Made by a program: the position numbers and the translations under genes
Source: Leisingera aquaemixtae
Lineage (GTDB): Bacteria; Pseudomonadota; Alphaproteobacteria; Rhodobacterales; Rhodobacteraceae
Assembly: GCF_001458395.1 (NCBI RefSeq)
Contig: NZ_CYSR01000027.1
Location: 1 to 64,000, forward strand
Direction of reading: 5' to 3'
Length of the DNA stretch: 64,000 nucleotides
Shown: in pieces, positions 1 to 64,000 of the stretch
How the letters are laid out: each line of letters opens with the position of its first letter
Position numbering within the stretch: the first letter of the stretch is position 1
The notes under the pieces: generated by a model
Database searches by the model: none
What the model was told of the DNA's origin: nothing
The model's input: the letters and a program-made list of their open reading frames with translations, nothing else

Positions 1-469
1 TGATCTGCTGAATGATCGCGTCCTGCCATTCCACGATGAACACGACCTGCCGGTGCTGCGGATCATGACGGACCGGGGCACGGAATACTGCGGCCGGGCC
101 GACAAGCACGACTACCAGCTCTTCCTGGCCATCAATGACATCGACCACACCAAGACCAAGGTGAAATCGCCCCAGACCAACGGCATCTGCGAGCGGTTCC
201 ACAAGACCATTTTGCAGGAGTTCTATCAGGTCGCGTTCCGCAAAAAGCTCTACGACAGCATCGGTGCGCTGCAAACGGACCTCGACGAATGGCTGCATAA
301 CTACAACCACCAACGCACTCATCAGGGCAAAATGTGTTGCGGCAGAACGCCGTTCCAGACCATGATTGAAGGCAAGCAGATCTGGAAGGAAAAGTTCGTG
401 AACTGAACTTGGCCTGACAGACGCCGCCGGAAAAACGGCCAACTGTCAGATCACATCTGAACCACTACA
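1..469 (+). mobile_element. IS481-family element, left copy, 3' end
   Basis: Positions 14-469 match, base for base as far as I compared, the reverse complement of 15387-15842 (456 bp each). Similarity stops at 469/470 on the inner side in both copies, which defines the element end: outer TGTAGTGG read inward, or CCACTACA on this strand. This agrees with the TGT...ACA termini of IS481. Upstream of base 14 the two copies differ: here the transposase frame simply continues, whereas the right copy joins an integrase gene. Confidence 0.85.
2..406 (+). CDS. IS481-family transposase, C-terminal part (cut by window edge)
   Basis: The reading frame is open from base 2 to the TGA at 404-406, so the gene starts left of the window. 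The visible part is the C-terminal half of a DDE transposase (rve/integrase-core fold). It shows the second catalytic Asp in TDRGTEYCG and the catalytic Glu in SPQTNGICERF, followed by the typical IS481-type ending around RTHQGKMCCGRTP. The first Asp and the N-terminal HTH would lie outside. From the codon for Val53 onward the protein is identical to the C-terminus of the chimeric ORF at 15450-16244, which is in the opposite orientation. The family call rests on remembered conserved motifs plus TGT...ACA element ends. Whether this copy is intact cannot be seen here. Confidence 0.85.
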   Translation, partial: DLLNDRVLPFHDEHDLPVLRIMTDRGTEYCGRADKHDYQLFLAINDIDHTKTKVKSPQTNGICERFHKTILQEFYQVAFRKKLYDSIGALQTDLDEWLHNYNHQRTHQGKMCCGRTPFQTMIEGKQIWKEKFVN

Positions 470-1528
470 GTATATGCGCCGCGCAACTTCACGATAATCG
501 TACCCCAAACGCCCAAACTTATGAAATGATGATGCTGGAAACGACCGAAAACTCACTGTCCCTCTACCTGTATATGTCGTATCCGCTCCAGACCGGCCGG
601 CATTGCCGCTTAGCGCTGCCTCAATATCCACTTTTGTCATCTCACGCCCGATTACAGCAGCCCGATTACGTGCCTTCAGGTCGTTTAACAGGTACATTGA
701 CCCCACCTCCTTTGACCAATGAGGTTTCACAATGAGAGTATGCATCGAACGTAGCCCACATTCGACTAAATGCTGGATCAGCCTCAGTTCACCATCATTG
801 ATACCGAAGGATAGCCTGCCACCTCGATCCATCGGAAATTTGTGCTTGATTTCGAAATGCCAGAGCTGGTTTTCACTGAGGAAAACGCGATCAACATTCC
901 AGACGTGACGAAACCAAGGCTGAATCCCCCAATTCAAGAAAATCCGCGAGAGCACAACATTTACACCCAGCTCCGACCCATGCCGCTCGGAAAGATAGCC
1001 CCAGAAACTCTGATTAATCCGGTTGCGATCTCGTACCTCGTTCTGGATCTTCGAAAATGAGCTGCCGGTCCGGCGTCCGGTGACGCTTGTCACTTCTTGC
1101 AAGGGAAGTTTTTCCCCGCGGAGCTCTCCATCAATGCATTTAATAGCAACGAACTCACCTTCGAGAAATTCGACAAACCACACAGGCATGCGAGAGTTTA
1201 GCGCTTGAAGATATCGGCCCAACCCATTGCCACGACTGCGCGCCCATACAAAAGCAGCAACACCTGCGTTCTGACCTGGAAGGCTCACCACTGCGGTGTC
1301 TACATCGACCAATTGAAACGTTTGACCTGTTTCCTCAGTCAAGGACAAGAGATATTGATCGAAGCAACTTTCGAAAACCAAGCCTTCGATGAGCTGGTGT
1401 TTATCCTCAGATAGAATGCGGGCGCATGTACCGTGATCTCTGAGGTCCAGGTCCTTCAATAAGCCAAATGGTGTCTGCATAAGTCTGTCTTGGGTACGCC
1501 GCTCACAAAGTATCAGCAGATATTTCAT
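446..1528 (-). CDS. Predicted PD-(D/E)XK-type nuclease, C-terminus replaced by IS end
   Basis: No overall family is recognised. The ATG at 1528 gives a start MKYLLILCE; a TTG at 1552 is also possible. About two thirds along (near residues 213-228) is NVDRVFL, then thirteen residues further HFEIKHK. This is an Asp...Glu-X-Lys arrangement on adjacent beta strands, typical of PD-(D/E)XK nucleases. It is followed by a predicted helix (NDGELRLIQHLVE) and a strand (MHTLIVKP). The last seven codons and the TGA stop (446-469) belong to the IS481 terminus, so the native C-terminus has been lost. It is the last gene on the left arm of the helicase cluster, separated from drmB by an IS21 remnant. An effector nuclease role is an inference from one motif and the context. 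Confidence 0.5.
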   Translation of the reverse strand: MKYLLILCERRTQDRLMQTPFGLLKDLDLRDHGTCARILSEDKHQLIEGLVFESCFDQYLLSLTEETGQTFQLVDVDTAVVSLPGQNAGVAAFVWARSRGNGLGRYLQALNSRMPVWFVEFLEGEFVAIKCIDGELRGEKLPLQEVTSVTGRRTGSSFSKIQNEVRDRNRINQSFWGYLSERHGSELGVNVVLSRIFLNWGIQPWFRHVWNVDRVFLSENQLWHFEIKHKFPMDRGGRLSFGINDGELRLIQHLVECGLRSMHTLIVKPHWSKEVGSMYLLNDLKARNRAAVIGREMTKVDIEAALSGNAGRSGADTTYTGRGTVSFRSFPASSFHKFGRLGYDYREVARRIYCSGSDVI

Positions 1529-1552
1529 GGCAAAATCAGGGACGCAACCCAA

Positions 1553-1859
1553 GGCTGTTCTATGTTATTGACGAAATCACTGACAATCGGCGTGGAGCTT
1601 TGGCTCTGAAGCAGATTTGGTGCAGACCAATATGCCAAGGGCCATATTTCGGAGGGCTTTGGATGAGGTTGCCGATGGCGTCACAGTTTTAACGGCGAGA
1701 TTTCCTGCCGACAGGTCTCAAGGCCAATCGGCCGAGGTTGTCGGGAGCACGGTCCGGATCCACTCCCATACCGCCAAAGCCGCGTCGCTGTGCCGCGCTG
1801 CGGCACGGTTTACGCCACGTTCACAGCAGGTACCGTCGCCGACCTGCCGATCTTCCTGC
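1553..1859. other. Non-coding stretch, nothing recognised
   Basis: This stretch lies between the nuclease-like gene and the recognisable IS21 remnant. Short open frames occur but none has a convincing start, ribosome binding site or known motif. It probably includes the decayed 3' part of the IS21 element and the 5' leader of the nuclease-like gene. Confidence 0.4.
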
Positions 1860-2147
1860 GCATGGCCGGAAGGTGGAACTGGTCCCGTGATGCCCGCGGG
1901 CCGTAGGCCGCCGCTTCGAGGCCGCGTTCCTAAATCTTGCGCACTGTCTTGCGGTCACAGCCAATTTTCCGCGCAATCGCGGAATTTCTGAGACCCTGTT
2001 TCTTCAGATCATGGATCAAAACGATCTCCCTCAGCCCCACTACCTGCCTGCCCCTGTCACTCTCTGTTTGGAGCATCATGCCCCGCCGCTCATGGCTGGG
2101 GATTTTTCAAACGGCGGATTTTGGGGAGATTACGTCCGGCGATTACA
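1860..2147 (-). mobile_element. istA: IS21-family remnant (istA 5' end, nonsense-mutated)
   Basis: On the minus strand, an ATG near 2077 opens a frame reading MMLQTESDRGRQVVGLREI, then IHDLKKQGLRNSAIARKIG and CDRKTVRK. This is the N-terminal helix-turn-helix of an IS21-type IstA transposase. A TAG codon follows directly where the family usually has Tyr (VRK-Tyr-ERGLE). The frame resumes as ERGLEAAAYGPR and then loses similarity. Outside the start, TGTAATCGCCGGACGTAAT (read on the minus strand from 2147) resembles IS21-type termini. No istB is visible, so the element is a dead fragment. It interrupts the operon between drmB and the nuclease-like gene. Confidence 0.75.
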
Positions 2148-2200
2148 GTGCATGGCCGTCCGGGAAACCGGACGGCAGCCAAAGCCAAGGGTGCTCAGCT

Positions 2201-3961
2201 TCAATCGAGCAAACTCTTGAAGAAAGACAGCGGCCCGGCGCTCAACAAGCTGCGGTCAAGAAAGCCGTTCCAAGCTTCGCAACTGGTCTCTGGTAAGAAC
2301 ACGCAATTGTGACAGGCCGCGTGGTTTCCGTTCGAGCCACTCCGCGCCACCCCCTCGGAACAGAGCGGATCAGCGGAGCAGAGCTCATGGTCAGCCAGCG
2401 CCTGCAATACCAGTTGTTCCATCCTCGCCGGTCGTGCCTGCCGTGAAAGCCCGCCCATCGTTCCGTCTGCGTCTGGCGTCGAGGTGTAGATTAGAAGTCC
2501 CGCCATGTCCGGCCCGACATACAGGCGTTCACGCAATGCACTTGAAGAATAGCCGCTGTCGAGTGACAGGCGCGCGATGAGTGCATGCGCCAGGGTGTGG
2601 ACCAGCATGTATCGCGCGTTGAGTTGGGACGGCGCACCATCCGCCTGCTTCCCCTCGGCTCGAGCCGTGTCCATGTGTGTTTGAATGAGCCGCTGAAGGT
2701 GCTCGACCACATCCGGCCGCCCCTCCCAGTTGGCAATGGCCTCGAGGTTCAGCGAGAGGAACACGCCTTCACCATGCATCGTAACCGCCGGCAACCATGA
2801 CAGGTCAGACCGGGACAGCGGTACCGCATCCGGGTTGCCGCCAACCTGCGCCTTCAGCCTCGTGAACCCCGTCAAGGCCCGCACTTCCCGCAAGCGTTCT
2901 ACCGAAGAAATCCAGGAAATCATTTCTGAGAATACGTCGGGCACAGGTTGTTGACGGTTCAGCAGGGTCAGCGCGTTTTCGTCGGAAGATGACGTGTCAG
3001 TCAGCAGCATCCGGAACTCGTCGCTTCGAAGGTTCTCTTCGGTCCCCAAATTGTCTTTCTTCATCTCCTTGAAACGACGGGCGATTTCCTCTGCACTCTC
3101 GGTGCCGTCCCAATTCGGCAGGACCTTCTTCTTGATGAAGGCGATCATCATGTCCTCGTCATCAAGGAAATCGAGCATGTCGATAAAGTCCGTGATCTTT
3201 TCCCTGAAGGGCACCTTCCAGTCCGGAAGAGTGATCGCGCTCTGCTCGATCGAGAAGTAGACATTGCTTGCGCCCCGCTGAGTGATTCGCGGCGCGGCCT
3301 CGCATCCAGTCTCGCGAACGCCAAACCACGGCCTGCCGCCTCGACACGCATGGTTCGGAATACCCTTGGGCGAGAATGCCTCAGCCATGGAACGCCCCGC
3401 ACCGCAGGACTTGCAGGTCAGCAGCAGTCCGCCAATGCCGGCGCCGACCGTCTTCAACGCCAAGACTGGCTGGGAACATCCGGTCTCGTGCGTCAGCCAC
3501 GACGTCCAGGGGAAATCGTCGAGGTGGCCATTCTCGCAAATCGTGACGAAACGGACAGGCACTACCGCAGGTTTGCCACGGCATTGGCCGCAATGCAGGC
3601 TGTCGCCGTTCCGCGAGGGTGACCATTGCCCGGAACGGTTGATGACATGGCACCTGGGACAGGAGAGCCAGTCGGGAAAGCGTTCGATCGGAAGCACACG
3701 GTCTTTGGTCTGTCCGTCCTTAAGGTAGGTTCCGACTGGGGGTGCCCTGAAATGATCGACGCCCAAAAACGCCTCGAGGCGTGGTTCCCGAACGATATCC
3801 TGCTTGTAGCCGCCTTTTGTGTAGGCCTCCCAGGCTTCCAGGCCTTGCATGACCCCTGAAAGCAGTGCTCCGCTTCCGGGCAACCGGAAGTCGACAATTG
3901 CCCCCGGACCGAAAGTCGAGATGATCTGGCTGCGGCGGATGCTGCCGACATTCTTGCTCAT
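2201..3961 (-). CDS. drmB: DrmB-like DUF1998 protein of a DISARM-related defence cluster
   Basis: The protein is 586 aa. The N-terminus (VGSIRRSQIISTFGPGAIVD) is typical of DrmB. Around residues 95-190 there are Cys pairs that look zinc-binding (LSCPRCH, LHCGQC, a CENGH motif, TCKSCG). The C-terminal part holds the DUF1998 signature (MLVHTLAHALIARLSLDSG, then SSALRERLYV) and a final Cys cluster (CHNCVFLPETSCE). In DISARM, DrmB works with the helicase DrmA to bind incoming phage DNA. The ATG at 3961 overlaps the drmA stop by 4 nt (ATGA), so the two are translationally coupled. Length and domain order match DrmB; the assignment is by remembered family features, not by search. Confidence 0.85.
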   Translation of the reverse strand: MSKNVGSIRRSQIISTFGPGAIVDFRLPGSGALLSGVMQGLEAWEAYTKGGYKQDIVREPRLEAFLGVDHFRAPPVGTYLKDGQTKDRVLPIERFPDWLSCPRCHVINRSGQWSPSRNGDSLHCGQCRGKPAVVPVRFVTICENGHLDDFPWTSWLTHETGCSQPVLALKTVGAGIGGLLLTCKSCGAGRSMAEAFSPKGIPNHACRGGRPWFGVRETGCEAAPRITQRGASNVYFSIEQSAITLPDWKVPFREKITDFIDMLDFLDDEDMMIAFIKKKVLPNWDGTESAEEIARRFKEMKKDNLGTEENLRSDEFRMLLTDTSSSDENALTLLNRQQPVPDVFSEMISWISSVERLREVRALTGFTRLKAQVGGNPDAVPLSRSDLSWLPAVTMHGEGVFLSLNLEAIANWEGRPDVVEHLQRLIQTHMDTARAEGKQADGAPSQLNARYMLVHTLAHALIARLSLDSGYSSSALRERLYVGPDMAGLLIYTSTPDADGTMGGLSRQARPARMEQLVLQALADHELCSADPLCSEGVARSGSNGNHAACHNCVFLPETSCEAWNGFLDRSLLSAGPLSFFKSLLD

Positions 3962-6900
3962 TGGATTTCCTCAGCCTCCGACGACGCAATTTCCTTGATG
4001 ACGAAGCCTGTTGATGGCTCGACTGCGCGCAACGTTCCCGGAGTGGCCCGTGCGAGCCCCTTGGTGAATCCGGATGCATTCGATGTCGCCTGTGCGTCAG
4101 CCGAGACCAGCAGAGCGTTGTCCGACCAGTTGTCCCAGTATTTCGGCAGCGATCCGCGACGCAACCAAAGTTCCAAGAATTTATCGAGTTCATGGCGGGC
4201 GGCGGCGGCTTCACCCGGGTCTACGTTGGATATCCGCTGACATATCATCTCGATCAGTGCTTTGAGTTCGGCCTTGTGTTTCGCCGCGGCCGACGGTGTG
4301 TCCAGCATGCCTGGCACCAAGTGCCGCGCCATGGCAACGAAGGGAGCATGGAGCGCCTTGTCGCGCGCCCTCGGTGCGAAGGGAGTTACCCCCGTCGCTT
4401 CTACATCCCGATAGAGGGCACCATGCCAGGTCGGGAAGGTCTCATAGCGGCTTCGGTCGCGGGACTTGCTTGCGTTGTAGAGCGTCACGACCAGCCCAGG
4501 CACCTTTCCGCGCCCGACACGGCTCGTCGCCTGGATGTATTCTGCGATGGTCTTTGGCTGACCGTTCACCAGCATTAAGCCCAGACGCCCGACGTCGAGA
4601 CCGACCGAGATCATGTTTGACGCGAGTACGACATCAGCCGCCTCGCCGCTGTCTCGGGTTGCATCCAGTTCCAAGAGCTTTTCACGGATCTCGTCAGACT
4701 TGACCCGACTCGTCAGTTCGGTCGGCGGATGAAGGTGGCGGGGCTCTTCGTCACGCCGTGCCGAAACCAGTTCGAGGCCGTGTGTGACGTCGTCCTGCAT
4801 TATAATCGACGCACTGCCGAGTTCGCGCAATGAGTTGAAGTAGCCGACGAGGGTCCAGTAGTGATCCTCCTCCACGCTGGAGAATGAAGGATCGGCAGCC
4901 GCCTGGAGGAGCGACGACGCGATGGCCTGATAGATGTAGCTGCCGGTGCGGCCCGCCGTGGTAATGCCCAAGTACAGCCGAGCGGGGCTGTCCTCTTCGA
5001 CACAGGCAAAGCCTGAATTGGAATGATGCAATCCTGGTGGTGGAAATTGCATGACAGTGCGGTCGAACAGGTTCAGTACCTGATCCGCCGCGCGCCGGAT
5101 CGTGGCCGTTGAGCCAATGACCTTTGGCCGTCGGTCGTCTCTGGTACACATTGCGTCGATGGCCGTCTCAAACAGGCCCGCCATGCTGCCCAAGGGGCCG
5201 GAGATGAGGTGCAGTTCATCTTGGATAATGAGGTCAGGCGGCAGGCGCCCAGCGTCACCAAGTCCGAAGAGACGACCGGTTTCTTTCTTCGTCACGATTT
5301 GGACGAACTTGTCTGCTGTTCCCAGAAGCAGCGTCGGAAGCTCGCGGTAGATGTCCTCGTCGACAGTCCAGAACGGAAGGTGATCGCGCGCCTGGCCCGA
5401 TCTGCATGTGGTGTCGCGACAGCATGCATGGATCCGGTCGCCGCTTTCAGCTATGTTCCAGTCCAACTGTGACCCACAGTCCGGACAATGTTCGATCTGT
5501 GCCGGGGAGCCGGTTTTTTTCGACTCAATTACCTTGTTCGGTGTCGTGTCCCTGCCGACCCAGAGGCCGATGGAGATGGGCGCACCTTGCGCGAGTGACG
5601 GTGGAATGCTGATACCGGGGCAGTCACAGTCGCCTGTCCGCAACAAATCGCAGGCGAGGATCATTGCTGCAGCCCGCTGGAACTGCTGTGCCGTCAACAG
5701 CCGCAACGTGTAACGCATCAACACGGTTACGCCATCCGTTTCCTTTGCGCCCTGCTGGCGACGAAGGAAAATTGTGTAGGCGGTCAACAGAAGATAGGCT
5801 TCTGTCTTGCCACCTCCGGTGGGGAACCAAAGAAGGTCCATCACACCTCGTTCCGGGTGATCCCTATCTCCTGTAGATGCCATGCAAAGAAGGACGAAGG
5901 CCATCTGAAACGGCCGCCATACCAGCGGAGAAACTTGGGAGTCCCGTTTCCGCTTCCATTCGTTCTGCTGCCACAGTGCGCGATTGGCGAGACGGAATGC
6001 GAGCATCTCTGGCCCATCTTTCTTGAGGAGATCGACGCCCCCTCGCATCCTCTTGAGCACGTTCCGACACTCATCCATATGTCGGCTCGCCGTTTTCTGA
6101 AACGTTGATAGCAGTGTGCCCACCTCGGGCTCACGGGCCGAAATCCAGTCGTCGTAACATGCGCAGAGCTCTTCGAGCGCAGCACATACATCAGCAGCGG
6201 GCGCAACGGACAGCCACTCGGACCCCAAGGCTCCCTCCAGCTTCGTCGCAACGAGCTTTGCAAAGTAGGTTGGATCTCCCTCCAGGCCGGGCGACCTGAC
6301 CAGCGTTGACGGCAGCCACTCGGTCGAGAGCCTTACCGTTCCATCCGGAAGATTTTCGCTTCGGATAGAGCACGTGTGTCCAGCACCATAGTCCGGCGCA
6401 TCGCGATACAGCAGTGCCGCTGTGGCGCGGTCTTCGTCGGGCACCCGCTGCAACGGATCCGGGCGTGGAACGATAGCGGCAAAATCCGGATCGGCTTCGA
6501 CGCTAAACCCGACCTGATGCAGGTTTCCAACATCCCGAAATCCGCGCTCAGGTATGTCTGGCATCACGTTCTGGTTCAGAAGGATAATCGTTACAAGGTA
6601 CAGGTCGCCATGCCTGCGAGCGCGCAGCCAGAGAGCCAAATCCGGGATGTCAGGGACATCGTATTTACCGTCCCTGTCGCCAGGAAGTTCGATGGACATC
6701 AGTGCCGTCAGGGGCTTTCGTGTCCAGTCAAGACGCGGCCGACCATCTTCGGATTCGGCACGTGGACTGGCCTCGTACCGGGATGCCGAGATGTCCAGGC
6801 TTAGCAGGACATTTTCGCCATCGTTGGGGCGCACCGCGAATGACAGTCCAGCCGAGCTTGGGCGAAACGTGTCCGGCGGCACGCGGGAACCAGCATCATC

Positions 6901-7098
6901 TTCCTCATCAGATGCAAATACCGCGCCCTCCGTCTCATCTGCCCTATGGGGGCTTTTCTGGGCAAAGAGGATGCCGGTCATGTAGATTTCTGACGGGCTG
7001 TCATGCAGGATCTCGTTTACGGAAAGAGGTCCCATCAGATCCTGTCTGAGGCGCTCGACCATACGCTGGCGTGCAGCGTCTGCGACGTTACCTGTCAT
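3958..7098 (-). CDS. drmA: DrmA-like SF2 helicase of a DISARM-related defence cluster
   Basis: The protein is 1046 aa from the ATG at 7098, which has GAGGG eight bases upstream. A longer frame runs to 7560 but overlaps the preceding gene and is not needed. Helicase motifs are seen in order: Walker A WFPTGGGKTEAY near residue 427, a four-Cys segment HCPDCGSQ...CCRDTTC between the helicase motifs, DELHLISG (motif II) near 628, GSTATIRRA (motif III), SNMISVGLDVGRLG (motif V) and QATSRVGRG (motif VI) near 861. The DELH box and this C-terminal signature are typical of DrmA. It overlaps the UvrD-like gene upstream by 11 nt and drmB downstream by 4 nt, so the three form one transcription unit. Predicted role: ATP-driven DNA translocase or sensor with DrmB. 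Confidence 0.88.
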   Translation of the reverse strand: MTGNVADAARQRMVERLRQDLMGPLSVNEILHDSPSEIYMTGILFAQKSPHRADETEGAVFASDEEDDAGSRVPPDTFRPSSAGLSFAVRPNDGENVLLSLDISASRYEASPRAESEDGRPRLDWTRKPLTALMSIELPGDRDGKYDVPDIPDLALWLRARRHGDLYLVTIILLNQNVMPDIPERGFRDVGNLHQVGFSVEADPDFAAIVPRPDPLQRVPDEDRATAALLYRDAPDYGAGHTCSIRSENLPDGTVRLSTEWLPSTLVRSPGLEGDPTYFAKLVATKLEGALGSEWLSVAPAADVCAALEELCACYDDWISAREPEVGTLLSTFQKTASRHMDECRNVLKRMRGGVDLLKKDGPEMLAFRLANRALWQQNEWKRKRDSQVSPLVWRPFQMAFVLLCMASTGDRDHPERGVMDLLWFPTGGGKTEAYLLLTAYTIFLRRQQGAKETDGVTVLMRYTLRLLTAQQFQRAAAMILACDLLRTGDCDCPGISIPPSLAQGAPISIGLWVGRDTTPNKVIESKKTGSPAQIEHCPDCGSQLDWNIAESGDRIHACCRDTTCRSGQARDHLPFWTVDEDIYRELPTLLLGTADKFVQIVTKKETGRLFGLGDAGRLPPDLIIQDELHLISGPLGSMAGLFETAIDAMCTRDDRRPKVIGSTATIRRAADQVLNLFDRTVMQFPPPGLHHSNSGFACVEEDSPARLYLGITTAGRTGSYIYQAIASSLLQAAADPSFSSVEEDHYWTLVGYFNSLRELGSASIIMQDDVTHGLELVSARRDEEPRHLHPPTELTSRVKSDEIREKLLELDATRDSGEAADVVLASNMISVGLDVGRLGLMLVNGQPKTIAEYIQATSRVGRGKVPGLVVTLYNASKSRDRSRYETFPTWHGALYRDVEATGVTPFAPRARDKALHAPFVAMARHLVPGMLDTPSAAAKHKAELKALIEMICQRISNVDPGEAAAARHELDKFLELWLRRGSLPKYWDNWSDNALLVSADAQATSNASGFTKGLARATPGTLRAVEPSTGFVIKEIASSEAEEIQ

Positions 7099-9394
7099 TT
7101 TCAATTCCCTCATTTCCAATGCTTCGCGCAACGCCCTGAAGCACCGGCAGCAAAGCCACCGCATTGATTCTGCCGTCGCTCCGACGGTCAACAACCGTTG
7201 ATGCCCCGACAACCCGAATGGTGCCAGAAGCGATACCTCCCCTCGTGGCTTCGATATGATCGAGGCCATCAGCCAGCGTTCCTTGCACCTCGGCCAAAGG
7301 CTCTCCACCTTCGGAGACGAGATGCCAAGGCGCGCCCTCGGTAAGCGCAGCCCTCCGGAACGAGCAGCTCGGTTGCCGGAATGCTGCTTCCCAGACAGAC
7401 AGGGCCGGTGCGACCCCGGAAAGAGGGCGTAAACCCTCCGTGCCGGACAAAAGAAGGCCTCCAGAACTGCCGCGCAACCATCGGCTGCCGTTCCGCCCGG
7501 GCCGAACAATGGCTGATTGCGCTCTGCCAAGATAAAGGTTCGTTGACGCCCTTGTCGCACCTACGAATAGAACCCGGGCTTCCTCCTGCCAGTCGACATC
7601 GTCACCAGATGGAACAGGTGGCAGCATGAGGAGGACGTTTGACGCCTCTCGGCCTTTCGCACCGTGGATCGAACCCAGCAACGGACCTGCGGTGCCGACA
7701 TGATCACATGTATGTTCCACCGGTTTCCGATCAATTGTTTCGCCGATGTCCTGTAGGCGCGTCGCAGGTCCATTCCCGAGGGCTTGGAGGTCGGAGAGCA
7801 CGTCCTCTTCGGACAGCTCGAAAGGCGCAGGGTGAAGGCTTGCAAGTCGCCGTCGCACATGCTCGAGACGAACTGTCGAGCCGGGAGCAAGTCCAGCACA
7901 GATCGCGCCCAACAGAGGATTGCAAACCGTGGTCTGGCCAGAAAGTTTCAGGCGATGCGTACGGGCGGCCCGCGTCAACCGAACTGAAGCTGCCTCTGTT
8001 GCGGCGCGTCCCCGAAATAGGATCAGGCTGTCATCCCGCCACGGGAACACCGGCCCGGTCAGGCTCACGTTCGGGTCCGTCGCCACATCCTCGAGCATGT
8101 CCCGGAGTTCGAGGTAAGTCGAACGCGGGTCACCTCCGGCCTCAAGCAAAGCCCGGGCATACCCAAAGAACTGTCGCAAGGCGGCCGACCTTGTCCGATG
8201 GTTCGCGGTCAATTGGCGGCCTTCCCAACCGCGTCCATCCCGAAGGTCGGCGTGAAGGGATCCTCCGCCCTCTTTGTCACCCGCCCACGATCCGTAGATT
8301 GCCTGTGCACTGTCGCCCAGTATAGTGACGCCGACGCTCGCAGGTAGGGCGTCGATCATGGCGTGGCAGAACATCCGCCGTTCGCCGACGATATCCTGCG
8401 CCTCGTCAATCACCAGATGCGCTATGTGCGACAGCTGATCCAGCATGGCCTGCTCACCTTCAGCGATCGACTTGCGCGCGGTGCGGATGATCCGCTCATG
8501 TCCGCCGGGAGGGGCATCGCCGAGTGTCGTCACAAGGTTCCACGCCAGCGAGTCGATGGTCCCGCACATGACGCCGCCCGAGTAGGTATGTTCGCCCAAG
8601 GTGTCTGATATACGACGACCCACCTCTTCCGCTGCGACCCGGGTGAACGTGATGATTCGGATACGTGCGGGAGAAAGCCCCTGCTGCACAAGATGGATGA
8701 CGCGTTCGGTGGCCGTGTGTGTCTTGCCGCTGCCGGGCCCCGCTGTGACGATCTGCCGAGCGCTTGCGGGGCGCTCGATGACGGCTGACTGCGACAAATC
8801 GGCGGCATTTTCCTCTGCCCGAGGCCGAGGAAAATGCTCGCGCAACCAGGTTGATGCGTTCTCAGGGACCGGCTGGCCAGGCACGACGCCAGCCAGACAC
8901 AGTACGCGTGTTACTGCATCAGAGGGCCCAGCATCCAAGGACCAGACACACGTATCCAGAATCTGCCATAGACCGGCAACATCAGCATCGGAAAGTTGCC
9001 CGACCAAATCGAAGAAACTGACTGCATCGGTCGGAACCAGATCCGTTTCGCGTAATAGTCCATGAGGCTCGCCTTGCGACGGATCGCCACCCAGTAGGAT
9101 GCATCGGTCCCCTTTGCACAGTACCGACACCGCTCGCCGTTTGACGAGGACCCTGTCACCGTAGGACCGGCCGGAACCGAGATCGCCACACTTCACCAGC
9201 GCGGATACGACAACTTCGGCCTGCCGCTTTGCTTCTGTTTCAGCCATTCCGTCGGCAACGGCAGCGGCGCTCAGACCTGTGATTGCCCGCGATGCAGCCA
9301 CGGCGCCCAGATCAAAAAGATCCCTGCGCAACTGTGCCGCGAGTTTCTGTCCCAGGGCGAGAGTGTACAAGGTATCGGCATCGGTATTTTGCAT
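7088..9394 (-). CDS. UvrD/Rep-type SF1 helicase, first gene of the drmA-drmB arm
   Basis: A complete set of SF1A motifs is present: TAGPGSGKTHTATERV (Walker A, near residue 218), ITFTRVAAEEVGRRI, LVIDEAQDIVGERR (motif II, near 331), ILGDSAQAIYG, LTANHRTRS, SIHGAKGREASNVLLML and VLFVGATRASTNLYLGR (motif VI). About 200 residues precede the helicase core and about 150 follow it, with no domain I can name. I chose the ATG at 9394 (MQNTDADTLYTL); a TTG at 9457 would add 21 residues. The gene overlaps drmA by 11 nt. UvrD-like helicases are not part of canonical class 1 or 2 DISARM, so this is an unusual partner. Confidence 0.8.
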   Translation of the reverse strand: MQNTDADTLYTLALGQKLAAQLRRDLFDLGAVAASRAITGLSAAAVADGMAETEAKRQAEVVVSALVKCGDLGSGRSYGDRVLVKRRAVSVLCKGDRCILLGGDPSQGEPHGLLRETDLVPTDAVSFFDLVGQLSDADVAGLWQILDTCVWSLDAGPSDAVTRVLCLAGVVPGQPVPENASTWLREHFPRPRAEENAADLSQSAVIERPASARQIVTAGPGSGKTHTATERVIHLVQQGLSPARIRIITFTRVAAEEVGRRISDTLGEHTYSGGVMCGTIDSLAWNLVTTLGDAPPGGHERIIRTARKSIAEGEQAMLDQLSHIAHLVIDEAQDIVGERRMFCHAMIDALPASVGVTILGDSAQAIYGSWAGDKEGGGSLHADLRDGRGWEGRQLTANHRTRSAALRQFFGYARALLEAGGDPRSTYLELRDMLEDVATDPNVSLTGPVFPWRDDSLILFRGRAATEAASVRLTRAARTHRLKLSGQTTVCNPLLGAICAGLAPGSTVRLEHVRRRLASLHPAPFELSEEDVLSDLQALGNGPATRLQDIGETIDRKPVEHTCDHVGTAGPLLGSIHGAKGREASNVLLMLPPVPSGDDVDWQEEARVLFVGATRASTNLYLGRAQSAIVRPGRNGSRWLRGSSGGLLLSGTEGLRPLSGVAPALSVWEAAFRQPSCSFRRAALTEGAPWHLVSEGGEPLAEVQGTLADGLDHIEATRGGIASGTIRVVGASTVVDRRSDGRINAVALLPVLQGVARSIGNEGIENDR

Positions 9395-9499
9395 TCCGCG
9401 TTCTACTCGACCTAAAGTAATGACACGCCTATTGAAAAGTGCCTCGAACCGCTCCAATCATGTGCCATATTATTGGCGTCTGCGTGACGAAATGAAAAG
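9395..9499. promoter_or_regulatory. Divergent promoter region of the defence cluster
   Basis: This 105-bp gap separates the UvrD-like gene (leftward) from the 979-aa gene (rightward) and must hold the start signals for both arms. It is visibly richer in A+T than the neighbouring coding DNA. I could not assign convincing -35/-10 pairs or an operator, and no regulator gene lies nearby. Confidence 0.45.
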
Positions 9500-12439
9500 A
9501 TGAATGACTTGATCGCCGGTGAAAATCTGCTGGCGCAGATTTTTTCAGATCTGTCCCGGCAACGGGACGGTAGAAATATCTACCTGATAGAGCACGGGCT
9601 TGACCGCGACAAAATCGAGGAATTGCTATACCTTGTCGGCCTTAGGGCCGGGCTGCACCAATTCACGAAACAGGCCTGGCAAGACTTCCCACTGTCGCTA
9701 TGTGTGACCGTGACCGAAATTGGCTATGAATACAGGGGAACCGGAACTGACTTCTGGCCAATGATTGAATCAGCAATCAATGTCGAAATCCCAATCCCAC
9801 AACGTGGTGTGATCTCCGATTTGTTCCGGGACTGCGCCAGACGCTTCGGAACAGTGCGACCACTTGACGATGCGTGGTCCTCGGTCTTCCCACACATTGC
9901 ATGGCCGATCCGCAATGCCATGGTTCCCCGTGAAGTCCACGGCCCCTTGGCACGCCTTGTCAGGGAATTCCTGAGCCAGACCCGAAGCATGAGCGTGACC
10001 CGGACCATGCTGCCTGGCCTTTGGGAACTCGCGCGCGGCTTCGATTCCCGACGACTTGAGTCCTGGCTCCAGGATGATGACCTTGCGCTCGCGGTGATCG
10101 GCCATCTCGTCACTGGACGGGCGGGCGACCTGAGCATGGAACCCGGTTTCATGCAGCGTCTCAGTGAAGACCTCCGCTCCGAGAGCGAAGTTAGACGCCT
10201 CGAACGCGCCATTAAAGCTCGGCGGCTTGCCCGGTATCAGGGGCTGGGAAACCTTCCCAAGGCAACCTACGAGCTTCTGCTTGATGAGGCTGAAGCATAC
10301 GGTCTGGCCGTCAGGGGGCCGTGCCTCACCCCCGCAGAAATCGAAGCCGTCAGGTCCGAGCTCGATACTCCATTGTCTAATTTAACCGTAACCGTCGGAG
10401 CGAGATCCACGACACTCGAGCGTTTCCTCAGTGGCGATGCCGTCTTCATCGGGCGGCCCATTAGCGAGGTTCCTCAACCGCAAGTCACCGGAATTGATGA
10501 GCCCGAATGGTTGGAAGCCGTCATCGTTCCTGCTCAAGGTCTGCTCTTCCGAGATGAAGGTGACGACGGGTACCAGACGCAACTCAGACCCACTGACAGG
10601 GTGACTTCGGGATTGTCATTCTACGAACTGGTTCTTGAAGGGCTAACCTCCAATGAATGGGGAGACGGGCTGTACCATTTTGTGAGCGGAACTCCGGAGG
10701 GCGATGACGTGCTGGCCAGGCATGGGATCCATGTCAAAGCCGAGCCTCTTATTGATTTTCTCGGAGGCCTGACCCTACAAAATGACGCAGCCACCGTGAG
10801 TCAGGCTTTTGGACGCCCGGTTCAGGCGCGGACCAGGATCCCAGTTGCGATCATCGCAGAGCGCCTTGACCAGTCGGAGAGCATTGAGTTCCGGCTTGAT
10901 GACGACCGTTGGCACACATTGCCGATGACAGAGGGGATCTGGACCCTATCCCCAATCGACACCTCGAAGGCCCCACCAATCGATCTTGTGTTCCGCGATA
11001 TCGAGCCACCAGCCCCCGTGACCCTGTCTCTTCAACCGAATGGCATTGGCCTTTTGGAAATCGCGCGCGGAGCTGGTGTGCTGCATCTCTCGACGCCGAT
11101 CACATTACACGATGTCGACATTGACATCATGCTGGAATCCAGTGACGGCCAATCCAAAACTGTGCGCATCCGCACACCGGGCTCGCCCACGAGGATCACA
11201 TTTGACCAACCCGAGTTCTCCGAATTCCGGTCCGCGGCACGTCTTTGGACCGGAGGTGGAATGCATGCCCGTCTGCGGGTCCATGCAGAAGAGCTGGACG
11301 CCCGATCTTGGATCTTGGCGGCACCGGAGCCGGAATGGAAGTATGATCGCCGAAGCAGAAAGTGGATAAGGGAAGGCCAGGAACCGGTGGAATCGCTGGT
11401 CTGCGATCCCGTGACATCGTGTACCACTTTTCTGCTAAGCAGTCCGTTCTCCACCAATCTGTCGTCGGGATATGGGCTCCTACGCCCGACCGCATCGAGC
11501 GATGCTGCGTTGCGAAGTTGCGTGCTGGAAGAGCCGGAAGCGGGCACGATCCTTGAAGGACTGCCCCATTGTGTTGGAGATCAAATTCTTCGCCTCGCGG
11601 AAACCCAGGATGATGCCTGCGGCTTGACCAACGGGTTTGAAGCTTATCTCAGTTGGAGCCTCGCCAAGGCTAAAACCGCGATTGGCGAAAGCCTCAGATC
11701 GAACGCCTGCCGATGCCTTGAGGATCGGCTGGTCGCCGCGCTCTGCGGTGATCTCTGGATAAACACGGAAAAATCCTGTCGCGGCCTGGGAACCGGTTTC
11801 CACCGGCGGTTGGTCGCAGAAGCCTTGAGGGCAGGTCTCGCTTGTGACACCACCGCTTTCTCGCCGCTGAACGAGGATGAGAAGCTTGAGTTGACCGGCT
11901 TTCTGGAGGACGGCTTTCGACGCGCTTTGCCCGCACCAGATCTCATCGTCATTCCCGACGGCGAGATGTGGCCGGAAATGGACGATGCGGTTATTGACGC
12001 GTGGGAGCGGCTTTCGAAGAAGGCTACATCCAACGGCACTTCGGAGCTCGAATTCGACGCAGGTAACGCCGATGGAAGCTGGCAGAAAGTCGTGGTCCGC
12101 GCCCGTGATGCGGCCCGCCTTCCTGAGTTGACCGCGCTCCTGCTACCATCAAAGCGCGCTGCCAACCTCGAAAGGGTTCTGTATGAAAGCAGCCACCTGG
12201 ACGATCTGATCGCCGCCCTTGTTTCCAGCCACGCAGACGCTCAGTCCCGCAGCGGTCGGTGGATTGCCCCTGCTGACCTGCGCGCCCTGTTGTATCTGTT
12301 CCTTGCCCCGGAACGCGTCATGGATGACCCAGAATGGCGGGGCAGATTGCTGCGTTTCGGGGCGGACCGTTTCACTGCACGCGCCGTGCGATATACAGCC
12401 CTGCGCTACCGTGCGATGGCGAGAAATGGCCTTTCATGA
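9500..12439 (+). CDS. Large protein of unknown function, coupled to SNF2-type helicase
   Basis: The protein is 979 aa and matches no family I recognise. The ATG at 9500 is preceded by the purine-rich GAAAAG. No transmembrane segment or signal peptide and no nucleotide-binding motif is apparent. Residues 1-260 look alpha-helical and charged. Residues from about 290 to 620 look beta-rich, with alternating short strands (e.g. LSNLTVTVGARST, VTLSLQPNGIGLLEI), suggesting one or more Ig-like or jelly-roll modules. The C-terminal third looks helical again. The stop overlaps the start of the SNF2-type gene by 4 nt (ATGA at 12436-12439), so the two are made together and probably act together. A scaffold or adaptor role in the defence complex is inference. 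Confidence 0.6.
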   Translation: MNDLIAGENLLAQIFSDLSRQRDGRNIYLIEHGLDRDKIEELLYLVGLRAGLHQFTKQAWQDFPLSLCVTVTEIGYEYRGTGTDFWPMIESAINVEIPIPQRGVISDLFRDCARRFGTVRPLDDAWSSVFPHIAWPIRNAMVPREVHGPLARLVREFLSQTRSMSVTRTMLPGLWELARGFDSRRLESWLQDDDLALAVIGHLVTGRAGDLSMEPGFMQRLSEDLRSESEVRRLERAIKARRLARYQGLGNLPKATYELLLDEAEAYGLAVRGPCLTPAEIEAVRSELDTPLSNLTVTVGARSTTLERFLSGDAVFIGRPISEVPQPQVTGIDEPEWLEAVIVPAQGLLFRDEGDDGYQTQLRPTDRVTSGLSFYELVLEGLTSNEWGDGLYHFVSGTPEGDDVLARHGIHVKAEPLIDFLGGLTLQNDAATVSQAFGRPVQARTRIPVAIIAERLDQSESIEFRLDDDRWHTLPMTEGIWTLSPIDTSKAPPIDLVFRDIEPPAPVTLSLQPNGIGLLEIARGAGVLHLSTPITLHDVDIDIMLESSDGQSKTVRIRTPGSPTRITFDQPEFSEFRSAARLWTGGGMHARLRVHAEELDARSWILAAPEPEWKYDRRSRKWIREGQEPVESLVCDPVTSCTTFLLSSPFSTNLSSGYGLLRPTASSDAALRSCVLEEPEAGTILEGLPHCVGDQILRLAETQDDACGLTNGFEAYLSWSLAKAKTAIGESLRSNACRCLEDRLVAALCGDLWINTEKSCRGLGTGFHRRLVAEALRAGLACDTTAFSPLNEDEKLELTGFLEDGFRRALPAPDLIVIPDGEMWPEMDDAVIDAWERLSKKATSNGTSELEFDAGNADGSWQKVVVRARDAARLPELTALLLPSKRAANLERVLYESSHLDDLIAALVSSHADAQSRSGRWIAPADLRALLYLFLAPERVMDDPEWRGRLLRFGADRFTARAVRYTALRYRAMARNGLS

Positions 12440-15222
12440 ACACCCTTCATCTCACACAATCGGGTTTTCACGCCCTTGAGCGCTTGGTCGCAGCCGAATC
12501 TTGGGAGATGGGTGGAGCCCTTGGCGTCGCGGCTGACCCCTATCCGCATCAGATAGAAAACCTGCGCCGCATCCTTGCTGATACGGAAATCCGCCACCTG
12601 CTTGCTGATGAGGTAGGCATGGGCAAGACAGTGCAGGCATTGATGGTCCTGAACGTCCTGCGACGGCGCGATCCGTCGCTGAGGGTAGCAGTCGTCGCTC
12701 CGGAGCGGATCTGCTATCAGTGGCAGGTCGAACTGTCAGCTCGTGGACACATCGCAGCCCGCATTCTTTCAGACGCAGATGAAGCCGAGGAACACCCGGA
12801 TGGCGAAGGCCACGTCCATCTGATCAAGGCTGACATGATCCGCAGACAACCGGCACGCCCTTCGCCGGAAGACTATGACATGCTGATCGTGGACGAGATC
12901 CACGCCATGAACCTTGACGACGCAGCTTTCCTTTCCAGCCTTTGCCGTGAGCGCCGTGATGCTCCTCGGTTCAGGCATGTGCTTTTGTTGACTGCAACGC
13001 CGCGACTTGGAAATCCTTCTTGGGCGCGTGCTGTCATCGGCGCCATCGAACCCGAACGCACAGAAATCGCCAGTATTCTCGGCCTCGAACCCCTCGACTT
13101 TCTTGCTGAAGACGCCGCTGCGGCGCAGGAACGTGTGTTGGACGGAACCCTTTCGGCTGAGGCGTACAAGACGGCGTTCGCGGGAGATCGCCGAATCCTG
13201 CGCCAGACACGCACCCAATGGCCGGGCATTGCGCCGTTGAGAAAGGTGCACACTGTCCGAACCGCGCCTTCCGATGCCGAGATGCCGAAGATCTTGCTGC
13301 AAAACGCAGTCTGTCGCGACGGTCGGGACAACCCTCTCGAGTCAGCACCATGGCTGCAGTGCCGTCAGATGTTCCGCGCTGCATCCAGTTTGCGCGACGT
13401 GCTGCGCCACCGGACGTTCTCGGCGCATTCGGAGCTGCGCGACGAGGTGGAAACGACCCTTTCTCGCAATCCCGGCAATGCGCTGTTTGATGATCTCTGC
13501 GATGTATTGCTTGGCTTCTGGCGCAGGGACCCTGAGCGGCGTATCATCATTGTCGCAGGAGACACGCCAACCGTGGATATGCTGGAACGGCGCCTGACCG
13601 ACATGTTCCCGCACCTTTCAGACGACGGCTTCGCGACCATGCGCGGTCGCCACAACACGGATATGGTGGACGTTGTGGGGGCAATTCAGAGCCAGGCGAC
13701 GGTGCTGATCATGGAGGAGTTCGTCGAAGCGGGTCTCAACCTGCACAACTTTGCCGCCGACATGATCTTCTTCAATCTTCCATGGCAGGCAGCGCGGATC
13801 GACCAACTCATCGGCCGTCTCGACCGGCTGCGTTCCGGCGGGCTCAGCGCCTACTTGAAGTGTCGGAGCGTGGGCACCATCGGTATATGGCGGATGGTCG
13901 TCGCCGGCTCGGCAGATGAAAGGGTACTCGAGGCGCTCGACCTCCTTGACGTCTTCGAACATCCCTTACCTTACCTCGATGAAGCGCTGTCCCAACGCAT
14001 CGACAGGATCATCGCTGATGCGGCGGCGGGACGGGCTGACTTCAGGGAGGCTGCTGTTGCACTGAAAGAGGAGCTTTCCTTCGGTCTGAAGGCGTCGGCA
14101 GTAAGTGCTCCCTTGGTCGAACCAGAGGGCGAAGATGAAATCACCAAGATCGTAGACAGCATTCGTGCTGCGGAGCATGCGGGGAATGCTTGGCTGCGCC
14201 TCCTGCACGCGAGTGGTGCGTTGAAAGGCGGATTTCCGAAAGCCAACGATGGCGAGCGCGTCGCGACACTATCATTGCCGGAACTCGTGGAAATCTGCCC
14301 TTACAACCTTGGTGCAATGACGACGCGGGAAACCGAGGTATTTCGGTGGCGTCGGGACCGACTAGGACGGCCACCAAAAAAGGACGTCATCCTGCCAAGG
14401 GATCGGCGGGGCAAACGTGCGCGTTTTTTCTCGACAGGCGATGAATTGCACGACGACCTGGTCCTTCAGGCTTACAATGCGTCCAGAACCCAAACCGTTT
14501 CTCCAGTACCTGTTGGTGTCTATTTGTCCGAGGAAGCGTTGGCGGCAAATTTGGTCGGCAAGACGCTGCTCCTCGTTCGCACCGCCTGTAGACCATCGCT
14601 GATCCAGGATCGGAAACTCAAGGCCGGCGAAGACAACTCTCCTGCCGTCCGGATAGGACGCGCTGCTGACCGTCGCTGGATGTCCACACTGTTTCCGGAC
14701 ACAGTCAGGACCCGGTGCATTGTGGTCTCTGATGATGGCGAGGTACAAGTCGGTTCGGACAAAATCATTCGGGCCCTCCTGAGCGAAGAGTGCAGACCGA
14801 CAACGAACCGGCAGATTCAAAAGACTCTTCAGCCGTTCCACGCAGCCCAGAAATTTATCACCGTTCTTGAACGGAAAATGGCGCAAGAGGAGCGCCAGCG
14901 CCTTGCCACTTTGCGCGATGCGGCGTTGATCGCGCTTTCGGATAGAAGGCAGATCCTCACGTCCGAAACCGAGACTTACGTTCGATGGAAGCTGCGCAGA
15001 ATCGAACAGCTGCGGTCACGCAATATTCAGGACCAGCAACAAATCCAGATGAACGAAGGGCAGATTGCCGCTGAACAGCGACGCATGGAAACGCGTATCG
15101 CAGGGATGACCGATCGGTTGCGGCTTCTGGAGGACGGAGTACTGCGACACTCGGAGCATCTGTCGCCGGAAACCTTGATGATACTTGTTAGAGTGCTGCC
15201 GCAGGACCATCTCGGAAACTGA
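12436..15222 (+). CDS. SNF2-type SF2 helicase (DrmD/DpdE-like)
   Basis: The protein is 928 aa from the ATG at 12436 (MNTLHLTQSGF), which sits in an ATGA overlap with the upstream gene. Motifs: YPHQIENLRRIL (Q-like) at about 37-48, LLADEVGMGKTVQALMVL (motif I) at about 55-72, LIVDEIHAMNL (DEIH form of motif II), LLTATPRLG (motif III), EEFVEAGLNLHNF (motif V) and DQLIGRLDRLRSG (motif VI) near 460. The last 120 residues are strongly charged and heptad-like (QLRSRNIQDQQQIQMNEGQ), indicating a coiled coil. SNF2-like helicases occur in class 1 DISARM (DrmD) and in the Dpd 7-deazaguanine DNA system (DpdE). I cannot decide between those from sequence alone. Confidence 0.8.
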   Translation: MNTLHLTQSGFHALERLVAAESWEMGGALGVAADPYPHQIENLRRILADTEIRHLLADEVGMGKTVQALMVLNVLRRRDPSLRVAVVAPERICYQWQVELSARGHIAARILSDADEAEEHPDGEGHVHLIKADMIRRQPARPSPEDYDMLIVDEIHAMNLDDAAFLSSLCRERRDAPRFRHVLLLTATPRLGNPSWARAVIGAIEPERTEIASILGLEPLDFLAEDAAAAQERVLDGTLSAEAYKTAFAGDRRILRQTRTQWPGIAPLRKVHTVRTAPSDAEMPKILLQNAVCRDGRDNPLESAPWLQCRQMFRAASSLRDVLRHRTFSAHSELRDEVETTLSRNPGNALFDDLCDVLLGFWRRDPERRIIIVAGDTPTVDMLERRLTDMFPHLSDDGFATMRGRHNTDMVDVVGAIQSQATVLIMEEFVEAGLNLHNFAADMIFFNLPWQAARIDQLIGRLDRLRSGGLSAYLKCRSVGTIGIWRMVVAGSADERVLEALDLLDVFEHPLPYLDEALSQRIDRIIADAAAGRADFREAAVALKEELSFGLKASAVSAPLVEPEGEDEITKIVDSIRAAEHAGNAWLRLLHASGALKGGFPKANDGERVATLSLPELVEICPYNLGAMTTRETEVFRWRRDRLGRPPKKDVILPRDRRGKRARFFSTGDELHDDLVLQAYNASRTQTVSPVPVGVYLSEEALAANLVGKTLLLVRTACRPSLIQDRKLKAGEDNSPAVRIGRAADRRWMSTLFPDTVRTRCIVVSDDGEVQVGSDKIIRALLSEECRPTTNRQIQKTLQPFHAAQKFITVLERKMAQEERQRLATLRDAALIALSDRRQILTSETETYVRWKLRRIEQLRSRNIQDQQQIQMNEGQIAAEQRRMETRIAGMTDRLRLLEDGVLRHSEHLSPETLMILVRVLPQDHLGN

Positions 15223-15386
15223 ACACCCAGCCCGAGGCACCGGGGCCGGAGTAGACTTTCCCTGCAACACAGTATGTGGTCAAAGGATCGGCACGATCCC
15301 GCGACAGGTCCAGATGGCCGCTTGGCCTTTGGTGAAGCGGAAATGGTTTCCACGCGAGTACCCGTCACAGAACCTGTAGGGTAAGT

Positions 15387-15842
15387 TGTAGTGGTTCAGA
15401 TGTGATCTGACAGTTGGCCGTTTTTCCGGCGGCGTCTGTCAGGCCAAGTTCAGTTCACGAACTTTTCCTTCCAGATCTGCTTGCCTTCAATCATGGTCTG
15501 GAACGGCGTTCTGCCGCAACACATTTTGCCCTGATGAGTGCGTTGGTGGTTGTAGTTATGCAGCCATTCGTCGAGGTCCGTTTGCAGCGCACCGATGCTG
15601 TCGTAGAGCTTTTTGCGGAACGCGACCTGATAGAACTCCTGCAAAATGGTCTTGTGGAACCGCTCGCAGATGCCGTTGGTCTGGGGCGATTTCACCTTGG
15701 TCTTGGTGTGGTCGATGTCATTGATGGCCAGGAAGAGCTGGTAGTCGTGCTTGTCGGCCCGGCCGCAGTATTCCGTGCCCCGGTCCGTCATGATCCGCAG
15801 CACCGGCAGGTCGTGTTCATCGTGGAATGGCAGGACGCGATC
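15387..15842 (-). mobile_element. IS481-family element, right copy: 3' fragment only
   Basis: This is the inverted copy of 14-469. It holds the transposase C-terminal 130 codons, stop at 15450-15452, and the terminal sequence ending at 15387. Homology stops abruptly at 15842/15843 inside the transposase gene, so the 5' half and the other terminal repeat are absent. The fragment cannot transpose by itself. The sharp end suggests a deletion or a recombination event between the IS and the integrase gene rather than a clean insertion. Confidence 0.85.
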
Positions 15843-16244
15843 CCCGGCCGCGCAAAGGGCAGGCTGCACGAGAGACCAGTCCTTGAACTTCATTGCGTCA
15901 CGCAATGCCTGGTTCTCGGCCTTGAGGGCCGCAATTCTTTCATCGATTTCCTGGTCGGACAGGGCTGTCTCTGAATTCTGCTCCTGCAGGATGCGATTGA
16001 GATCCTTTCGCAGTATTGCTTTCAGCAGAGCCTCTGCTTCACTCGGCGAAATCTCATTTTGTTTCAGGGCGTCCACGATTTCCGGTTCCTTCTGCTCGTA
16101 GACCGCGAGCAGGCTTCCGGCCCGCACCACGGCGTCGAGCGGGAACTCGGTACGTAAAGAGAGACGCAAAAACCGGTTTGATACGCCGCCAGAAATTTTT
16201 CGGGGCAGGCGTTTCATGAAATAAAACGTACGGCCGCGGCGCAT
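15450..16244 (-). pseudogene. Tyrosine integrase N-terminus fused in frame to IS481 transposase C-terminus
   Basis: From the ATG at 16244 the first 134 residues (MRRGRTFYFMKRLPRKISGG, FLRLSLRTEFPL...) resemble the N-terminal, DNA-binding part of tyrosine integrases with a DUF6538-type start. A coiled-coil-like stretch follows (IDERIAALKAENQALRDA). At 15843/15842 the frame passes without a stop into the IS481 transposase (DRVLPFHDEHDLPV...). The integrase catalytic domain (R-H-R-Y) is missing, as are the transposase HTH and first catalytic Asp, so neither activity is expected. The ORF lies directly 3' of tRNA-Gln in the same orientation, the usual place for an island integrase. Confidence 0.8.
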
Positions 16245-16305
16245 GAGATAAGGGCCGGCGCGGGTGCGTCCCCGGGCGCGGTATCCGATTTTGGAACTGG
16301 AGGGG

Positions 16306-16347
16306 TGTATCCCACCCTGTATCCCATCGTCAGCAGACTGGGATACA
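16306..16347. repeat. Three TGTATCCCA repeats between integrase remnant and tRNA-Gln
   Basis: TGTATCCCA occurs at 16306-16314 and 16318-16326 (12-bp period) and, inverted, at 16339-16347. Short repeats between an integrase gene and its tRNA attachment site are the usual form of arm-type integrase or excisionase binding sites. Function is inferred from position only. Confidence 0.45.
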
Positions 16348-16401
16348 CGGCGAGTGCAAGGGAGCGATTTTCCCTTGTTTTCCTGAGTTTTCAGAGAAAG
16401 T

Positions 16402-16476
16402 TGGCTGGGGTGGTAGGATTCGAACCTACGGTACACGGTACCAAAAACCGCTGCCTTACCACTTGGCTACACCCCA
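16402..16476 (-). tRNA. tRNA-Gln (anticodon TTG)
   Basis: The minus strand folds as a standard cloverleaf. The acceptor TGGGGTG (from 16476) pairs with CACCCCA, the D-loop is AGCCAAGTGGTAAGGC, and the anticodon loop TTTTGGT gives UUG at positions 34-36. The T-arm is AGGTTCGAATCCT. A G discriminator and an encoded CCA (16402-16404) follow. It is probably the integration site of the island to its left, because the integrase remnant starts 158 bp past its 3' end in the same direction. The second att copy would lie left of the window. Confidence 0.95.
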
Positions 16477-16733
16477 TCGGTGAGGCGCTGTCTAAAGTTT
16501 GTTGCGGGGGCGTGCAAGAGGGTTTTTGAAAAAAAATGCAGTTCTTCTCCAAAGGCCCGCAAATAACCCGCCGGCAGGTCTCTGAAGGACCTTGCAGCCA
16601 GAGGGTGCCGGGCAGGAAACGGGAATGAATATAAGGAGTTGCCAGCTCCTATGCGATGGTTTTCGGGGTGTGCTCCGGTCCCGGGAGCGGCGCCATCGGG
16701 GGCGGGAAGGGCGGGGTGCGGCCGGAGAAATGC

Positions 16734-16761
16734 GGCGCCGGCCCCATCATGGGCTGGCGCC
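16734..16761 (-). terminator. Hairpin downstream of the CoA-transferase gene
   Basis: An 11-bp G+C-rich stem (16734-16744 with 16751-16761, one G-T pair, loop of 6) lies about 14 nt past the stop at 16775. On the minus strand it is followed by GCATTTCTCC, a weak T stretch. Probable intrinsic terminator. The remaining 16477-16733 holds no supported gene. Confidence 0.5.
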
Positions 16762-16774
16762 GGTCGCGGCCGCC

Positions 16775-18706
16775 TCAGGAGCCCCAAATGGCCTGATGCG
16801 CTTCCTCGCCGCTTTCGAAGATATGCGGCTGCACACTGCGGCTGGCGAGCTCGCCCTGCATCTTCAGGCGCATGAAGGCGCTGGTGGTATAATGAGCGAT
16901 CGAGGCGCTGTTCCTGTCCAGCGTTTCGCCGACTGAGGCGGCATAGTCGTCCTGCAGATCCTCGGCGATGCGGAAGCCGTTCTGGTTCATCACCATATTC
17001 ACGTCCCGGCCGCTCCGGGCGAAGGCGTCCTGCAGCACGCGGGCCAGATCCTCGACGTCCTGCTTCTTGCGAACGGTCCAGCCTTCGAGGTTGAGGAACA
17101 TGGTGTGGCGGGCGGCGTCATAGGTGACGCGTTCGGAAAGGTTGAGGTTCAACAGGTCTTTCATCAGCCCCATAGGCTCCTCCCGGAAGATGCGCGCATC
17201 CATCAGGGTGACGTTTTCGATGATCGGCTTGAACTCCATCTGATCCAGAATGTCGCGCTGCAGGTCGATGCCGGGGGCGATCTCGATCAGCTCAAGCCCC
17301 TTGGGGGTCAGCTGCAGTACGCAGCGTTCGGTCACGTAAAGCACCGGCTGCGAGCGCTGCGAGGCGTAAGGCCCGGAAAAGGTGATCTGTTCGATCAGCC
17401 GCACGAATTTCTTGTTGCGGCCTTCCTGAACGATGCGCAGCTCGCCGTTTTCCACCGCAACCTTCAACCCGCCCGCAGTGAAGGTGCCGGCAAAGACCAC
17501 GGCGCGGGAGTTCTGCGAGATGTTGATGAAGCCGCCGCAGCCGTTCAGGCGGCCGCCGAAGCGGGAGGCGTTGACGCTGCCCTCGGCGTCGCATTCCGCC
17601 ATGCCGAGGCAAGTGAGGTCCAGCCCGCCGCCATCGTAGAAATCGAACATCTGGTTCTGGTCGATGATGGCGTCAGCATTGGCGGAGGAGCCGAAGCTGG
17701 AGCCGCCTGCCAGCACTCCGCCAACGGCGCCGGCCTCGGTGGTCAGGGTGATGTAGGGGGTGGCCTTTTCCTCGTTGGCCACAGCCGCGACACCGTCGGG
17801 CGCACCAACGCCGAGGTTCACGGCACCGTTGGGCGGCAGCTCAAAGGCGGCGCGGCGGGCGATGATCTTGCGCTGGTCCAGCGGCATCTTGGGGATGCCA
17901 CCCAATGGCACCCGGATTTCGCCGGAGAGCGCCGGATTGTGCTGCACGCCGTAATTCATCCGGTGCATCTCCGGGTCATCGGCGACACAGACGCAGTCCA
18001 CCAGCAGGCCGGGGATCTTCACGTCCTTGGGTTTGATCGAGCCGTCCTCGACGATGCGCTCCACCTGGGCGATGACGATGCCGCCGTTGTTGTGGGCCGC
18101 CATCGCCTGGGCCAGGCAGTCCAGCGTCAGCGCCTCGCGCTCCATGCTGATGTTGCCGGAGCGGTCGGCGCTGGTGCCGCGGATGAAGGCAACGTCGATC
18201 TTGGTGGCCTTGTAGAACAGCCAGTCTTCGCCATCGACCTGGACGTATTTGACGATGTCTTCTTCGGTCACCTTGTTGACCTTGCCGCCGCCGTGGCGCG
18301 GGTCGACATAGGTGTGCAGTCCGACCTTGGAGAACAGGCCGGGCTGGCCGGCGGCGCAGGCGCGGTAGAGCTGGGAGATCACCCCCTGCGGCAGGTTGTA
18401 GCCGCATATCTTGTTTTCCTGCGCGGCCTGGGCGACCTTGGGCATGCGGCCGAAATTGCCGGCGATCACCCGCCGCAGCAGGCCGTCGTGATGCAGTCGC
18501 CCGGTGCCCAGCCCCTTGCTGTCGCCGGCGCCGGCGCACATGATCAGGGTCAGGTCGCGGGGGGCGCCCTGGTCCAGAAACCGCTTTTCCAGCGCCGCGT
18601 GCAGCATCTCCGGGATGCAGCTTTGCACGAACCCGGTGGTGGTCACGACATCCCCGTCCCGGATCAGCGCCATCGCCTGTTCGGTGGTGGTTGTCTTGTC
18701 TTTCAT
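16775..18706 (-). CDS. Acyl-CoA:acetate/propionate CoA-transferase (YdiF/Pct-type)
   Basis: The protein is 643 aa and fuses the alpha and beta halves of a class I CoA-transferase in one chain. The N-terminal half has the GDVVTTTGFVQSCIPEML start and GAGDSKGLG. The C-terminal half has LGVGAPDGVAA and TLTTEAGAVGG, where the Glu is the expected catalytic residue that forms the CoA thioester. Length and order fit the YdiF/propionate CoA-transferase group, which moves CoA between short-chain acyl-CoAs and carboxylates in the cytoplasm. It stands alone, with a terminator-like hairpin downstream and a 226-bp gap upstream. The exact acyl substrate cannot be told from sequence. Confidence 0.88.
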   Translation of the reverse strand: MKDKTTTTEQAMALIRDGDVVTTTGFVQSCIPEMLHAALEKRFLDQGAPRDLTLIMCAGAGDSKGLGTGRLHHDGLLRRVIAGNFGRMPKVAQAAQENKICGYNLPQGVISQLYRACAAGQPGLFSKVGLHTYVDPRHGGGKVNKVTEEDIVKYVQVDGEDWLFYKATKIDVAFIRGTSADRSGNISMEREALTLDCLAQAMAAHNNGGIVIAQVERIVEDGSIKPKDVKIPGLLVDCVCVADDPEMHRMNYGVQHNPALSGEIRVPLGGIPKMPLDQRKIIARRAAFELPPNGAVNLGVGAPDGVAAVANEEKATPYITLTTEAGAVGGVLAGGSSFGSSANADAIIDQNQMFDFYDGGGLDLTCLGMAECDAEGSVNASRFGGRLNGCGGFINISQNSRAVVFAGTFTAGGLKVAVENGELRIVQEGRNKKFVRLIEQITFSGPYASQRSQPVLYVTERCVLQLTPKGLELIEIAPGIDLQRDILDQMEFKPIIENVTLMDARIFREEPMGLMKDLLNLNLSERVTYDAARHTMFLNLEGWTVRKKQDVEDLARVLQDAFARSGRDVNMVMNQNGFRIAEDLQDDYAASVGETLDRNSASIAHYTTSAFMRLKMQGELASRSVQPHIFESGEEAHQAIWGS

Positions 18707-18932
18707 GGCGGCGCGTCCTCCCCGATGCCGGTTGCCGTCCGGTCAGGATCGGTGTCCTGACGGCGGGATGATCGGGAATGTTAGGCCCGCGCGCAGGCGC
18801 GCCTGTCCTTCGATTGCGTCAGCGGACCGGGGACCTGCGACATCGGCCGGCGCTGGCTGGCGGAAAGTTTCCGATCGGCGCCTGCAATTTCCGCGCTGGG
18901 GGCTTTTTGTATACTGCGGCCGGCTGACGGGC

Positions 18933-20966
18933 TTAGAAAAAGCTTGCCCCGGCGTCCTGCCAGTCGCTTAGCGTGATACCTTCGAACGTCACGGAGCAGC
19001 CGTCCGCGAACGCAAAGACCAGCCCGTCGTCCGTGTCCATCGCCTGTGCGCTCCACGAATGCGGGCCGATGATTTTGGTCCGGTCGACGCCAAGCTCGAA
19101 GTCTGTAATCGTGTCCGCGCCTGATTTCCGGGTGTTGAACACGAAGCAGTCCGCGCCCTCACCGCCGGTCAGCACATCATTCCCCTTGCCGCCGGCAAGT
19201 GTGTCGTTTCCCGTGCCGGCTTCCAGGATGTCGCGGCCTGATCCGCCCCTCAGAACGTCATTGTGGCTGCCGCCTGACAGGAAGTCGGCTGCGCCGCCGC
19301 CCTTCAGCCTGTCCGCGCCGCTGCCGCCGTCCAGGCAATCGCTGCCCCGGTTTCCGGCCAGGATGTCCCTGCCGCCGCCCCCTTGCAGGTCGTCATCACC
19401 GGACTTGCCGGAGAGGACATCCGCACCCTTGCGGCCAAAGATGAAATCCTGCCCGGAGCCGCCGCTGAGAACATCATTGCCGGCAGTGCCCGCGATCCTG
19501 TCCATTGCGGCAAAGGCATCTTTTTGCAGGTTCTGAACATCCGTATTGCGCAGGATAACGTCTGACAGCGTCGTATCCCAAAGCGCCTTCAGCTCGTCTG
19601 CCGGGATGCCGTCGCGGCCCTCGCTCCAGAACGGGTCGCCATCGCGCAGCCGGGTAAATTGATCAATCATGACAAGCGAGAACGTCTGCCCCAGCAGCCC
19701 GCTGCCAAAGGCGTCCTCGGCCAGGCCGCCGATCCAGGCGTCCACGAGATCGGTATCGCCATAAGCCTCTTCCAGCTTGGCGGCCAGCACCGCGTCGGAG
19801 GTAATGTCAGAGAAGCGTTCCGCGCGCGGCAGGCCCAGAGCCTCGCGCAACTCATTATAGCTGGCCACGCCCATGTCGCGCCCGCGCTGGATGTTCAGCG
19901 CCGCCAGATCCAGCCCGCCCGCGCCCGGCGGCCCGAACAGGAAGGAGCGCACGTCCTCCACCACTTGGGTGTCGATGGCTTCGGAAGTCTGGGTGGCCGC
20001 CCCGCGCAGGACATTTTCGACCATGCCATTCTGGCTGACCAGATGCGGCTGAAAAAACGCATCGCGCAGCGCCAGCGGGTCCAGCTGGGTGCCGTTTTCG
20101 GTGACCCGCTGCAGGTTGGCCGACAGCAGGGTGTGCCCGAGCCGGTAGACGGCGCTGGAGAATTCGATCGCAATCCCCGGGTTCACATCCGGGTCATGGC
20201 CCTGGTAGGCGCCAAAGGCATTATCGCCCAGAAGGACCGGCAGAAACTCCTTGAAAGTGATGGCTTGCACCAGCGCTTCGACCCGGGCGCGGGCGGCCTC
20301 AAACAGCTGATCATCCGTCAGCGACGGATCCCTGTCCGCCAGTTCCTGGACCAGCCGGTTGTGTTCGCGGGTGAACAGCGTGTGCATCGATGTCAGCGCG
20401 ACGTTTTCAGCGGCGCGGACATCGCCGGTCAGGAAACCGTCGCCTTCGAGGTTCAGAAACTGGTCCTCGGTCATCTTCAGTTTGCCGCCTTCGCCCCGCA
20501 TCGCGGCAACCATCTCTGCGGTTGAGCCATAGATCATCGAGGCGTCGATGCAGGCGGTGATCTCATTGAGGAATTCACCGTTGTGCTGTTCCACCCGGGT
20601 GAACGGAATGATGGCGTTGCCGGTGCCGAAGGGATCAAAGAATGGATCGCCTGCCGGGACTTCTATATCTGCATGCTCGCCGCTCTCGGTGCCGGTCAGC
20701 GACAAGTCATGGTCCAGGAACTGGCCCCAGATCCAAAGAAAGTCTGATGCTCCGGCGGCGTTTGCCGTTTCTCCGGTTTGGGCTGACAGTATGTTGGACA
20801 GTTCGCGCGGGTTCAGCCGGTCCGCACCCGCCATTTCGCCATCCGGCCCCAGCCCGCTGCCCGCCAGTCTCAGCAGTTCCGTGCCGGTTGCGCCCCAGTC
20901 AGGATGGTCTGGATTTGCGGACGTGCCATCGGAGGGCCGTGCGGCCCCAATCTGTAAACTGGACAT
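18933..20966 (-). CDS. Animal-type haem peroxidase with RTX calcium-binding repeats
   Basis: The protein is 677 aa from the ATG at 20966, which has GGGGGATC just upstream. Residues 1-500 are a peroxidase/cyclooxygenase-type haem domain: WGQFLDHDLSLT carries the distal His, SAVYRLGHTLL the proximal His, and ALNIQRGRDMG is a family signature. Residues about 510-620 hold a run of GGxGxDxL-type nonapeptides (e.g. GGSGADRLKGGGAADFLSG) that bind calcium in secreted RTX proteins. There is no N-terminal signal peptide, as expected for type I secretion through a C-terminal signal (NTRKSGADTITDFELGVD and onward). No type I exporter genes are in the window. It probably acts outside the cell; similar peroxinectin-like enzymes are known in roseobacters. 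Confidence 0.88.
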   Translation of the reverse strand: MSSLQIGAARPSDGTSANPDHPDWGATGTELLRLAGSGLGPDGEMAGADRLNPRELSNILSAQTGETANAAGASDFLWIWGQFLDHDLSLTGTESGEHADIEVPAGDPFFDPFGTGNAIIPFTRVEQHNGEFLNEITACIDASMIYGSTAEMVAAMRGEGGKLKMTEDQFLNLEGDGFLTGDVRAAENVALTSMHTLFTREHNRLVQELADRDPSLTDDQLFEAARARVEALVQAITFKEFLPVLLGDNAFGAYQGHDPDVNPGIAIEFSSAVYRLGHTLLSANLQRVTENGTQLDPLALRDAFFQPHLVSQNGMVENVLRGAATQTSEAIDTQVVEDVRSFLFGPPGAGGLDLAALNIQRGRDMGVASYNELREALGLPRAERFSDITSDAVLAAKLEEAYGDTDLVDAWIGGLAEDAFGSGLLGQTFSLVMIDQFTRLRDGDPFWSEGRDGIPADELKALWDTTLSDVILRNTDVQNLQKDAFAAMDRIAGTAGNDVLSGGSGQDFIFGRKGADVLSGKSGDDDLQGGGGRDILAGNRGSDCLDGGSGADRLKGGGAADFLSGGSHNDVLRGGSGRDILEAGTGNDTLAGGKGNDVLTGGEGADCFVFNTRKSGADTITDFELGVDRTKIIGPHSWSAQAMDTDDGLVFAFADGCSVTFEGITLSDWQDAGASFF

Positions 20967-21203
20967 GTGATCCCCCAATCACTCGTAAAAAAACACTGTC
21001 ACCGGAATTGCCGTCGCGCGGCCCGAAAGCGCTGTGCCCCCCGTGCCGCCGAACGCCGATATCCCCCGCACATGCACCCCTGCGGGACTGCAGGTTTCAG
21101 GTAGTGCTTCACGATTTCGTGTCAAACCGTGTGATCGCGTGATTGCGCGGCGCTGGCAGGGCAAGGCTGCCAAGGGGCAGCTGCCGCACGGAGCGGGGGA
21201 GGG

Positions 21204-23585
21204 TCAGGCTTGCCTGGCTTGCAGTGCGGCGCTCCCGGCGTCCGGGGTGCCTGTCCATTTGGCGATCTGATCCAGCAGTTCCTGCTTGCGCACGGGTTTG
21301 GACAGGAAGCCCACCATGCCCGCCGCGCGGCAGGCGGCCTCATCGGTGCTCAGCACATTGGCGGTCAGGGCCAGGATCGGGCAGGGCGCGCGGCCGTTCT
21401 CCTGCTCCCACGCCCGCAGCCGGCGGGTCGCCTCAAGCCCGTCCATCACCGGCATCGACATATCCATAAGCACCAGATCGAACGGCTGCGCCGCAAAGGT
21501 CTCGACCGCCTCCTGGCCGTTGCTGCAAATGGTCATCTGGATGCCGGACGGGCCGAGCATCTTCTTCAGAACCAGCTGGTTGGTGCGGTTGTCCTCCGCC
21601 ACCAGCAGCCGCAGGCGGCTGAACCCTGTGCCCGCTGGCGCGGCTGCCGCAGCCAGCGCAGCCGGGGCAGCAGGCTCTGCGCCGGGCTGCAGCGCCTCTT
21701 GCAGCATCCGCAGCAGCACCCTGTTGCGGGCTGGTTTCATCAGCACGTGCAAGGTCCTGCACTGCTTGAGCGCCTGGTAGTCCGAGATCAGCCGGCTGCC
21801 GACGCAGAACACCACCGGCAGTTCCCGGCAGCCGGGCAGGCTGTGCAGCCGCTGGCACAGCTGTTTGGCCTGTTCCAGCGGCACGCTGTTTTCCACCAGC
21901 ACCAGATCCGGCTGCTGTTGCCGGGCGGCCAGCGCTTCCACCTGCTCCAGCAGCTCTGCCGCCCCGGGCGGGACCATCGTGTCCGCCCCCCAGTAGGCCA
22001 GCTGGCGCAGCCGCACATCGCGCGAGAACGGCAGATCGGCCACCACGGCAACCCGTTTGCCGGCCAGCGGCCTGGAAGGTGCCGGTGACGGAGCCGCAAC
22101 CGGCAGCGTCAGGCACACAGTGAAGCAGGAGCCCTTGCCGGCCTGCGAGACCACGTCGATGCGCCCGCCCATGGCCTGCGCCAGCCGCGACGAGATGGCC
22201 AGCCCCAGACCGGTGCCCTCAAAGCGCCGGGCGGTGGTGCTTTCGACCTGCTCGAAGGCGTGAAAGATCTGGCCGATGCTGTCTTCGGGGATGCCGACGC
22301 CTGTGTCGCGGACGTCGATGCACAGCGGAATGTTGTGGCTGGGATCGTAATTCAGCGTGATGCTGATATGGCCTTCCAGCGTGAATTTGACGGCATTGCC
22401 GACCAGGTTCATCAGGATCTGCCGCACCCGGCCGCTGTCGCCGATGAACTCCGGCGGCGTGTGCTCGGGGATGTCGATGCAGATTTCAACGCCCTTGGCG
22501 GTGGCGCTCGGCGACATCAGCGTGGCCACATCATAGATCAGATCGCGCAGGTTGAACGGCTGCTGCAGCATCTGCGCCTTGCCGGCCTCCAGCTTGGAAA
22601 AGTCGAGAATGTCATTGACGATACGCAGCAGCGCCTCGGAGGAGGCGAGGATCGTGCTGGTGCAGGAGGTCTGCTCCGGGGTCAGCCGGGTTTCGTTCAG
22701 CACCTCAGCCATGCCCAGAACGCCGTTGATCGGGGTGCGAATTTCATGGCTCATGGTGGCCAGGAAACGGGACTTCGTCTCCGTTGCGGCCTCTGCGCGG
22801 GCCTTTTCCTGCTGCAGACGCTCGGCAATCCGCTTCTTTTCCTGCAGGCTCGCGGCCAGCGTGTCGAGCGCTGCGAATACGGCGCGGATCTCGTCTTCGG
22901 CCTTTGGCCGGCCGGATTGCTCGCCGCTGGCCAGCCGCTGCAGCTTGGCGGCGGCCGATTGGATCGCCGCTGAAATGGCGTGGGCCTTGCGCATCGAAAA
23001 TATCAGCGCCGCGGCCATGATCAGCGCGGTACCGGTCAGCCCGAGCACAAAGATGCGGGACAGCGCCTGGTTGGTTGCCGCCACGGTCTGCTCCGCGTGC
23101 GCCGCCGCAAGGGCGGTCACCAGCGCGGCCTGCCGGGTGACGGCTTCGCTGCTCATCATCAGCGCGCTGAGCGTGGGGATCTCTTGGGCCGGTTTGATGC
23201 TGAGCAGAACCACTGCCATCTGGCACCATTCCGCCAGCGCCTGGTTCAATGCTTCAGCTTCACCGCGGAGCGGCGCCGGAAGGGGCTGCTGCAGCAGGGC
23301 GCTCAGATCGCGGTTGATGACCTGAAGATGCGCCTGGAATTCGGCGGCGACGCCCTCCTGCGGGATCAGCCGGGTCATCGCCAGCACGTCCTGGGCATAG
23401 GTTTGGGCGGCAGTGATGCCGGTGCTGACGCTGCTGGTGCGGCGGGTGACTTCCAGGGCGGCCTCCAGCACGGCGTCCTTGCGGCTGGACGCATAGACCG
23501 CCATGCCGCCGACCAGCAGCACAGCAAACAGCGCCGCAACCGTAATCACAAGAACCGGCAGGACGATGGATCGCTTGATGATCAT
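21204..23585 (-). CDS. Membrane-bound hybrid histidine kinase with receiver domains
   Basis: The protein is 793 aa. There is a TM segment near residues 7-30, a mostly helical periplasmic part to about 175, a second TM around 178-198, a HAMP-like linker and a coiled coil. The HisKA box is FLATMSHEIRTPINGV with the phospho-accepting His, and the ATPase has the N box (NLVGNAVKFT), G1 (DTGVGIPED) and G2 (GTGLGLAISSRLAQAMGG). A degenerate receiver-like segment follows (VAVVADLPFSRDVRL...LVLVENSVPL) that lacks a clear Asp. A true receiver comes last (LLVAEDNRTNQLVLKKML, phospho-acceptor in LVLMDMSMPVMDG, Lys in FLSKPV). The layout is RcsC/BarA-like. It starts 25 nt after the cytochrome c peroxidase gene, so the two are likely co-transcribed; the signal is unknown. 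Confidence 0.9.
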   Translation of the reverse strand: MIIKRSIVLPVLVITVAALFAVLLVGGMAVYASSRKDAVLEAALEVTRRTSSVSTGITAAQTYAQDVLAMTRLIPQEGVAAEFQAHLQVINRDLSALLQQPLPAPLRGEAEALNQALAEWCQMAVVLLSIKPAQEIPTLSALMMSSEAVTRQAALVTALAAAHAEQTVAATNQALSRIFVLGLTGTALIMAAALIFSMRKAHAISAAIQSAAAKLQRLASGEQSGRPKAEDEIRAVFAALDTLAASLQEKKRIAERLQQEKARAEAATETKSRFLATMSHEIRTPINGVLGMAEVLNETRLTPEQTSCTSTILASSEALLRIVNDILDFSKLEAGKAQMLQQPFNLRDLIYDVATLMSPSATAKGVEICIDIPEHTPPEFIGDSGRVRQILMNLVGNAVKFTLEGHISITLNYDPSHNIPLCIDVRDTGVGIPEDSIGQIFHAFEQVESTTARRFEGTGLGLAISSRLAQAMGGRIDVVSQAGKGSCFTVCLTLPVAAPSPAPSRPLAGKRVAVVADLPFSRDVRLRQLAYWGADTMVPPGAAELLEQVEALAARQQQPDLVLVENSVPLEQAKQLCQRLHSLPGCRELPVVFCVGSRLISDYQALKQCRTLHVLMKPARNRVLLRMLQEALQPGAEPAAPAALAAAAAPAGTGFSRLRLLVAEDNRTNQLVLKKMLGPSGIQMTICSNGQEAVETFAAQPFDLVLMDMSMPVMDGLEATRRLRAWEQENGRAPCPILALTANVLSTDEAACRAAGMVGFLSKPVRKQELLDQIAKWTGTPDAGSAALQARQA

Positions 23586-23610
23586 GAACGGATGCCTTCA
23601 GCCGCGCGCA

Positions 23611-24609
23611 TCAATTGGCCGGCAGGATCGGGGTGGGCACATTGGTTTCATTGTCCGTCAGTGTCTCAAGAAAGGCGATCAGGTCTGCAATGTCGCCCTC
23701 GCTGGCGGCAAACCCCTTGATGTCCGTATGCCGCTCAATTCCCGCCGCGCCGCCATCGGCGTAATGGCGGAGGACCGCAGGCAGCGACGGCAGCGAGCCG
23801 TCGTGCATATAGGGCGCCCGCAAGGCGATGTTGCGCAGGCCCGGGGTCTTGAAGCGGAAGTACCCGGCGGGATCCTGCGGTGACACGCCGCCGCTGCCCA
23901 GGTCCGAGGCAGGCAGGCCGATGTCGTGCATTTTGTTGTCGGTGAACATCCAGCCGGAATGGCAGGAAACGCAATTTGCCCGCCCGGTGAACAGCGCAAA
24001 GCCGCGTTTGGCGGCCTCCGGCACTGCGGCGTCATCGCCGCTGACCCAGCGGTCAAAACCGGCAACGCCGCTGACAATGGTGCGCTGATAGGTGGCGAGG
24101 GCGGTGAGGATGGTTTCCTTGCGGATGCCCTGGCCGGGAAACAGCCGCTCGAACCAGGCCTTGTATTCGGTCACTGCCGTCAGGCGGGCGGTAATGTCCT
24201 CAAAACTCGCGTTCATCTCATCCGGGGCGGTGATCGGCCCCACTGCCTGTTCCTCCAGGCTGGCCGCGCGCCCGTCCCAGAACAGCGGCGTGATCCAGGC
24301 AGCATTCAGGATCGTCGGCGCATGGCGGTGCACGGGGTTGTCGGCGGCGCCGATCGCCTTGGGTACCGGAGTTTCCCAGCCGAAAGAGGGGTTGTGGCAG
24401 CTGGAGCAACTGATGTTCTGTGCGCCGGACAGGCGCGGGTCGAAGAACAGCATCTTGCCAAGGGTGGCAATTCCGCGGTCATAGGGCGCGTTCTCCGGAA
24501 ACGGCACGGTATCCGGACGCCGGAACGCATCGAGCCCGGCGGGTTGCGCCAGGCTCTGGACGGCCCAAAACAGCAGCGGCACCACGGCGGCGGCAGCTTT
24601 CCACTGCAT
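23611..24609 (-). CDS. Dihaem cytochrome c peroxidase (CcpA/MauG family), periplasmic
   Basis: The protein is 332 aa with a Sec signal peptide (MQWKAAAAVVPLLFWAVQSLA, cleavage near 22). Two CxxCH haem-binding sites are seen: NISCSSCHNPSFGWE near residue 70 and ANCVSCHSGW near 212. The segment KMLFFDPRLSG and a MHDGSLPSL loop near the end fit bacterial dihaem peroxidases that reduce H2O2 with c-type cytochromes. An AGGAGG-like site precedes the ATG at 24609. It is followed 25 nt later by the hybrid histidine kinase gene. Placement between a kinase and nitric-oxide genes suggests expression under low-oxygen or oxidative conditions, but that is inference. Confidence 0.9.
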   Translation of the reverse strand: MQWKAAAAVVPLLFWAVQSLAQPAGLDAFRRPDTVPFPENAPYDRGIATLGKMLFFDPRLSGAQNISCSSCHNPSFGWETPVPKAIGAADNPVHRHAPTILNAAWITPLFWDGRAASLEEQAVGPITAPDEMNASFEDITARLTAVTEYKAWFERLFPGQGIRKETILTALATYQRTIVSGVAGFDRWVSGDDAAVPEAAKRGFALFTGRANCVSCHSGWMFTDNKMHDIGLPASDLGSGGVSPQDPAGYFRFKTPGLRNIALRAPYMHDGSLPSLPAVLRHYADGGAAGIERHTDIKGFAASEGDIADLIAFLETLTDNETNVPTPILPAN

Positions 24610-24730
24610 TCAGGACCTCCTCTTGCAATCCATTCCTACCTATCCGGAATGGCAGCTTCTGAGAAGGCCGTTAATTTTACGTGAGCCATGCATGTTTGCT
24701 GTGTCAGAGGAGGCGGGCATCCGCCCGGTT

Positions 24731-25924
24731 TCATGGCTTGCCGGACACTTTCTTGGGGCCGATGCGCCGCGTGATCAGCCAGGGGCCGGTCTTCAGGACC
24801 ATCAAAGCAAATCCTGCGGTCCACACCACGGCGGAAACCGTGATCCCGTCCCAACCCGCGGCAAGCTCTGCACTTCCCGCAAGACGCAGGGCGGCCGCGC
24901 CCAGCAGCAGCATGAAGGCAAGCGTCAGGGCCGGGCCTGCCACCAGCGGGCGGCCGCTGTGACCCATGGTGGCGCGCATCATCACTGCAAGGGTCATGCC
25001 GCCGATGGCGCCGATGCCCAGGATATGCGCCGCCGCCGCGGGCTGCAGCAGGCCGAAGGGCACGCCGCCCGCCGCGATCAGCCCCGCGGGCACCAGCGCA
25101 TAGGCCAGGTGCAGCATCAGCAGCAGCGGATCCGGCAGGGTGGCAAGGCTGCGCCAGCGCGCCAGCCGCAGCAGGTGCAGCAGGCCCGCGGCCAGCAGGA
25201 GCGCGCCGCTGACGGCGGCCCAGGGCGCTGCGGTCCAGGCCACCAGCGCCGCCGCGCCAAAGACCAGCGTCACCGCGTCGAACTTGCCAAAGGGCGCGAG
25301 CATTTTCGCAGCCCCCTGTTTCGCCAGCCAGTTGCGGGTGAAGCTGGGAATGATCCGCCCGCCGATCAGCATGATCAGAAAGATCAGAACCGCAATGCCC
25401 AGGCGGCGCGAGAGATCCGCCGCGCCTTCGGTCATCGCCTCAAGGTGAAAGCATAGGTTGGCGAGGCCCAGCAGGGTGACCGGCACCACAACCTTGAGGT
25501 TGCGCCAGTTTTCACCGGCGATGATCTCGCGCGCGATCATCGCGATGACGGCGGCCAGAAAAGCGCAGTCGACCAGCAATACCCCCAGCGCGGGCAGGTC
25601 CAGCCAGCCGGCCATCGCCAGCCGCCCCAGCAGCCACAGTCCGGAAAGCAGCGCCAGCGGCCAGCCGCGGGTAGGCATCCGCCCGGTCCAGTTCGGCACC
25701 GCAGTGAACAAAAAGCCCGCAACCACGGCGGCGCCGTAGCCAAAGATCATCTCGTGAATGTGCCAGTCTGTTGCCAGGAACGGCCCGCTATACCCCAGGT
25801 CGCCGCGCCAGATCAGCAGCCAGGCAGGCACCGAAAGCAGGGCAAACAGGCAAGCACCCAGAAAGAACGGCCTGAAGCCGAAGGAAAATAGAACAGGTCC
25901 GGTATATTCGGTTCGCGCAGCCAT
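24731..25924 (-). CDS. nnrS: NnrS family haem- and copper-containing membrane protein
   Basis: The protein is 397 aa from the ATG at 25924, which has a perfect AGGAGG. It is very hydrophobic with about twelve predicted membrane segments. The N-terminus GPVLFSFGFRPFFLGA, then DWHIHEMIFGYGAAVVAGF and FTAVPNWTGR are NnrS signatures with conserved His residues. NnrS proteins are expressed under nitric-oxide control and protect against NO-derived stress. It stands divergent to the Crp/Fnr regulator and near the nor genes, which supports the call. Confidence 0.93.
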   Translation of the reverse strand: MAARTEYTGPVLFSFGFRPFFLGACLFALLSVPAWLLIWRGDLGYSGPFLATDWHIHEMIFGYGAAVVAGFLFTAVPNWTGRMPTRGWPLALLSGLWLLGRLAMAGWLDLPALGVLLVDCAFLAAVIAMIAREIIAGENWRNLKVVVPVTLLGLANLCFHLEAMTEGAADLSRRLGIAVLIFLIMLIGGRIIPSFTRNWLAKQGAAKMLAPFGKFDAVTLVFGAAALVAWTAAPWAAVSGALLLAAGLLHLLRLARWRSLATLPDPLLLMLHLAYALVPAGLIAAGGVPFGLLQPAAAAHILGIGAIGGMTLAVMMRATMGHSGRPLVAGPALTLAFMLLLGAAALRLAGSAELAAGWDGITVSAVVWTAGFALMVLKTGPWLITRRIGPKKVSGKP

Positions 25925-25934
25925 GGTGGCCTCC

Positions 25935-25948
25935 TTGCGTCCGGTCAA
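25935..25948. promoter_or_regulatory. FNR/NnrR-like box near the nnrS start (candidate)
   Basis: TTGCGTCCGGTCAA fits TTG-N8-CAA, the core of FNR/NnrR operators; on the minus strand it reads TTGACCGGACGCAA. It ends only 10 nt before the nnrS ATG and touches the ribosome binding site, an odd position for an activator. It may be chance or a repressing site. Confidence 0.3.
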
Positions 25949-26136
25949 CGAAGGGCGGGCGGCACTGGTCAGGTGCCGCCCGCCGGTTCAGCGCAAGGGA
26001 CGCAATCTTTCGCCGAACCCCGTGGATCAGCTCCGGCGGGCAGGGTCGAGGGAGGCTTCCCCGGTTCCGGGTGCCGGTTTTTCCCGCACGGTTGTTTCCT
26101 CTGGCCTCACTATGCGATAACGGCGGGGAGACCTCT

Positions 26137-26150
26137 TTGTCCTTCAGCAA
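26137..26150. promoter_or_regulatory. FNR/NnrR-like box upstream of the Crp/Fnr gene (candidate)
   Basis: TTGTCCTTCAGCAA fits TTG-N8-CAA and shares the central CTTCA with the box before norC (28424-28437). It lies 16 nt before the TTG start of the regulator gene, so it could mediate autoregulation, and it is about 210 bp upstream of nnrS. Confidence 0.35.
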
Positions 26151-26165
26151 ACTTGCGGTGCATTC

Positions 26166-26861
26166 TTGTCCAAGCTCGACGAAAGCCTTCTGACCGGGCT
26201 GCCGCCCTTCAGCCTCCTGGAGCGCAGCCAGATCCGCGAAATCCTCGATCAGGCGCTGCCCAAGCGCTATGACGAGGGGGCGGAGATCTTTCATGAGGGC
26301 CATGACGCCGAACGCTTCCACCTGCTGCTGGACGGTTACATCCGGGTGGTGAAGACCACTGAAGGCGGCGAGCAGATCATCGCGCTGCATATCTCTCCCG
26401 GCCAGCTGTTCGGCATCGCGCCTGCGCTGAACCGCGACACCTATCCGGCCACCGCCATCGCCGCCTCGGAATCGCTGGCGCTGTCCTGGCCGGTGCGGTT
26501 GTGGGGGGAGTTCACCGCCAAGTACCAGGGCTTTGCCACCGAAAGCTACAACACCCTGGGCCAGCGGCTCGGCGAGATGCAGACGCGGATCACCGAACTG
26601 GCCACGCAGGCGGTGGAACAGCGGGTGGCAGCGGCGCTTCTGCGGATGGTGACCCAGTCGGGCCGCAAGGTGGAGGAGGGGATCGAGATCGCCTTCCCGG
26701 TGACCCGCCGCAATATCTCGGAGATGACCGGCACCACGCTGCACACGGTCAGCCGCTTGCTGTCGGCCTGGGAGAAAGACGGCGTGGTGAAATCCACCCG
26801 CAAGCACATCGTGGTCACCGCCCCGCATAGGCTGGTGGTTTTGAGCGGGGCGCAGGGGTAG
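26166..26861 (+). CDS. Crp/Fnr-family regulator, probable NO-responsive NnrR/Dnr type
   Basis: The protein is 231 aa. An N-terminal cyclic-nucleotide-binding-type beta roll spans about residues 25-115 (EGAEIFHEGHDAERFHLLL, GEQIIALHISPGQLFG), followed by a long dimer helix. The C-terminal winged helix is VTRRNISEMTGTTLHTVSRL. No N-terminal cysteine cluster for an FNR iron-sulphur centre is present, which fits NnrR/Dnr rather than FnrL. The first available start is TTG at 26166; the upstream site is weak. Divergent from nnrS and 1.6 kb from norC, it is the likely NO-responsive regulator of both. The recognition helix EMTGTTLHTVSR is consistent with TTG-N8-CAA sites, three of which are found nearby. 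Confidence 0.85.
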   Translation: MSKLDESLLTGLPPFSLLERSQIREILDQALPKRYDEGAEIFHEGHDAERFHLLLDGYIRVVKTTEGGEQIIALHISPGQLFGIAPALNRDTYPATAIAASESLALSWPVRLWGEFTAKYQGFATESYNTLGQRLGEMQTRITELATQAVEQRVAAALLRMVTQSGRKVEEGIEIAFPVTRRNISEMTGTTLHTVSRLLSAWEKDGVVKSTRKHIVVTAPHRLVVLSGAQG

Positions 26862-27070
26862 CAGCAGGGGGAGCAACGGGCGGCAGACCGGCCAGTGTTC
26901 CGCTATCCGGCTGGTTCCATCACGGACAGAGCGCGGATCAGCCCAAGCATCCCCGGTGGCAGACATGCCTGCGCAACAGCTGTCAGGCCACTTGCAGCAG
27001 GTATTGCCGGCGCCGTCTGGCAGCCTGGCTATGCCTTGTGTTCAGGATGGTTGACCGTTCCGGTGCGGAC

Positions 27071-27271
27071 TCACGTGTCTTCGGAGTCCTTCGAGGGCGG
27101 GTTGCCGCGCTCATACTGAAGCCGGGAACGTCTCAGGCGCTCAATCTTGTTGCGGCGCATTTCGTTTTCGTCCTCCAGGATTTCACGCGCTGCACGCGCG
27201 GTCTTTTCCATCGCCGTCTCCTTGCGGGTCAGGCCGGCAAGTTTCAATTCCTCAGTGTTAAGCTTGGACAT
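27071..27271 (-). CDS. Small charged protein of unknown function
   Basis: The ATG at 27271 (MSKLNTEELKLAGLTRKE) follows GCAGGAGTG, a good ribosome binding site. The product is 66 aa, lysine/arginine and glutamate rich and almost entirely helical (TARAAREILEDENEMRRNKI), with no signal peptide or cysteine. I know no family for it. A longer frame to 27355 lacks a good start. It stands alone in the same orientation as the DUF982 gene. The gap 26862-27070 before it shows nothing supportable. Confidence 0.55.
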   Translation of the reverse strand: MSKLNTEELKLAGLTRKETAMEKTARAAREILEDENEMRRNKIERLRRSRLQYERGNPPSKDSEDT

Positions 27272-27406
27272 CTGTTCACTCCTGCGAGGCTGATTTTGGG
27301 AGAGTTCCATTGCGCGCGCGAAAGCTCGGTTCGGACCTTCTCCCGGGTGCGGCAAGGGGCCGATGGAAGCGGCGCAGCTGCGGCGGCGCCGGTAAAGCGT
27401 CGCAGG

Positions 27407-27664
27407 TTACGCGGCGGCGGGGAGATCCGCTTGGAAACCGGCGGTGTTAACGGCCGAGAGGAATGCGTCACGGGCGGCGCCGACAGGCGCCAGACAGTCC
27501 ATGGCTGCATCGATCTTTTCAATCGCAACATCTCTATTGCGGTCGGAAACCGGCCAAGCTTTCTGCAGCCAGAAATGGGCTTGTTCGATTGTGGTGATTT
27601 TTCGGGTCCGGCCCTCGGAAGGCAGGAAAATGGTCATGGGAGTGCCCCAGGAAATTTCTATCAA
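27407..27664 (-). CDS. DUF982 domain protein
   Basis: The protein is 85 aa from a TTG at 27664 (MIEISWGTPMTIFLPSEGR). The TTG is chosen because DUF982 proteins begin with a Trp-x-x-Pro strand of this kind; an ATG at 27637 would remove it. Residues 20-45 (ITTIEQAHFWLQKAWPVSDR) match the DUF982 core with its conserved WP. DUF982 proteins are small, common in Rhizobiales and Rhodobacterales, and of unknown function. It lies downstream of cspA in the same direction but behind a terminator. Confidence 0.7.
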   Translation of the reverse strand: MIEISWGTPMTIFLPSEGRTRKITTIEQAHFWLQKAWPVSDRNRDVAIEKIDAAMDCLAPVGAARDAFLSAVNTAGFQADLPAAA

Positions 27665-27728
27665 GTTCTATCTTTCTGTGCTTTTTGGAAAACCGCGTCT
27701 GACAGACAGTTTTGGCAGATGCGGGAAA

Positions 27729-27752
27729 CGGGAGCATTGCAACATGCTCCCG
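27729..27752 (-). terminator. Intrinsic terminator of cspA
   Basis: A perfect 9-bp stem (27729-27737 with 27744-27752, loop of 6) lies about 25 nt past the cspA stop. On the minus strand it is followed by TTTCCC. Confidence 0.75.
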
Positions 27753-27777
27753 CTAGAGGTCTCAGGCCGTCAGCGTC

Positions 27778-27984
27778 TTATGCGAGGGCAAGATTGCTGG
27801 CGGACTCACGTCCGTCGCGGCCGCTTTCGATGTCGAAAGTCACGGCCTGGCCGTCGTCAAGCTGCTGGATGCCAGCGCGTTCCAAGGCGGAAATGTGGAC
27901 AAAAATGTCCCGCGATCCGTGCTCGGGCGCGATGAAACCAAAACCTTTTTGAGAATTGAACCATTTCACGGTGCCATTGGCCAT
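27778..27984 (-). CDS. cspA: Cold-shock protein CspA family
   Basis: The protein is 68 aa and a single cold-shock domain. RNP1 is KGFGFIAPE and RNP2 DIFVHISAL, both intact, with the usual start [14 protein letters not shown]. It binds single-stranded RNA and DNA and acts as an RNA chaperone in the cytoplasm. It has its own terminator, and a 177-nt gap lies upstream (27985-28161), where CspA-type mRNAs often carry a long 5' leader. No specific cold-box could be identified by eye. Confidence 0.95.
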
Positions 27985-28161
27985 CGTGTCGTCTCCTTTT
28001 GAAATGCTATCCGCAACACGCGATAGCCCGGCCCAGTGTCAACATCGGAACAACTGGGGCCGTGAGGAAACAGAAGGTCGTAGGAAGCGCTTTGCTCCAC
28101 CAAGGTGGGGTATGCGACTCGCGATTGCAAGGGACCATCAGTGATATCTTCAAAATAGTTT

Positions 28162-28374
28162 TTATATGGCCCCCATCACGCCCCTTAACTGCTCGCGGAA
28201 CGCCATCTCCTCCAGCCCGTATTCCTCGCACGCATCAACCAGCGTGTGGAACGGCGCGATCGGGCAGCCGGGGCAGAGCATCTGGCGGTTCATGAACTCG
28301 CCCGCGCAGGCCGGCCAATGGTGGAACAGCTCGGAAAGCGGCAGGTCGGGATTGTCGAAATCTGGGCGTCGCAT
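28162..28374 (-). CDS. DUF1858-like small cysteine protein, divergent to norC
   Basis: The protein is 70 aa from the ATG at 28374, preceded by AAAGGAGGACAG. The core LSELFHHWPACAGEFMNRQM then CPGCPIAPFHTLVDACEEYG matches the DUF1858 pattern (a helix pair with a CxGC motif), as in the N-terminal part of ScdA/RIC-type proteins that handle iron-sulphur repair after NO damage. It is transcribed away from norC and shares the intergenic region with the NnrR-like box. A role in NO stress is inference from location and domain. Confidence 0.7.
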   Translation of the reverse strand: MRRPDFDNPDLPLSELFHHWPACAGEFMNRQMLCPGCPIAPFHTLVDACEEYGLEEMAFREQLRGVMGAI

Positions 28375-28423
28375 GGCCTGTCCTCCTTTTCCTGCATTTT
28401 GCGTGCAGCAATGCGCCCGGTCT

Positions 28424-28437
28424 TTGCGCTTCAACAA
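28424..28437. promoter_or_regulatory. NnrR/FNR-like operator upstream of norC
   Basis: TTGCGCTTCAACAA fits TTG-N8-CAA and resembles the site at 26137-26150 (TTG, CTTC and CAA in register). It is 61 nt upstream of the norC ATG, suitable for activation from about -41.5, and 49 nt upstream of the divergent DUF1858 gene. Confidence 0.5.
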
Positions 28438-28498
28438 CATATCCGGCAGTGCGCGCAGTTAGGCAGGGCCTATCCGCAACTGTACTCAGGACCGCGAT

Positions 28499-28951
28499 AT
28501 GTCAGAGATACTTACCAAGTCGCGGGCCAGGAACGTGTTCTACGGGGGCTCCTTGTTCTTCGTCGTCGTGTTCGTGGCCATGACCGCGCACAGCCACCGC
28601 TTCATCGTGAACACATCCACCGCTGGCATGGAGCTGACCGACGAGGTGCGCCAAGGCAAGCATGTGTGGGAGCGTCATTCCTGCATCAACTGCCACACGC
28701 TGCACGGCGAGGGCGCCTATTTCGCACCGGAAGTGGGCAACGTGATGACCCGCTGGGGCGTGCTGGACGACCCAGAAGGCGCCTATGAAATGCTCGATGG
28801 CTGGATGAAGGCGCAGCCCTCCGGCGTCGAGGGCCGCCGCCAGATGCCGTACTTCGAACTGACCGAGGAAGAGACCAAGGCCTTGTCCGAATTCCTGCGC
28901 TGGGCGGATCAGACCGACACCCAGAACTGGCCGCCGAACGACGCGGGCTGA
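28499..28951 (+). CDS. norC: Nitric oxide reductase cytochrome c subunit NorC
   Basis: The protein is 150 aa with one membrane anchor near residues 13-32 (NVFYGGSLFFVVVFVAMTA) and a periplasmic monohaem domain. The CxxCH is in RHSCINCHTLHGEGAYF, and a Met ligand is probably in RRQMPYF. Length and motifs are those of NorC of cytochrome-c-dependent NO reductase (2 NO to N2O). It is the first gene of norCBQD, 14 nt ahead of norB, with a candidate NnrR box upstream. Confidence 0.96.
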   Translation: MSEILTKSRARNVFYGGSLFFVVVFVAMTAHSHRFIVNTSTAGMELTDEVRQGKHVWERHSCINCHTLHGEGAYFAPEVGNVMTRWGVLDDPEGAYEMLDGWMKAQPSGVEGRRQMPYFELTEEETKALSEFLRWADQTDTQNWPPNDAG

Positions 28952-28964
28952 GGGGAGAAAAGCA

Positions 28965-30308
28965 ATGAAATATCAATCTCAAAAAGTGGCCTATGCCTAT
29001 TTCATGGTGGCAATGGGCCTGTTCGCCATTCAGGTTCTGGGCGGCCTGCTGGCCGGCTGGATCTATGTCTGGCCCAACACGCTGAGCGAGCTTCTGCCGT
29101 TCAACATCGTGCGGATGCTGCACACCAACGCGCTGATCGTCTGGCTCTTGCTGGGCTTCTTCGGTGCCGCCTATTACCTGGTGCCGGAAGAGTCCGAGCG
29201 TGAGCTGTTCTCGGTGAAACTCGCCTATATCCAGCTGGCAATTCTTGTCGTTGGCACCTTGGGTGCAGTCGGCTCCTACCTTGTTGGCATCCACGGCGGG
29301 CGGGAGTTCCTGGAACAGCCCCTGTGGGTCAAGTTCGGCATTCTGGTTGCGGCGGTGATCTTCCTCGTGAACATCTCCCTGACCGTGCTGGCAGGCCGCA
29401 AGACGGCGATCACCAACATCCTCTTGATGGGCCTGTGGCTGTTGTCGCTCCTGTGGATCTTCGCCTTCATCAACCCGGACAACCTCAGCTTGGACAAGAT
29501 GTACTGGTGGTTCGTTGTCCACCTGTGGGTCGAAGCCACCTGGGAACTGGTGATGGCCGCGATACTTGGATACCTGATGCTGAAACTGACCGGTGTTGAC
29601 CGCGAGGTGGTGGAAAAATGGCTCTATGTCATCGTGGCACTGGCCCTGTTCTCCGGCATCCTCGGCACCGGCCACCACTTCTTCTGGATCGGCACGCCCG
29701 GCTACTGGCAGTGGATCGGCTCGATCTTCTCGACCCTCGAAGTGATCCCGTTCTTCGCGATGATGAGCTTTGCCTTCATCATGGTCTGGAAGGGCCGCAA
29801 GAACCACCCGAACAAGGCCGCGCTTCTGTGGTCGCTGGGGGCATCCACCGTGGCCTTCTTCGGCGCTGGCGTCTGGGGCTTCCTGCACACGCTGCACGGG
29901 GTGAACTATTATACCCACGGCACACAGATCACCGCCGCCCACGGGCACCTCGCGTTCTACGGCGCCTATGTGGCGATGAACCTGGCGATGTTCACCTATG
30001 CGATGCCGCAGCTAAAGAACCGCGATCCCTATAACCAGGTGCTGAACATGGCGTCCTTCTGGCTGATGACCGGCGGCATGGCCTTCATGACCTTCGTGCT
30101 GACCTTTGCCGGCACCATCCAGACCCACATGCAGCGTATTGTCGGCGACTACTTCATGGACGTGCAGGACCAGCTGGGACTGTTCTACCTGATGCGCCTC
30201 GGCTCTGGCGCGGTGGTGGTCCTGGGCGCGCTTCTGTTCATCTACGCAACCGTTGTGGTCCGCCGCGAAGTCATCAAACCCGGCCCCGTGGCCGTACCGG
30301 GAGAGTAA
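28965..30308 (+). CDS. norB: Nitric oxide reductase catalytic subunit NorB
   Basis: The protein is 447 aa with about 12 membrane helices and belongs to the haem-copper oxidase superfamily. RMLHTNALIVWLLLGFFGAAYYLVPEE carries a haem-b His. HLWVEATWELVMAAILGYLML and LGTGHHFFWIGTPGYW contain the Glu and His residues of the haem b3/Fe-B site, and ITAAHGHLAFYGAYVAMN is a conserved haem-ligand helix. It forms the integral membrane NO reductase with NorC. GGGGAGAAAAGC precedes the ATG. Confidence 0.97.
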   Translation: MKYQSQKVAYAYFMVAMGLFAIQVLGGLLAGWIYVWPNTLSELLPFNIVRMLHTNALIVWLLLGFFGAAYYLVPEESERELFSVKLAYIQLAILVVGTLGAVGSYLVGIHGGREFLEQPLWVKFGILVAAVIFLVNISLTVLAGRKTAITNILLMGLWLLSLLWIFAFINPDNLSLDKMYWWFVVHLWVEATWELVMAAILGYLMLKLTGVDREVVEKWLYVIVALALFSGILGTGHHFFWIGTPGYWQWIGSIFSTLEVIPFFAMMSFAFIMVWKGRKNHPNKAALLWSLGASTVAFFGAGVWGFLHTLHGVNYYTHGTQITAAHGHLAFYGAYVAMNLAMFTYAMPQLKNRDPYNQVLNMASFWLMTGGMAFMTFVLTFAGTIQTHMQRIVGDYFMDVQDQLGLFYLMRLGSGAVVVLGALLFIYATVVVRREVIKPGPVAVPGE

Positions 30309-30311
30309 GCC

Positions 30312-31106
30312 ATGAACGCGATGAATATGCCTTCCGTGCCCTTCTACCGTCCTGCAGGCGATGAATGCACCGTCTTTGAGATGGCCCAAGCCAACGGTCT
30401 GCCCCTTCTTCTGAAGGGGCCCACCGGCTGCGGCAAGACGCGGTTCGTGGAACATATGGCGGCCCGGCTCGGGCTGCCCCTCCACACCGTTGCCTGCCAT
30501 GACGACCTGTCCGCCGCCGACCTGATCGGGCGCTACCTGCTGAAGGGCGGTGAGACGGTTTGGGTCGACGGCCCGCTGACCCGGGCGGTGCGCGAGGGCG
30601 GCATCTGCTACCTGGATGAGGTGGTCGAGGCGAGGAAGGACGTGGCCGTGGTGCTGCACCCCTTGACCGACGACCGCCGCCGCCTGGTCATCGACCGCAC
30701 GGGTGAGGAGCTGGCCGCGCCCAAGCCCTTCATGCTGGTGGCCAGCTACAACCCCGGCTACCAGAACATCCTGAAGAAGCTGAAACCCTCGACCCGGCAG
30801 CGCTTCCTGTCGATCGGCTTCGACTTCCCGGAGGCTTCTGCCGAAACCGCGGTGGTTACGTCTGAGAGCGGTCTGGACGAGGACCGCTCCGCCGCGCTGG
30901 TGCGCTTGGCGGGCCATATCCGCAAGCTCTCCGGTATGGATCTGGAGGAAGGGGTGTCCACCCGCCTCCTGATCTATGCCGCCACGCTGATCGCCAAGGG
31001 CATGGGCGTGGAGCGCGCGGTGGAGGCCGCCATCATTGAACCCCTCAGCGACGAGAGTGACGTGCAGCAGGCGCTGCGCGACCTTGCCGCCAGCGTCTAC
31101 GGGTGA
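30312..31106 (+). CDS. norQ: NorQ, MoxR-type AAA+ ATPase for NO reductase maturation
   Basis: The protein is 264 aa. Walker A is KGPTGCGKTRFVEHMA, Walker B is GGICYLDEVVEAR, sensor 1 is MLVASYNPGYQN, and the arginine-finger region is STRQRFLSIGFDFP. NorQ works with the VWA protein NorD to insert iron at the NorB active site. It starts 4 nt after norB and ends 4 nt before norD. Confidence 0.95.
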   Translation: MNAMNMPSVPFYRPAGDECTVFEMAQANGLPLLLKGPTGCGKTRFVEHMAARLGLPLHTVACHDDLSAADLIGRYLLKGGETVWVDGPLTRAVREGGICYLDEVVEARKDVAVVLHPLTDDRRRLVIDRTGEELAAPKPFMLVASYNPGYQNILKKLKPSTRQRFLSIGFDFPEASAETAVVTSESGLDEDRSAALVRLAGHIRKLSGMDLEEGVSTRLLIYAATLIAKGMGVERAVEAAIIEPLSDESDVQQALRDLAASVYG

Positions 31107-31110
31107 TGCC

Positions 31111-32988
31111 ATGATCCACGCTCTCGACCTTCTGGAACCCGAAGAAACGGTTGGCAACCTGTGGCACGGCATGGCCACACGGATCGGCGCCGCAGAGGAT
31201 GGGGCCGAACACACCGTCCGGTTCGAGGACATGCGCGCCAGCGCGGCGGCGCTGTTCCGGGCGCTGGGCGGGGCCGGGGGCGTGGAAATCCAGGTGGCGC
31301 CTGCGGTGCTGTCGGACCACCGCCCGGACCGGCTGCGCCGCATCGGCACCCCGCGGGAAATGGTGCATGTGGCCGGCTTTGACGGCGAGCGCCTGCGCCT
31401 GCCGCCGGAAATGGCAGCCTTCCCGAGCCGCGTGCTGAACCGCAAGGCCTACCTGTGGCTGGCCGCAATGGCCGCCATGATCGCACTGCCGGACCGCAAC
31501 GAGGACCGCTATCAAGCCGACCAGCTGGAGATCGCCGCCAATGCCCGCGCCGCGGACAAGGTGTTTGCCGCCTGTCCGGGGCTGCGGTCTGCCTATGGCG
31601 ACTTTTGTGCCCATATTGCCGGGACGCGCAAGCGCAACGGACTGCCGCGGTTCGAGGCGCGGATCGAGCGGATGGTGCTGGACCAGATCGGTTCCGACTG
31701 CCGGATTGCCGAACCCTGCACCTGCACCGCCCCGCGCGGTTACCGGACGTTTCAGCCGGTGCCGTTCTGGCTGCGCTTGGCTGCACCGCAAGCGGGCAGG
31801 GGGGCTGCCCCCGAAGTGGAAGAGATGAAAACCCCTGGCCTTGCCGTCTCTACCCGCAAAACGGCGAAACGGCAGGATCAGGACCAGACCACCCGCAAGG
31901 ACAGCTTCATCGTTCACCGGTTCGAATCCATCCTGTCCTGGGCCGAAAGCCTGAACATCAACCGGATGGTCGATGACGACGACAACGAGAACGCCCAGAA
32001 AGCGGCGGAGGATCAGGACAATCTCACCCTCTCGCAGCACATGAAACGCGCGGCGTCGCGGCTGCGGATCTCGCTGGACCTGTCGCCGCAGGATGCCGAG
32101 CACGAGCGGCTGGCGGGGCAGTTCACCTATCCCGAATGGAACCACCGGCTGGGCAAGCACATGCCCGCCCACGCGCGCGTTCTGGAAGCCGAGGGCAAGC
32201 CCGCGGACAGCTTCCAGCCCGACCCGCGGCTGGTGTCCCGGGTGCGCCGCCAGTTCGCGCCGCTGCACCCGCGCCGGGTGAAGCTGCCGCGGCAGCTGGA
32301 CGGCGACGAGCTGGATCTGGAAGCGGTGGTGAAATCCCATGTCGATCTGGCCTGCGGCCAGCAGGGCAGCGACCGGGTCTGGCAGGCCAGCCGCCCGATG
32401 GCCCGCGACCTGAGCGTGGCGGTGCTGATGGACTGCTCCCGCTCCACCGAAGCCACGGTCGGCGACCGCCCGGTGATTGAGACCGCCCGCGAGGCGCTGG
32501 CAGCCCTGGCCAGCGGCATTGCCACCGCAGGCGACCGGCTGGGCATCTGGGGGTTCTCCTCGCTGCGCCGCGACCGGGTGTTCCTGACCCGCGCCAAAGG
32601 CTTCGAGGATCCGATGTCCGAGGCGGTCACCGCCCGCATCGGCGGCTTCAAACCCGGCCACTACACCCGCCTTGGCGCGGCAATCCGCCATGCCTCTGCC
32701 CAGCTGGCCGAGGAAGGATCCGAACGCCGCCTGCTTCTGGTGCTGACCGATGGCAAGCCCAACGATCTGGACCACTATGAAGGCGTGCACGGCATCGAGG
32801 ACAGCCGCATGGCGGTACGCGAGGCGCGCGCCCTGGGCCAGTCGGTGCATGGCGTGGTGATCGACGCCGACGGGCAGGACTGGTTTGCCCGCATCTTCGG
32901 GCGCGCGGGGTTCACCCTGCTGCCCGACCCGGACCGGCTGCCGCGCGCGCTGCCGGAAATCTATCAATCCCTGACCATGGAGCACTGA
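31111..32988 (+). CDS. norD: NorD, VWA-domain protein for NO reductase maturation
   Basis: The protein is 625 aa from the ATG at 31111 (MIHALDLLEPEETVGN), just after the norQ stop. The C-terminal 220 residues are a von Willebrand factor A domain with a MIDAS-like DCSRST in LSVAVLMDCSRST, then GIWGFSSLRRDRV and LLLVLTDGKPNDLDHYEG. The N-terminal two thirds are helical and charged with an acidic stretch (DDDDNENAQKAAED). It is the partner of NorQ. A long open frame on the opposite strand is an artefact of the high G+C. Confidence 0.93.
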   Translation: MIHALDLLEPEETVGNLWHGMATRIGAAEDGAEHTVRFEDMRASAAALFRALGGAGGVEIQVAPAVLSDHRPDRLRRIGTPREMVHVAGFDGERLRLPPEMAAFPSRVLNRKAYLWLAAMAAMIALPDRNEDRYQADQLEIAANARAADKVFAACPGLRSAYGDFCAHIAGTRKRNGLPRFEARIERMVLDQIGSDCRIAEPCTCTAPRGYRTFQPVPFWLRLAAPQAGRGAAPEVEEMKTPGLAVSTRKTAKRQDQDQTTRKDSFIVHRFESILSWAESLNINRMVDDDDNENAQKAAEDQDNLTLSQHMKRAASRLRISLDLSPQDAEHERLAGQFTYPEWNHRLGKHMPAHARVLEAEGKPADSFQPDPRLVSRVRRQFAPLHPRRVKLPRQLDGDELDLEAVVKSHVDLACGQQGSDRVWQASRPMARDLSVAVLMDCSRSTEATVGDRPVIETAREALAALASGIATAGDRLGIWGFSSLRRDRVFLTRAKGFEDPMSEAVTARIGGFKPGHYTRLGAAIRHASAQLAEEGSERRLLLVLTDGKPNDLDHYEGVHGIEDSRMAVREARALGQSVHGVVIDADGQDWFARIFGRAGFTLLPDPDRLPRALPEIYQSLTMEH

Positions 32989-32989
32989 G

Positions 32990-33163
32990 ATGAAACGCAT
33001 CCTCTCTCTGGCCCTGCTGGCCCCCTCCAGCGCCTTTGCCGCCACGTTCGAGCGGCCTATCCCGCAGCCGCAGACCGAAACCGCGGAGTTCTGGTTCCTG
33101 ATCGGCTCCATCGCCCTGATCGTCAGCCTGGGGTTTGTCCAATACCTGGTGAGCCGGCGATGA
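32990..33163 (+). CDS. Tiny secreted or membrane protein in the nor operon
   Basis: The product is 57 aa: a signal-peptide-like start (MKRILSLALLAPSSAFA), a short Pro/Gln-rich part and one membrane helix (FWFLIGSIALIVSLGFV). The ATG is the second base after the norD stop and the stop overlaps the next small gene by 4 nt, so it belongs to the operon. Small membrane proteins (called NorF, NnrT or similar) are known after norD in Rhodobacteraceae; I cannot say which this is. Confidence 0.7.
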   Translation: MKRILSLALLAPSSAFAATFERPIPQPQTETAEFWFLIGSIALIVSLGFVQYLVSRR

Positions 33164-33384
33164 CACCGCGGCCTTCCTGGCGGCTGCTGGCGGCGCTTTA
33201 TCCGTTCGGGGCGGGCGCGGCGGCCGTCAACATCTTCTTTGCCTCGCTGATCGCCAGCTGGGTCGGCTGGCGGGTGCTGACCCCATATGAGTCGGTGGCC
33301 TGGGGGCTGCTGCTGGGGGTGCCTTTGACCTATGTCTTTGCCCGCCATATCGAGCGGCTGAAGCAACAGGCGGACGGCGGCTGA
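33160..33384 (+). CDS. Small two-helix membrane protein, last gene of nor operon
   Basis: The product is 74 aa with two predicted membrane helices (AALYPFGAGAAAVNIFFASL and VAWGLLLGVPLTYVFA) and a charged C-terminus. Its ATG at 33160 overlaps the stop of the preceding 57-aa gene. A terminator follows at 33407-33431. Function is unknown; position suggests a helper of NO reductase assembly or electron entry. No cytochrome-oxidase-III-like norE is present in this cluster. Confidence 0.7.
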   Translation: MTPRPSWRLLAALYPFGAGAAAVNIFFASLIASWVGWRVLTPYESVAWGLLLGVPLTYVFARHIERLKQQADGG

Positions 33385-33406
33385 CCCCGCCGCATGGCCA
33401 AATGAA

Positions 33407-33431
33407 AAGGGCCCTGCACTGCAGGGCCCTT
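33407..33431. terminator. Bidirectional terminator between nor operon and EF-hand gene
   Basis: A perfect 10-bp stem (33407-33416 with 33422-33431, loop of 5) lies 23 nt past the last nor gene and about 75 nt past the stop of the convergent EF-hand gene. Four As precede and TT follows the G+C stem, so it can serve both strands. Confidence 0.7.
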
Positions 33432-33506
33432 GAACCGTTTGAAACCGGCGGGACTTCAGGTGGCAAGGCGGCTCGGGGGGGATGGGGGAGCCGCCTTGCC
33501 GCGGGA

Positions 33507-33755
33507 TCAGCCTTCTGCTGCCAGCAAGCCGGCTTCTTCCGCTGCCTGCACCTCAGCCAGGTCGGCTTCGCCATCGGCGTTGGAGTCGATGGTGGCAAAG
33601 GTTTCCGCGGTCAGATCCGGATAGGCCGCCTGCAGTTCCTCCAGCGAATAGGTGCCGTTGCCGTCCGTGTCAGCCTCGGTGATGGATTCCATCGCGGCCA
33701 GCGGCGAAGCAGCCAGAGCAGCAACAGCGGCGGCGGTCAGCGCGAATTTTTTCAT
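33507..33755 (-). CDS. Small periplasmic EF-hand calcium-binding protein
   Basis: The protein is 82 aa from the ATG at 33755. It has a signal peptide (MKKFALTAAAVAALAASPLAA). Two EF-hand loops follow: DTDGNGTYSLEEL, with the classical D-x-D-x-N-x-x-x-x-x-x-E ligands, and DSNADGEADLAEV. Predicted to be exported and to bind calcium. Such short EF-hand proteins are common in roseobacters and their role is unknown. The gene is convergent with the nor operon. Confidence 0.85.
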   Translation of the reverse strand: MKKFALTAAAVAALAASPLAAMESITEADTDGNGTYSLEELQAAYPDLTAETFATIDSNADGEADLAEVQAAEEAGLLAAEG

Positions 33756-33764
33756 GTGAGACAC

Positions 33765-34139
33765 TCCATTCGTTTGTTTGGTTTTCTACCTGCGGCCACG
33801 GTGTTCCGCGTGCCGTGGCATAGAGCTAGGGCGTGCATGCGCCGGGCGCTATCCCCTTGGCCGCAGGAGAGAATTTCAGGCACCGCACCGCCGGAAACGG
33901 GCGCCGGCTTCGGCGCTTTGCCGCCCTGGCGGCCGGCTGGTCCTTTCTCCGCTCAAGCCCGGCAGCCGGTCCCGCAGAATTCTGCCAGTGCCGGCGCAGG
34001 CACCGGGCCGCGTCTTGAAACGGGGGAGGTCTGATACGCCGGCTAATGCCGGAGACAGCCGGATTGCCGGCGCCAAGAATGCTTCGCCGCAATGCACGCG
34101 GCGGATCTGAACATTTGGCAGAGGACCGGTGTTCCCGGT
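33765..34139. other. Intergenic stretch with hairpins, no gene seen
   Basis: This is 375 bp between the EF-hand gene and the end of the M56 peptidase gene. An imperfect hairpin at 34038-34071 (GCCGGC at both ends) lies about 70 nt downstream of the M56 stop and may be its terminator. A CCACGG...CCGTGG pair lies near 33795-33820. Open frames here have no start signals or motifs. Confidence 0.4.
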
Positions 34140-35282
34140 TTACCGGGCCGGAACGGCAAAGCCGCCGTTCAGGGCGCTGACCGCAAGCTCTGACCCCGTG
34201 TTGCGGCTGGCCATCCGCTCCAGGTTGACGATGGTCGACAGCATGATGCGGTCATGGCTCCAGTCGCTGGGCCGCTGCAGCAGCATCGCGGTTGCCAGCA
34301 CCACCCCGGCCATCGCCAAGGACACCAGCCCCCAGCCCAGCGAGTTCGGCCCCCGCGGCTGAACTGCCGTCACCGCGATAATGCGGCGCTGCAGAGACGC
34401 GCCGCGGCGGGTTTCCCGGCGGTCGACCAGCGCCACCGCCGGGCTGCGGCGCATGAACAGGCCCGGGCCGCGGGCGGCATGGGCGCAGGCGCGGATCAGG
34501 CATTCGCAATAGGCGCGCACATCGAAACCGGGCCGCGCCATCAAGGCCTGATCGCAGGCAAACTCCCGCAGCAGCCGCACTTCGCGCCGCCACATGTAAA
34601 AGGCGGGGTTCCAGAACAGCAGCGGGCGCAGCATTTCCAGCAGAAACTCGCATTCGATGTCGCGCTGGCGGAAGTGCTGCAGCTCATGGGCGATGGTCAG
34701 GCGCAAATCGCGCGGGTCATTGAGCAGCGCCGAGGGCAGCACCACATAGCGCCGCAGCAGCCCGCGGGTGGAATAGGCGACGCGGATGTCATCGGACACC
34801 ATCAGCTGCACCCGGCCGATGCGCTTCCAGGTGAAGGCCCCCGCCAGGTTCTGCCGCAGACGGAAGACGGACGCGGCCACATGCGCCAGGCAGAGCAGCG
34901 CCCCGGCGGCAAAGGCCGCGGCAACGGCCTGTGCCCACAGCGGCTGCAGGCTGGTGAGCCCGCGCACCGCATCCTCGCGCAGGCCCAGGGTGGCCTCGAA
35001 CGTGCCGGCGCTCATGCTGACATTGCCCTGCAGGTACTGCGACACCAGCATGTCGGAAAAATTCGGCGGATGGGCGATGACATAATGGGTGAAAGCAAGG
35101 ATCAGCACCGGCGAGGCCGCCAGCAGCACAGTCATCCCATTCAAGAGCCGCAGCTGCGGCCGGTAGGCGCGGCCCAGCGGGCTGCGTGCCAGCGCCTTGC
35201 GGGCGGCGAACCACAGCAGGGTGCCCGCCAGCAGCAGGATATTCAGGTCAATATAGGCGTTCAGCAGAACATCAGTTGGCAT
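34140..35282 (-). CDS. BlaR1-like M56 family metallopeptidase, integral membrane
   Basis: The protein is 380 aa. It has membrane helices near residues 8-28, 48-70 and 122-145 and a gluzincin zinc motif IAHELQHFRQRDIECE (HExxH). REFACDQALM is the usual downstream signature with the third ligand. A last membrane helix (WGLVSLAMAGVVLATAMLL) lies near 330. No penicillin-binding sensor domain follows. It overlaps the BlaI-type repressor gene by 11 nt. In BlaR1/MecR1 systems the peptidase cleaves the cognate BlaI repressor. No beta-lactamase gene is in the window, so the regulated target is unknown. Confidence 0.88.
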   Translation of the reverse strand: MPTDVLLNAYIDLNILLLAGTLLWFAARKALARSPLGRAYRPQLRLLNGMTVLLAASPVLILAFTHYVIAHPPNFSDMLVSQYLQGNVSMSAGTFEATLGLREDAVRGLTSLQPLWAQAVAAAFAAGALLCLAHVAASVFRLRQNLAGAFTWKRIGRVQLMVSDDIRVAYSTRGLLRRYVVLPSALLNDPRDLRLTIAHELQHFRQRDIECEFLLEMLRPLLFWNPAFYMWRREVRLLREFACDQALMARPGFDVRAYCECLIRACAHAARGPGLFMRRSPAVALVDRRETRRGASLQRRIIAVTAVQPRGPNSLGWGLVSLAMAGVVLATAMLLQRPSDWSHDRIMLSTIVNLERMASRNTGSELAVSALNGGFAVPAR

Positions 35283-35688
35283 TGTCCCCCAGCCTTTCCT
35301 CCAAGAGCGCCCGCATCTCCTCGAGCATCTCGTCGGTCACATCCTCATCATCGACCAGCCGCGCCACCAGGGCGGCGGGCGCGCCGTTGAAAAGCTTGCT
35401 CGAAAGGTTTTTCAGAGATGTTTTCTGATACTCTGCCTTGGGAACGGCGGGGCGGTAGACCAGGGAGCGGTCCTTGCGCTCGCTGGTAAGAAAGCCCTTT
35501 TGCTCCATAATCTTGAGAACCGTGGCCACTGAGGTATAGGCGCGTTCCTGCACCTTGTTCAGCTCCGCCAGGATATCGCGCACGGTGCCGCCGCCCAGGT
35601 CCCAGACGACAGTCATGAATTCCAGCTCAACCTCGGTCAGCAGGGAAGTGTCGTGTTTCTTGCGCATCGCCTCGGCAGTCCGGCTCAT
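35272..35688 (-). CDS. BlaI/MecI/CopY family transcriptional repressor
   Basis: The protein is 138 aa. It has a winged helix-turn-helix: LTEVELEFMTVVWDLGGGTV, DILAELNKVQERAYTSVATV and LKIMEQKGFLTSERKDRSLV. A C-terminal dimer helix contains the acidic region where BlaI proteins are cleaved. It is first in a two-gene unit with the M56 peptidase (11-nt overlap). Autoregulation of its own promoter in 35689-35870 is likely by family habit, but no clear operator palindrome was found. Confidence 0.9.
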   Translation of the reverse strand: MSRTAEAMRKKHDTSLLTEVELEFMTVVWDLGGGTVRDILAELNKVQERAYTSVATVLKIMEQKGFLTSERKDRSLVYRPAVPKAEYQKTSLKNLSSKLFNGAPAALVARLVDDEDVTDEMLEEMRALLEERLGDNAN

Positions 35689-35871
35689 TTGGTGGTTCCA
35701 GTCATGCTAGGGGAAGGGGGCTCCCGTGAAAACTATTTTCTTAGAAGATGCGCGGCGGCGGGGGGTCTGTTGTTAAAATGTGCGCTGCCGCGCGAGTCTA
35801 TTCAGCAGGATTGCGGGGTGATGGGCCAGTCTTTGGGACAGCACCTGGCGCATCTGTTCAGGGGGTTGGCT

Positions 35872-35913
35872 GAGACGGCCTTGAAGGGCAGGTTTGCCTT
35901 CAAGGCCTGTCTC
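35872..35913. terminator. Long hairpin downstream of the glp operon
   Basis: A 16-bp stem with one bulged T (35872-35887 with 35897-35913, loop of 9) lies about 80 nt after the glpU stop and upstream of the blaI promoter. There is no U tract, so it may be a factor-dependent terminator or an RNA-stabilising stem. The rest of 35689-35991 shows no gene. Confidence 0.5.
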
Positions 35914-35991
35914 CAGTGTGTTTAAGGGTTCCGCGTCAAGGACAAACCGCCCTCGCGGGGCCTTCTGCCTCCTTGACCCGCGGGGGCAAAG

Positions 35992-36270
35992 TCAGACCTT
36001 CCAGAAGCAGAAGATGCCCCAGGCGATCGACAGGCCCAAGGGCCACCAGAGCGGCATCCCCACCAGACCCAGCCAGGCCAGGAAGATGTAGGAGGTGCCC
36101 AAGAGGCTGATGAACAGCCGGTCGCCGCGGGTGGTGGTGAGGCCGAGCACGCCCTTGCGGGCCGCGCCGCCGGGGTGGCGGATCTCAGCGATGATCAGCA
36201 CGCCAATGGCGGTGAAAATACCGATGAACAACAGGGCAGTGGGCCAGGTCCAGGCCATCCATGAAAGCAT
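35992..36270 (-). CDS. glpU: DUF2160 small membrane protein of the glycerol ABC transporter operon
   Basis: The protein is 92 aa with three hydrophobic segments (WTWPTALLFIGIFTAIGVLII, GTSYIFLAWLGLVG, LWWPLGLSIAWGIFCF). The EIRHPGGAARKGVLGLTTTRGD loop is typical of DUF2160. It is the last gene of the operon and its ATG overlaps the glpQ stop (TAATG). GlpU is found with GlpSTPQV in rhizobial glycerol transport; its role is unknown. Confidence 0.85.
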   Translation of the reverse strand: MLSWMAWTWPTALLFIGIFTAIGVLIIAEIRHPGGAARKGVLGLTTTRGDRLFISLLGTSYIFLAWLGLVGMPLWWPLGLSIAWGIFCFWKV

Positions 36271-37067
36271 TACACCCTCCCCATCGCGAAACCCTTCGCG
36301 ATGTAGTTGCGGACAAACCAGATCACGATGGCGCCCGGAATGATTGTCAGAGTACCAGCCGCGGCCAGCAGCCCCAGTTCATAGCCCGCGGAGGACGCGG
36401 TCTTGGTCATGGTGGCGGCAATCGGTTTTGCGGCGACGGCGGTCAGTGTCTTCGCGAGCAGCAGTTCCACCCAGGAGAACATGAAGCAGAAGAAGGCTGC
36501 CACACCCACGCCGGCCTTGATCGAGGGCACGAAAATCGTCGCAAAGAAGCGCGGGAAGGAATAGCCGTCAACAAAGGCTGTCTCGTCCAGCTCCTTGGGA
36601 ACGCCGCCCATGAAGCCTTCGAGGATCCAGACCGCCAGCGGGATATTGAACAGGCAGTGCGCCAGCGCCACCGCGAGGTGGGTGTCGAACAGCTCCACCG
36701 CGGAGTAAAGCTGGAAGAACGGCAGCGCAAACACCGCGGCCGGCGCCATCCGGTTAGTGAGCAGCCAGAAGAACAGCTGCTTGTCACCCAGGAAGCGGTA
36801 ACGGCTGAAGGCATAGGCGGCCGGCAGCGCCACCGCGATGGAGATCACGGTGTTTATCGACACGTAGAGGATCGAGTTGATGTAGCCCCAGTACCAGCTG
36901 GGATCGGTGAAGATGGTCGCGTAGTTGTCCAGCGTGAATGTCTGCGGGAACAGCGAGAATCCCGACAGGATTTCATTGGTCGTCTTGAAGCTCATCGCCA
37001 CCAGCCAGTAGATCGGCAGCATGAGAAACAGGATGTAGACGATGGGGACGATGGATCGTTTTTGCAT
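36270..37067 (-). CDS. glpQ: Glycerol ABC transporter permease GlpQ
   Basis: The protein is 265 aa with six membrane helices and belongs to the MalG-type binding-protein-dependent permeases. The EAA-like loop ELDETAFVDGYSFPRFFATIFVP contacts the ATPases. Membership in the glpVSTPQU gene set points to glycerol uptake. It lies 14 nt after glpP and overlaps glpU. Confidence 0.9.
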   Translation of the reverse strand: MQKRSIVPIVYILFLMLPIYWLVAMSFKTTNEILSGFSLFPQTFTLDNYATIFTDPSWYWGYINSILYVSINTVISIAVALPAAYAFSRYRFLGDKQLFFWLLTNRMAPAAVFALPFFQLYSAVELFDTHLAVALAHCLFNIPLAVWILEGFMGGVPKELDETAFVDGYSFPRFFATIFVPSIKAGVGVAAFFCFMFSWVELLLAKTLTAVAAKPIAATMTKTASSAGYELGLLAAAGTLTIIPGAIVIWFVRNYIAKGFAMGRV

Positions 37068-37080
37068 CGGTCTCCCTCCC

Positions 37081-37944
37081 TCAGTTCTGATCGTCTTTGG
37101 TCATCAGCGTGTAGAACAGCCAGCTGACCAACAGAGTGATTGCGAAATAGATGAGCGACATGGCGGCTGCCGGGCCGAGATCGAACTGGCCAAGCGCGAT
37201 TTTCACCAGGTCGATTGACAACAGCGTGGTGGAGTTGCCGGGACCGCCGCCGGTCAGAACAAACGGTTCGGTGTAGATGTTGAAGCTGTCCATGAAGCGC
37301 AGCAGGATGGCGATGGTCAGCACCGTCTTCATCTTGGGCAGCTGGATGAACCGGAACACCGCCCAGTTGGTGGCGCCGTCGATCTTGGCCGCCTGGTAAT
37401 AGGCGTCGGGGATCGAGACCAGGCCCGCATAGGACAGCAGCACCACCAGCGAAGTCCAATGCCAGACGTCCATGGTGACAATGGTCACCCAGGCCGCGAC
37501 GGGATCCTGCGTCATGTCATAGTTGATGCCCAGCACGTGGTTCAGGAAATAGCCCAGCAGACCGATGTCCGGCAGGGTGAAGATATTCCACATCGCACCG
37601 ACCACGTTCCATGGGATCAGCATCGGCAGCGCCATCAGCACCAGGCAGACCGGCACCCAGAAGCCTTTGCGCGGCATCGACAGCGCAATGGCGATGCCCA
37701 GCGGCACCTCGATGATCAGGATCAGGAAGGTGAACAGGAACTGGCGGCCAAGCGCCGCGTGGAAGCGGTCAGAGCGCAGGATCTGCTGGAACCAGTCCAG
37801 CCCCTGCCAGAAGAACACGTTGTCGCCAAAGGTCTCCTGCACCGAGTAGTTGACCACCGTCATCATCGGGATCAGCGCGTTGAAGGCGACCAGCGCCAGC
37901 ACCGGCAGGACAAAGAACCAGGCTTTCTGGTTTTCGGTTTTCAT
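37081..37944 (-). CDS. glpP: Glycerol ABC transporter permease GlpP
   Basis: The protein is 287 aa from the ATG at 37944, overlapping the glpT stop by one base (TGATG). It has six membrane helices and is MalF/UgpA-like, with an EAA loop (SIPDAYYQAAKIDGATNWAV) and then a conserved TEPFVLTGGGPGNSTT segment. It pairs with GlpQ to form the channel. Confidence 0.9.
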   Translation of the reverse strand: MKTENQKAWFFVLPVLALVAFNALIPMMTVVNYSVQETFGDNVFFWQGLDWFQQILRSDRFHAALGRQFLFTFLILIIEVPLGIAIALSMPRKGFWVPVCLVLMALPMLIPWNVVGAMWNIFTLPDIGLLGYFLNHVLGINYDMTQDPVAAWVTIVTMDVWHWTSLVVLLSYAGLVSIPDAYYQAAKIDGATNWAVFRFIQLPKMKTVLTIAILLRFMDSFNIYTEPFVLTGGGPGNSTTLLSIDLVKIALGQFDLGPAAAMSLIYFAITLLVSWLFYTLMTKDDQN

Positions 37945-39038
37945 CAGGCCGCTCCTTGTTCGTCTGCAGCGGGGGAGGTGGCAAGCCAGCCGTCCACGTA
38001 AAGCCGGGTCATGTCCTGGCGGAAGGCGAGGTGCACGGCACTGCCTTTTTCCGGCGCGGCGCCATCTGTGATGGCGTTGATACGGTGGCCGCCGGCCTCG
38101 CATTCCACCACCGTGTGGCGGCCGATGTCAGAGACCTTGGTGACCGTGGCAGGCAGGCCGTGGCCTGCGAGCGAGACAAACTCCGGGCGGACGCCGATTT
38201 CGGTCTGGCCGTTTGCAGCACCCTGAATGGGGCCTTCCAGCGCAATCTGCTGCCCGGCGAACAGGGCGGCACCGTGCTGCACGACGCAGGGCAGGATGTT
38301 CATCCCTGGCGAGCCGATGAAATGGCCGACAAAGGTATGCGCCGGGCGCTCGAACAGCTCCACGGGGGTGCCGATCTGCACCACCTCGCCCAGCTGCATC
38401 ACCACCACCTGATCGGCAAAGGTCAGCGCCTCGGTCTGGTCGTGGGTGACGTAGATCATCGTCGCCTTCACCCGCTGGTGCAGCTCCTTCAGCTTGGAGC
38501 GCAGCTTCCACTTCAGATGCGGGTCGATCACGGTGAGCGGCTCGTCGAACATCACCACGTTCACATCCTCGCGCACCAGCCCGCGGCCCATCGAGATCTT
38601 CTGTTTATTGTCAGGTGACAATCCGGCCGCTTTCTGATCCAGCATCCCGGTCACTTCGAGCATTTCGGCAATCGCCATCACCCGTTTGTGCACCGTGGCT
38701 TCGTCCCGGCCGCGGTTGCGCAGCGGGAAGGCCAGGTTGTCGTAAACCGTCATGGTGTCGTAGATCACCGGGAACTGGAACACCTGCGCAATGTTGCGCT
38801 GATCCGGGGGCAGGGCGGTCACGTCCTTGCCGTCGAACAGGATCTGGCCTTCAGACGGCACCAGAAGCCCCGAAATGATGTTGAGAAGAGTGGATTTGCC
38901 GCAACCCGAGGGGCCAAGCAGCGCATAGGCGCCGCCGTCGGTCCAGTCGAGGTCGATTTCCTTCAGCGCGTAGTCCGAGTCGGACTTCGGCGTCGAAAGA
39001 TAGCTGTGGCGCAGTTTTGAGAGAGTTATTTTAGCCAT
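37944..39038 (-). CDS. glpT: Glycerol ABC transporter ATPase GlpT
   Basis: The protein is 364 aa from the ATG at 39038 (MAKITLSKLRHSYL). Walker A is LLGPSGCGKSTLLN, a divergent signature region reads AAGLSPDNKQKISMGRGLVR, Walker B is VVMFDEPLTVIDPHLK and the switch is IYVTHDQTEAL. A C-terminal MalK-like regulatory domain follows. The signature reads LSPDNKQ instead of LSGGQQQ, as is usual for the GlpT half of this transporter, so the two ATPases are probably not equivalent. It starts 7 nt after glpS. Confidence 0.9.
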   Translation of the reverse strand: MAKITLSKLRHSYLSTPKSDSDYALKEIDLDWTDGGAYALLGPSGCGKSTLLNIISGLLVPSEGQILFDGKDVTALPPDQRNIAQVFQFPVIYDTMTVYDNLAFPLRNRGRDEATVHKRVMAIAEMLEVTGMLDQKAAGLSPDNKQKISMGRGLVREDVNVVMFDEPLTVIDPHLKWKLRSKLKELHQRVKATMIYVTHDQTEALTFADQVVVMQLGEVVQIGTPVELFERPAHTFVGHFIGSPGMNILPCVVQHGAALFAGQQIALEGPIQGAANGQTEIGVRPEFVSLAGHGLPATVTKVSDIGRHTVVECEAGGHRINAITDGAAPEKGSAVHLAFRQDMTRLYVDGWLATSPAADEQGAA

Positions 39039-39045
39039 TGATGCC

Positions 39046-40110
39046 TCACGCCGCGCGGCTGCCGTCGGGGGCAAAGAAATATGCCTGCGCGGGGTCCATG
39101 TAGAAGTCGTGCAGCTCACCCACCTGATAGGGGTGGACGCCGTGGGCGAGGGACACCCAGCTGCCGGAACCCATGTCGAAATGGGCGGAGCTTTCGGAGC
39201 CGGAGAGTTCGGTCACCTGCACCTGTCCCGACAGCTGCACATGGGCGCCGTTCTTTGCCACAGGCAGCACGTGGTGCGGGCGGATGGCGATGGTGTAGGT
39301 GCCATCGGCCAGACCGGCGGCGGCGCCGCTCAGCTCCCAGGTGACGCCGGCGCCCAGGCGGGCCATGCTGCCCTGCTTGGTGATCTCGGCGGTGTTGATT
39401 GGCGGATCGGAGAACACCCGTGCCGCATCGACGTTGCCGGGGTTGCGGTAGATTTCGGCGGTGGGGCCGAACTGGGTCACCCGGCCGCCGCGCATCAGTG
39501 CGGTCTTGCCGCCCAGAAGCAGCGCCTCCTCCGGTTCCGAGGTCGCATAGACCACCACTGCGCCGCGGCCTGCAAACAGCTCGGGCAGCTGGTCGCGCAG
39601 CTCCTCGCGCAGCTTGTAATCGAGGTTGGCCAGCGGCTCATCCAGGAACACCGCGCGGCTTTCCTTGGCAATCGCGCGGGCCAGGGCGCAGCGCTGCTGC
39701 TGGCCGCCGGACAGCTCATGCGGGCGGCGGTGCAGCATCGGCTTCAGCTGCAGGATCGCAGCGGCCTCTTCCACGCGGCCTTCGATCTCCGATTTCGCCA
39801 TTCCTGCCACTTTCAGCGGCGAGGCGATGTTTTCGAACACCGTCATATGCGGATAGTTGATGAAGAACTGATGCACCAGGCTGATGTTGCGCTTCTGGGT
39901 GCTGAGACGGCTGACATCTTCGCCATCCATCAGCACCTGGCCGCTGGCCATCGGGTCGAGGCCCGCCATCAGTTTAATGAGTGAGGTCTTTCCGGAGCCG
40001 GTGGCGCCGAGGAGGACGTTGAAATGACCGGGCTCCAGCAGCAGGGATGTTTCCTTGATGTGCTGAATGGCGCCGACGCGCTTGGTCACACCCTTAAGTT
40101 CGAGTGCCAT
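39046..40110 (-). CDS. glpS: Glycerol ABC transporter ATPase GlpS
   Basis: The protein is 354 aa. Walker A is LLGATGSGKTSLIKLMAG, the signature HELSGGQQQRCALARAIAKE is complete, and Walker B is AVFLDEPLANLDYKL. The switch region reads VVYATSEPEEALLLGG, with Ser where His is usual, a departure seen in one half of asymmetric ATPase pairs. A C-terminal MalK-type domain follows. With GlpT it would make a heterodimer with one canonical and one altered ATP site. Confidence 0.9.
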   Translation of the reverse strand: MALELKGVTKRVGAIQHIKETSLLLEPGHFNVLLGATGSGKTSLIKLMAGLDPMASGQVLMDGEDVSRLSTQKRNISLVHQFFINYPHMTVFENIASPLKVAGMAKSEIEGRVEEAAAILQLKPMLHRRPHELSGGQQQRCALARAIAKESRAVFLDEPLANLDYKLREELRDQLPELFAGRGAVVVYATSEPEEALLLGGKTALMRGGRVTQFGPTAEIYRNPGNVDAARVFSDPPINTAEITKQGSMARLGAGVTWELSGAAAGLADGTYTIAIRPHHVLPVAKNGAHVQLSGQVQVTELSGSESSAHFDMGSGSWVSLAHGVHPYQVGELHDFYMDPAQAYFFAPDGSRAA

Positions 40111-40180
40111 CTTGCTTTGACTTTCCGGCAGGCGGCCTGTTTGCGCGCGGGGGCAGGGCGCGCGGTATCTTGGGGAAGAA

Positions 40181-40213
40181 GGCCCCGGAAGACAGGAAAG
40201 GGTCTCCGGGGCC
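40181..40213 (-). terminator. Intergenic hairpin between glpV and glpS
   Basis: A 9-bp perfect G+C stem (40181-40189 with 40205-40213) sits in the 156-bp gap after the binding-protein gene and before glpS. Such stems usually protect the binding-protein mRNA or cause partial termination, so that the binding protein is made in excess over membrane parts. Confidence 0.55.
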
Positions 40214-40266
40214 TGATGCAGCCCGGCCAGATGATGGGGATCGCTGGCCGGACCGGGAGGAGGGGC

Positions 40267-42000
40267 TTAGTTGGTTGCCCAGCGGGCCACCAGCTCGTCA
40301 TAGTTGACGGTCTGGCCCTGCGGCTTCTCGTTCTCCAGCGGCGGCTTGGCGCCGCCATTGGCGTGCCACCACTCCGCGTCCTTCTCTTCGTTCAGGCGCG
40401 GGCCGCAGCCGCCATAGACATTCGCCTGCTCGTCTGCGCGCTGCATACGGGCCATGGTGATGTCCATTTCTTCAGCCAGACGGTCCATGGCTTCCTGCGG
40501 CGTGAAGGCGCCGGAGTTCACGTCACCGATCTGCTGCCACCAGATCTGGGCCAGCTTCGGATAGTCCGGCACGTTGATGCCGGTCGGCGACCATGCCACG
40601 CGGTCAGGCGAGCGGTAGAACTCGACCAGGCCGCCCAGCTTGGGTGCGCGCTCGGTGAAGCTTTCGTGGTTCACGGAGGAGTCGCGGATGAAGGTCAGGC
40701 CAACGTGCGATTTCTTCACGTCCACGGTCTTGGACACCACGAACTGGGCATAGAGCCAGGCAGCCTGTGCGCGGTCCAGCGGGGTGGACTTGAGGAAGGT
40801 CCAGGAACCCACGTCCTGATAACCGACCTTCTGGCCTTCTTCCCAGTAGGGGCCGTGCGGGCTGGGCGCCATCCGCCACAGCGGGTTGCCGTCGCCGTCA
40901 ACGGTGTTGTTGCCTTCGGACTGCGGTTTCACCATGTCGGCGGTGAAGGCGGTGTACCAGAAGATCTGCTGCGCCACGTTGCCTTGCGCCAGTGCCGGCA
41001 GCGACTGGTAGAAGTCATAGGAGGCCGCGCCCGGAGGCGCGTATTTGCGCAGCCATTCGTCCCATTTGCGGATCGCATAGACCGCCGCCGGGCCGTTTGC
41101 CGCGCCGCCGCGGGTCACGCTGGCACCAGCCGGGTTGCAGGAGCCTTCTTCCATGCGGATGCCCCATTCGTCGATCGGCACGCCGTTCGGCTCGCCCTTC
41201 GACCCAGCACCGGCCATCGACAGCCAGGCGTCGGTCATCCGCCAGCCGAGGTCCGGCGCGCGCTTGCCGTAATCCATGTGGCCATAGATCGCGGTGCCGT
41301 CGATTTCCTTGACTTGCTCGCTGAAGAATTCGGCGATGTCCTCATACGCGGACCAGTTGACCGGGACGCCCAGGTCATAGCCGTATTTTTCCTTGAACGC
41401 GGCCTGCAGGTCTTCGCGGTCGAACCAGTCCTTGCGGAACCAGTAGAGGTTCGCGAACTGCTGGTCGGGCAGCTGGTACAGGTCGCCGTCCGGGCCGGTG
41501 GTGAACTGGGTGCCCATGAAGTCATCCAGGTCGAGGCCGGGGTTGGTCACGTCCTTGAACTCGCCCGCCATCATGTCGGTCAGGTTGTAGGCCAGCTGCA
41601 GGCGCGAGTGGGTGCCGATCAGGTCGGAGTCATTGACGTAGGCGTCATAGAGATTCCGCTTGGTCTGCATCTGGGTCTGCACGGCCTGAACGACCTCACC
41701 TTCGCCCAGGATCTGGTGGTTCACCTTGATGCCGGTGATGTCCTCGAACGCCTTGGTCAGCACCTCGGATTCGTAGGAGTGCGTCGGGATGCCTTCCGAC
41801 AGCACGTTGATTTCCATGCCCTTGAACGGCTCAGCCGCCTGGATGAACCACTGCAATTCCGACAGCTGTTCGTCCTTGGTCAGCACCGAAGGCTGGAATT
41901 CCTCATCAATCCATTTTTTGGCCGCCATTTCATCGGCATAGCCAATTGATCCCGCAACCATCGCGCAAACGGCGGCTGCGGACAAAAGATACTTCCGCAT
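40267..42000 (-). CDS. glpV: Periplasmic glycerol-binding protein GlpV
   Basis: The protein is 577 aa from the ATG at 42000, which follows GGGAGGAAAAAG. It has a signal peptide (MRKYLLSAAAVCAMVAGSIGYA). It is an extracellular solute-binding protein of family 1, long for the family, as GlpV is. It is the first gene of the operon, whereas in the rhizobial arrangement I recall glpV comes last. It should deliver glycerol or a related polyol to GlpPQ. The 42001-42279 gap contains the operon promoter and is relatively rich in A+T; no operator is assigned. Confidence 0.85.
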   Translation of the reverse strand: MRKYLLSAAAVCAMVAGSIGYADEMAAKKWIDEEFQPSVLTKDEQLSELQWFIQAAEPFKGMEINVLSEGIPTHSYESEVLTKAFEDITGIKVNHQILGEGEVVQAVQTQMQTKRNLYDAYVNDSDLIGTHSRLQLAYNLTDMMAGEFKDVTNPGLDLDDFMGTQFTTGPDGDLYQLPDQQFANLYWFRKDWFDREDLQAAFKEKYGYDLGVPVNWSAYEDIAEFFSEQVKEIDGTAIYGHMDYGKRAPDLGWRMTDAWLSMAGAGSKGEPNGVPIDEWGIRMEEGSCNPAGASVTRGGAANGPAAVYAIRKWDEWLRKYAPPGAASYDFYQSLPALAQGNVAQQIFWYTAFTADMVKPQSEGNNTVDGDGNPLWRMAPSPHGPYWEEGQKVGYQDVGSWTFLKSTPLDRAQAAWLYAQFVVSKTVDVKKSHVGLTFIRDSSVNHESFTERAPKLGGLVEFYRSPDRVAWSPTGINVPDYPKLAQIWWQQIGDVNSGAFTPQEAMDRLAEEMDITMARMQRADEQANVYGGCGPRLNEEKDAEWWHANGGAKPPLENEKPQGQTVNYDELVARWATN

Positions 42001-42279
42001 CTTTTTCCTCCCTGAAAGTCGCTTATAGCCAGCTGTGCATAAGCTGCATCTGACTGCCATAGAGCTTTCATAGGTTGGAATATGTTGTCAAACTAATTTT
42101 TTAGTAAGATTCAAGTGGCTGATTTTGTTGGTGAAAAATACGCCTTGAGGCGGCCGCTTTCAACGTGCAGAGGATGCCGCGGCGCAGCATTTCCGGGAGT
42201 GACGCAACGCAAATTTTTCGCCGTGCCGGCGGTGAAAAAAGCGGTCGCCGCGCCAGGGCATTCCCGCTACAGAGGCGGC

Positions 42280-43398
42280 ATGACGCAAGACAACACATTC
42301 GAGATTTTCCTGACCGCGCCGCCGGGTCTGGAACAGGCGCTGCTGGCTGAGGCCAAGGAGCTGGGATTTGCCGCGCCCAAGGCGGTTCCGGGCGGGGTCA
42401 CGGTGCAGGGAGACTGGCGCGAGGTCTGGCGCGCCAACCTGTCTGTGCGCGGAGCCGCGCGGGTTCTGGCGCGGATCGGCGAATTCCGCGCCTTCCATCT
42501 GGCCCAGCTTGATAAACGCGCGCGCAAGTTCCCCTGGGGCGATGTGCTGCGCCCGGACGTGCCGGTGAAGGTGGAGGTCGCCACCAACAAGAAGTCCAAA
42601 ATCTACCACGCCGGCGCCGCCGCGCAGCGGGTCGAAAAGGCCATTGCTGAAACCCTCGGCGCCCCCGTCACCAAGGATGCTGCGCTGACAATCAAGCTCA
42701 GGATCGAGGACAACCTTTGTGTTTTCAGCGTCGATACCTCGGGCGAGGGGCTGCACAAGCGCGGCCATAAATCCGCCGTCGGCAAGGCGCCGATGCGCGA
42801 AAACCTCGCCGCCCTGTTCCTGCGCGAATGCGGTTTTATTGGGACAGAGCCGGTGGTGGATCCGATGTGCGGTTCCGGCACCTTCGTGATCGAAGCGGCA
42901 GAGATCGCCAAAGGGCTGCTGCCGGGCCGCAGCCGCAGCTTTGCGTTTGAACAGCTGGCAACCTTCGATGCGGACGCCTGGGCAGAGCTGAAGCAGCAGG
43001 GCGGGGCACGCGCAACCGCTCTGCTGTTCCACGGCTCCGACCGCAACGCAGGCGCCGTGGAGATGTCCGCCGCCAATGCGGAGCGTGCAGGTGTGGCGGA
43101 TTGCACCCGTTTCGCTCAGGCGGCGGTCAGCGATCTGCAGCGCCCGGACGGCCCGCCGGGCCTGGTGATCGTCAACCCGCCCTACGGCGCTCGGATCGGC
43201 AACAAGAAACTGCTCTTTGCCCTGTACGGCGCCTTGGGGCAGGTGCTGAAGGAGCGGTTCTCCGGCTGGCGCGTGGGGATCGTCACCTCGGAAACCGCGC
43301 TGGCCAAGACCACCAGCCTGCCGTTCTTGCCGCTTGGCGCGCCGGTTGCCCACGGCGGCCTGAAAATCCGCCTGTTCAAGACAGACCCGCTGCCTTGA
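42280..43398 (+). CDS. THUMP-domain RNA N2-guanosine methyltransferase (RlmL/RlmK-N type)
   Basis: The protein is 372 aa from the ATG at 42280. The N-terminal THUMP-like part (FEIFLTAPPGLEQALLAEAK, a typical start) spans residues 1-155. The Rossmann methyltransferase part has DPMCGSGTFVIEAAEIA (SAM-binding motif I region) and VIVNPPYGARIG (catalytic NPPY, motif IV). It would methylate guanine N2 in 23S rRNA, as the N-terminal half of RlmKL does (around G2445), or a tRNA position; which one cannot be told. It is transcribed away from the glp operon. Confidence 0.85.
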   Translation: MTQDNTFEIFLTAPPGLEQALLAEAKELGFAAPKAVPGGVTVQGDWREVWRANLSVRGAARVLARIGEFRAFHLAQLDKRARKFPWGDVLRPDVPVKVEVATNKKSKIYHAGAAAQRVEKAIAETLGAPVTKDAALTIKLRIEDNLCVFSVDTSGEGLHKRGHKSAVGKAPMRENLAALFLRECGFIGTEPVVDPMCGSGTFVIEAAEIAKGLLPGRSRSFAFEQLATFDADAWAELKQQGGARATALLFHGSDRNAGAVEMSAANAERAGVADCTRFAQAAVSDLQRPDGPPGLVIVNPPYGARIGNKKLLFALYGALGQVLKERFSGWRVGIVTSETALAKTTSLPFLPLGAPVAHGGLKIRLFKTDPLP

Positions 43399-43416
43399 AC
43401 AGGCCCGGGAACGCTA

Positions 43417-43438
43417 GAGGGCGCCCCGCGGCGCCCTC
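43417..43438. terminator. Hairpin terminator between convergent genes
   Basis: A perfect 9-bp stem (43417-43425 with 43430-43438, loop CCGC) lies 19 nt after the methyltransferase stop and 28 nt past the stop of the convergent repeat-protein gene. There is no T run. Confidence 0.6.
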
Positions 43439-43465
43439 GACAAGGTTCGCATTGTTGAGGCTGGT

Positions 43466-44779
43466 TCAGCCGATATCGTAGATATCGCCCGTCCCGCCCT
43501 CGGTGCCGCCACCGGGCACAGTGCCACCCGCTGGCTGGGTCATTAGCGCCATAAAGTCCTCGGCACCGGGCTCGCCGCTACTGCCCTGAAACTGGCCTGC
43601 CAGGTTGGCGTCATACCAGTTACTCAGGCCGTCGCCGGTGACGCCGCCATTGGCATAAGAGCTGCCGCTGCTGGCCGCCCCCGCCGGATCATAGCCGCCT
43701 TCCAGAACCTGTTGCGACCCGTCCGGGTTGCTCACCACCAGAGACATGCTGCTGAGGTCGATATCCTCCAGCGTCAGCCCGGCGTCGGACCACAAGGTGA
43801 AGTTGGCATTGGTGACGGTGCCGTCGGTGCTGTCCGGTACTTGGCCGAATTGCACCATCGCGTCAAAATTGCCGGGCACGGTGGTGCCGGTGTCCAGCGC
43901 ATTGACGGAATTGGCATTGGCCTCATGGCCGGTAACCGGCAGCGCGTTTTCGTCCGGGAAGAAGTTCAGCCCGCCAACGCTGGCATCCTCCGCCATGTTG
44001 AAGAACAGCCCGTCGATGTCGGCCAGCTCGCCGTCCCAGGAGGTGGGCTCCATCTTGATGAACAGCTGGTTTTCCGGCGTCTGCAGCACCTCGACGGTGA
44101 CCCGCGGGTCGCCGTTGCCGCCGATCTCGAAGAAAACTGAGGTCTTGCCGGCGGCACCACCGCCATTGCTGCCGTCACCACCGGTCCCCTTGGTCCCGCC
44201 GGAGCCGCCGGTTCCCCGGGTGCCTCCGCTGCCTTTGGTCCCGCCACTGCCGGACCCTCCGGTGCCGCCCGAGCCCTTGGTGCCGGATCCGCAGCCGTGC
44301 GTTCCGCCCGAGCCGCCGGTTCCGCCGGAGCCGCCGGTTCCACCAGACCCTCCGGTTCCGCCAGAGCCGTTCCAGTCATCTTCCTCGCGGTACCACCAGT
44401 GCTTCTTGCCGTGATGGCCCTTGCCGCCGAAGCCCTTGGTGCCGCCAGACCCCCTAGTTCCGCCAGACCCCCTAGTTTCGCCAGATCCCTTGGTGCCGCC
44501 CCAGCCCTTGGTGCCACCGGAGCCCTTGGTTCCGCCAGACCCTTTCGTGCCGCCAGATCCCTTGGTGCTGCCAGACCTTTTCGTCCCGCCGGAGCCGTCT
44601 TCTTCATCTCTGTCGTCACGCCAAGCCTTGTAGCCCTTGCCTTTCCAGCCAAAGCGGTCTGACAGGTGGCTGTCGTACCAGCGGCCGAAATGCCCGCCTT
44701 GCACGCCGCCGTTATAATAGCTGGTGCCGCCGCAAGCCTGCTTACCGCCCCAGCCCCATGAAAAATGTCCCCGGCCCAT
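43466..44779 (-). CDS. Gly/Ser/Thr pentapeptide-repeat protein of unknown function
   Basis: The protein is 437 aa from the ATG at 44779; GGGGGGC lies directly upstream. The N-terminal 60 residues are rich in Gly, Trp and Tyr. Residues about 60-110 and 130-200 are runs of a GSGGT(K/G) unit repeated roughly thirty times, separated by a basic patch (KGHHGKKHWWYREEDDW). The C-terminal 230 residues are acidic and beta-rich (e.g. GLFFNMAEDASVGGLNFFPD), without a family I can name, although the N-terminal and C-terminal parts share a motif around NGGV...WYDANLAGQF. There is no signal peptide or cysteine framework. It may be a secreted or surface structural protein, but that is a guess from composition. 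Confidence 0.7.
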   Translation of the reverse strand: MGRGHFSWGWGGKQACGGTSYYNGGVQGGHFGRWYDSHLSDRFGWKGKGYKAWRDDRDEEDGSGGTKRSGSTKGSGGTKGSGGTKGSGGTKGWGGTKGSGETRGSGGTRGSGGTKGFGGKGHHGKKHWWYREEDDWNGSGGTGGSGGTGGSGGTGGSGGTHGCGSGTKGSGGTGGSGSGGTKGSGGTRGTGGSGGTKGTGGDGSNGGGAAGKTSVFFEIGGNGDPRVTVEVLQTPENQLFIKMEPTSWDGELADIDGLFFNMAEDASVGGLNFFPDENALPVTGHEANANSVNALDTGTTVPGNFDAMVQFGQVPDSTDGTVTNANFTLWSDAGLTLEDIDLSSMSLVVSNPDGSQQVLEGGYDPAGAASSGSSYANGGVTGDGLSNWYDANLAGQFQGSSGEPGAEDFMALMTQPAGGTVPGGGTEGGTGDIYDIG

Positions 44780-45141
44780 TTCGCCCCCCAAGCAAACCCT
44801 TGAATCCCCATTGCGGAGTGGCCGGCACTTGGGCCGCTTCCGCGCAATTGATCACAGTAGGGAGACGCGCTGGAAGGGCCAAATTTTCGTCACATTTTAG
44901 GCGAATTTCATCGTTTCTGGGGGGGCTTTGCGGAAACAATCCGCGGGCGCAGGTTTTGATTGTGCGGCGTCTCCGGCCAATTGCCCTGCGCCGCCCTATC
45001 CCGGAGAGCGCGACTCAACCCGCGGCGCGCAGCCGTTGCCCAAATCTGTCCCGAAAATTGCCGCCTTTATCCCTTAGGGCGTTAACCGAAGAGGGGTGAG
45101 CTGGCCGGGGCAGGGCAGCGTTCGGGGAAGAGGTGCAGGCA
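44780..45141. promoter_or_regulatory. Divergent intergenic region of repeat-protein and APH-like genes
   Basis: This is 362 bp with no supportable gene. The part near 44880-44935 is A+T-rich (e.g. CAAATTTTCGTCACATTTTAG) and probably contains the promoter of the repeat-protein gene. No clear operator or terminator was found. Confidence 0.4.
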
Positions 45142-46155
45142 ATGGCTGATGGAAAATTCGACGACCGCACCGCGTATATCGCGGCGGCGGCCTGGGAGGT
45201 GCTCGGCGAGGAACCGGTGGAAATCACCGCCCCTGGCGGCAAGTCGCGCTCCTCGCTGCGGCTGCATTTCAAGGACCGAACGGCAATTGCCACCCTGCGC
45301 GCCAACTTCCGCCGCACCCATCTGGAGGCTTATGTTCTGGAGCAGCTGGCACCGCATTGCGATGACATTCCGCGGGTGCTGGGGGTGCATAAGGACGTGC
45401 TGTTCCAGTCCGACACCGGCGAGACACGGCTGAGTGAGGAGATCGTTGAACATGAGGAAGCCGACCAGCTCGACCTGGCGGCTGAGGCCTGCGCTGCGGT
45501 TTTCCGCATCCAGGCGGCGGCGCGCAAAACCGCGCTGCATACGGTGCTGCCGCATCTGGGCGCCAACCGCAGCTGGATCCGCAACTTCGTCGGCTCAGTG
45601 GCGGCGCTGGAAGCCTGCTCCATGGGCATACCCGATGCGTTCGACTACCCGGCGGTCGCCGGATACATGGAACGGTCGGGGGTGCAGTTCCTGAAGTGGG
45701 ACTGCCGCGCCGGCAACGCGGCGATCGGCGAGGACGGGTATGTCCGCTGGTTCGATTTTGAATATGCCGGCCTGCGCCACGGCGCGGAGGATTTTGCCTG
45801 GCTCATCGGCGATGAGACCTGGCCCGTGGCGCCGGACAAGATGGCCGACGTGATGATCGAAACCTTCGATCCCGGCTGCGGCCATGAGATAGGCGAATAC
45901 TTGGAGTATCTGTCGGCCTACACCGCCCTGCACTGCATTCAGCGGCTGGAGCTGATCCAGAAAGAGGTCATAAGCCGCGGCTGGCTCAGCCAGGAGCGGG
46001 TGCGCAAGTATGACGATGCCGGGGTGCATCCCGCGTTTGCCGCGCAGCTGTGCCGCACCGGCGCCTATTATGCCGCCCAATCCCGGCACACCGCCCCCCT
46101 CAGCCGCAACTTCGAGGCGGCGGAGCGCGCCTTTAAGGCAATGTCCGCGGGCTGA
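45142..46155 (+). CDS. Aminoglycoside-phosphotransferase-fold kinase-like protein
   Basis: The protein is 337 aa from the ATG at 45142; a GTG at 45133 is less well placed relative to GAAGAGG. The C-terminal lobe shows VQFLKWDCRAGNAAIGEDG, equivalent to the HxDxxxxN catalytic loop with Trp in place of His. WFDFEYAGLRHGAEDFAWL follows, where the Asp would bind metal. The N-terminal lobe has RSSLRLHFKDRTAIATLR. This pattern fits the APH/choline-kinase superfamily. The substrate is unknown: it could be a small alcohol, sugar or antibiotic. It stands alone. Confidence 0.7.
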   Translation: MADGKFDDRTAYIAAAAWEVLGEEPVEITAPGGKSRSSLRLHFKDRTAIATLRANFRRTHLEAYVLEQLAPHCDDIPRVLGVHKDVLFQSDTGETRLSEEIVEHEEADQLDLAAEACAAVFRIQAAARKTALHTVLPHLGANRSWIRNFVGSVAALEACSMGIPDAFDYPAVAGYMERSGVQFLKWDCRAGNAAIGEDGYVRWFDFEYAGLRHGAEDFAWLIGDETWPVAPDKMADVMIETFDPGCGHEIGEYLEYLSAYTALHCIQRLELIQKEVISRGWLSQERVRKYDDAGVHPAFAAQLCRTGAYYAAQSRHTAPLSRNFEAAERAFKAMSAG

Positions 46156-46246
46156 CGGTTTCTCCTTCCTGTGACGTGCCGTCCGGGGTTCCGGCGATGA
46201 GATCCGCGCGGCTATCCTGTTGCCGGTCACACAGGGGGGAGAAGAC

Positions 46247-47047
46247 ATGCAGCAGGCCGAAGATTTCCGCGCCGAAAGCCGCGCCTTGGCGGCCATTCTG
46301 GAAGATCTGCCAGAGGCGGCGTTCCATGAGGCGACCCAGTTCAAGGACTGGACCATCGACCATGTTCTGGGGCACCTGCACCTGTTCAACGCCGCGGCGG
46401 AAGCATCTCTGCAGGGGGAAGATGAGTTCGCCGCCTTCATTGCGCCGGTGCTGCAGGACATGCAGGCGGGAAAGACGATCCTCGAATGCCAGTTCCCCTG
46501 GCTCGGCGGCCTGTCGGGCCGCGCGCTGTTTCAGGCCTGGCGGGACGGGGCGGAGCGCTGCGCCGATGCCTATGCTGCGGCGGATCCCAAAAGGCGGCTC
46601 AAGTGGATCGGGCCGGACATGAGCGCGTTGAGCGCCATCACCGCCCGGCAGATGGAAACCTGGGCGCACGGCCAGGAAGTGTTCGACCTGCTGGGGCTGC
46701 AGCGGCAGGAACACGACCGCATCCGCAATATCGCGCATCTGGGAGTGGCCACCTATGGCTGGAGCTTCGCGAACCGCGGGCTGGAGGTGCCGGAGCCAGC
46801 GCCGTTTGTGCAATTGACGGGACCGTCGGGCGCGGTCTGGGAGTGGAACACGCCGCAGGCTGGAAATTTCGTCAAGGGCAGCGCTGTGGAGTTTGCGCAA
46901 GTGGTCACGCAGGTCCGCAATGCCGGCGACACCAGCCTGCAGGCGGAAGGCGCCGCAGCGCAAGACTGGATGCGCATCGCCCAATGCTTTGCCGGCCCGC
47001 CGGAAACGCCCCCCGGCAAGGGCAGCCGCTTCACCGCAGAGACGTGA
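46247..47047 (+). CDS. TIGR03084-family DinB/maleylpyruvate-isomerase-like protein
   Basis: The protein is 266 aa from the ATG at 46247, which follows GGGGGGAGAAGAC. The N-terminal helical bundle (FKDWTIDHVLGHLHLFNAAA, then RQMETWAHGQEVFDLLG) places His residues as in mycothiol-dependent isomerases and DinB proteins, which bind a metal. RIRNIAHLGVATYGWSFANR is typical of TIGR03084. The C-terminal part (FVQLTGPSGAVWEWNTPQ) is SCP2-like. The reaction is unknown. The gene ends just before structured repeat A. Confidence 0.8.
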   Translation: MQQAEDFRAESRALAAILEDLPEAAFHEATQFKDWTIDHVLGHLHLFNAAAEASLQGEDEFAAFIAPVLQDMQAGKTILECQFPWLGGLSGRALFQAWRDGAERCADAYAAADPKRRLKWIGPDMSALSAITARQMETWAHGQEVFDLLGLQRQEHDRIRNIAHLGVATYGWSFANRGLEVPEPAPFVQLTGPSGAVWEWNTPQAGNFVKGSAVEFAQVVTQVRNAGDTSLQAEGAAAQDWMRIAQCFAGPPETPPGKGSRFTAET

Positions 47048-47163
47048 TGCATGAGTTTTAGGCGCGGGACTTATGTAAGGGCCTGATCCGCCTTGTTCCC
47101 TGCTGGATAAAGTCCCGGTTCAAGCAAAATGCAGCCCCGCTGCCGGGCAAGGACAGCGGCGCG

Positions 47164-47293
47164 CTCCCGCCCGGCTTCGGCCGTCCTGGCGGACGGCCTG
47201 TGCCCGTTGGGCGTAGCGCCGCGCCCTGCGCGGCGCTACGCCCAAGGCCGCCAAGGGGGCGCGGCGCAGCCGGGGTCCCTGCGGGCGCGGGAG
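47164..47293. repeat. Structured intergenic repeat, copy A
   Basis: A 130-bp element in the gap between convergent genes. An outer stem pairs CTCCCGCCCG (47164-47173) with CGGGCGCGGGAG (47282-47293, two-base bulge). Inside are hairpin 1 (47179-47186 with 47191-47198), hairpin 2 (17 bp, 47207-47223 with 47229-47245) and a small hairpin CGG-CGCAG-CCG near 47262-47272. The scaffold is shared with copy B at 56085-56218, but the arms of hairpins 1 and 2 differ in sequence while remaining paired. Nothing else was seen in 47048-47384. Confidence 0.75.
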
Positions 47294-47384
47294 CGTTTCG
47301 CTTTTCCAGGCGCGGGCCTTTAGCGGGCGCCTGATGCGGCACCCTCAAAAGCATCAGTTCCGGCCGGGAGAAAGCCGCCGCCGC

Positions 47385-48236
47385 TCAGCGGCGGTTCCAG
47401 GCGCGGCTCAGCCCCTCCAGCGCCATGCGGCCGGGATCGGCGAGGCTGACCGGCAGCGCCTGCGCCTCCAGTGCCGCCCCGTAGAGCGCCTGCAGCGGCG
47501 GCTCTGCGATCAGCGCCAGGTTCTGGCCCAGCCAGTAAGGCCGCGCTGCCGCCAGTTCGGCGCCAAGCAGCAGCCCCCAGATCCGGGCGCGCGCAGCGGC
47601 CGCGGGCATCTCATCCAGAACCGACGAAGCCTGGACCGACGCCAGCCGGGCCGCCAGCTGCTCCGGCCTCGCTATCCCGTCCGCTGCCGCCTCGGCCAGC
47701 ACCGCCTTGTCCCATCCGCCCGCCGCCGCCAGCCCCATCGCCTGCGCCGCTGCCTGCGCCATCTGGCCGGTCAGGGCGCTTTGGAAGCTGACTGCCTCGC
47801 GGGCGCTGACCTGCACCCAGTGAGTCACCGCTCCAGGCAGGCACACCACCCCGTCCCAGTCCAGGTTCAGCTGCAGAAAACCGCTGAGCCGGACCAGGGC
47901 ACCCTGCATCACGCCGCAGGGCGCCGCCTGTCGGAGACCGGGCAGGGCGTGGATTTCCAGCCCGTCCAGCCGGGTTTCGCCCAGCGGCAAACCGGCGGGC
48001 ACTGCCGGGACCGGATGCGGCGGCAAAAGGGAGCTGCCGCCCAGCACCACCGGGCAGATCGCGCCGCCCAGGGCCTGGCGCAGCGCCGCGGCCAGCGCAG
48101 CAGGGCGGCTGTCCGGCAGCTGCAGCACCTGCGCCGGAGCAGCGGCCGGCGCGCCGGGGATCACGGTCCAGGCGGTGAGCGTCAGCCCGTCCAGATTGGC
48201 AACCAGAAAGCCGGCCGCGCTTTGGGGAGGGTGCAT
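47385..48236 (-). CDS. dgoK: 2-dehydro-3-deoxygalactonokinase (divergent)
   Basis: The protein is 283 aa. Family features are LPGLRQAAPCGVMQGALVRLSG, matching the PGVR...DVMRGEETQ segment with changes, then GVVCLPGAVTHWVQVSA (the CLPGTHTKWV motif) and SFQSALTGQMAQ. The protein is very Ala-rich and departs from the consensus at the VMRGEE site (VMQGAL), so activity on 2-keto-3-deoxygalactonate (ATP-dependent phosphorylation in the De Ley-Doudoroff pathway) is not certain. No dgoA or dgoD lies beside it. Confidence 0.7.
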   Translation of the reverse strand: MHPPQSAAGFLVANLDGLTLTAWTVIPGAPAAAPAQVLQLPDSRPAALAAALRQALGGAICPVVLGGSSLLPPHPVPAVPAGLPLGETRLDGLEIHALPGLRQAAPCGVMQGALVRLSGFLQLNLDWDGVVCLPGAVTHWVQVSAREAVSFQSALTGQMAQAAAQAMGLAAAGGWDKAVLAEAAADGIARPEQLAARLASVQASSVLDEMPAAAARARIWGLLLGAELAAARPYWLGQNLALIAEPPLQALYGAALEAQALPVSLADPGRMALEGLSRAWNRR

Positions 48237-48592
48237 AATGTCCTCATTCCTCTGCCATGGCTTTGCCTGCGGTTATGGCGGTGATTCCCGGTCCCGGCAA
48301 GGGCGCGGCGCGCAGCCGTACAGCCGCAAATACCCGTAAGGAGAGGTGTCTGCCCGCTGGTATGCGCGTCATAGGCTAAAACGCACGCCATTTCTGCAAA
48401 AGACAGGCCGCGCAGCGCTGCGCCCGGCGCGCAATATCCAGTACGGTGAGAGCGCCGGGTCCGGGCACTGCCTGTCCTCCTGGCCGGCTGCCGCACCGGA
48501 CGGCCGCGCGTGACTGACCCCGCCAATCCGGAACACGGTTTGCACCGTAAACACTGAAACCGGCCGTGACAGCAACAGGAGAGACCGCAAAC
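48237..48592. promoter_or_regulatory. Divergent promoter region of dgoK and the AraC regulator
   Basis: This is 356 bp between divergent genes. No further gene with start signals is seen. It must contain the promoters of both neighbours; by position the AraC protein could bind here, but no clear direct repeat was identified. Confidence 0.35.
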
Positions 48593-49609
48593 ATGCCCGC
48601 CGCACCGGTACCGCACAATGCCATATTTGCCCAGCTCGCCGCGCGTCACCTGCTGACCCAGGGGTTCACACCCGCCGCCGTGTTTGCCGGCACCGGTTTC
48701 GGCCAGGCCCTGCTGGACCAGGAAGAGCCCGCCGCCCCCTTTGCTGCCATCGCCGGCTTCTTCAGCCGCGCTGCGGAGCTGACCGGCGATCCGCTGTTCG
48801 GCTTCCGCCTCGGCTGCGCCAGCGACCTGCGGCTGGCCGGCCTGCTGGGCTATATCGCCCGCACCTCGCCGACCGCGGGTTGTTTCCTGCGCAACATCGC
48901 GCGCTATGCCGGGGTGATGAGCGACGCCTGGGACGTGGACACATCCCGTCTCGCCTCGCACGGAGAGTTCGCCTGGTCCTGCACGGCGGCCTCCGGCCAG
49001 CAGGCGGATCAGTATACCGAATTCCTTGCGGCGCTGTTCTTTTCCGCCCTGCGCGAGGCGGCCGGTACGCGGATCGAGCCGCAGGAGGCGGCCTTTGTCC
49101 ACCAGCGCCGCCGCGGCGCCGAAGAGATCGCGGCCTTTTTCGGCTGCCCGGTGCGGTTCGCGGCTCCGGCCAGCCGCATTGTGTTCAAACCCGAGGATCT
49201 GGACCTGCAGCTGGCCAGCGGCGACCGCCTGCTGCTGCGGGTGCTGCGCACCTTTGGCGACCAGCTGCTGCACGGCCGCGGGCTGGGGCGCAAAAGCACC
49301 GACCTGACGGCGCAGGTCGAAGAAGCGGTGTCCGCCCGGCTGTCCGGCGGCACCGCATCGCTGGCGAATGTGGCGGCGGATCTGGGCATGAGCCCGCGCA
49401 CCCTGTCGCGCAAGCTGGCCCGGGCAGGCACCAGCTACTTCACCGTTCTTGAGGAATTGCGCAAGGCTCTGGCGATCCGCTATCTCCGGGAGAGCAGGCT
49501 GCCGCTCTCCGAAATTGCCTTTCTGCTGGGCTATTCCGGGCTGAACAGTTTCAGCGAGGCTTTCCGGCGCTGGACAGGGCAAAGCCCGGGACAGTTCCGC
49601 GGCGGCTGA
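48593..49609 (+). CDS. AraC-family transcriptional regulator (OruR/ArgR-like)
   Basis: The protein is 338 aa from the ATG at 48593, with AGGAGAG upstream. The N-terminal 210 residues are the Arabinose_bd-type domain seen in OruR-like regulators (TGDPLFGFRLGCASDLRLAG). The C-terminal two-HTH domain is clear: LANVAADLGMSPRTLSRKLA, and PLSEIAFLLGYSGLNSFSEAFRRWTGQSPGQF. It may control dgoK or the sugar polymer genes next door; the effector is unknown. Confidence 0.9.
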   Translation: MPAAPVPHNAIFAQLAARHLLTQGFTPAAVFAGTGFGQALLDQEEPAAPFAAIAGFFSRAAELTGDPLFGFRLGCASDLRLAGLLGYIARTSPTAGCFLRNIARYAGVMSDAWDVDTSRLASHGEFAWSCTAASGQQADQYTEFLAALFFSALREAAGTRIEPQEAAFVHQRRRGAEEIAAFFGCPVRFAAPASRIVFKPEDLDLQLASGDRLLLRVLRTFGDQLLHGRGLGRKSTDLTAQVEEAVSARLSGGTASLANVAADLGMSPRTLSRKLARAGTSYFTVLEELRKALAIRYLRESRLPLSEIAFLLGYSGLNSFSEAFRRWTGQSPGQFRGG

Positions 49610-49751
49610 CCGGCTCAGACCGGGCTGAACCGGAAGCGATTCTGCACCTGATCTCCGCAGTTCGGGAACAATTCCGTAGCTTGGATGGAAATTGTTTCCG
49701 CTCACGCGGCCGTATTGAGGCTTTTTCCGGGCTTTTCCGGCGCCTTGCCAC

Positions 49752-49790
49752 AATTTGCGCAAATTTCCTAAAATTTGGTTTAATTAGGGG
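49752..49790 (+). promoter_or_regulatory. Candidate promoter and AATTTGCGCAAATT palindrome
   Basis: A perfect 14-bp palindrome, AATTTGCGCAAATT, at 49752-49765 overlaps a possible -35 (TTGCGC, 49755-49760). After an 18-bp spacer comes TTTAAT (49779-49784), a good -10. Transcription would start near 49791. The palindrome could be an operator for the RNA or the exopolysaccharide genes downstream. Confidence 0.45.
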
Positions 49791-49870
49791 TGACTGCAGA
49801 AATGCAGTGTCGCCAGGGGATTAGGCGACCAACAAGAACGGCGCGGGCGCGTGGGGGCGCGCCCCGTTTT
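49791..49870 (+). ncRNA. Candidate small RNA or attenuated leader before exopolysaccharide genes
   Basis: Three hairpins in 80 nt follow a plausible promoter: CTGCA/TGCAG (49794-49807), GTCGCC/GGCGAC (49809-49829), and GGGCGCG/CGCGCCC (49845-49864). The last is followed by CGTTTT, an intrinsic-terminator form. The next gene starts 128 nt later at 49999. This is either an independent sRNA or a leader with a terminator upstream of the ExoY-like gene. No protein frame fits. The remainder of 49610-49998 shows nothing else. Confidence 0.45.
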
Positions 49871-49998
49871 GGAACCTGAAAATCAGTAGTGGTGTTCTGC
49901 GGCCGATGGCGCGCGGGAGGCCGGTTTGAGTTTATACACGGCCGCCTCGTCAATGAGGGCGGTCCAGCCGGTTTCAGGCTGGGTAGCGGGGGTTTTCG

Positions 49999-50796
49999 AT
50001 GAAAGACTTGGTTCCCGGAGGGGCGGGGCTGTCTTTTGCGCAGTTTGAACAGGATACCGGGGGCGCCACTCTGCCTCACCGGCCTCTGCAGCATCTGCGC
50101 TTGCAGCCGATCAACATGAATGCAGGCCTGACCGGCTTTGCGGCGGCGGGGCGGCCTATTGCCCGGCCCGGCCGCCGGGCTGGCGGCAGCGGCTACCGGA
50201 TAGCGGGCAAGCGGGTACTGGACCTGCTGCTGGTTATCCTCATCCTGCCGCTGACGCTGCCGGTTATCTTACTCTGTGCCGCGGCGCTGTGGCTGGAGGG
50301 CGGGCGGCCGTTTTACACTCAGCCGCGTCTGGGCCGCGGCGGCAAGGTGTTCCGCATTCTGAAGCTGCGCACCATGGTGCGCGACGCCGACGCCTTGCTG
50401 CAGCACTATCTGGACAGCGACCCCGCCTTGCGCCGGGAATGGCAGGACACCCAGAAGCTCAAGAACGATCCGCGCATCACCCCGGTCGGGCGGCTGCTGC
50501 GCATGACCTCTCTGGATGAGCTGCCGCAGCTGTGGAACGTCTTCAAAGGCGAGATGAGCCTGGTCGGCCCGCGCCCGATGATGCCGGAACAGCTGCCGCT
50601 TTACGGCGATGCTGCCGCCTATTTCGCGCTGCGTCCGGGGATCACCGGCATCTGGCAGGTCTCTGTGCGCAACGAAGGCAGCTTTGCCAGCCGCGTGCAG
50701 GCCGATTTCGATTACCGCGACGGGCTGTCGCTGGGCCGGGACCTGGGGCTGCTCTGGCGCACCGTCGGCGTGGTGATGAAGGGGACGGGATATTAA
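49999..50796 (+). CDS. ExoY-like undecaprenyl-phosphate sugar-1-phosphate transferase
   Basis: The protein is 265 aa. A 65-residue variable N-terminus precedes the bacterial sugar transferase domain. One membrane helix ([21 protein letters not shown]) is followed by the catalytic part: [45 protein letters not shown] and [11 protein letters not shown]. It starts polysaccharide repeat-unit assembly by loading a hexose-phosphate on undecaprenyl phosphate at the inner membrane. It heads a three-gene plus-strand group with the CpsD-like and Wzz-type genes. Confidence 0.93.
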
Positions 50797-50955
50797 CCTC
50801 TGTCTGATCCTATGCAGGCCCGCCGTCCGGGCCTGGCAGCAGATCAGCCAGCCATTGCGGAGGGCAGGGTTGTGAAGCATTTTGCAATATCAGGGGCGTG
50901 CGGCGCCATCCCGGCCCGCGGCCCGCTTACGGGACTGGAAGACGATGAGGACGGC

Positions 50956-51807
50956 ATGAGCGAGCAAAGCTTCAAGCGGTTCCGCCGCCGCCGCGCGCCG
51001 GCGGCGGCCGCGCCGTCTGCCGATGGCGGCACCGGCGCGGCAGAGCCGCCGCAGAGGACAGCGCCCGCCGCACCGCCGCAGGTGCAGCTGCCTGCCCGCC
51101 TGCCGGAACCCTGGGACCGGATCCGCCAGGTGCCGTTTGACACCGGCGCTGAGCAGGCCGCGCGGCTGCCGCTGGTCAGCCGGTTCCGCACCTCGCCTGC
51201 GGCCAAATCCTTTGACCTGCTGCGCACCCGGCTGCTGCACAGCCTGAAGGCGCGCGGCTGGAACAGGATGGCGGTAACCGCGCCAGCGGCGGGCTGCGGC
51301 ACCACATTCTCGGCGATCAATCTGGCGCTCAGCCTGGCCCGGGTGCCGGGCAGCCGCACCATTCTGATGGACCTGAACTTCCGCCGCCCCGGCATGGCCC
51401 GGGCGCTGGGGATAGAGGCGCAGGGCGATCTGTCCGCCTTCCTGTCCGGCAGCACCCGGATCGAAGACCAGTTCGTGCGCCCGCTGCCGTCGCTGGCAGT
51501 TGGCCTCAACCGGAGCGCGGATCAGGATGCGGCAGAACTGCTGCACAGCGGCAGCTGCGCCGAGGCGCTGGACGCCATGATGCTGCGCTCGGGCGCCGAT
51601 ACCGCGCTGTTCGACCTGCCGCCGGTGCTGGAGCATGACGACACCGCGGCCTTCCTGCCGCAGGTGGACGCGGTGCTGCTGATCTCCGACGGCACCAGCA
51701 CCACCGCCGCGCAGCTGGCCGCCTGCGAGAAAATGCTGGCCGGCCATACAGAGCTTCTGGGCGTGGTGCTGAACCGGGCCCGCGATACGGACAGCCCGCT
51801 GAACTGA
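50956..51807 (+). CDS. CpsD/CapB-type tyrosine-kinase-like protein lacking the P-loop lysine
   Basis: The protein is 283 aa from the ATG at 50956, which has GAGGA upstream. An Ala/Pro-rich N-terminus of about 75 residues precedes the kinase-like part (SFDLLRTRLLHSLKARGWNR). Where BY-kinases have GKS/GKT in Walker A, this protein reads PAAGCGTTFSAINLA, so Thr replaces the Lys. Walker A' (ILMDLNFRRPG) and the later ALFDLPPVL remain. No Tyr-rich C-terminal tail is present. It likely assists the Wzz-type protein encoded next, perhaps as a pseudo-kinase. ATP hydrolysis is doubtful. Confidence 0.8.
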   Translation: MSEQSFKRFRRRRAPAAAAPSADGGTGAAEPPQRTAPAAPPQVQLPARLPEPWDRIRQVPFDTGAEQAARLPLVSRFRTSPAAKSFDLLRTRLLHSLKARGWNRMAVTAPAAGCGTTFSAINLALSLARVPGSRTILMDLNFRRPGMARALGIEAQGDLSAFLSGSTRIEDQFVRPLPSLAVGLNRSADQDAAELLHSGSCAEALDAMMLRSGADTALFDLPPVLEHDDTAAFLPQVDAVLLISDGTSTTAAQLAACEKMLAGHTELLGVVLNRARDTDSPLN

Positions 51808-51867
51808 CCATCCCGGCGTCATAGTTTTGCCCGGTTGCTGTGGTCAGACTCCGGGCGCGGGCCGCTG

Positions 51868-51946
51868 CCGGGCCGATCCGGCACAGGCAGCGGGCAGGGG
51901 CAGCCGGCACAGGCAACGGGCACGGGCAACGGGCAGGGGCAAGAGA
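51868..51946 (+). repeat. Imperfect GGGCAA/GGGCAG-type short repeats upstream of the Wzz gene
   Basis: About ten imperfect 6-bp units (GGCACA, GGCAAC, GGGCAC, GGGCAG and similar) run directly up to the ribosome binding region of the chain-length gene. A simple-sequence tract here could vary in length, but the gap is otherwise unremarkable. Confidence 0.5.
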
Positions 51947-51954
51947 GCAGACAG

Positions 51955-53205
51955 ATGGGGCCGATTTACTCGCTAGGCGATTTTTTGGACATGGTGCGGC
52001 GCAGGCTGTTCACCATTGTCTGCGTCTTTATCCTGGGCTGCCTCGGCTCGCTTTGGTTCGCCGCCAGCCAACAGCATCAGTATGAGACCGCCGAGGTGCT
52101 GCAGGTCACCCAGCCGCAGATTGCGGGCGAACTGGCCAAGTCCACCGTCGAGGGCTCTTCCGCCCGCCGCATACAGCTGATCGAGCAGCGCCTGATGGCC
52201 CGCGGCGCGGTGCTGGAAGTCATCGAAAAATTCGGCCTTTATGCGGATATGGAGGTGCTGACCCAGCTTCAGAAAGTGGCGCTGCTGCGCGAGTCGGTGC
52301 GGATCACCGGCGTCGCTGCCGCCCGCGAAGGCTTTGCCGACGATGGCACCATTTCGGTGCTGACCATCACCGCCCGGATGCCCACCGCCGAACAGGCGCA
52401 GCAGGTCGCCAGCGAATTCGGCCGCCGCACGATTGAGCTGAGCGTCGCCACCCGCATTGATCAGGCCCGCGAAACCCTTAGCTTCTTTGCCGGCAAGGAA
52501 TCCGCGCTGGCCGATCAGGTCGCCGCGCTGGAAGATGAAATCGCGGCCTACCGCAATGAAAATGACGTGACCCTGCCGGGCACCATCGAATTCCGCCGGG
52601 CAGAGATCGCAGCCCTGAACGAAGGCCTTCTGGAAATCGCCCGCGAACGGATCGAAATCCGCCGCGCCGCGGACCAGGCGCTGGCCACCGAACGCCCCGC
52701 CACCGCCCGCCGGATGCAGGAGGAAGCGGAGCAGAAGCTGGCCACGCTGGATGCGCAGGAGCAGCTGCTGACCCGGCGCAGGGCCGGGCTTGAGGCGTCC
52801 TTGCAGACCACCCCGGAGGTGGAGCGCCGGCTGGGCGCCTACGACCGGCGGCTGGAGCAATTGCAGGCAGAGCTTGCGCAGATGACCTCCCGCCGCAACG
52901 AGGCAGAAGTGGGCTTCCGCCTGGAGACCGGCCGCCAGGCAGAGCGTCTGACGGTGATTGAGCCGGCGCCCTTGCCGGATTACCCGGTGACCGGCGCCCG
53001 CAAGACCAAAGCGCTGATGGGGGCCGCGGCCAGCCTGCTGGCCGCCTTTCTGGCCGCCTTCCTGCAGGAGCTGCGCCAGCCGGTGCTGCGCACCGCCGCG
53101 CAGATGGAGCGGGAAACCGGCCTGGTGCCCGTGGTTTCCATCCCGGTGATGGACACCCGCCCGCCGCGCCGCGGAGTGCTGGACCTGATCAGGCGCAGAA
53201 GCTAG
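51955..53205 (+). CDS. Wzz/GumC-type polysaccharide chain-length determinant
   Basis: The protein is 416 aa from the ATG at 51955. It has an N-terminal membrane helix near residues 18-36 (TIVCVFILGCLGSLWFAA), a long periplasmic part with coiled coils (residues about 160-330) and a second membrane helix (TKALMGAAASLLAAFLAAFL) near 365-385. The motif PDYPVTGARKTK before the second helix is the usual Pro-rich signature. A short cytoplasmic tail without a kinase domain follows; the kinase-like protein is encoded separately just upstream. It should control polymer length and export with the CpsD-like protein. Confidence 0.9.
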   Translation: MGPIYSLGDFLDMVRRRLFTIVCVFILGCLGSLWFAASQQHQYETAEVLQVTQPQIAGELAKSTVEGSSARRIQLIEQRLMARGAVLEVIEKFGLYADMEVLTQLQKVALLRESVRITGVAAAREGFADDGTISVLTITARMPTAEQAQQVASEFGRRTIELSVATRIDQARETLSFFAGKESALADQVAALEDEIAAYRNENDVTLPGTIEFRRAEIAALNEGLLEIARERIEIRRAADQALATERPATARRMQEEAEQKLATLDAQEQLLTRRRAGLEASLQTTPEVERRLGAYDRRLEQLQAELAQMTSRRNEAEVGFRLETGRQAERLTVIEPAPLPDYPVTGARKTKALMGAAASLLAAFLAAFLQELRQPVLRTAAQMERETGLVPVVSIPVMDTRPPRRGVLDLIRRRS

Positions 53206-53259
53206 CCATCAGGCGCTGTCCTCGGCGAACAATCCCAAGCCTGCCATTTATGCCCGTGC

Positions 53260-54630
53260 CTAAGGTGCGCCAAGAGCAGCTGCCATTGCAGCGACTTCCG
53301 GCCAGTGCCAGCTCAGCGCGGCTCCGCCTGCCGCCACCGTCAGCAGCGCATAGCCCGCATCATGCAGCGGATCCCAGACATGGTGACGCCGCGCCAGCCG
53401 CACCAGCACCGGATAGGCCGCCAGCATCGCCAGTCCCAGCGCCGCAATGCCGCCCGCCAGCCCGAACCAAGCCACGCCGCCCAGAAACAGCGCCGTCTGC
53501 AGGCAGGCCCGCACCGCGGAAAACACAAAGAACCCGCGGCTGTCGCCTGCCGCCAGCGCCGCCTGGTCATAGGTCATGGTGATCACCGCCGGCGCCAGCG
53601 CCAGCGCAATCAGCACGATCATCGGCCCGGCCAGCACGTAACGGTCATCATAAAGCAGCTGCACCAGCCACGGCCCGGCCCAAGCCATCGCCAGCAGCAT
53701 CGCCAGGATCGCCGCCGTCAGACCGCCGCGCAGCTGCCGCTGCCGCCGCAGGTTCTCCGGCGCTGCCCGCACAGGCTTGTCGCGGTAGACCGGGATCATC
53801 AGCCGCTGGTTCACCGCATGGCCCAGCAGCATCGGAAAGCTCGCCAGGAAATAGCCGATGTTGTAGACCCCCAGCACTTCAAGCGGCACGAACTTGCCCA
53901 GGATCGCCCTGTCCCCCTGCGAGGTCAGGAACCAGAAGGCGGTCGACAGGAAAATCCACTTGCCGAAATGGATCAGCTCCCGCGCGGCGGCTTTCTCCCA
54001 GCGGAACCGGTTGGCCGCGCCCGGCAGGCCGTAGTGGCACAGCGCCAGCTTGGCCGCAGCCTGGATCACCCCGCCCAGCACCAGCGCAATCACCGACTGC
54101 GTTGCCAGCGCCAGCGCAATCATCGCGGCCAGCCCGATCACCTGGCCGCCCAGGTCCAGCACCGTGACCCGCCCTGCCAGCAGATGCCGGTGCGCGGTTT
54201 CGATCCGTGTCGGGTTAAAGCCGGCAATCGCCAGCCCGGCACCGGCAATAGGCAGGTAGACCAGCAGCTCCGGCGCGCCGTAAAACGCCGCCGCGGGCCA
54301 GGCCAGCAATGCCGTCAGCGCCCACAGGCCAAAGCCGCGGATCACCTGAATGGTCCAGGCAGTATCCAGAAACGCCGGATCATCCCCCCGTTTGTTCTGG
54401 GCAATCGACGGCCCAATGCCGACATCGGAAAACAGCGACAGCCCCACCGTCACCACGGCGACCAGCGCCATCAGGCCGAAGGCCTCGGGAAACAGGATGC
54501 GGGTCAGAATCAGGTTCGAGGCCAGCCGCAGGGCCTGGCTGCCGCCATAGCCGATCATCAGCCACGAGGCCGAGCGCAGCACCCGCGCCGCCATCCCCTG
54601 GCCTGCAAAATGCGATGCAACCCGCTGCAT
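53260..54630 (-). CDS. Wzx-type lipopolysaccharide/exopolysaccharide flippase (MVF/MATE fold)
   Basis: The protein is 456 aa with 12-14 predicted membrane helices. The N-terminus (LRSASWLMIGYGGSQALRLA, then SNLILTRILFPEAFGLMAL) and QNKRGDDPAFLDTAWTIQVIRG are typical of WzxC/PST-type exporters. It would flip lipid-linked repeat units across the inner membrane. It lies opposite to the Wzz-type gene. A second start (ATG at 54594) would remove 12 residues. Confidence 0.9.
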   Translation of the reverse strand: MQRVASHFAGQGMAARVLRSASWLMIGYGGSQALRLASNLILTRILFPEAFGLMALVAVVTVGLSLFSDVGIGPSIAQNKRGDDPAFLDTAWTIQVIRGFGLWALTALLAWPAAAFYGAPELLVYLPIAGAGLAIAGFNPTRIETAHRHLLAGRVTVLDLGGQVIGLAAMIALALATQSVIALVLGGVIQAAAKLALCHYGLPGAANRFRWEKAAARELIHFGKWIFLSTAFWFLTSQGDRAILGKFVPLEVLGVYNIGYFLASFPMLLGHAVNQRLMIPVYRDKPVRAAPENLRRQRQLRGGLTAAILAMLLAMAWAGPWLVQLLYDDRYVLAGPMIVLIALALAPAVITMTYDQAALAAGDSRGFFVFSAVRACLQTALFLGGVAWFGLAGGIAALGLAMLAAYPVLVRLARRHHVWDPLHDAGYALLTVAAGGAALSWHWPEVAAMAAALGAP

Positions 54631-54867
54631 GTTCTAATAGATCCCCCAACGTCCGGTACCGCAGGCTAGGGAGGCGGGGCAGGGGCGTCAATCGCGGGGA
54701 CGCCTGCGGTGGCGCAGACAGCTTCCGCAGGCCGGAACCGCAGGACAATCCCGCAACCTGTGCCGCATTCTCCACGCCTGCGCGACAAGCGGACGGCGGT
54801 GCTGGGCAAGCCGCGAAACCGCCGCTAACCTGCGGCGGACAAACCTTTTTGCACGGATTTTTCAGCG

Positions 54868-56073
54868 TTGAAGATCGCCTATGTCCTGAACACCTATCCG
54901 CAGCCGTCGCACAGCTTCATCCGCCGCGAGCTGCAGGCGCTGGAGCGTCAGGGCGTGGATATCCTGCGCCTGGCGATGCGCCCCTCCGGCGCGGCCCTGG
55001 CCGATCCCGGCGATCAGGCTGAGGCGGCCCGCACGGAGTATGTTCTGAAGGCAGGGGCCGGGCGTCTGCTGGCAGCCTTGGCACGGGAAACGGCGGCGCC
55101 GGCCCGGTTCGGGCAGGCGCTGAAGCTGGCGCTGAAACTGGCGCGGGCCTCGGACAAGGGCATCCTGCGCCACCTGGTCTACCTGGCCGAGGCGGCGTTA
55201 GTGAAACAGCGCTGCGCGGCAGAAGGTGTGCAGCACATGCACGCGCATTTCGGCACCAATTCCGCCGCGGTTGCGATGCTGGCGCATGTTCTGGGCGGCC
55301 CCGGCTACAGTTTCACGGTGCACGGGCCGGAGGAATTCGACGCGCCGCACACCCTGTCGCTGGGTGAAAAGATCAACCGGGCCAGGTTCACCGTGGCCGT
55401 CAGCCGCTTCGGCAAAAGCCAGCTCAGCCGCTGGGCTGCGTTCGGCAAATGGGACAGCCTCAACGTGGTGCATTGCGGCATCGAGCCGGACCGCTTCGCC
55501 GATCCCGCGCCGCTGCCCCAGGGGCCGCTGCGGCTGGCCGCCATCGGGCGCTTTGTCGAGCAGAAGGGCCAGATGGTGCTGGTCCGCGCCATGGCCCGTC
55601 TGGTGCAGGAGATCCCGGACCTGCATCTTGCGCTGATCGGCGACGGCGGGATGCGCGCGGATCTGGAAGCGGAGATTGCCAGGCACAGCTTGGGCGGCAA
55701 CATCACCCTGACCGGCTGGCTGGCGGAGGACGGCGTGCGGGCCGAGCTGGCCCGCGCCCACGCGCTGGTGATGCCCTCCTTTGCCGAAGGCCTGCCGATG
55801 GTGGTGATGGAGGCGATGGCCGCCGCCCGCCCGGTGGTCGCGACATATATTGCCGGCACGCCGGAACTTGTGGTGCCGGGGCAGACCGGCTGGCTGGTGC
55901 CGGCCGGGGATGAGGCCGCGCTGGCAGAGGCGGTGCTGGCGCTGGCGCACACTCCGGCAGCGCGGCGGGCGGCCATGGGGCAGGCGGGCCGCGCCCGGGT
56001 GCTGGAGCGTCACGACAGCGCGGGCGAGGCGGCCAAACTCGCCGCGCATTTCCGCAACGCCATCTCAGGGTAG
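54868..56073 (+). CDS. GT4-family glycosyltransferase
   Basis: The protein is 401 aa with a probable TTG start at 54868 (MKIAYVLNTYPQPSHSFIRR). It has a GT-B fold: the N-terminal domain has HMHAHFGTNSAAVAMLAH, and the C-terminal domain LRLAAIGRFVEQKGQMVLV, a nucleotide-sugar site, and the EX7E motif PSFAEGLPMVVMEAMAA. It resembles colanic-acid-type WcaL/AmsK transferases. The sugar is unknown. The gene ends 12 bp before structured repeat B. Confidence 0.92.
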   Translation: MKIAYVLNTYPQPSHSFIRRELQALERQGVDILRLAMRPSGAALADPGDQAEAARTEYVLKAGAGRLLAALARETAAPARFGQALKLALKLARASDKGILRHLVYLAEAALVKQRCAAEGVQHMHAHFGTNSAAVAMLAHVLGGPGYSFTVHGPEEFDAPHTLSLGEKINRARFTVAVSRFGKSQLSRWAAFGKWDSLNVVHCGIEPDRFADPAPLPQGPLRLAAIGRFVEQKGQMVLVRAMARLVQEIPDLHLALIGDGGMRADLEAEIARHSLGGNITLTGWLAEDGVRAELARAHALVMPSFAEGLPMVVMEAMAAARPVVATYIAGTPELVVPGQTGWLVPAGDEAALAEAVLALAHTPAARRAAMGQAGRARVLERHDSAGEAAKLAAHFRNAISG

Positions 56074-56084
56074 CCGCCGGAGCC

Positions 56085-56218
56085 CTCCCGCCCGTCGCCG
56101 CCGCATCCGCGGGATGCGCCGCTCCCGTTGGGCCAGGCTCAGCGCCCTTGGCGCTGAGCCTGGCCCAAGGCCGCCAAGGGTGCGCTGGCGCAGCCAGGGC
56201 ATCCTGCGGGCGCGGGAG
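56085..56218. repeat. Structured intergenic repeat, copy B
   Basis: A 134-bp element with the same scaffold as copy A (47164-47293). The outer stem pairs CTCCCGCCCG (56085-56094) with CGGGCGCGGGAG (56207-56218). Hairpin 1 is 56102-56108 with 56112-56118. Hairpin 2 is a perfect 19-bp stem (56128-56146 with 56150-56168, loop CTT). The third is CTGG-CGCAG-CCAG (56185-56197), with the same loop as copy A. Only the first five pairs of hairpin 2 (TTGGG/CCCAA) are shared with copy A. It lies between convergent genes, like copy A. Confidence 0.75.
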
Positions 56219-56240
56219 GGCTTTGCCTTGGCAACCGCAC

Positions 56241-57077
56241 TCAGCGGCCGCGGGTCCAGCGGGATTGCGAGGTGTAAAGCGGGGATTTGACCGCCAGGGC
56301 CACCGAGCCGTAGACCAGAAATCCGGCCGGATCCGCCGCCAGCAGCTTCAGAACCGCACCACCGCCAGCGGGCGGCTTGTCGTCATTGCCCAGCAGCTGC
56401 GGATACCGGGCGGCCACTTCCGCCACCCCGGCGTTCTGACGGCGCCGCACCCGCACCAGATTGCGGAACCCCTCCACCATCGGCCAGCTGTAGCCTGCTG
56501 CCACCTGCACCCGCTCCGCCGGGGCAAAGTTCAGCCGGGCAAAGGTGTCATCGGCGATGATATCCGGCCAATCCCCCCAGCGCTCCCGTCCGGCGCGGCT
56601 CATGGCAAAGACGCCGAACCCGGGCACCCCGCGGGTGAAGAACGGCAGCCGTGTCCACAGCCGCGCATAGGCCCGGGTTACCGCGCTGCGGGCAGGGGCC
56701 ACCTGCGGGCGGCCGCTGGCATACCGCGGCGCGCCATTCGCCAGGGCCTCAGCCAGCTGCGCAATCAGTGCGGGCGAGACCGCCACGTCGGCATCCAGAT
56801 AAATCAGGATATCCCCGCGCGCCGCGCCATCGCCCGCCGTCAGCGCCCGCAATTTCCCGCCCTCCGGCAGTTCCAGCACCTCAAGCGTCCAGCCGGGCGG
56901 CGGCGCAACCGCCCGGGCCAGCGCCGCGGTTTCGTCAGTGCAGCCATTGGCCAGAACCAGCACCTCGCCCGTCATGCCCTGCGGCAGCGGCGCGGAGGCA
57001 AACACGCCCTCCAGGCAGGCCCCGATATAGCCCGCCTCATTGTGGGCCGGGATCAGCACCGACACCCGGGGGCTCAC
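56241..57077 (-). CDS. GT2-family glycosyltransferase, last gene of the NRPS-linked chain
   Basis: The protein is 278 aa from a GTG at 57077 that overlaps the stop of the preceding gene (GTGA) and has CTGGAGG upstream. The GT-A domain has VSVLIPAHNEAGYIGACLEG, nucleotide-binding LANGCTDETAA and a DXD-type GDILIYLDADVAVSPAL. A C-terminal hydrophobic segment (FLVYGSVALAVKSPLY) may touch the membrane. Coupling to the SGNH/NRPS genes suggests it modifies the same product. Confidence 0.87.
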   Translation of the reverse strand: MSPRVSVLIPAHNEAGYIGACLEGVFASAPLPQGMTGEVLVLANGCTDETAALARAVAPPPGWTLEVLELPEGGKLRALTAGDGAARGDILIYLDADVAVSPALIAQLAEALANGAPRYASGRPQVAPARSAVTRAYARLWTRLPFFTRGVPGFGVFAMSRAGRERWGDWPDIIADDTFARLNFAPAERVQVAAGYSWPMVEGFRNLVRVRRRQNAGVAEVAARYPQLLGNDDKPPAGGGAVLKLLAADPAGFLVYGSVALAVKSPLYTSQSRWTRGR

Positions 57078-59578
57078 TTCGCCGCCTCCAGCGCTTCCCA
57101 GCGCGGGTTGGTATCGCTCAAGGTGCGCAAGGCGCCCCAGCTGCCCCATTTTCCGGGCGCGCCCGCATCGGCGTAAGCGGTGAACAGCGCGCCCCCAAGC
57201 GCGCGCCAGCCCGCCAGCAGCTCGCGGTAGAGCGCCCCCATTTCGGGCGTGTAGTTAAAATGAGTGAAAAAGCCGGTCAGCGCGCCGTCCTCCACCATCG
57301 GGCCGATCCCGACCACATGGCTGCCGCCCTCATACATGATCAGCTCCAGCCCGTGCTTTTGCGCGACGCCTGCATGATAGGGCAGCACCCGGCCCAGCAA
57401 ATCCGCCAGCGTGTCGGTGCTGTCACCCGAGATCAGCCCGTCGCGCAGCTCCGCACCGGCCTGGGCTGAGGCCGCATCATACTGGTGCTGCTCGATAAAC
57501 TCCGCCGCTGCGGCCCCCGCCAGCCCCCGCTCCGCAGCTGCCGCCCGGGCCTGGTCCCGGCTGGCGGCAATCCAGGCCCGGACCTGCCCGGCGCGCTCTT
57601 CCAGTCCCAGGATGCCGCCGAAGTACCCGGTTACCGCATAGGCGTCGAAATAGGCCGCAGGCGCCAGCCTGTCCGCCCGTTCGGCCTTCCACAGCGGCGC
57701 CGCCAGCACCTGCTCCTCCAGCCCCAGCCAGCCGGTCTGCGAGGAGATCACCCGCACCAGCCGCTTGCTGTCCGCCCCGAAGACCTCTGTCCAGATCTGC
57801 GCCACTTCCGCCGCGCGGCCGCCATAAAACTGCATCCACAAGCCGTCACCGCCCCAGCGCGCCTGGGCCTGCGCATCGGCCCAGGGCGCCTGCTGAAACT
57901 GCCAGTTCCAGACCTCGTTGGAATATTCCGCATAGGCGCGCAGTTCCTCGTCCAGCCCTTGCTCCGCCAGCCGGGCAAACTGCCGGACGTAAGTGTCATC
58001 CGCCATATGCGGCATGGTGAACCAGGCATCGGCCCCCAGCCTATTGGCCAGCGCCAGCATCACCTCGGCCGGAACCCCCTTCAGCGCCCAGGTGTAGTCC
58101 TGCGGCAGCGGGCGGTCCTCCCAGCCGGTCTGGGTCGAGTCATTGGTGGCCATCCAGTCCATGAACCGCAGCGCGGCAAAGCCGTCCAGCCGCTCCAGCC
58201 ACAGCGGGTTGAACAGGGCGCCGCTGTCAAACGCCTCCAGATGCTCTTCCTTCACCACGGTGATATTGCGGACGTATTCTCCCTCCCGGCCCATGCGCTG
58301 GATGCGGATTTCCACCGGGCCGGGGCCGGGGGTGTAATCGAACCGCACCTCGCCCTTGCCGTAGCGGACGTTTTCCGCGCGGCCCGCGACCTCGACGATG
58401 CCCTCGCCCTCGAACCGCAGCACATAGCGGCCCTTCAGGGACACCGCCTCCTGCGGCAGGTCGGTCAGGATCACCGTGCCGATGGAGCCCAGCTCTGGCG
58501 GGATCGCGGTGGGCCAGCCATCCGGATCGAGATAGCCCGCAGCCTGCAGCTCACCGTGATCCGCGCCGCCCCACTGGCCGGGAAGGTGGCCGATCCAGGG
58601 CCGCGCGGTTTTGAAGTGGTCCAGGAACGGGGCCTGGGTGCTCCAGTCGGCAATGCCCGCCAGATTGATGGCGACGGGCTGGCGCACGGGCGGTCCCGCC
58701 AGTACCGGCCCTTCTGACAGCAGGGATGCGTTCAGCACGGGGAGCACCGGATCCTGCGGCAGCGCCGCCGGCTCCGCAGGCAGGGCTGCGGTGCGCAGGC
58801 TGCCGCCTTGCGCTGCGGCCCAGGCAATGTCCTGCAGCCGCGCTGCCAGCTCTGGCGCCGGCGCGGGATAGGGCTTGCCCCAGCGGTCCGTCAGCCGGTG
58901 CGGCAGGCCCGAGGGGTTTTCCCCGGTCAGCACCGCGTACTGCAGCAGCGCCAGGAAGTAGAAGCCGGTGGCGTTGGGGTGGATGTCATCGGCAAAGACA
59001 TCGCGGATACTGGCAAGCCCGGGCATCGTGCCCGCCTGAATGGCATCGTCCAGCCGCGCCATCGCCTGGCCTGCGGGCAGCAGCTTCACATCGCCGCCGG
59101 TTGCGGCATTGACGCCGTCCACCACCGCCTGCCAGCTTGGCAGATCCTGTTCCAGCCGCTGCCGCCACGGCACACCCGCACCGTCATCAAAGGGCACCGC
59201 CGTGCCGGTGCCGCTGTTCAGGCTGTGCCAGGTTTCCTGCAAATAGAACTGCACCTCCGGGTTGGCGGCGCGGGCCAGCTCATAAAACTGCGTCACCGCC
59301 TGTTCCGTGCCGCTCCATTTCAGGTGATTGGCCAGCGGAATCGCCTCCGTCACGATCACCGCGTCCGCTGGCCGGCGCAGCCTTTCACGTGAATCAACAC
59401 CCTCCGCGGTGGCGCTGTGCTGCCAGTTATAGCTGAGCGGCGCACCGTTGATGATCTGCGCCTCCACCGTGGCCTCGGCGCGGGTATCCAGCAGCTGGTC
59501 CAGCATCTGCGGATTGTCCGGCCCGAACAGCGAGTGGCCGATCATCACAACCGAGGTGATCAGCGCCTCCGGACTCAT
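57074..59578 (-). CDS. SGNH-hydrolase-like plus glycoside-hydrolase-like fusion protein
   Basis: The protein is 834 aa from the ATG at 59578 (MSPEALITSVVMIGHSLFGP), overlapping the upstream stop by 4 nt. Residues 1-270 are an SGNH-like fold: GHSL is the nucleophile block, and ADDIHPNATGFYFLALLQYA supplies the Asp-x-x-His block. A linker or beta domain runs to about residue 460. The C-terminal 370 residues look like a TIM-barrel carbohydrate-active domain: LRFMDWMATNDSTQTGWEDR, ADAWFTMPHMADDTYVRQFA, and ELRAYAEYSNEVWNW with a likely catalytic Glu. Similar barrels occur in bacterial cellulose- or polysaccharide-binding hydrolases. No signal peptide is evident. It may trim, deacylate or acylate a glycan; the exact reaction is unknown. 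Confidence 0.7.
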   Translation of the reverse strand: MSPEALITSVVMIGHSLFGPDNPQMLDQLLDTRAEATVEAQIINGAPLSYNWQHSATAEGVDSRERLRRPADAVIVTEAIPLANHLKWSGTEQAVTQFYELARAANPEVQFYLQETWHSLNSGTGTAVPFDDGAGVPWRQRLEQDLPSWQAVVDGVNAATGGDVKLLPAGQAMARLDDAIQAGTMPGLASIRDVFADDIHPNATGFYFLALLQYAVLTGENPSGLPHRLTDRWGKPYPAPAPELAARLQDIAWAAAQGGSLRTAALPAEPAALPQDPVLPVLNASLLSEGPVLAGPPVRQPVAINLAGIADWSTQAPFLDHFKTARPWIGHLPGQWGGADHGELQAAGYLDPDGWPTAIPPELGSIGTVILTDLPQEAVSLKGRYVLRFEGEGIVEVAGRAENVRYGKGEVRFDYTPGPGPVEIRIQRMGREGEYVRNITVVKEEHLEAFDSGALFNPLWLERLDGFAALRFMDWMATNDSTQTGWEDRPLPQDYTWALKGVPAEVMLALANRLGADAWFTMPHMADDTYVRQFARLAEQGLDEELRAYAEYSNEVWNWQFQQAPWADAQAQARWGGDGLWMQFYGGRAAEVAQIWTEVFGADSKRLVRVISSQTGWLGLEEQVLAAPLWKAERADRLAPAAYFDAYAVTGYFGGILGLEERAGQVRAWIAASRDQARAAAAERGLAGAAAAEFIEQHQYDAASAQAGAELRDGLISGDSTDTLADLLGRVLPYHAGVAQKHGLELIMYEGGSHVVGIGPMVEDGALTGFFTHFNYTPEMGALYRELLAGWRALGGALFTAYADAGAPGKWGSWGALRTLSDTNPRWEALEAAK

Positions 59579-60513
59579 GCCGGGCCCTCTGCCGCCGCCA
59601 GACCGGTGCGGGGCAGGGCGCGCACGGTCTCCCACACGATTGCCTGCACTTTCGCCGCCGCCGCGGGGCTGAACGCTTGCGCCGCGCTGCCGTTTGCCCG
59701 GGCCAGCTCATGCGGCAGCCCAGCGGGAGAGCGCTGGTACAGCACCGCGTAATGGGTCAAGGCAATCACATAGGCCCCCAGATCGTTGATATGGATCGGG
59801 TCCAGCCCGCCGTCAGGCGTGCGCGCGAACAGCGATTCACGTGAAGCCAGTCCGGGGATCTCCCCGGCCTCCGCCGCCCGCGCCACCGCAGCCAGCACTT
59901 GCCCGCCGGGGATCAGATACACCGGGTGGCCCGGATTGCGTCGGCTGTCCGGCGCCAGGAGTTTGCCCGCCCACAGCGTTTCCAGATCACTGCCGATCCG
60001 CTCCAGCCAGCCCTCGGGGTCATCCAGCCGGTGCCAGGTCTCATAAAGGTAAAGCCGGGTCTGTGCTGACCCCTGCCGCGCCAGATCTGCCCATTTTCCC
60101 AGATACTTGGCCGCCTCGAAATACTTGACCGCATCGCGCAGCTCGACCATTTCGGTCAGCACCACGGCGCCGTAGTCGCCCGACCCGATGGCGTCCTTTG
60201 CCGCCCGGAAGGCAGGCGCGCGGTTGGCCGCTTCGAAATCGAGGATGTCTTCCTCCGGCTCCCAATGCGCCCGCAGCGGCGTGCCCGACCCCAGCTGGCT
60301 GTTATACTCATGCCCCTGTGGCGCCAGCTGCGCCAGCATATGCGGCATATCCGGCCCGACCAGCGAATGGCCCAGGTGAAACACCTTCAGCGGCTCCTCC
60401 GGCGGGGTCAGCGGCGGCGGCACCGGCACGCTGCGGCTGCGGGTTGCAAACACCATCAGCCCCAGCGTGGCAGCCGCCGCCGTCAGCGCCAGAAACCCGC
60501 GCCGCCCCATCAT
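59575..60513 (-). CDS. Exported SGNH-hydrolase-like protein, paralogue of the next gene
   Basis: The protein is 312 aa. It has an N-terminal Tat/Sec-like signal or anchor ([20 protein letters not shown]). The mature part matches residues 1-270 of the downstream protein in order: FHLGHSLVGPDMPHMLAQL, the YLYETWHRLDDP segment (compare YLQETWHSLNSG), LASRESLFA and DPIHINDLGAYVIALTHYAV. So the two arose by duplication. Ser in GHSL and the Asp/His pair are kept. ATGA overlaps link it on both sides. It probably acts in the periplasm on an acyl group of a glycan or lipid-linked product. Confidence 0.72.
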   Translation of the reverse strand: MMGRRGFLALTAAAATLGLMVFATRSRSVPVPPPLTPPEEPLKVFHLGHSLVGPDMPHMLAQLAPQGHEYNSQLGSGTPLRAHWEPEEDILDFEAANRAPAFRAAKDAIGSGDYGAVVLTEMVELRDAVKYFEAAKYLGKWADLARQGSAQTRLYLYETWHRLDDPEGWLERIGSDLETLWAGKLLAPDSRRNPGHPVYLIPGGQVLAAVARAAEAGEIPGLASRESLFARTPDGGLDPIHINDLGAYVIALTHYAVLYQRSPAGLPHELARANGSAAQAFSPAAAAKVQAIVWETVRALPRTGLAAAEGPA

Positions 60514-61199
60514 CCGCGCCCCCGGATTTCCGCTGTGGTCATGATCAGCCCGGCCCCGATTGCAAACCGCCCGCCGACAGACTCGCCGCGGGCAAACGGC
60601 GGCCGGTCGGCAGTAAAAAACGCTTGAAAAGCTCCCGCCGCCAGATCGAATTCCAGCTCCATCCCGTCAAAGCCGTAAAACGCCCGGCTCAGCGTGTACT
60701 GGCATTTATAGGCCGCTTCCTTGGCGGAAAAGAACACCTTGGCCATCTGTCCCGGATTGTCCTGCCCTCGCAGCCAGGCCTGTTCCCGCTTCGAGCAGAT
60801 CGCGGGCAGCAGGTCGTCCTTCAGCGGCGTGTCTTCCTCCACGTCGATGCCCAACGCCTGCACATCGCCTGCGCGGGCCAGCACCGCCATGGCGCAGCTC
60901 TTGGTGTGGGTGATCGAGCCGACCACCCCCGCAGGCCAGACCGGCGCCCGGTCGCTGCCGACCTGCACCGGGGCGGGGGGCATCTGCAACTGCCGCATCG
61001 CCTGATGCACAGCGGAACGGCCGGCAGCAAACTCGTTGCGCCGCTTCTCCACCGCGTTGGGCGACAGCCCGGCGGCCTCATCAGCCAGCGGCGGCGGCGG
61101 CGTGCCCAAGGGGTCCGCCCCGGCCAGCGCCACATCGGCGGCAAAAAGCGGCCGGACCAGGGCCAGCCGCTCTGCCAGTTTGCTGTTGGTCTCTGTCAT
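60510..61199 (-). CDS. 4'-phosphopantetheinyl transferase (Sfp/EntD type)
   Basis: The protein is 229 aa. It has the transferase signatures [24 protein letters not shown] (Asp and Glu for Mg2+) and [13 protein letters not shown] (the [F/W]SxKEA helix). It loads the 4'-phosphopantetheine arm on carrier domains and is coupled by ATGA overlap to the NRPS gene, whose T domain is the obvious substrate. [15 protein letters not shown] is the EntD-like N-terminal motif. Confidence 0.93.
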
Positions 61200-64000
61200 C
61201 CGGCCCTTGCCCTGCGGTTTGCCCGCATGGCCCGCCGCTTCGACATGGTGTCGGCGCGGTCCGGCCCTGCGGCTGCCTCAGGCTGTTTTTCCGTATTTGC
61301 AGGGGTGCCTGCAAGCCCTTCGATATGCGCCGCCAGCCCCGCCAGTGTCGGGAAGCGGAAAATGTCGGTGATCGACAGCGCCGCCGTGCCCAGCTCCGTG
61401 CGCAGCTCCCGGTGCGCCTGCACCGCCAGCAGGGAATGGCCGCCCAGGGCAAAGAAATTGTCCTGCGCCCCAATGCCGCTGACGCCCAGGATACGGCTCC
61501 AGACAGTGGCGATCCTGGCCTGCGCACCGGCATCCAGAGGCACCGACGGGGCGGCCTCAACCCGCGCAGGCTGCGGGTCCGGCAGCGCCTTGCGGTCGAT
61601 TTTCTTGTTGGGCGTCAGCGGGAAAGCCTCCAGCGTGACGATATGCGCGGGCACCATCACCGCCGCCAGCCGTGCCTCCAGCGCCTGTTTCAGCGCCTCC
61701 CCGGACACCGGCGCAGAGGTTGTGACATAGCCGGCCAGCTGTTCCGCTCCGGCCTCTCCGCGCGGCACCACCACGGCGCCGGTCACACCCGGCTGCGCCG
61801 CCAGTGCTGCCTCGATCTCCCCCAGCTCGATCCGCTGGCCGCGGATCTTCACCTGATGGTCGGTGCGGCCCAGGAACATCAGATTGCCTTTTGCCGTCCA
61901 GCGCACCAGATCGCCGGTGCGGTACAGGCGGCCAGCAGCGAACGGTGTGTTAACGAACCGTTCAGCGGTCAGTTCCTGCCGCTGCCAGTAGCCCGCCGTG
62001 ACACCCGCGCCGCCGATATACAACTCCCCCGGCGTTCCCGCGGGGACCGGCGCTTGATTTTCGTCCAGAACATAGACCTGCGTGTTGGCAACCGGCGTGC
62101 CAATCCCGGCTGTCCCTGCGGGGACAGCGGAGATTTTCTCGACTGTGGACCAGATCGTGGTCTCGGTCGGGCCGTACATATTGCGGATCTCTGCCCGGGT
62201 CGCGTCCTTCAATGCCTGCACCAGATCGCCGGGCAGCGCCTCGCCGCCGACCAGCAGATGCTGCAACTGGCCCAGGCAGGCGCTGGCGTCCGCGTCCGCG
62301 GCTATCATCCGCGCCATCGACGGGGTGCATTGCATATGGCTGACCCCATGCCGCACGATCTGCGCCGCCAGCGAGAAGTCATCCGCCGCCAGTTCCTGCG
62401 GCGCGTTCGACAGGCGCAGCACCTCGGCCAGCGGTTTCAGCCCCTCCAGCACCACGTCGGGCGCGATGCCATAGTCGATCAGGCAGGCAACCTCATCCAT
62501 GCCGATGCGTTTCAGCTGCTCGACCCGCTGGCAGGCGTCCTGGATCGTGCCGAACAGGCCGGACTCTTCGAAATACCGCTCGAACGCGAAGTCGAGGATC
62601 GCCTCCAGCTCTTCCTCGGACAGCATCCCCAGGTCCATCTCGAAGGGGTTGTTCACGCCCTCGGGTTTCTTGAAGGCGGGGAAGGCCCAGGCGTATTGCT
62701 TGATCAGCCCGGCGGCGGAGCGCAGGTAGTCCTTCATCGGCTCGCGCGCTACCTTACGGGCCTCCTCGCGGGTTCCGGCCAGATAGCTGTGCAGCATCAG
62801 CGTGACCCTGAAATCCGCGGGGTCATGGCCTGCGTCGCGCAGGGCGTCGTGGTAGATGCGGATCTTGCCTGCCACCTCCTCGATACTCTGCCCCAGGAGG
62901 TGAGTCAGCACATTGGCCCCGATCGCACCGGCCACGCGCCAGGTCTCCGGGTTGCCCGCGGTGGTGACCCAGACCGGCAGCTCCTTGGAGACCGGGCGGG
63001 GCTGGGTGATGACGCTGTGCGCACCGCCGTCCTTGCGCGGGAAGGCCACTTCCTCGCCGCGCCACAGCTTGCGCACGGTTTCGATGGCGTCAAACATCGC
63101 GGCCTTATTGGCGGGCGGGGTGTTTTCGGGGCGCAGGATGAAATCATCCGGCTGCCAGCCGGAGGCAAAGCCGATGCCCGCACGCCCCGCGGTCAGGTTG
63201 TCGATTACCGCCCATTCCTCGGCAATCCGCGCCGGATGGTGCAAAGGCGCCACGCAAGAGCCGGAGCGCACGCCGATGTTCTGCGTCACCGCCGCAACCG
63301 CGGCGCCGGTGACCGACGGGTTCGGATAAGGCCCGCCAAAGGCGTGGAAGTGGCGCTCCGGCGTCCAGACCGCGTTGAAACCGTGCCGGTCAGCGAACTT
63401 GGCGCCTTCCAGCAGCAGATGGTATTTCTGCGGCCCCGGCCCGTCGTCATTGCCCCAGTAGAACAGGTTGAAATCCATCTTCCGGGTGCTGAGCGCCACG
63501 GGGCCCTTGGACAGCTCCAGCCGGCTTTCGTCGCTGGACAGAACCAGCTTTAAGCCGCGCGAGAGAGTCCAGAACAGCTCCAGCACTGAAATGTCGAAGC
63601 TGAGGCTGGTGACGGCCAGCCAGGCGTCGCCCTCCTGATGCGGGATGCGGGCGTCCATGCCGGTGAAGAAGTTCGACACATTGGCATGGGTGACCATCAC
63701 CCCCTTGGGCAGGCCGGTAGAGCCGGAGGTGTAGATGAGGTAGGCCAGATCGCTGCCGGTGGCGCCGCCGGAGGTGTTTTCCCCGGCTGTCCCCGCGGGG
63801 ACGGTTTCGATGTCCAGCACCTCAGCGTCCGAGGCCGGCAGGCTGCCCGCCAGCGCGCTTTGCGTCACGATGACCTGCGCCTGGCTGTCTGCGATGTAAT
63901 GCGCGACGCGGTCCGCGGGGTAGGCAGGATCCAGCGGCACATAGGCGCCGCCGGCCTTCATTACCCCAAGCGTGGCAAACACAAGGTCCGGCGCACGGCG
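61196..64000 (-). CDS. Single-module NRPS with luciferase-like monooxygenase inside the A domain (5' partial)
   Basis: The frame runs to the window edge (64000), so the N-terminus is missing. Visible order: adenylation core A2-A3 ([34 protein letters not shown]), A4 near [10 protein letters not shown], then an approximately 350-residue FMN-dependent luciferase-like monooxygenase ([43 protein letters not shown]). The rest of the A domain follows ([44 protein letters not shown]), then a carrier domain with [15 protein letters not shown] and a short Arg-rich tail. This matches the MupA/Atu3671-type monooxygenase inserted in NRPS A domains. No condensation or thioesterase domain is visible. The amino acid selected is unknown. 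It is the first visible gene of a chain continuing to GT2. Confidence 0.92.

Follow-up and report, generated by a model that had tools for sequence, protein, structure and literature searches.

A conserved five-gene, DISARM-related helicase cassette in Leisingera aquaemixtae, a candidate restriction-like system accompanied in most DrmAB-type relatives by cytosine-C5 methyltransferases

The window, the 64,000-nucleotide stretch of Leisingera aquaemixtae DNA analysed here, carries a cassette of five conserved genes, coding for DrmB, DrmA, a UvrD-type and an SNF2-type helicase, and a 979-aa signature protein. Our comparisons support the view that this set represents a distinct, conserved DISARM-related class and is not class 1 DISARM in a damaged state. 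We favour, with a probability of roughly 0.58, its reading as a restriction-like anti-phage cassette in which C5 methylation would serve as the self mark. The features of the region are as follows:

1..469, + strand: contig-end fragment of an IS481-type transposase, its C-terminal half (a repeat at which the assembly breaks)
446..1552, - strand: 368-aa ORF, not a cassette member, whose last codons run into the IS end
1560..2200: debris between the 368-aa ORF and drmB, with a stretch resembling a transposase HTH (HTH by eye)
2201..3961, - strand: DrmB, DUF1998/MZB protein, 586 aa, core (NCBIfam NF038324, 478 bits, cut-off 240; Pfam MZB)
3958..7098, - strand: DrmA, YprA-type SF2 helicase, 1046 aa, core (PADLOC DrmA, 666 bits)
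7088..9457, - strand: UvrD/GajB-like SF1 helicase, 789 aa, core (Pfam UvrD, 72.5 bits)
9500..12439, + strand: 979-aa signature protein, with no family above cut-off in Pfam, PADLOC or NCBIfam
12436..15222, + strand: SNF2/RapA-like SF2 helicase, 928 aa, core (Pfam SNF2, 35.8 bits; start likely)
15387..15842, - strand: inverted second IS half, cutting an integrase fragment
15843..16476, - strand: DUF6538-type integrase fragment (Pfam DUF6538, 31 bits)
16402-16476: tRNA-Gln adjoining the integrase fragment (ARAGORN)

An earlier note, made from the sequence alone, had recognised DrmA and DrmB and described them as translationally coupled, and both statements are borne out. DrmB meets its family cut-off, and DrmA matches the DrmA structure 7s9v in the PDB (E 1.8e-129) and retains an intact Walker A motif (TGGGKT) and DELH box, with a score of 827 bits against the NCBIfam DrmA model that lies under the equivalog cut-off of 950. 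The drmB and drmA genes overlap by 4 bp, as do those of the 979-aa and SNF2 proteins, and taking 7098 as the likely start of drmA, ahead of which the 1200-aa ORF runs on for 154 codons, gives an 11-bp overlap with uvrD. The UvrD-type and SNF2-type helicases are likewise confirmed by the Pfam matches given above. The best PADLOC match of the UvrD protein to GajB reaches 68 bits (among the matches listed, the best 25 of 41). Its N-terminal extension of ~235 aa (AlphaFold2 model of residues 1-237, pLDDT 82) gave weak Foldseek matches of winged-helix (wHTH) type, none significant among 50 of 255 rows, which weakly suggests that the extension may be partly wHTH-like. All five genes are intact and under purifying selection, with dN/dS values (against L025 and L019) of 0.06 and 0.13 for DrmB, 0.08-0.11 for DrmA, 0.12-0.18 for UvrD, 0.13-0.18 for the 979-aa protein and 0.10-0.14 for SNF2. 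Across the family, a strict Walker A pattern is matched in 42/43 SNF2, 33/33 DrmA, 27/28 NERD and 27/34 UvrD rows.

The 979-aa protein remains outside known families, as the note had proposed: 36 members searched against PADLOC and eight against Pfam gave stray weak matches only, and a profile search of the family in the PDB returned a single match at E 0.2. Its model (AlphaFold2, pLDDT 79, pTM 0.46) consists of a helical N domain, a beta-rich middle and a helical C domain bearing an RAxRYxALR motif, and no enzymatic motif was recognised. Since Foldseek found no fold match to this model in the PDB at E<=0.001, a scaffold role for the protein is a guess.

The sixth gene of the earlier description, the 368-aa ORF predicted to be a PD-(D/E)XK nuclease, does not belong to the set. 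It has no match in Pfam, PADLOC or NCBIfam, and the remaining cassette loci (searched mostly to +-10 kb) yielded no homologue. Homologues were found in five plasmid records, and in all three that were viewed they adjoin dcm, vsr and a restriction endonuclease gene. The ORF was rejected as the cassette nuclease on these grounds, and from its gene company we read it as a putative accessory of Dcm-type restriction-modification modules.

The signature protein was found at 39 loci in the genome contigs searched, with no match in the phage records searched. The locus map, which leaves out the partial relatives G431, G470, G639 and G988, has 48 rows, of which L012, L013 and L014 were dropped as identical to L019, L029 and L032. 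In all 45 remaining loci, the window counted in, the 979-aa and SNF2 genes are adjacent. When the core genes are followed jointly, as the note had recommended, the full order NERD-DrmB-DrmA-UvrD / 979-SNF2 is kept in 19 of the 25 DrmAB-type loci that do not belong to the window's subclade (L009, a near copy of L008, is excluded from these 25, from the 30 loci and from the 44 searched for DrmC and DrmMI, discussed below). The NERD-UvrD protein (NERD) is the usual nuclease partner of the family, and its pattern GE-DF..EVKGG is almost invariant in the 26 rows kept, two of 28 having been dropped for odd lengths. It is absent from all 11 window-clade loci, and its loss is therefore old. In most relatives outside this clade its place is that of the debris at 1560..2200.

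Class 1 DISARM comprises DrmD, DrmMI, DrmA, DrmB and DrmC. The window cassette resembles it in the overlapping DrmA-DrmB pair and in the SNF2 helicase close by, but differs in adding UvrD, the 979-aa protein and, outside the window clade, NERD, and its DrmA lies on a tree branch apart from class 1 DISARM. The SNF2 protein is also far below the NCBIfam DrmD cut-off (91 bits against 610). DrmC, reported absent in the earlier note, was indeed not found by tblastn with two DrmC sequences in 44 cassette loci, window positions 1-26000 included; a lone weak match of 51 bits lies in the far right flank of L020 (L074). The same search with five class 1 DrmMI/PglX-like adenine methyltransferases found none at the 44 cassettes, and a lone match of 40 bits in flank L095. 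Damaged class 1 DISARM was rejected on the separate DrmA branch and on these two absences. Relatives that always carried a methyltransferase together with drmC had been named as the sign of such damage, and what we observe is DrmC in 0/44 loci and a C5 methyltransferase near 24/30. DrmE and GajA were not among the PADLOC matches listed for eight window proteins (best 25 of 41 for UvrD, best 25 of 32 for SNF2).

The same three kinds of motor (SNF2/RapA-like, YprA-like and GajB-like UvrD) are found in ARMADA Type II, in which, according to the sections of PMC12458937 devoted to it, the YprA component is one fused YprA-OB-DUF1998 protein with a Vsr-type nuclease, the operon holds a PglX-like methyltransferase, and ArmD has a RelE-like domain. 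In the window, by contrast, DrmA and DrmB are separate genes, and tblastn found no PglX-like methyltransferase in the operon. An assignment to ARMADA Type II through a RelE-UvrD protein was tried and rejected on the weakly wHTH-like extension model, with no RelE among 50 of 255 Foldseek rows. TALON joins an ARMADA-like YprA to NERD, TPR-CSD and TBP genes, and the window is without NERD. The SNF2 protein is nearest to DpdE of the Dpd system in NCBIfam (145 bits), but under the equivalog cut-off of 500, and DrmB is a separate gene here; Gabija is approached only through the GajB-like UvrD. Druantia type I is approached by relatives rather than by the window: in eight loci (seven distinct, since L053 repeats the species of L011) a large YprA helicase accompanies 979-SNF2 and NERD. 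Scores against DruE1 are 914-1528 bits for three of the helicases tested, and three DUF4338 neighbours score 584-934 bits against DruA1, with no match to DruB-D among the scanned proteins. The window itself has DrmAB and UvrD and is without DruE or DruA. We recognised no paper describing this gene set, although the supplementary tables of PMC12458937 may list the class.

No PF00145 C5 methyltransferase was found on the window's contig, but the window is cut at its contig end, and the lack of a methyltransferase, as claimed earlier, is not a property of the system. Of the 30 DrmAB-type loci that could be assessed, 24 have a C5 methyltransferase no more than 15 kb away or, in L021, joined through a second contig. 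None is near the eight DruE-type loci (Fisher p 6e-5, only indicative as the rows are related). This count draws on most of the C5 matches, those omitted being fragments, on other contigs or far off. L017 was left out, as were L032, L044, L048 and L052, whose contigs are too short; L021 was scored positive on contig piece L125, which has DrmA-DrmB-C5-Vsr-EcoRII-C, and L031 negative although its right flank measures only 3.5 kb. The six loci without a near C5 methyltransferase include L019, the window's nearest relative, and L030, L031 and L037, which have a C5-Vsr pair on another contig that may be there by chance. A crude motif scan pointed to possible amino-methyltransferase ORFs in the far right flanks of L030 (L077) and L055 (L071).

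Vsr lies within ~3 kb of the C5 gene in 22 of the 24 loci and 3.4 kb off in L007, and the contig of L028 stops beside its methyltransferase, leaving Vsr there unseen. The accompanying modules are of five kinds (MvaI/BcnI; EcoRII-C; MORC with EcoRII-N; a DUF2357 module; the C5 enzyme alone), placed at both cassette ends and all with a C5 methyltransferase. Vsr was thus seen in 23/24, against 6 of 19 hand-picked C5 regions lying far off in the same genomes (20 chosen, L125 removed as a cassette). Seven loci have C5 and Vsr without any probed restriction protein alongside, and two C5 enzymes from such loci match PADLOC DrmMII best (276 and 282 bits). L034 and L041 are examples of complete loci that pair the full gene order with a DrmMII-type methyltransferase and Vsr. 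Among nine C5 enzymes scanned (from relatives, the genome's own contig C12 and L112), DrmMII is the best model for these two and Type II models for seven. The MORC module (C5, Vsr, GHKL ATPase, HNH, SNF2, EcoRII-N) neighbours the cassette in six window-clade relatives and recalls the MORC (GHKL) restriction-modification systems described in PMC2292703, but it forms a separate convergent operon and was not found in the window's visible part; only two methyltransferase-like pieces of it, on contig C12, were found in the window's own genome.

That the cassette is a separate system, as had been proposed, is supported by its conserved gene set and by the DrmA branch, whereas the proposed sensing by a route other than self-methylation is not supported, with a C5 methyltransferase near 24/30 relatives. 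As reported in PMC9142583, DrmAB binds DNA with a 5' overhang and shows lower ATPase activity on DNA carrying 5mC. From the gene content we infer defence, complex formation, an order of steps and methylation as self mark: DrmAB would load on invading DNA that is unmodified and exposes ends or single strands, unwinding or stripping this DNA would be the task of the UvrD and SNF2 motors, the 979-aa protein might keep the assembly together, and cutting would fall to NERD (absent in the window's subclade) or to a neighbouring restriction module. Host DNA would be spared through the mark of a Dcm- or DrmMII-type methyltransferase travelling with the cassette. Since NERD and a methyltransferase are both unseen in the window, the copy there may be incomplete. 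A broader proposal, which we offer tentatively, is that 979-aa protein, SNF2 and NERD form an exchangeable immune module set on either DrmAB (with UvrD) or DruE, the DrmAB form being bound up with cytosine methylation of the CC(W/S)GG type and having paired repeatedly with unrelated modules sharing only a C5 methyltransferase and Vsr.

Several neighbours are complete restriction-modification systems and could be independent passengers of the island. A rather unlikely alternative is a helicase-nuclease defence independent of methylation, in which the cassette would sense DNA ends or stalled replication in the manner of Gabija or Druantia, with the C5-Vsr modules as co-resident cargo. The GajB-like UvrD partner, the eight DruE-type loci in which 979-SNF2-NERD has no near C5 methyltransferase and the six DrmAB-type loci of the same condition speak for it; cargo fits less well with five kinds of module, at both ends, that all bring a C5 enzyme, and with the enrichment of Vsr over distant regions.

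The edges of the window bear on another reading, that the locus is a decayed remnant from which IS insertions took NERD and the restriction-modification neighbour, leaving the rest non-functional. Base 1 of the window is base 1 of contig C27 and falls within a half IS present in six copies in the genome; as the contig begins inside this repeat, the left neighbour is unseen. The 456-bp copy at 15387-15842(-) is identical to the left half, which also occurs on four other contigs. Contig C12 of the same genome carries a C5 methyltransferase and an MvaI/BcnI endonuclease with an IS half at both ends, and the company kept by the 368-aa ORF homologues suggests that it may adjoin the window's left end, but a matching IS half is borne by five contig ends and the left end of C12 shares 66 bp with contig C34. 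Relatives of the integrase fragment were sought in the cassette loci and none was found except the window's own, and beside window-clade relatives a single tRNA gene was found, a tRNA-Arg in the right flank L074, with none in the other three right flanks or in the ten loci. The IS halves on both sides, the cut integrase, the contig end and the debris where relatives have NERD or the MORC module would fit decay, which we nevertheless regard as improbable: none of the five genes is shortened, the helicase motifs are intact and the dN/dS values are low, as given above, and the loss of NERD is old, as it is lacking at every locus of the window's clade.

A class 2 DISARM simply without drmE and drmC would account for DrmA, DrmB and the DrmMII-kind C5 enzymes beside some relatives (2/9 scanned), but is very improbable given that UvrD, 979-aa protein, SNF2 and NERD are conserved additions, that DrmC is missing at every locus searched, and that L143, the sole class-2-like reference in the DrmA tree, groups elsewhere, albeit on a long branch.

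The DISARM-like clade of YprA-type helicases holds many uncharacterised classes, as the Figure 1 legend of a 2025 survey states (PMC12458937), and the present cassette is one concrete, bounded class made searchable by its signature protein. The occurrence of one module on both DISARM-type and Druantia-type helicases suggests that whole helicase partners may be swappable between immune systems, and because a C5 methyltransferase and Vsr steadily accompany the cassette, the question of how a multi-helicase system avoids its host's DNA becomes testable.

The window's cassette represents a distinct class related to DISARM, marked by a new 979-aa signature protein and usually found near modules of C5 methyltransferase and Vsr genes. 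Its five core genes are the following:

2201-3961, minus strand: drmB, certain.
3958-7098, minus strand: drmA, certain, with a likely start.
7088-9457, minus strand: uvrD-type gene, certain.
9500-12439, plus strand: gene of the 979-aa protein, certain, divergent from the drmB-drmA-uvrD row.
12436-15222, plus strand: SNF2-type gene, certain, with a likely start.

If the likely starts are assumed, gene ends overlap by 4 bp (drmB/drmA), 11 bp (drmA/uvrD) and 4 bp (979/SNF2). All five genes have a dN/dS of 0.06-0.18 against two related loci, L019 and L025, at a partly saturated dS of 0.6-1.1. Helicase motifs are intact in the window proteins (TGGGKT, GPGSGKT, DELH, DEAQ and DEIH), and the SNF2 Walker A was seen by eye in the translated gene. 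The predicted model of the 979-aa protein (mean pLDDT 79, pTM 0.46) is helical, then beta-rich, then helical again, and no significant match to any solved fold was found, the top rows being mainly Ig/FnIII-type and complement proteins. The UvrD N-terminal extension is well modelled from residue 28 on, and comparison of the predicted model with structures gives a weak winged-helix resemblance.

We found the 979-aa protein in at least 4/295 genomes of the source's family by single-protein search and, by profile, in at least 4/385 of its class and 3/398 of its phylum, counting its own genome each time; these are lower bounds because only a small number of first-pass candidates was scored in each genome. 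The genome collection holds 39 loci with this protein, by title mostly from Alphaproteobacteria plus one Bryobacterales MAG, and six plasmid records also encode it, while none was found in phage records. The SNF2 gene lies directly 3' of the 979 gene in all 45 mapped loci, the window included.

Eleven loci, the window and ten others at 73-81% identity in the search of the genome collection, form a clade with the order DrmB-DrmA-UvrD/979-SNF2 and no NERD nuclease gene; in L021 the cassette is divided between two contigs. In Thalassococcus profundi, also of this clade, the 979 gene is broken (L026, 10001-11039) and the remaining four core genes are apparently whole. Outside the clade, 19 of 25 loci with DrmA and DrmB (DrmAB-type) show NERD-DrmB-DrmA-UvrD/979-SNF2, including L043, whose NERD frame is interrupted; the other six lie at contig ends (L035, L044, L048), are degenerate (L040, L042) or have no NERD found (L052). 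L009 was excluded from the 25 as a near copy of L008; these Rhizobium plasmid cassettes are near-identical, with several frames interrupted in one. Two further plasmids, L112 (Rhizobium) and L113 (Shinella), carry UvrD-DrmA-DrmB-NERD without 979-SNF2; in L113 this row is flanked on either side by C5-Vsr pairs (353-2339 and 20735-22778).

Eight loci are of a second type, in which 979-SNF2 stands opposite a gene of ~330 aa, the NERD gene and a large fused helicase of the YprA kind. Matches to DruE1 reach 1528, 1430 and 914 bits for three of these helicases, and matches to DruA1 reach 584, 934 and 653 bits for three DUF4338 neighbours, so the 979-SNF2-NERD set accompanies either DrmAB or a Druantia-I-type helicase. 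Having both DruE1- and DruA1-type genes, L010, L046 and L050 are Druantia-I-like relatives with an added 979-SNF2-NERD module; DruB-D were not found among the scanned proteins of these DruE-type loci. In two Photobacterium plasmids (L109, 4248-12014; L122, 2734-10464), the genes after DrmA-DrmB encode an SF1-type ATPase and an unknown protein of ~480 aa, with Dcm and restriction endonuclease genes beyond.

The earlier note had proposed a separate system, and the cassette is indeed no damaged class 1 DISARM. A tree of 43 rows separates five DrmA of class 1 DISARM (one clade, 100/98) from 32 cassette DrmA, which group with those of L112 and L113 (100/99); the latter two are nested within this second clade, so 979-linked DrmA alone are not one clade. 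In an extended tree, a Lactiplantibacillus reference that we label class-2-like (L143: DrmMII-type methyltransferase, an 801-aa protein without PADLOC match, DrmA and DrmB) is placed elsewhere on a long branch, and deep joins are unsure because of long branches. Tblastn with queries for DrmC (two proteins) and class 1 DrmM (five proteins) recovered the DISARM loci of the queries, which served as controls, and found neither gene in 44 cassette loci, the flanks giving weak matches only (a 51-bit PLD in L074 and 40 bits in L095). Among the papers listed by literature searches, none was recognised as naming this gene set; the survey of YprA-type helicases in PMC12458937 mentions many uncharacterised DISARM-like classes, and its supplementary tables may include this one. 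A crude pattern marks ORFs with amino-methyltransferase-like motifs far out on the right side of L030 and L055 (L077, 693-2309, and L071, 2446-3684, respectively). On a Sphingomonas parapaucimobilis plasmid (L118, 4881-17327), a type I-E CRISPR-Cas operon is interrupted between cas3 and casA by class 1 DISARM genes, namely drmD, a methyltransferase gene, drmA and a DUF1998 gene.

The idea of a route free of methyltransferase is not supported. We searched for Pfam PF00145 in the source records and genomes of the loci and compared positions with the 979 gene: for 21 of the 27 DrmAB-type genome loci that could be assessed, a C5 methyltransferase lies no more than 15 kb away, and the count is 24/30 after adding plasmids L007 and L008 and, through its second contig, L021. 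L019, L030, L031, L033, L037 and L040 have none nearby; in the genomes of L030, L031 and L037, C5 and Vsr genes form a pair on a different contig (L142, L127 and L123). The difference from the DruE-type loci, where the count is 0/8, is strong (p 6e-5), but this value is indicative only, because the rows are related.

Vsr lies within about 3 kb of the C5 gene in 22/24 loci, against 6/19 hand-picked distant C5 regions of the same genomes judged by the same yardstick; in L007 the distance is 3.4 kb within one gene row, and the contig of L028 stops at this point. Vsr, EcoRII, MvaI and BcnI are enzymes of CCWGG or CCSGG sites. The modules are of different kinds. They include MvaI/BcnI endonucleases (L008, L022, L029, L039) or EcoRII-C-type proteins (L021, L035, L047, L049, and L038 through a 372-bit match), and the L007 module (C5, an unnamed gene, a DUF2357 gene, Vsr) is the same as that of L112. 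Seven loci (L027, L034, L036, L041, L042, L043, L045) have C5 and Vsr with none of the probed restriction proteins; two such C5 enzymes scanned best match PADLOC DrmMII (276 and 282 bits). Six window-clade loci carry a MORC-like operon of C5, Vsr, GHKL ATPase (166 bits to PADLOC MzaB), HNH, SNF2 and EcoRII-N; it is conserved and convergent just past drmB (L082, 13247-19643; similar regions in L083 and L085-L088). PMC2292703 describes MORC operons that contain SNF2, HNH, EcoRII-like and Vsr genes.

The contig begins inside an IS, with the C-terminal half of an IS481-type transposase at window base 1. An identical 456 bp occurs six times in the genome, four times on other contigs and once inverted at 15387-15842, where it truncates a DUF6538 integrase fragment adjoining tRNA-Gln. 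The region thus looks like a tRNA-type island into which IS elements were inserted later; no tRNA genes were found in the searched stretches around ten window-clade relatives. A 150-bp repeat pair (47157-47304 and 56078-56229; 75% identity) has a ~40-bp palindromic core in each copy. Between the left IS and drmB lie transposase-like debris and a 368-aa ORF, previously taken for the nuclease of the cluster. That assignment fails: the ORF has no family match in Pfam, PADLOC or NCBIfam, and homologues are absent from the other cassette loci as fetched. By tblastn they occur in five plasmid records; three were inspected (L109 Photobacterium, L110 Acidiphilium, L111 Spirosoma), and each adjoins dcm, vsr and type II restriction endonuclease genes; from this context we read the ORF as a putative accessory of a Dcm-type R-M module. 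A small contig of the same genome, C12, encodes a C5 methyltransferase and an MvaI/BcnI endonuclease and ends on both sides in N-terminal halves of the IS found at the window start; it may adjoin the window, though five contig ends fit.

DrmAB from Serratia binds DNA with a 5' overhang, and its ATPase activity is reduced when the DNA carries 5mC (PMC9142583). ARMADA II, which shares three motor types with the cassette, gives protection that depends on every one of its genes (PMC12458937). By analogy with these data, we infer for the conserved gene arrangement a scheme in which DrmAB would meet DNA that is unmethylated and has exposed single-stranded stretches, the UvrD and SNF2 motors would process it, the 979-aa protein would organise the complex, NERD or a restriction module would cut, and the C5 mark would protect host DNA. 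In the window clade, which has no NERD, cutting would need another nuclease.

The NERD partner combines an N-terminal NERD domain with a UvrD-like motor, and the pattern GE-DF..EVKGG hardly varies among those 26 of its 28 rows that have the usual length. The L008 protein (5823-7490) matches PADLOC RTasNERD-Hel of DRT systems at 198 bits, which suggests that this type of nuclease-helicase may also serve reverse-transcriptase defence.
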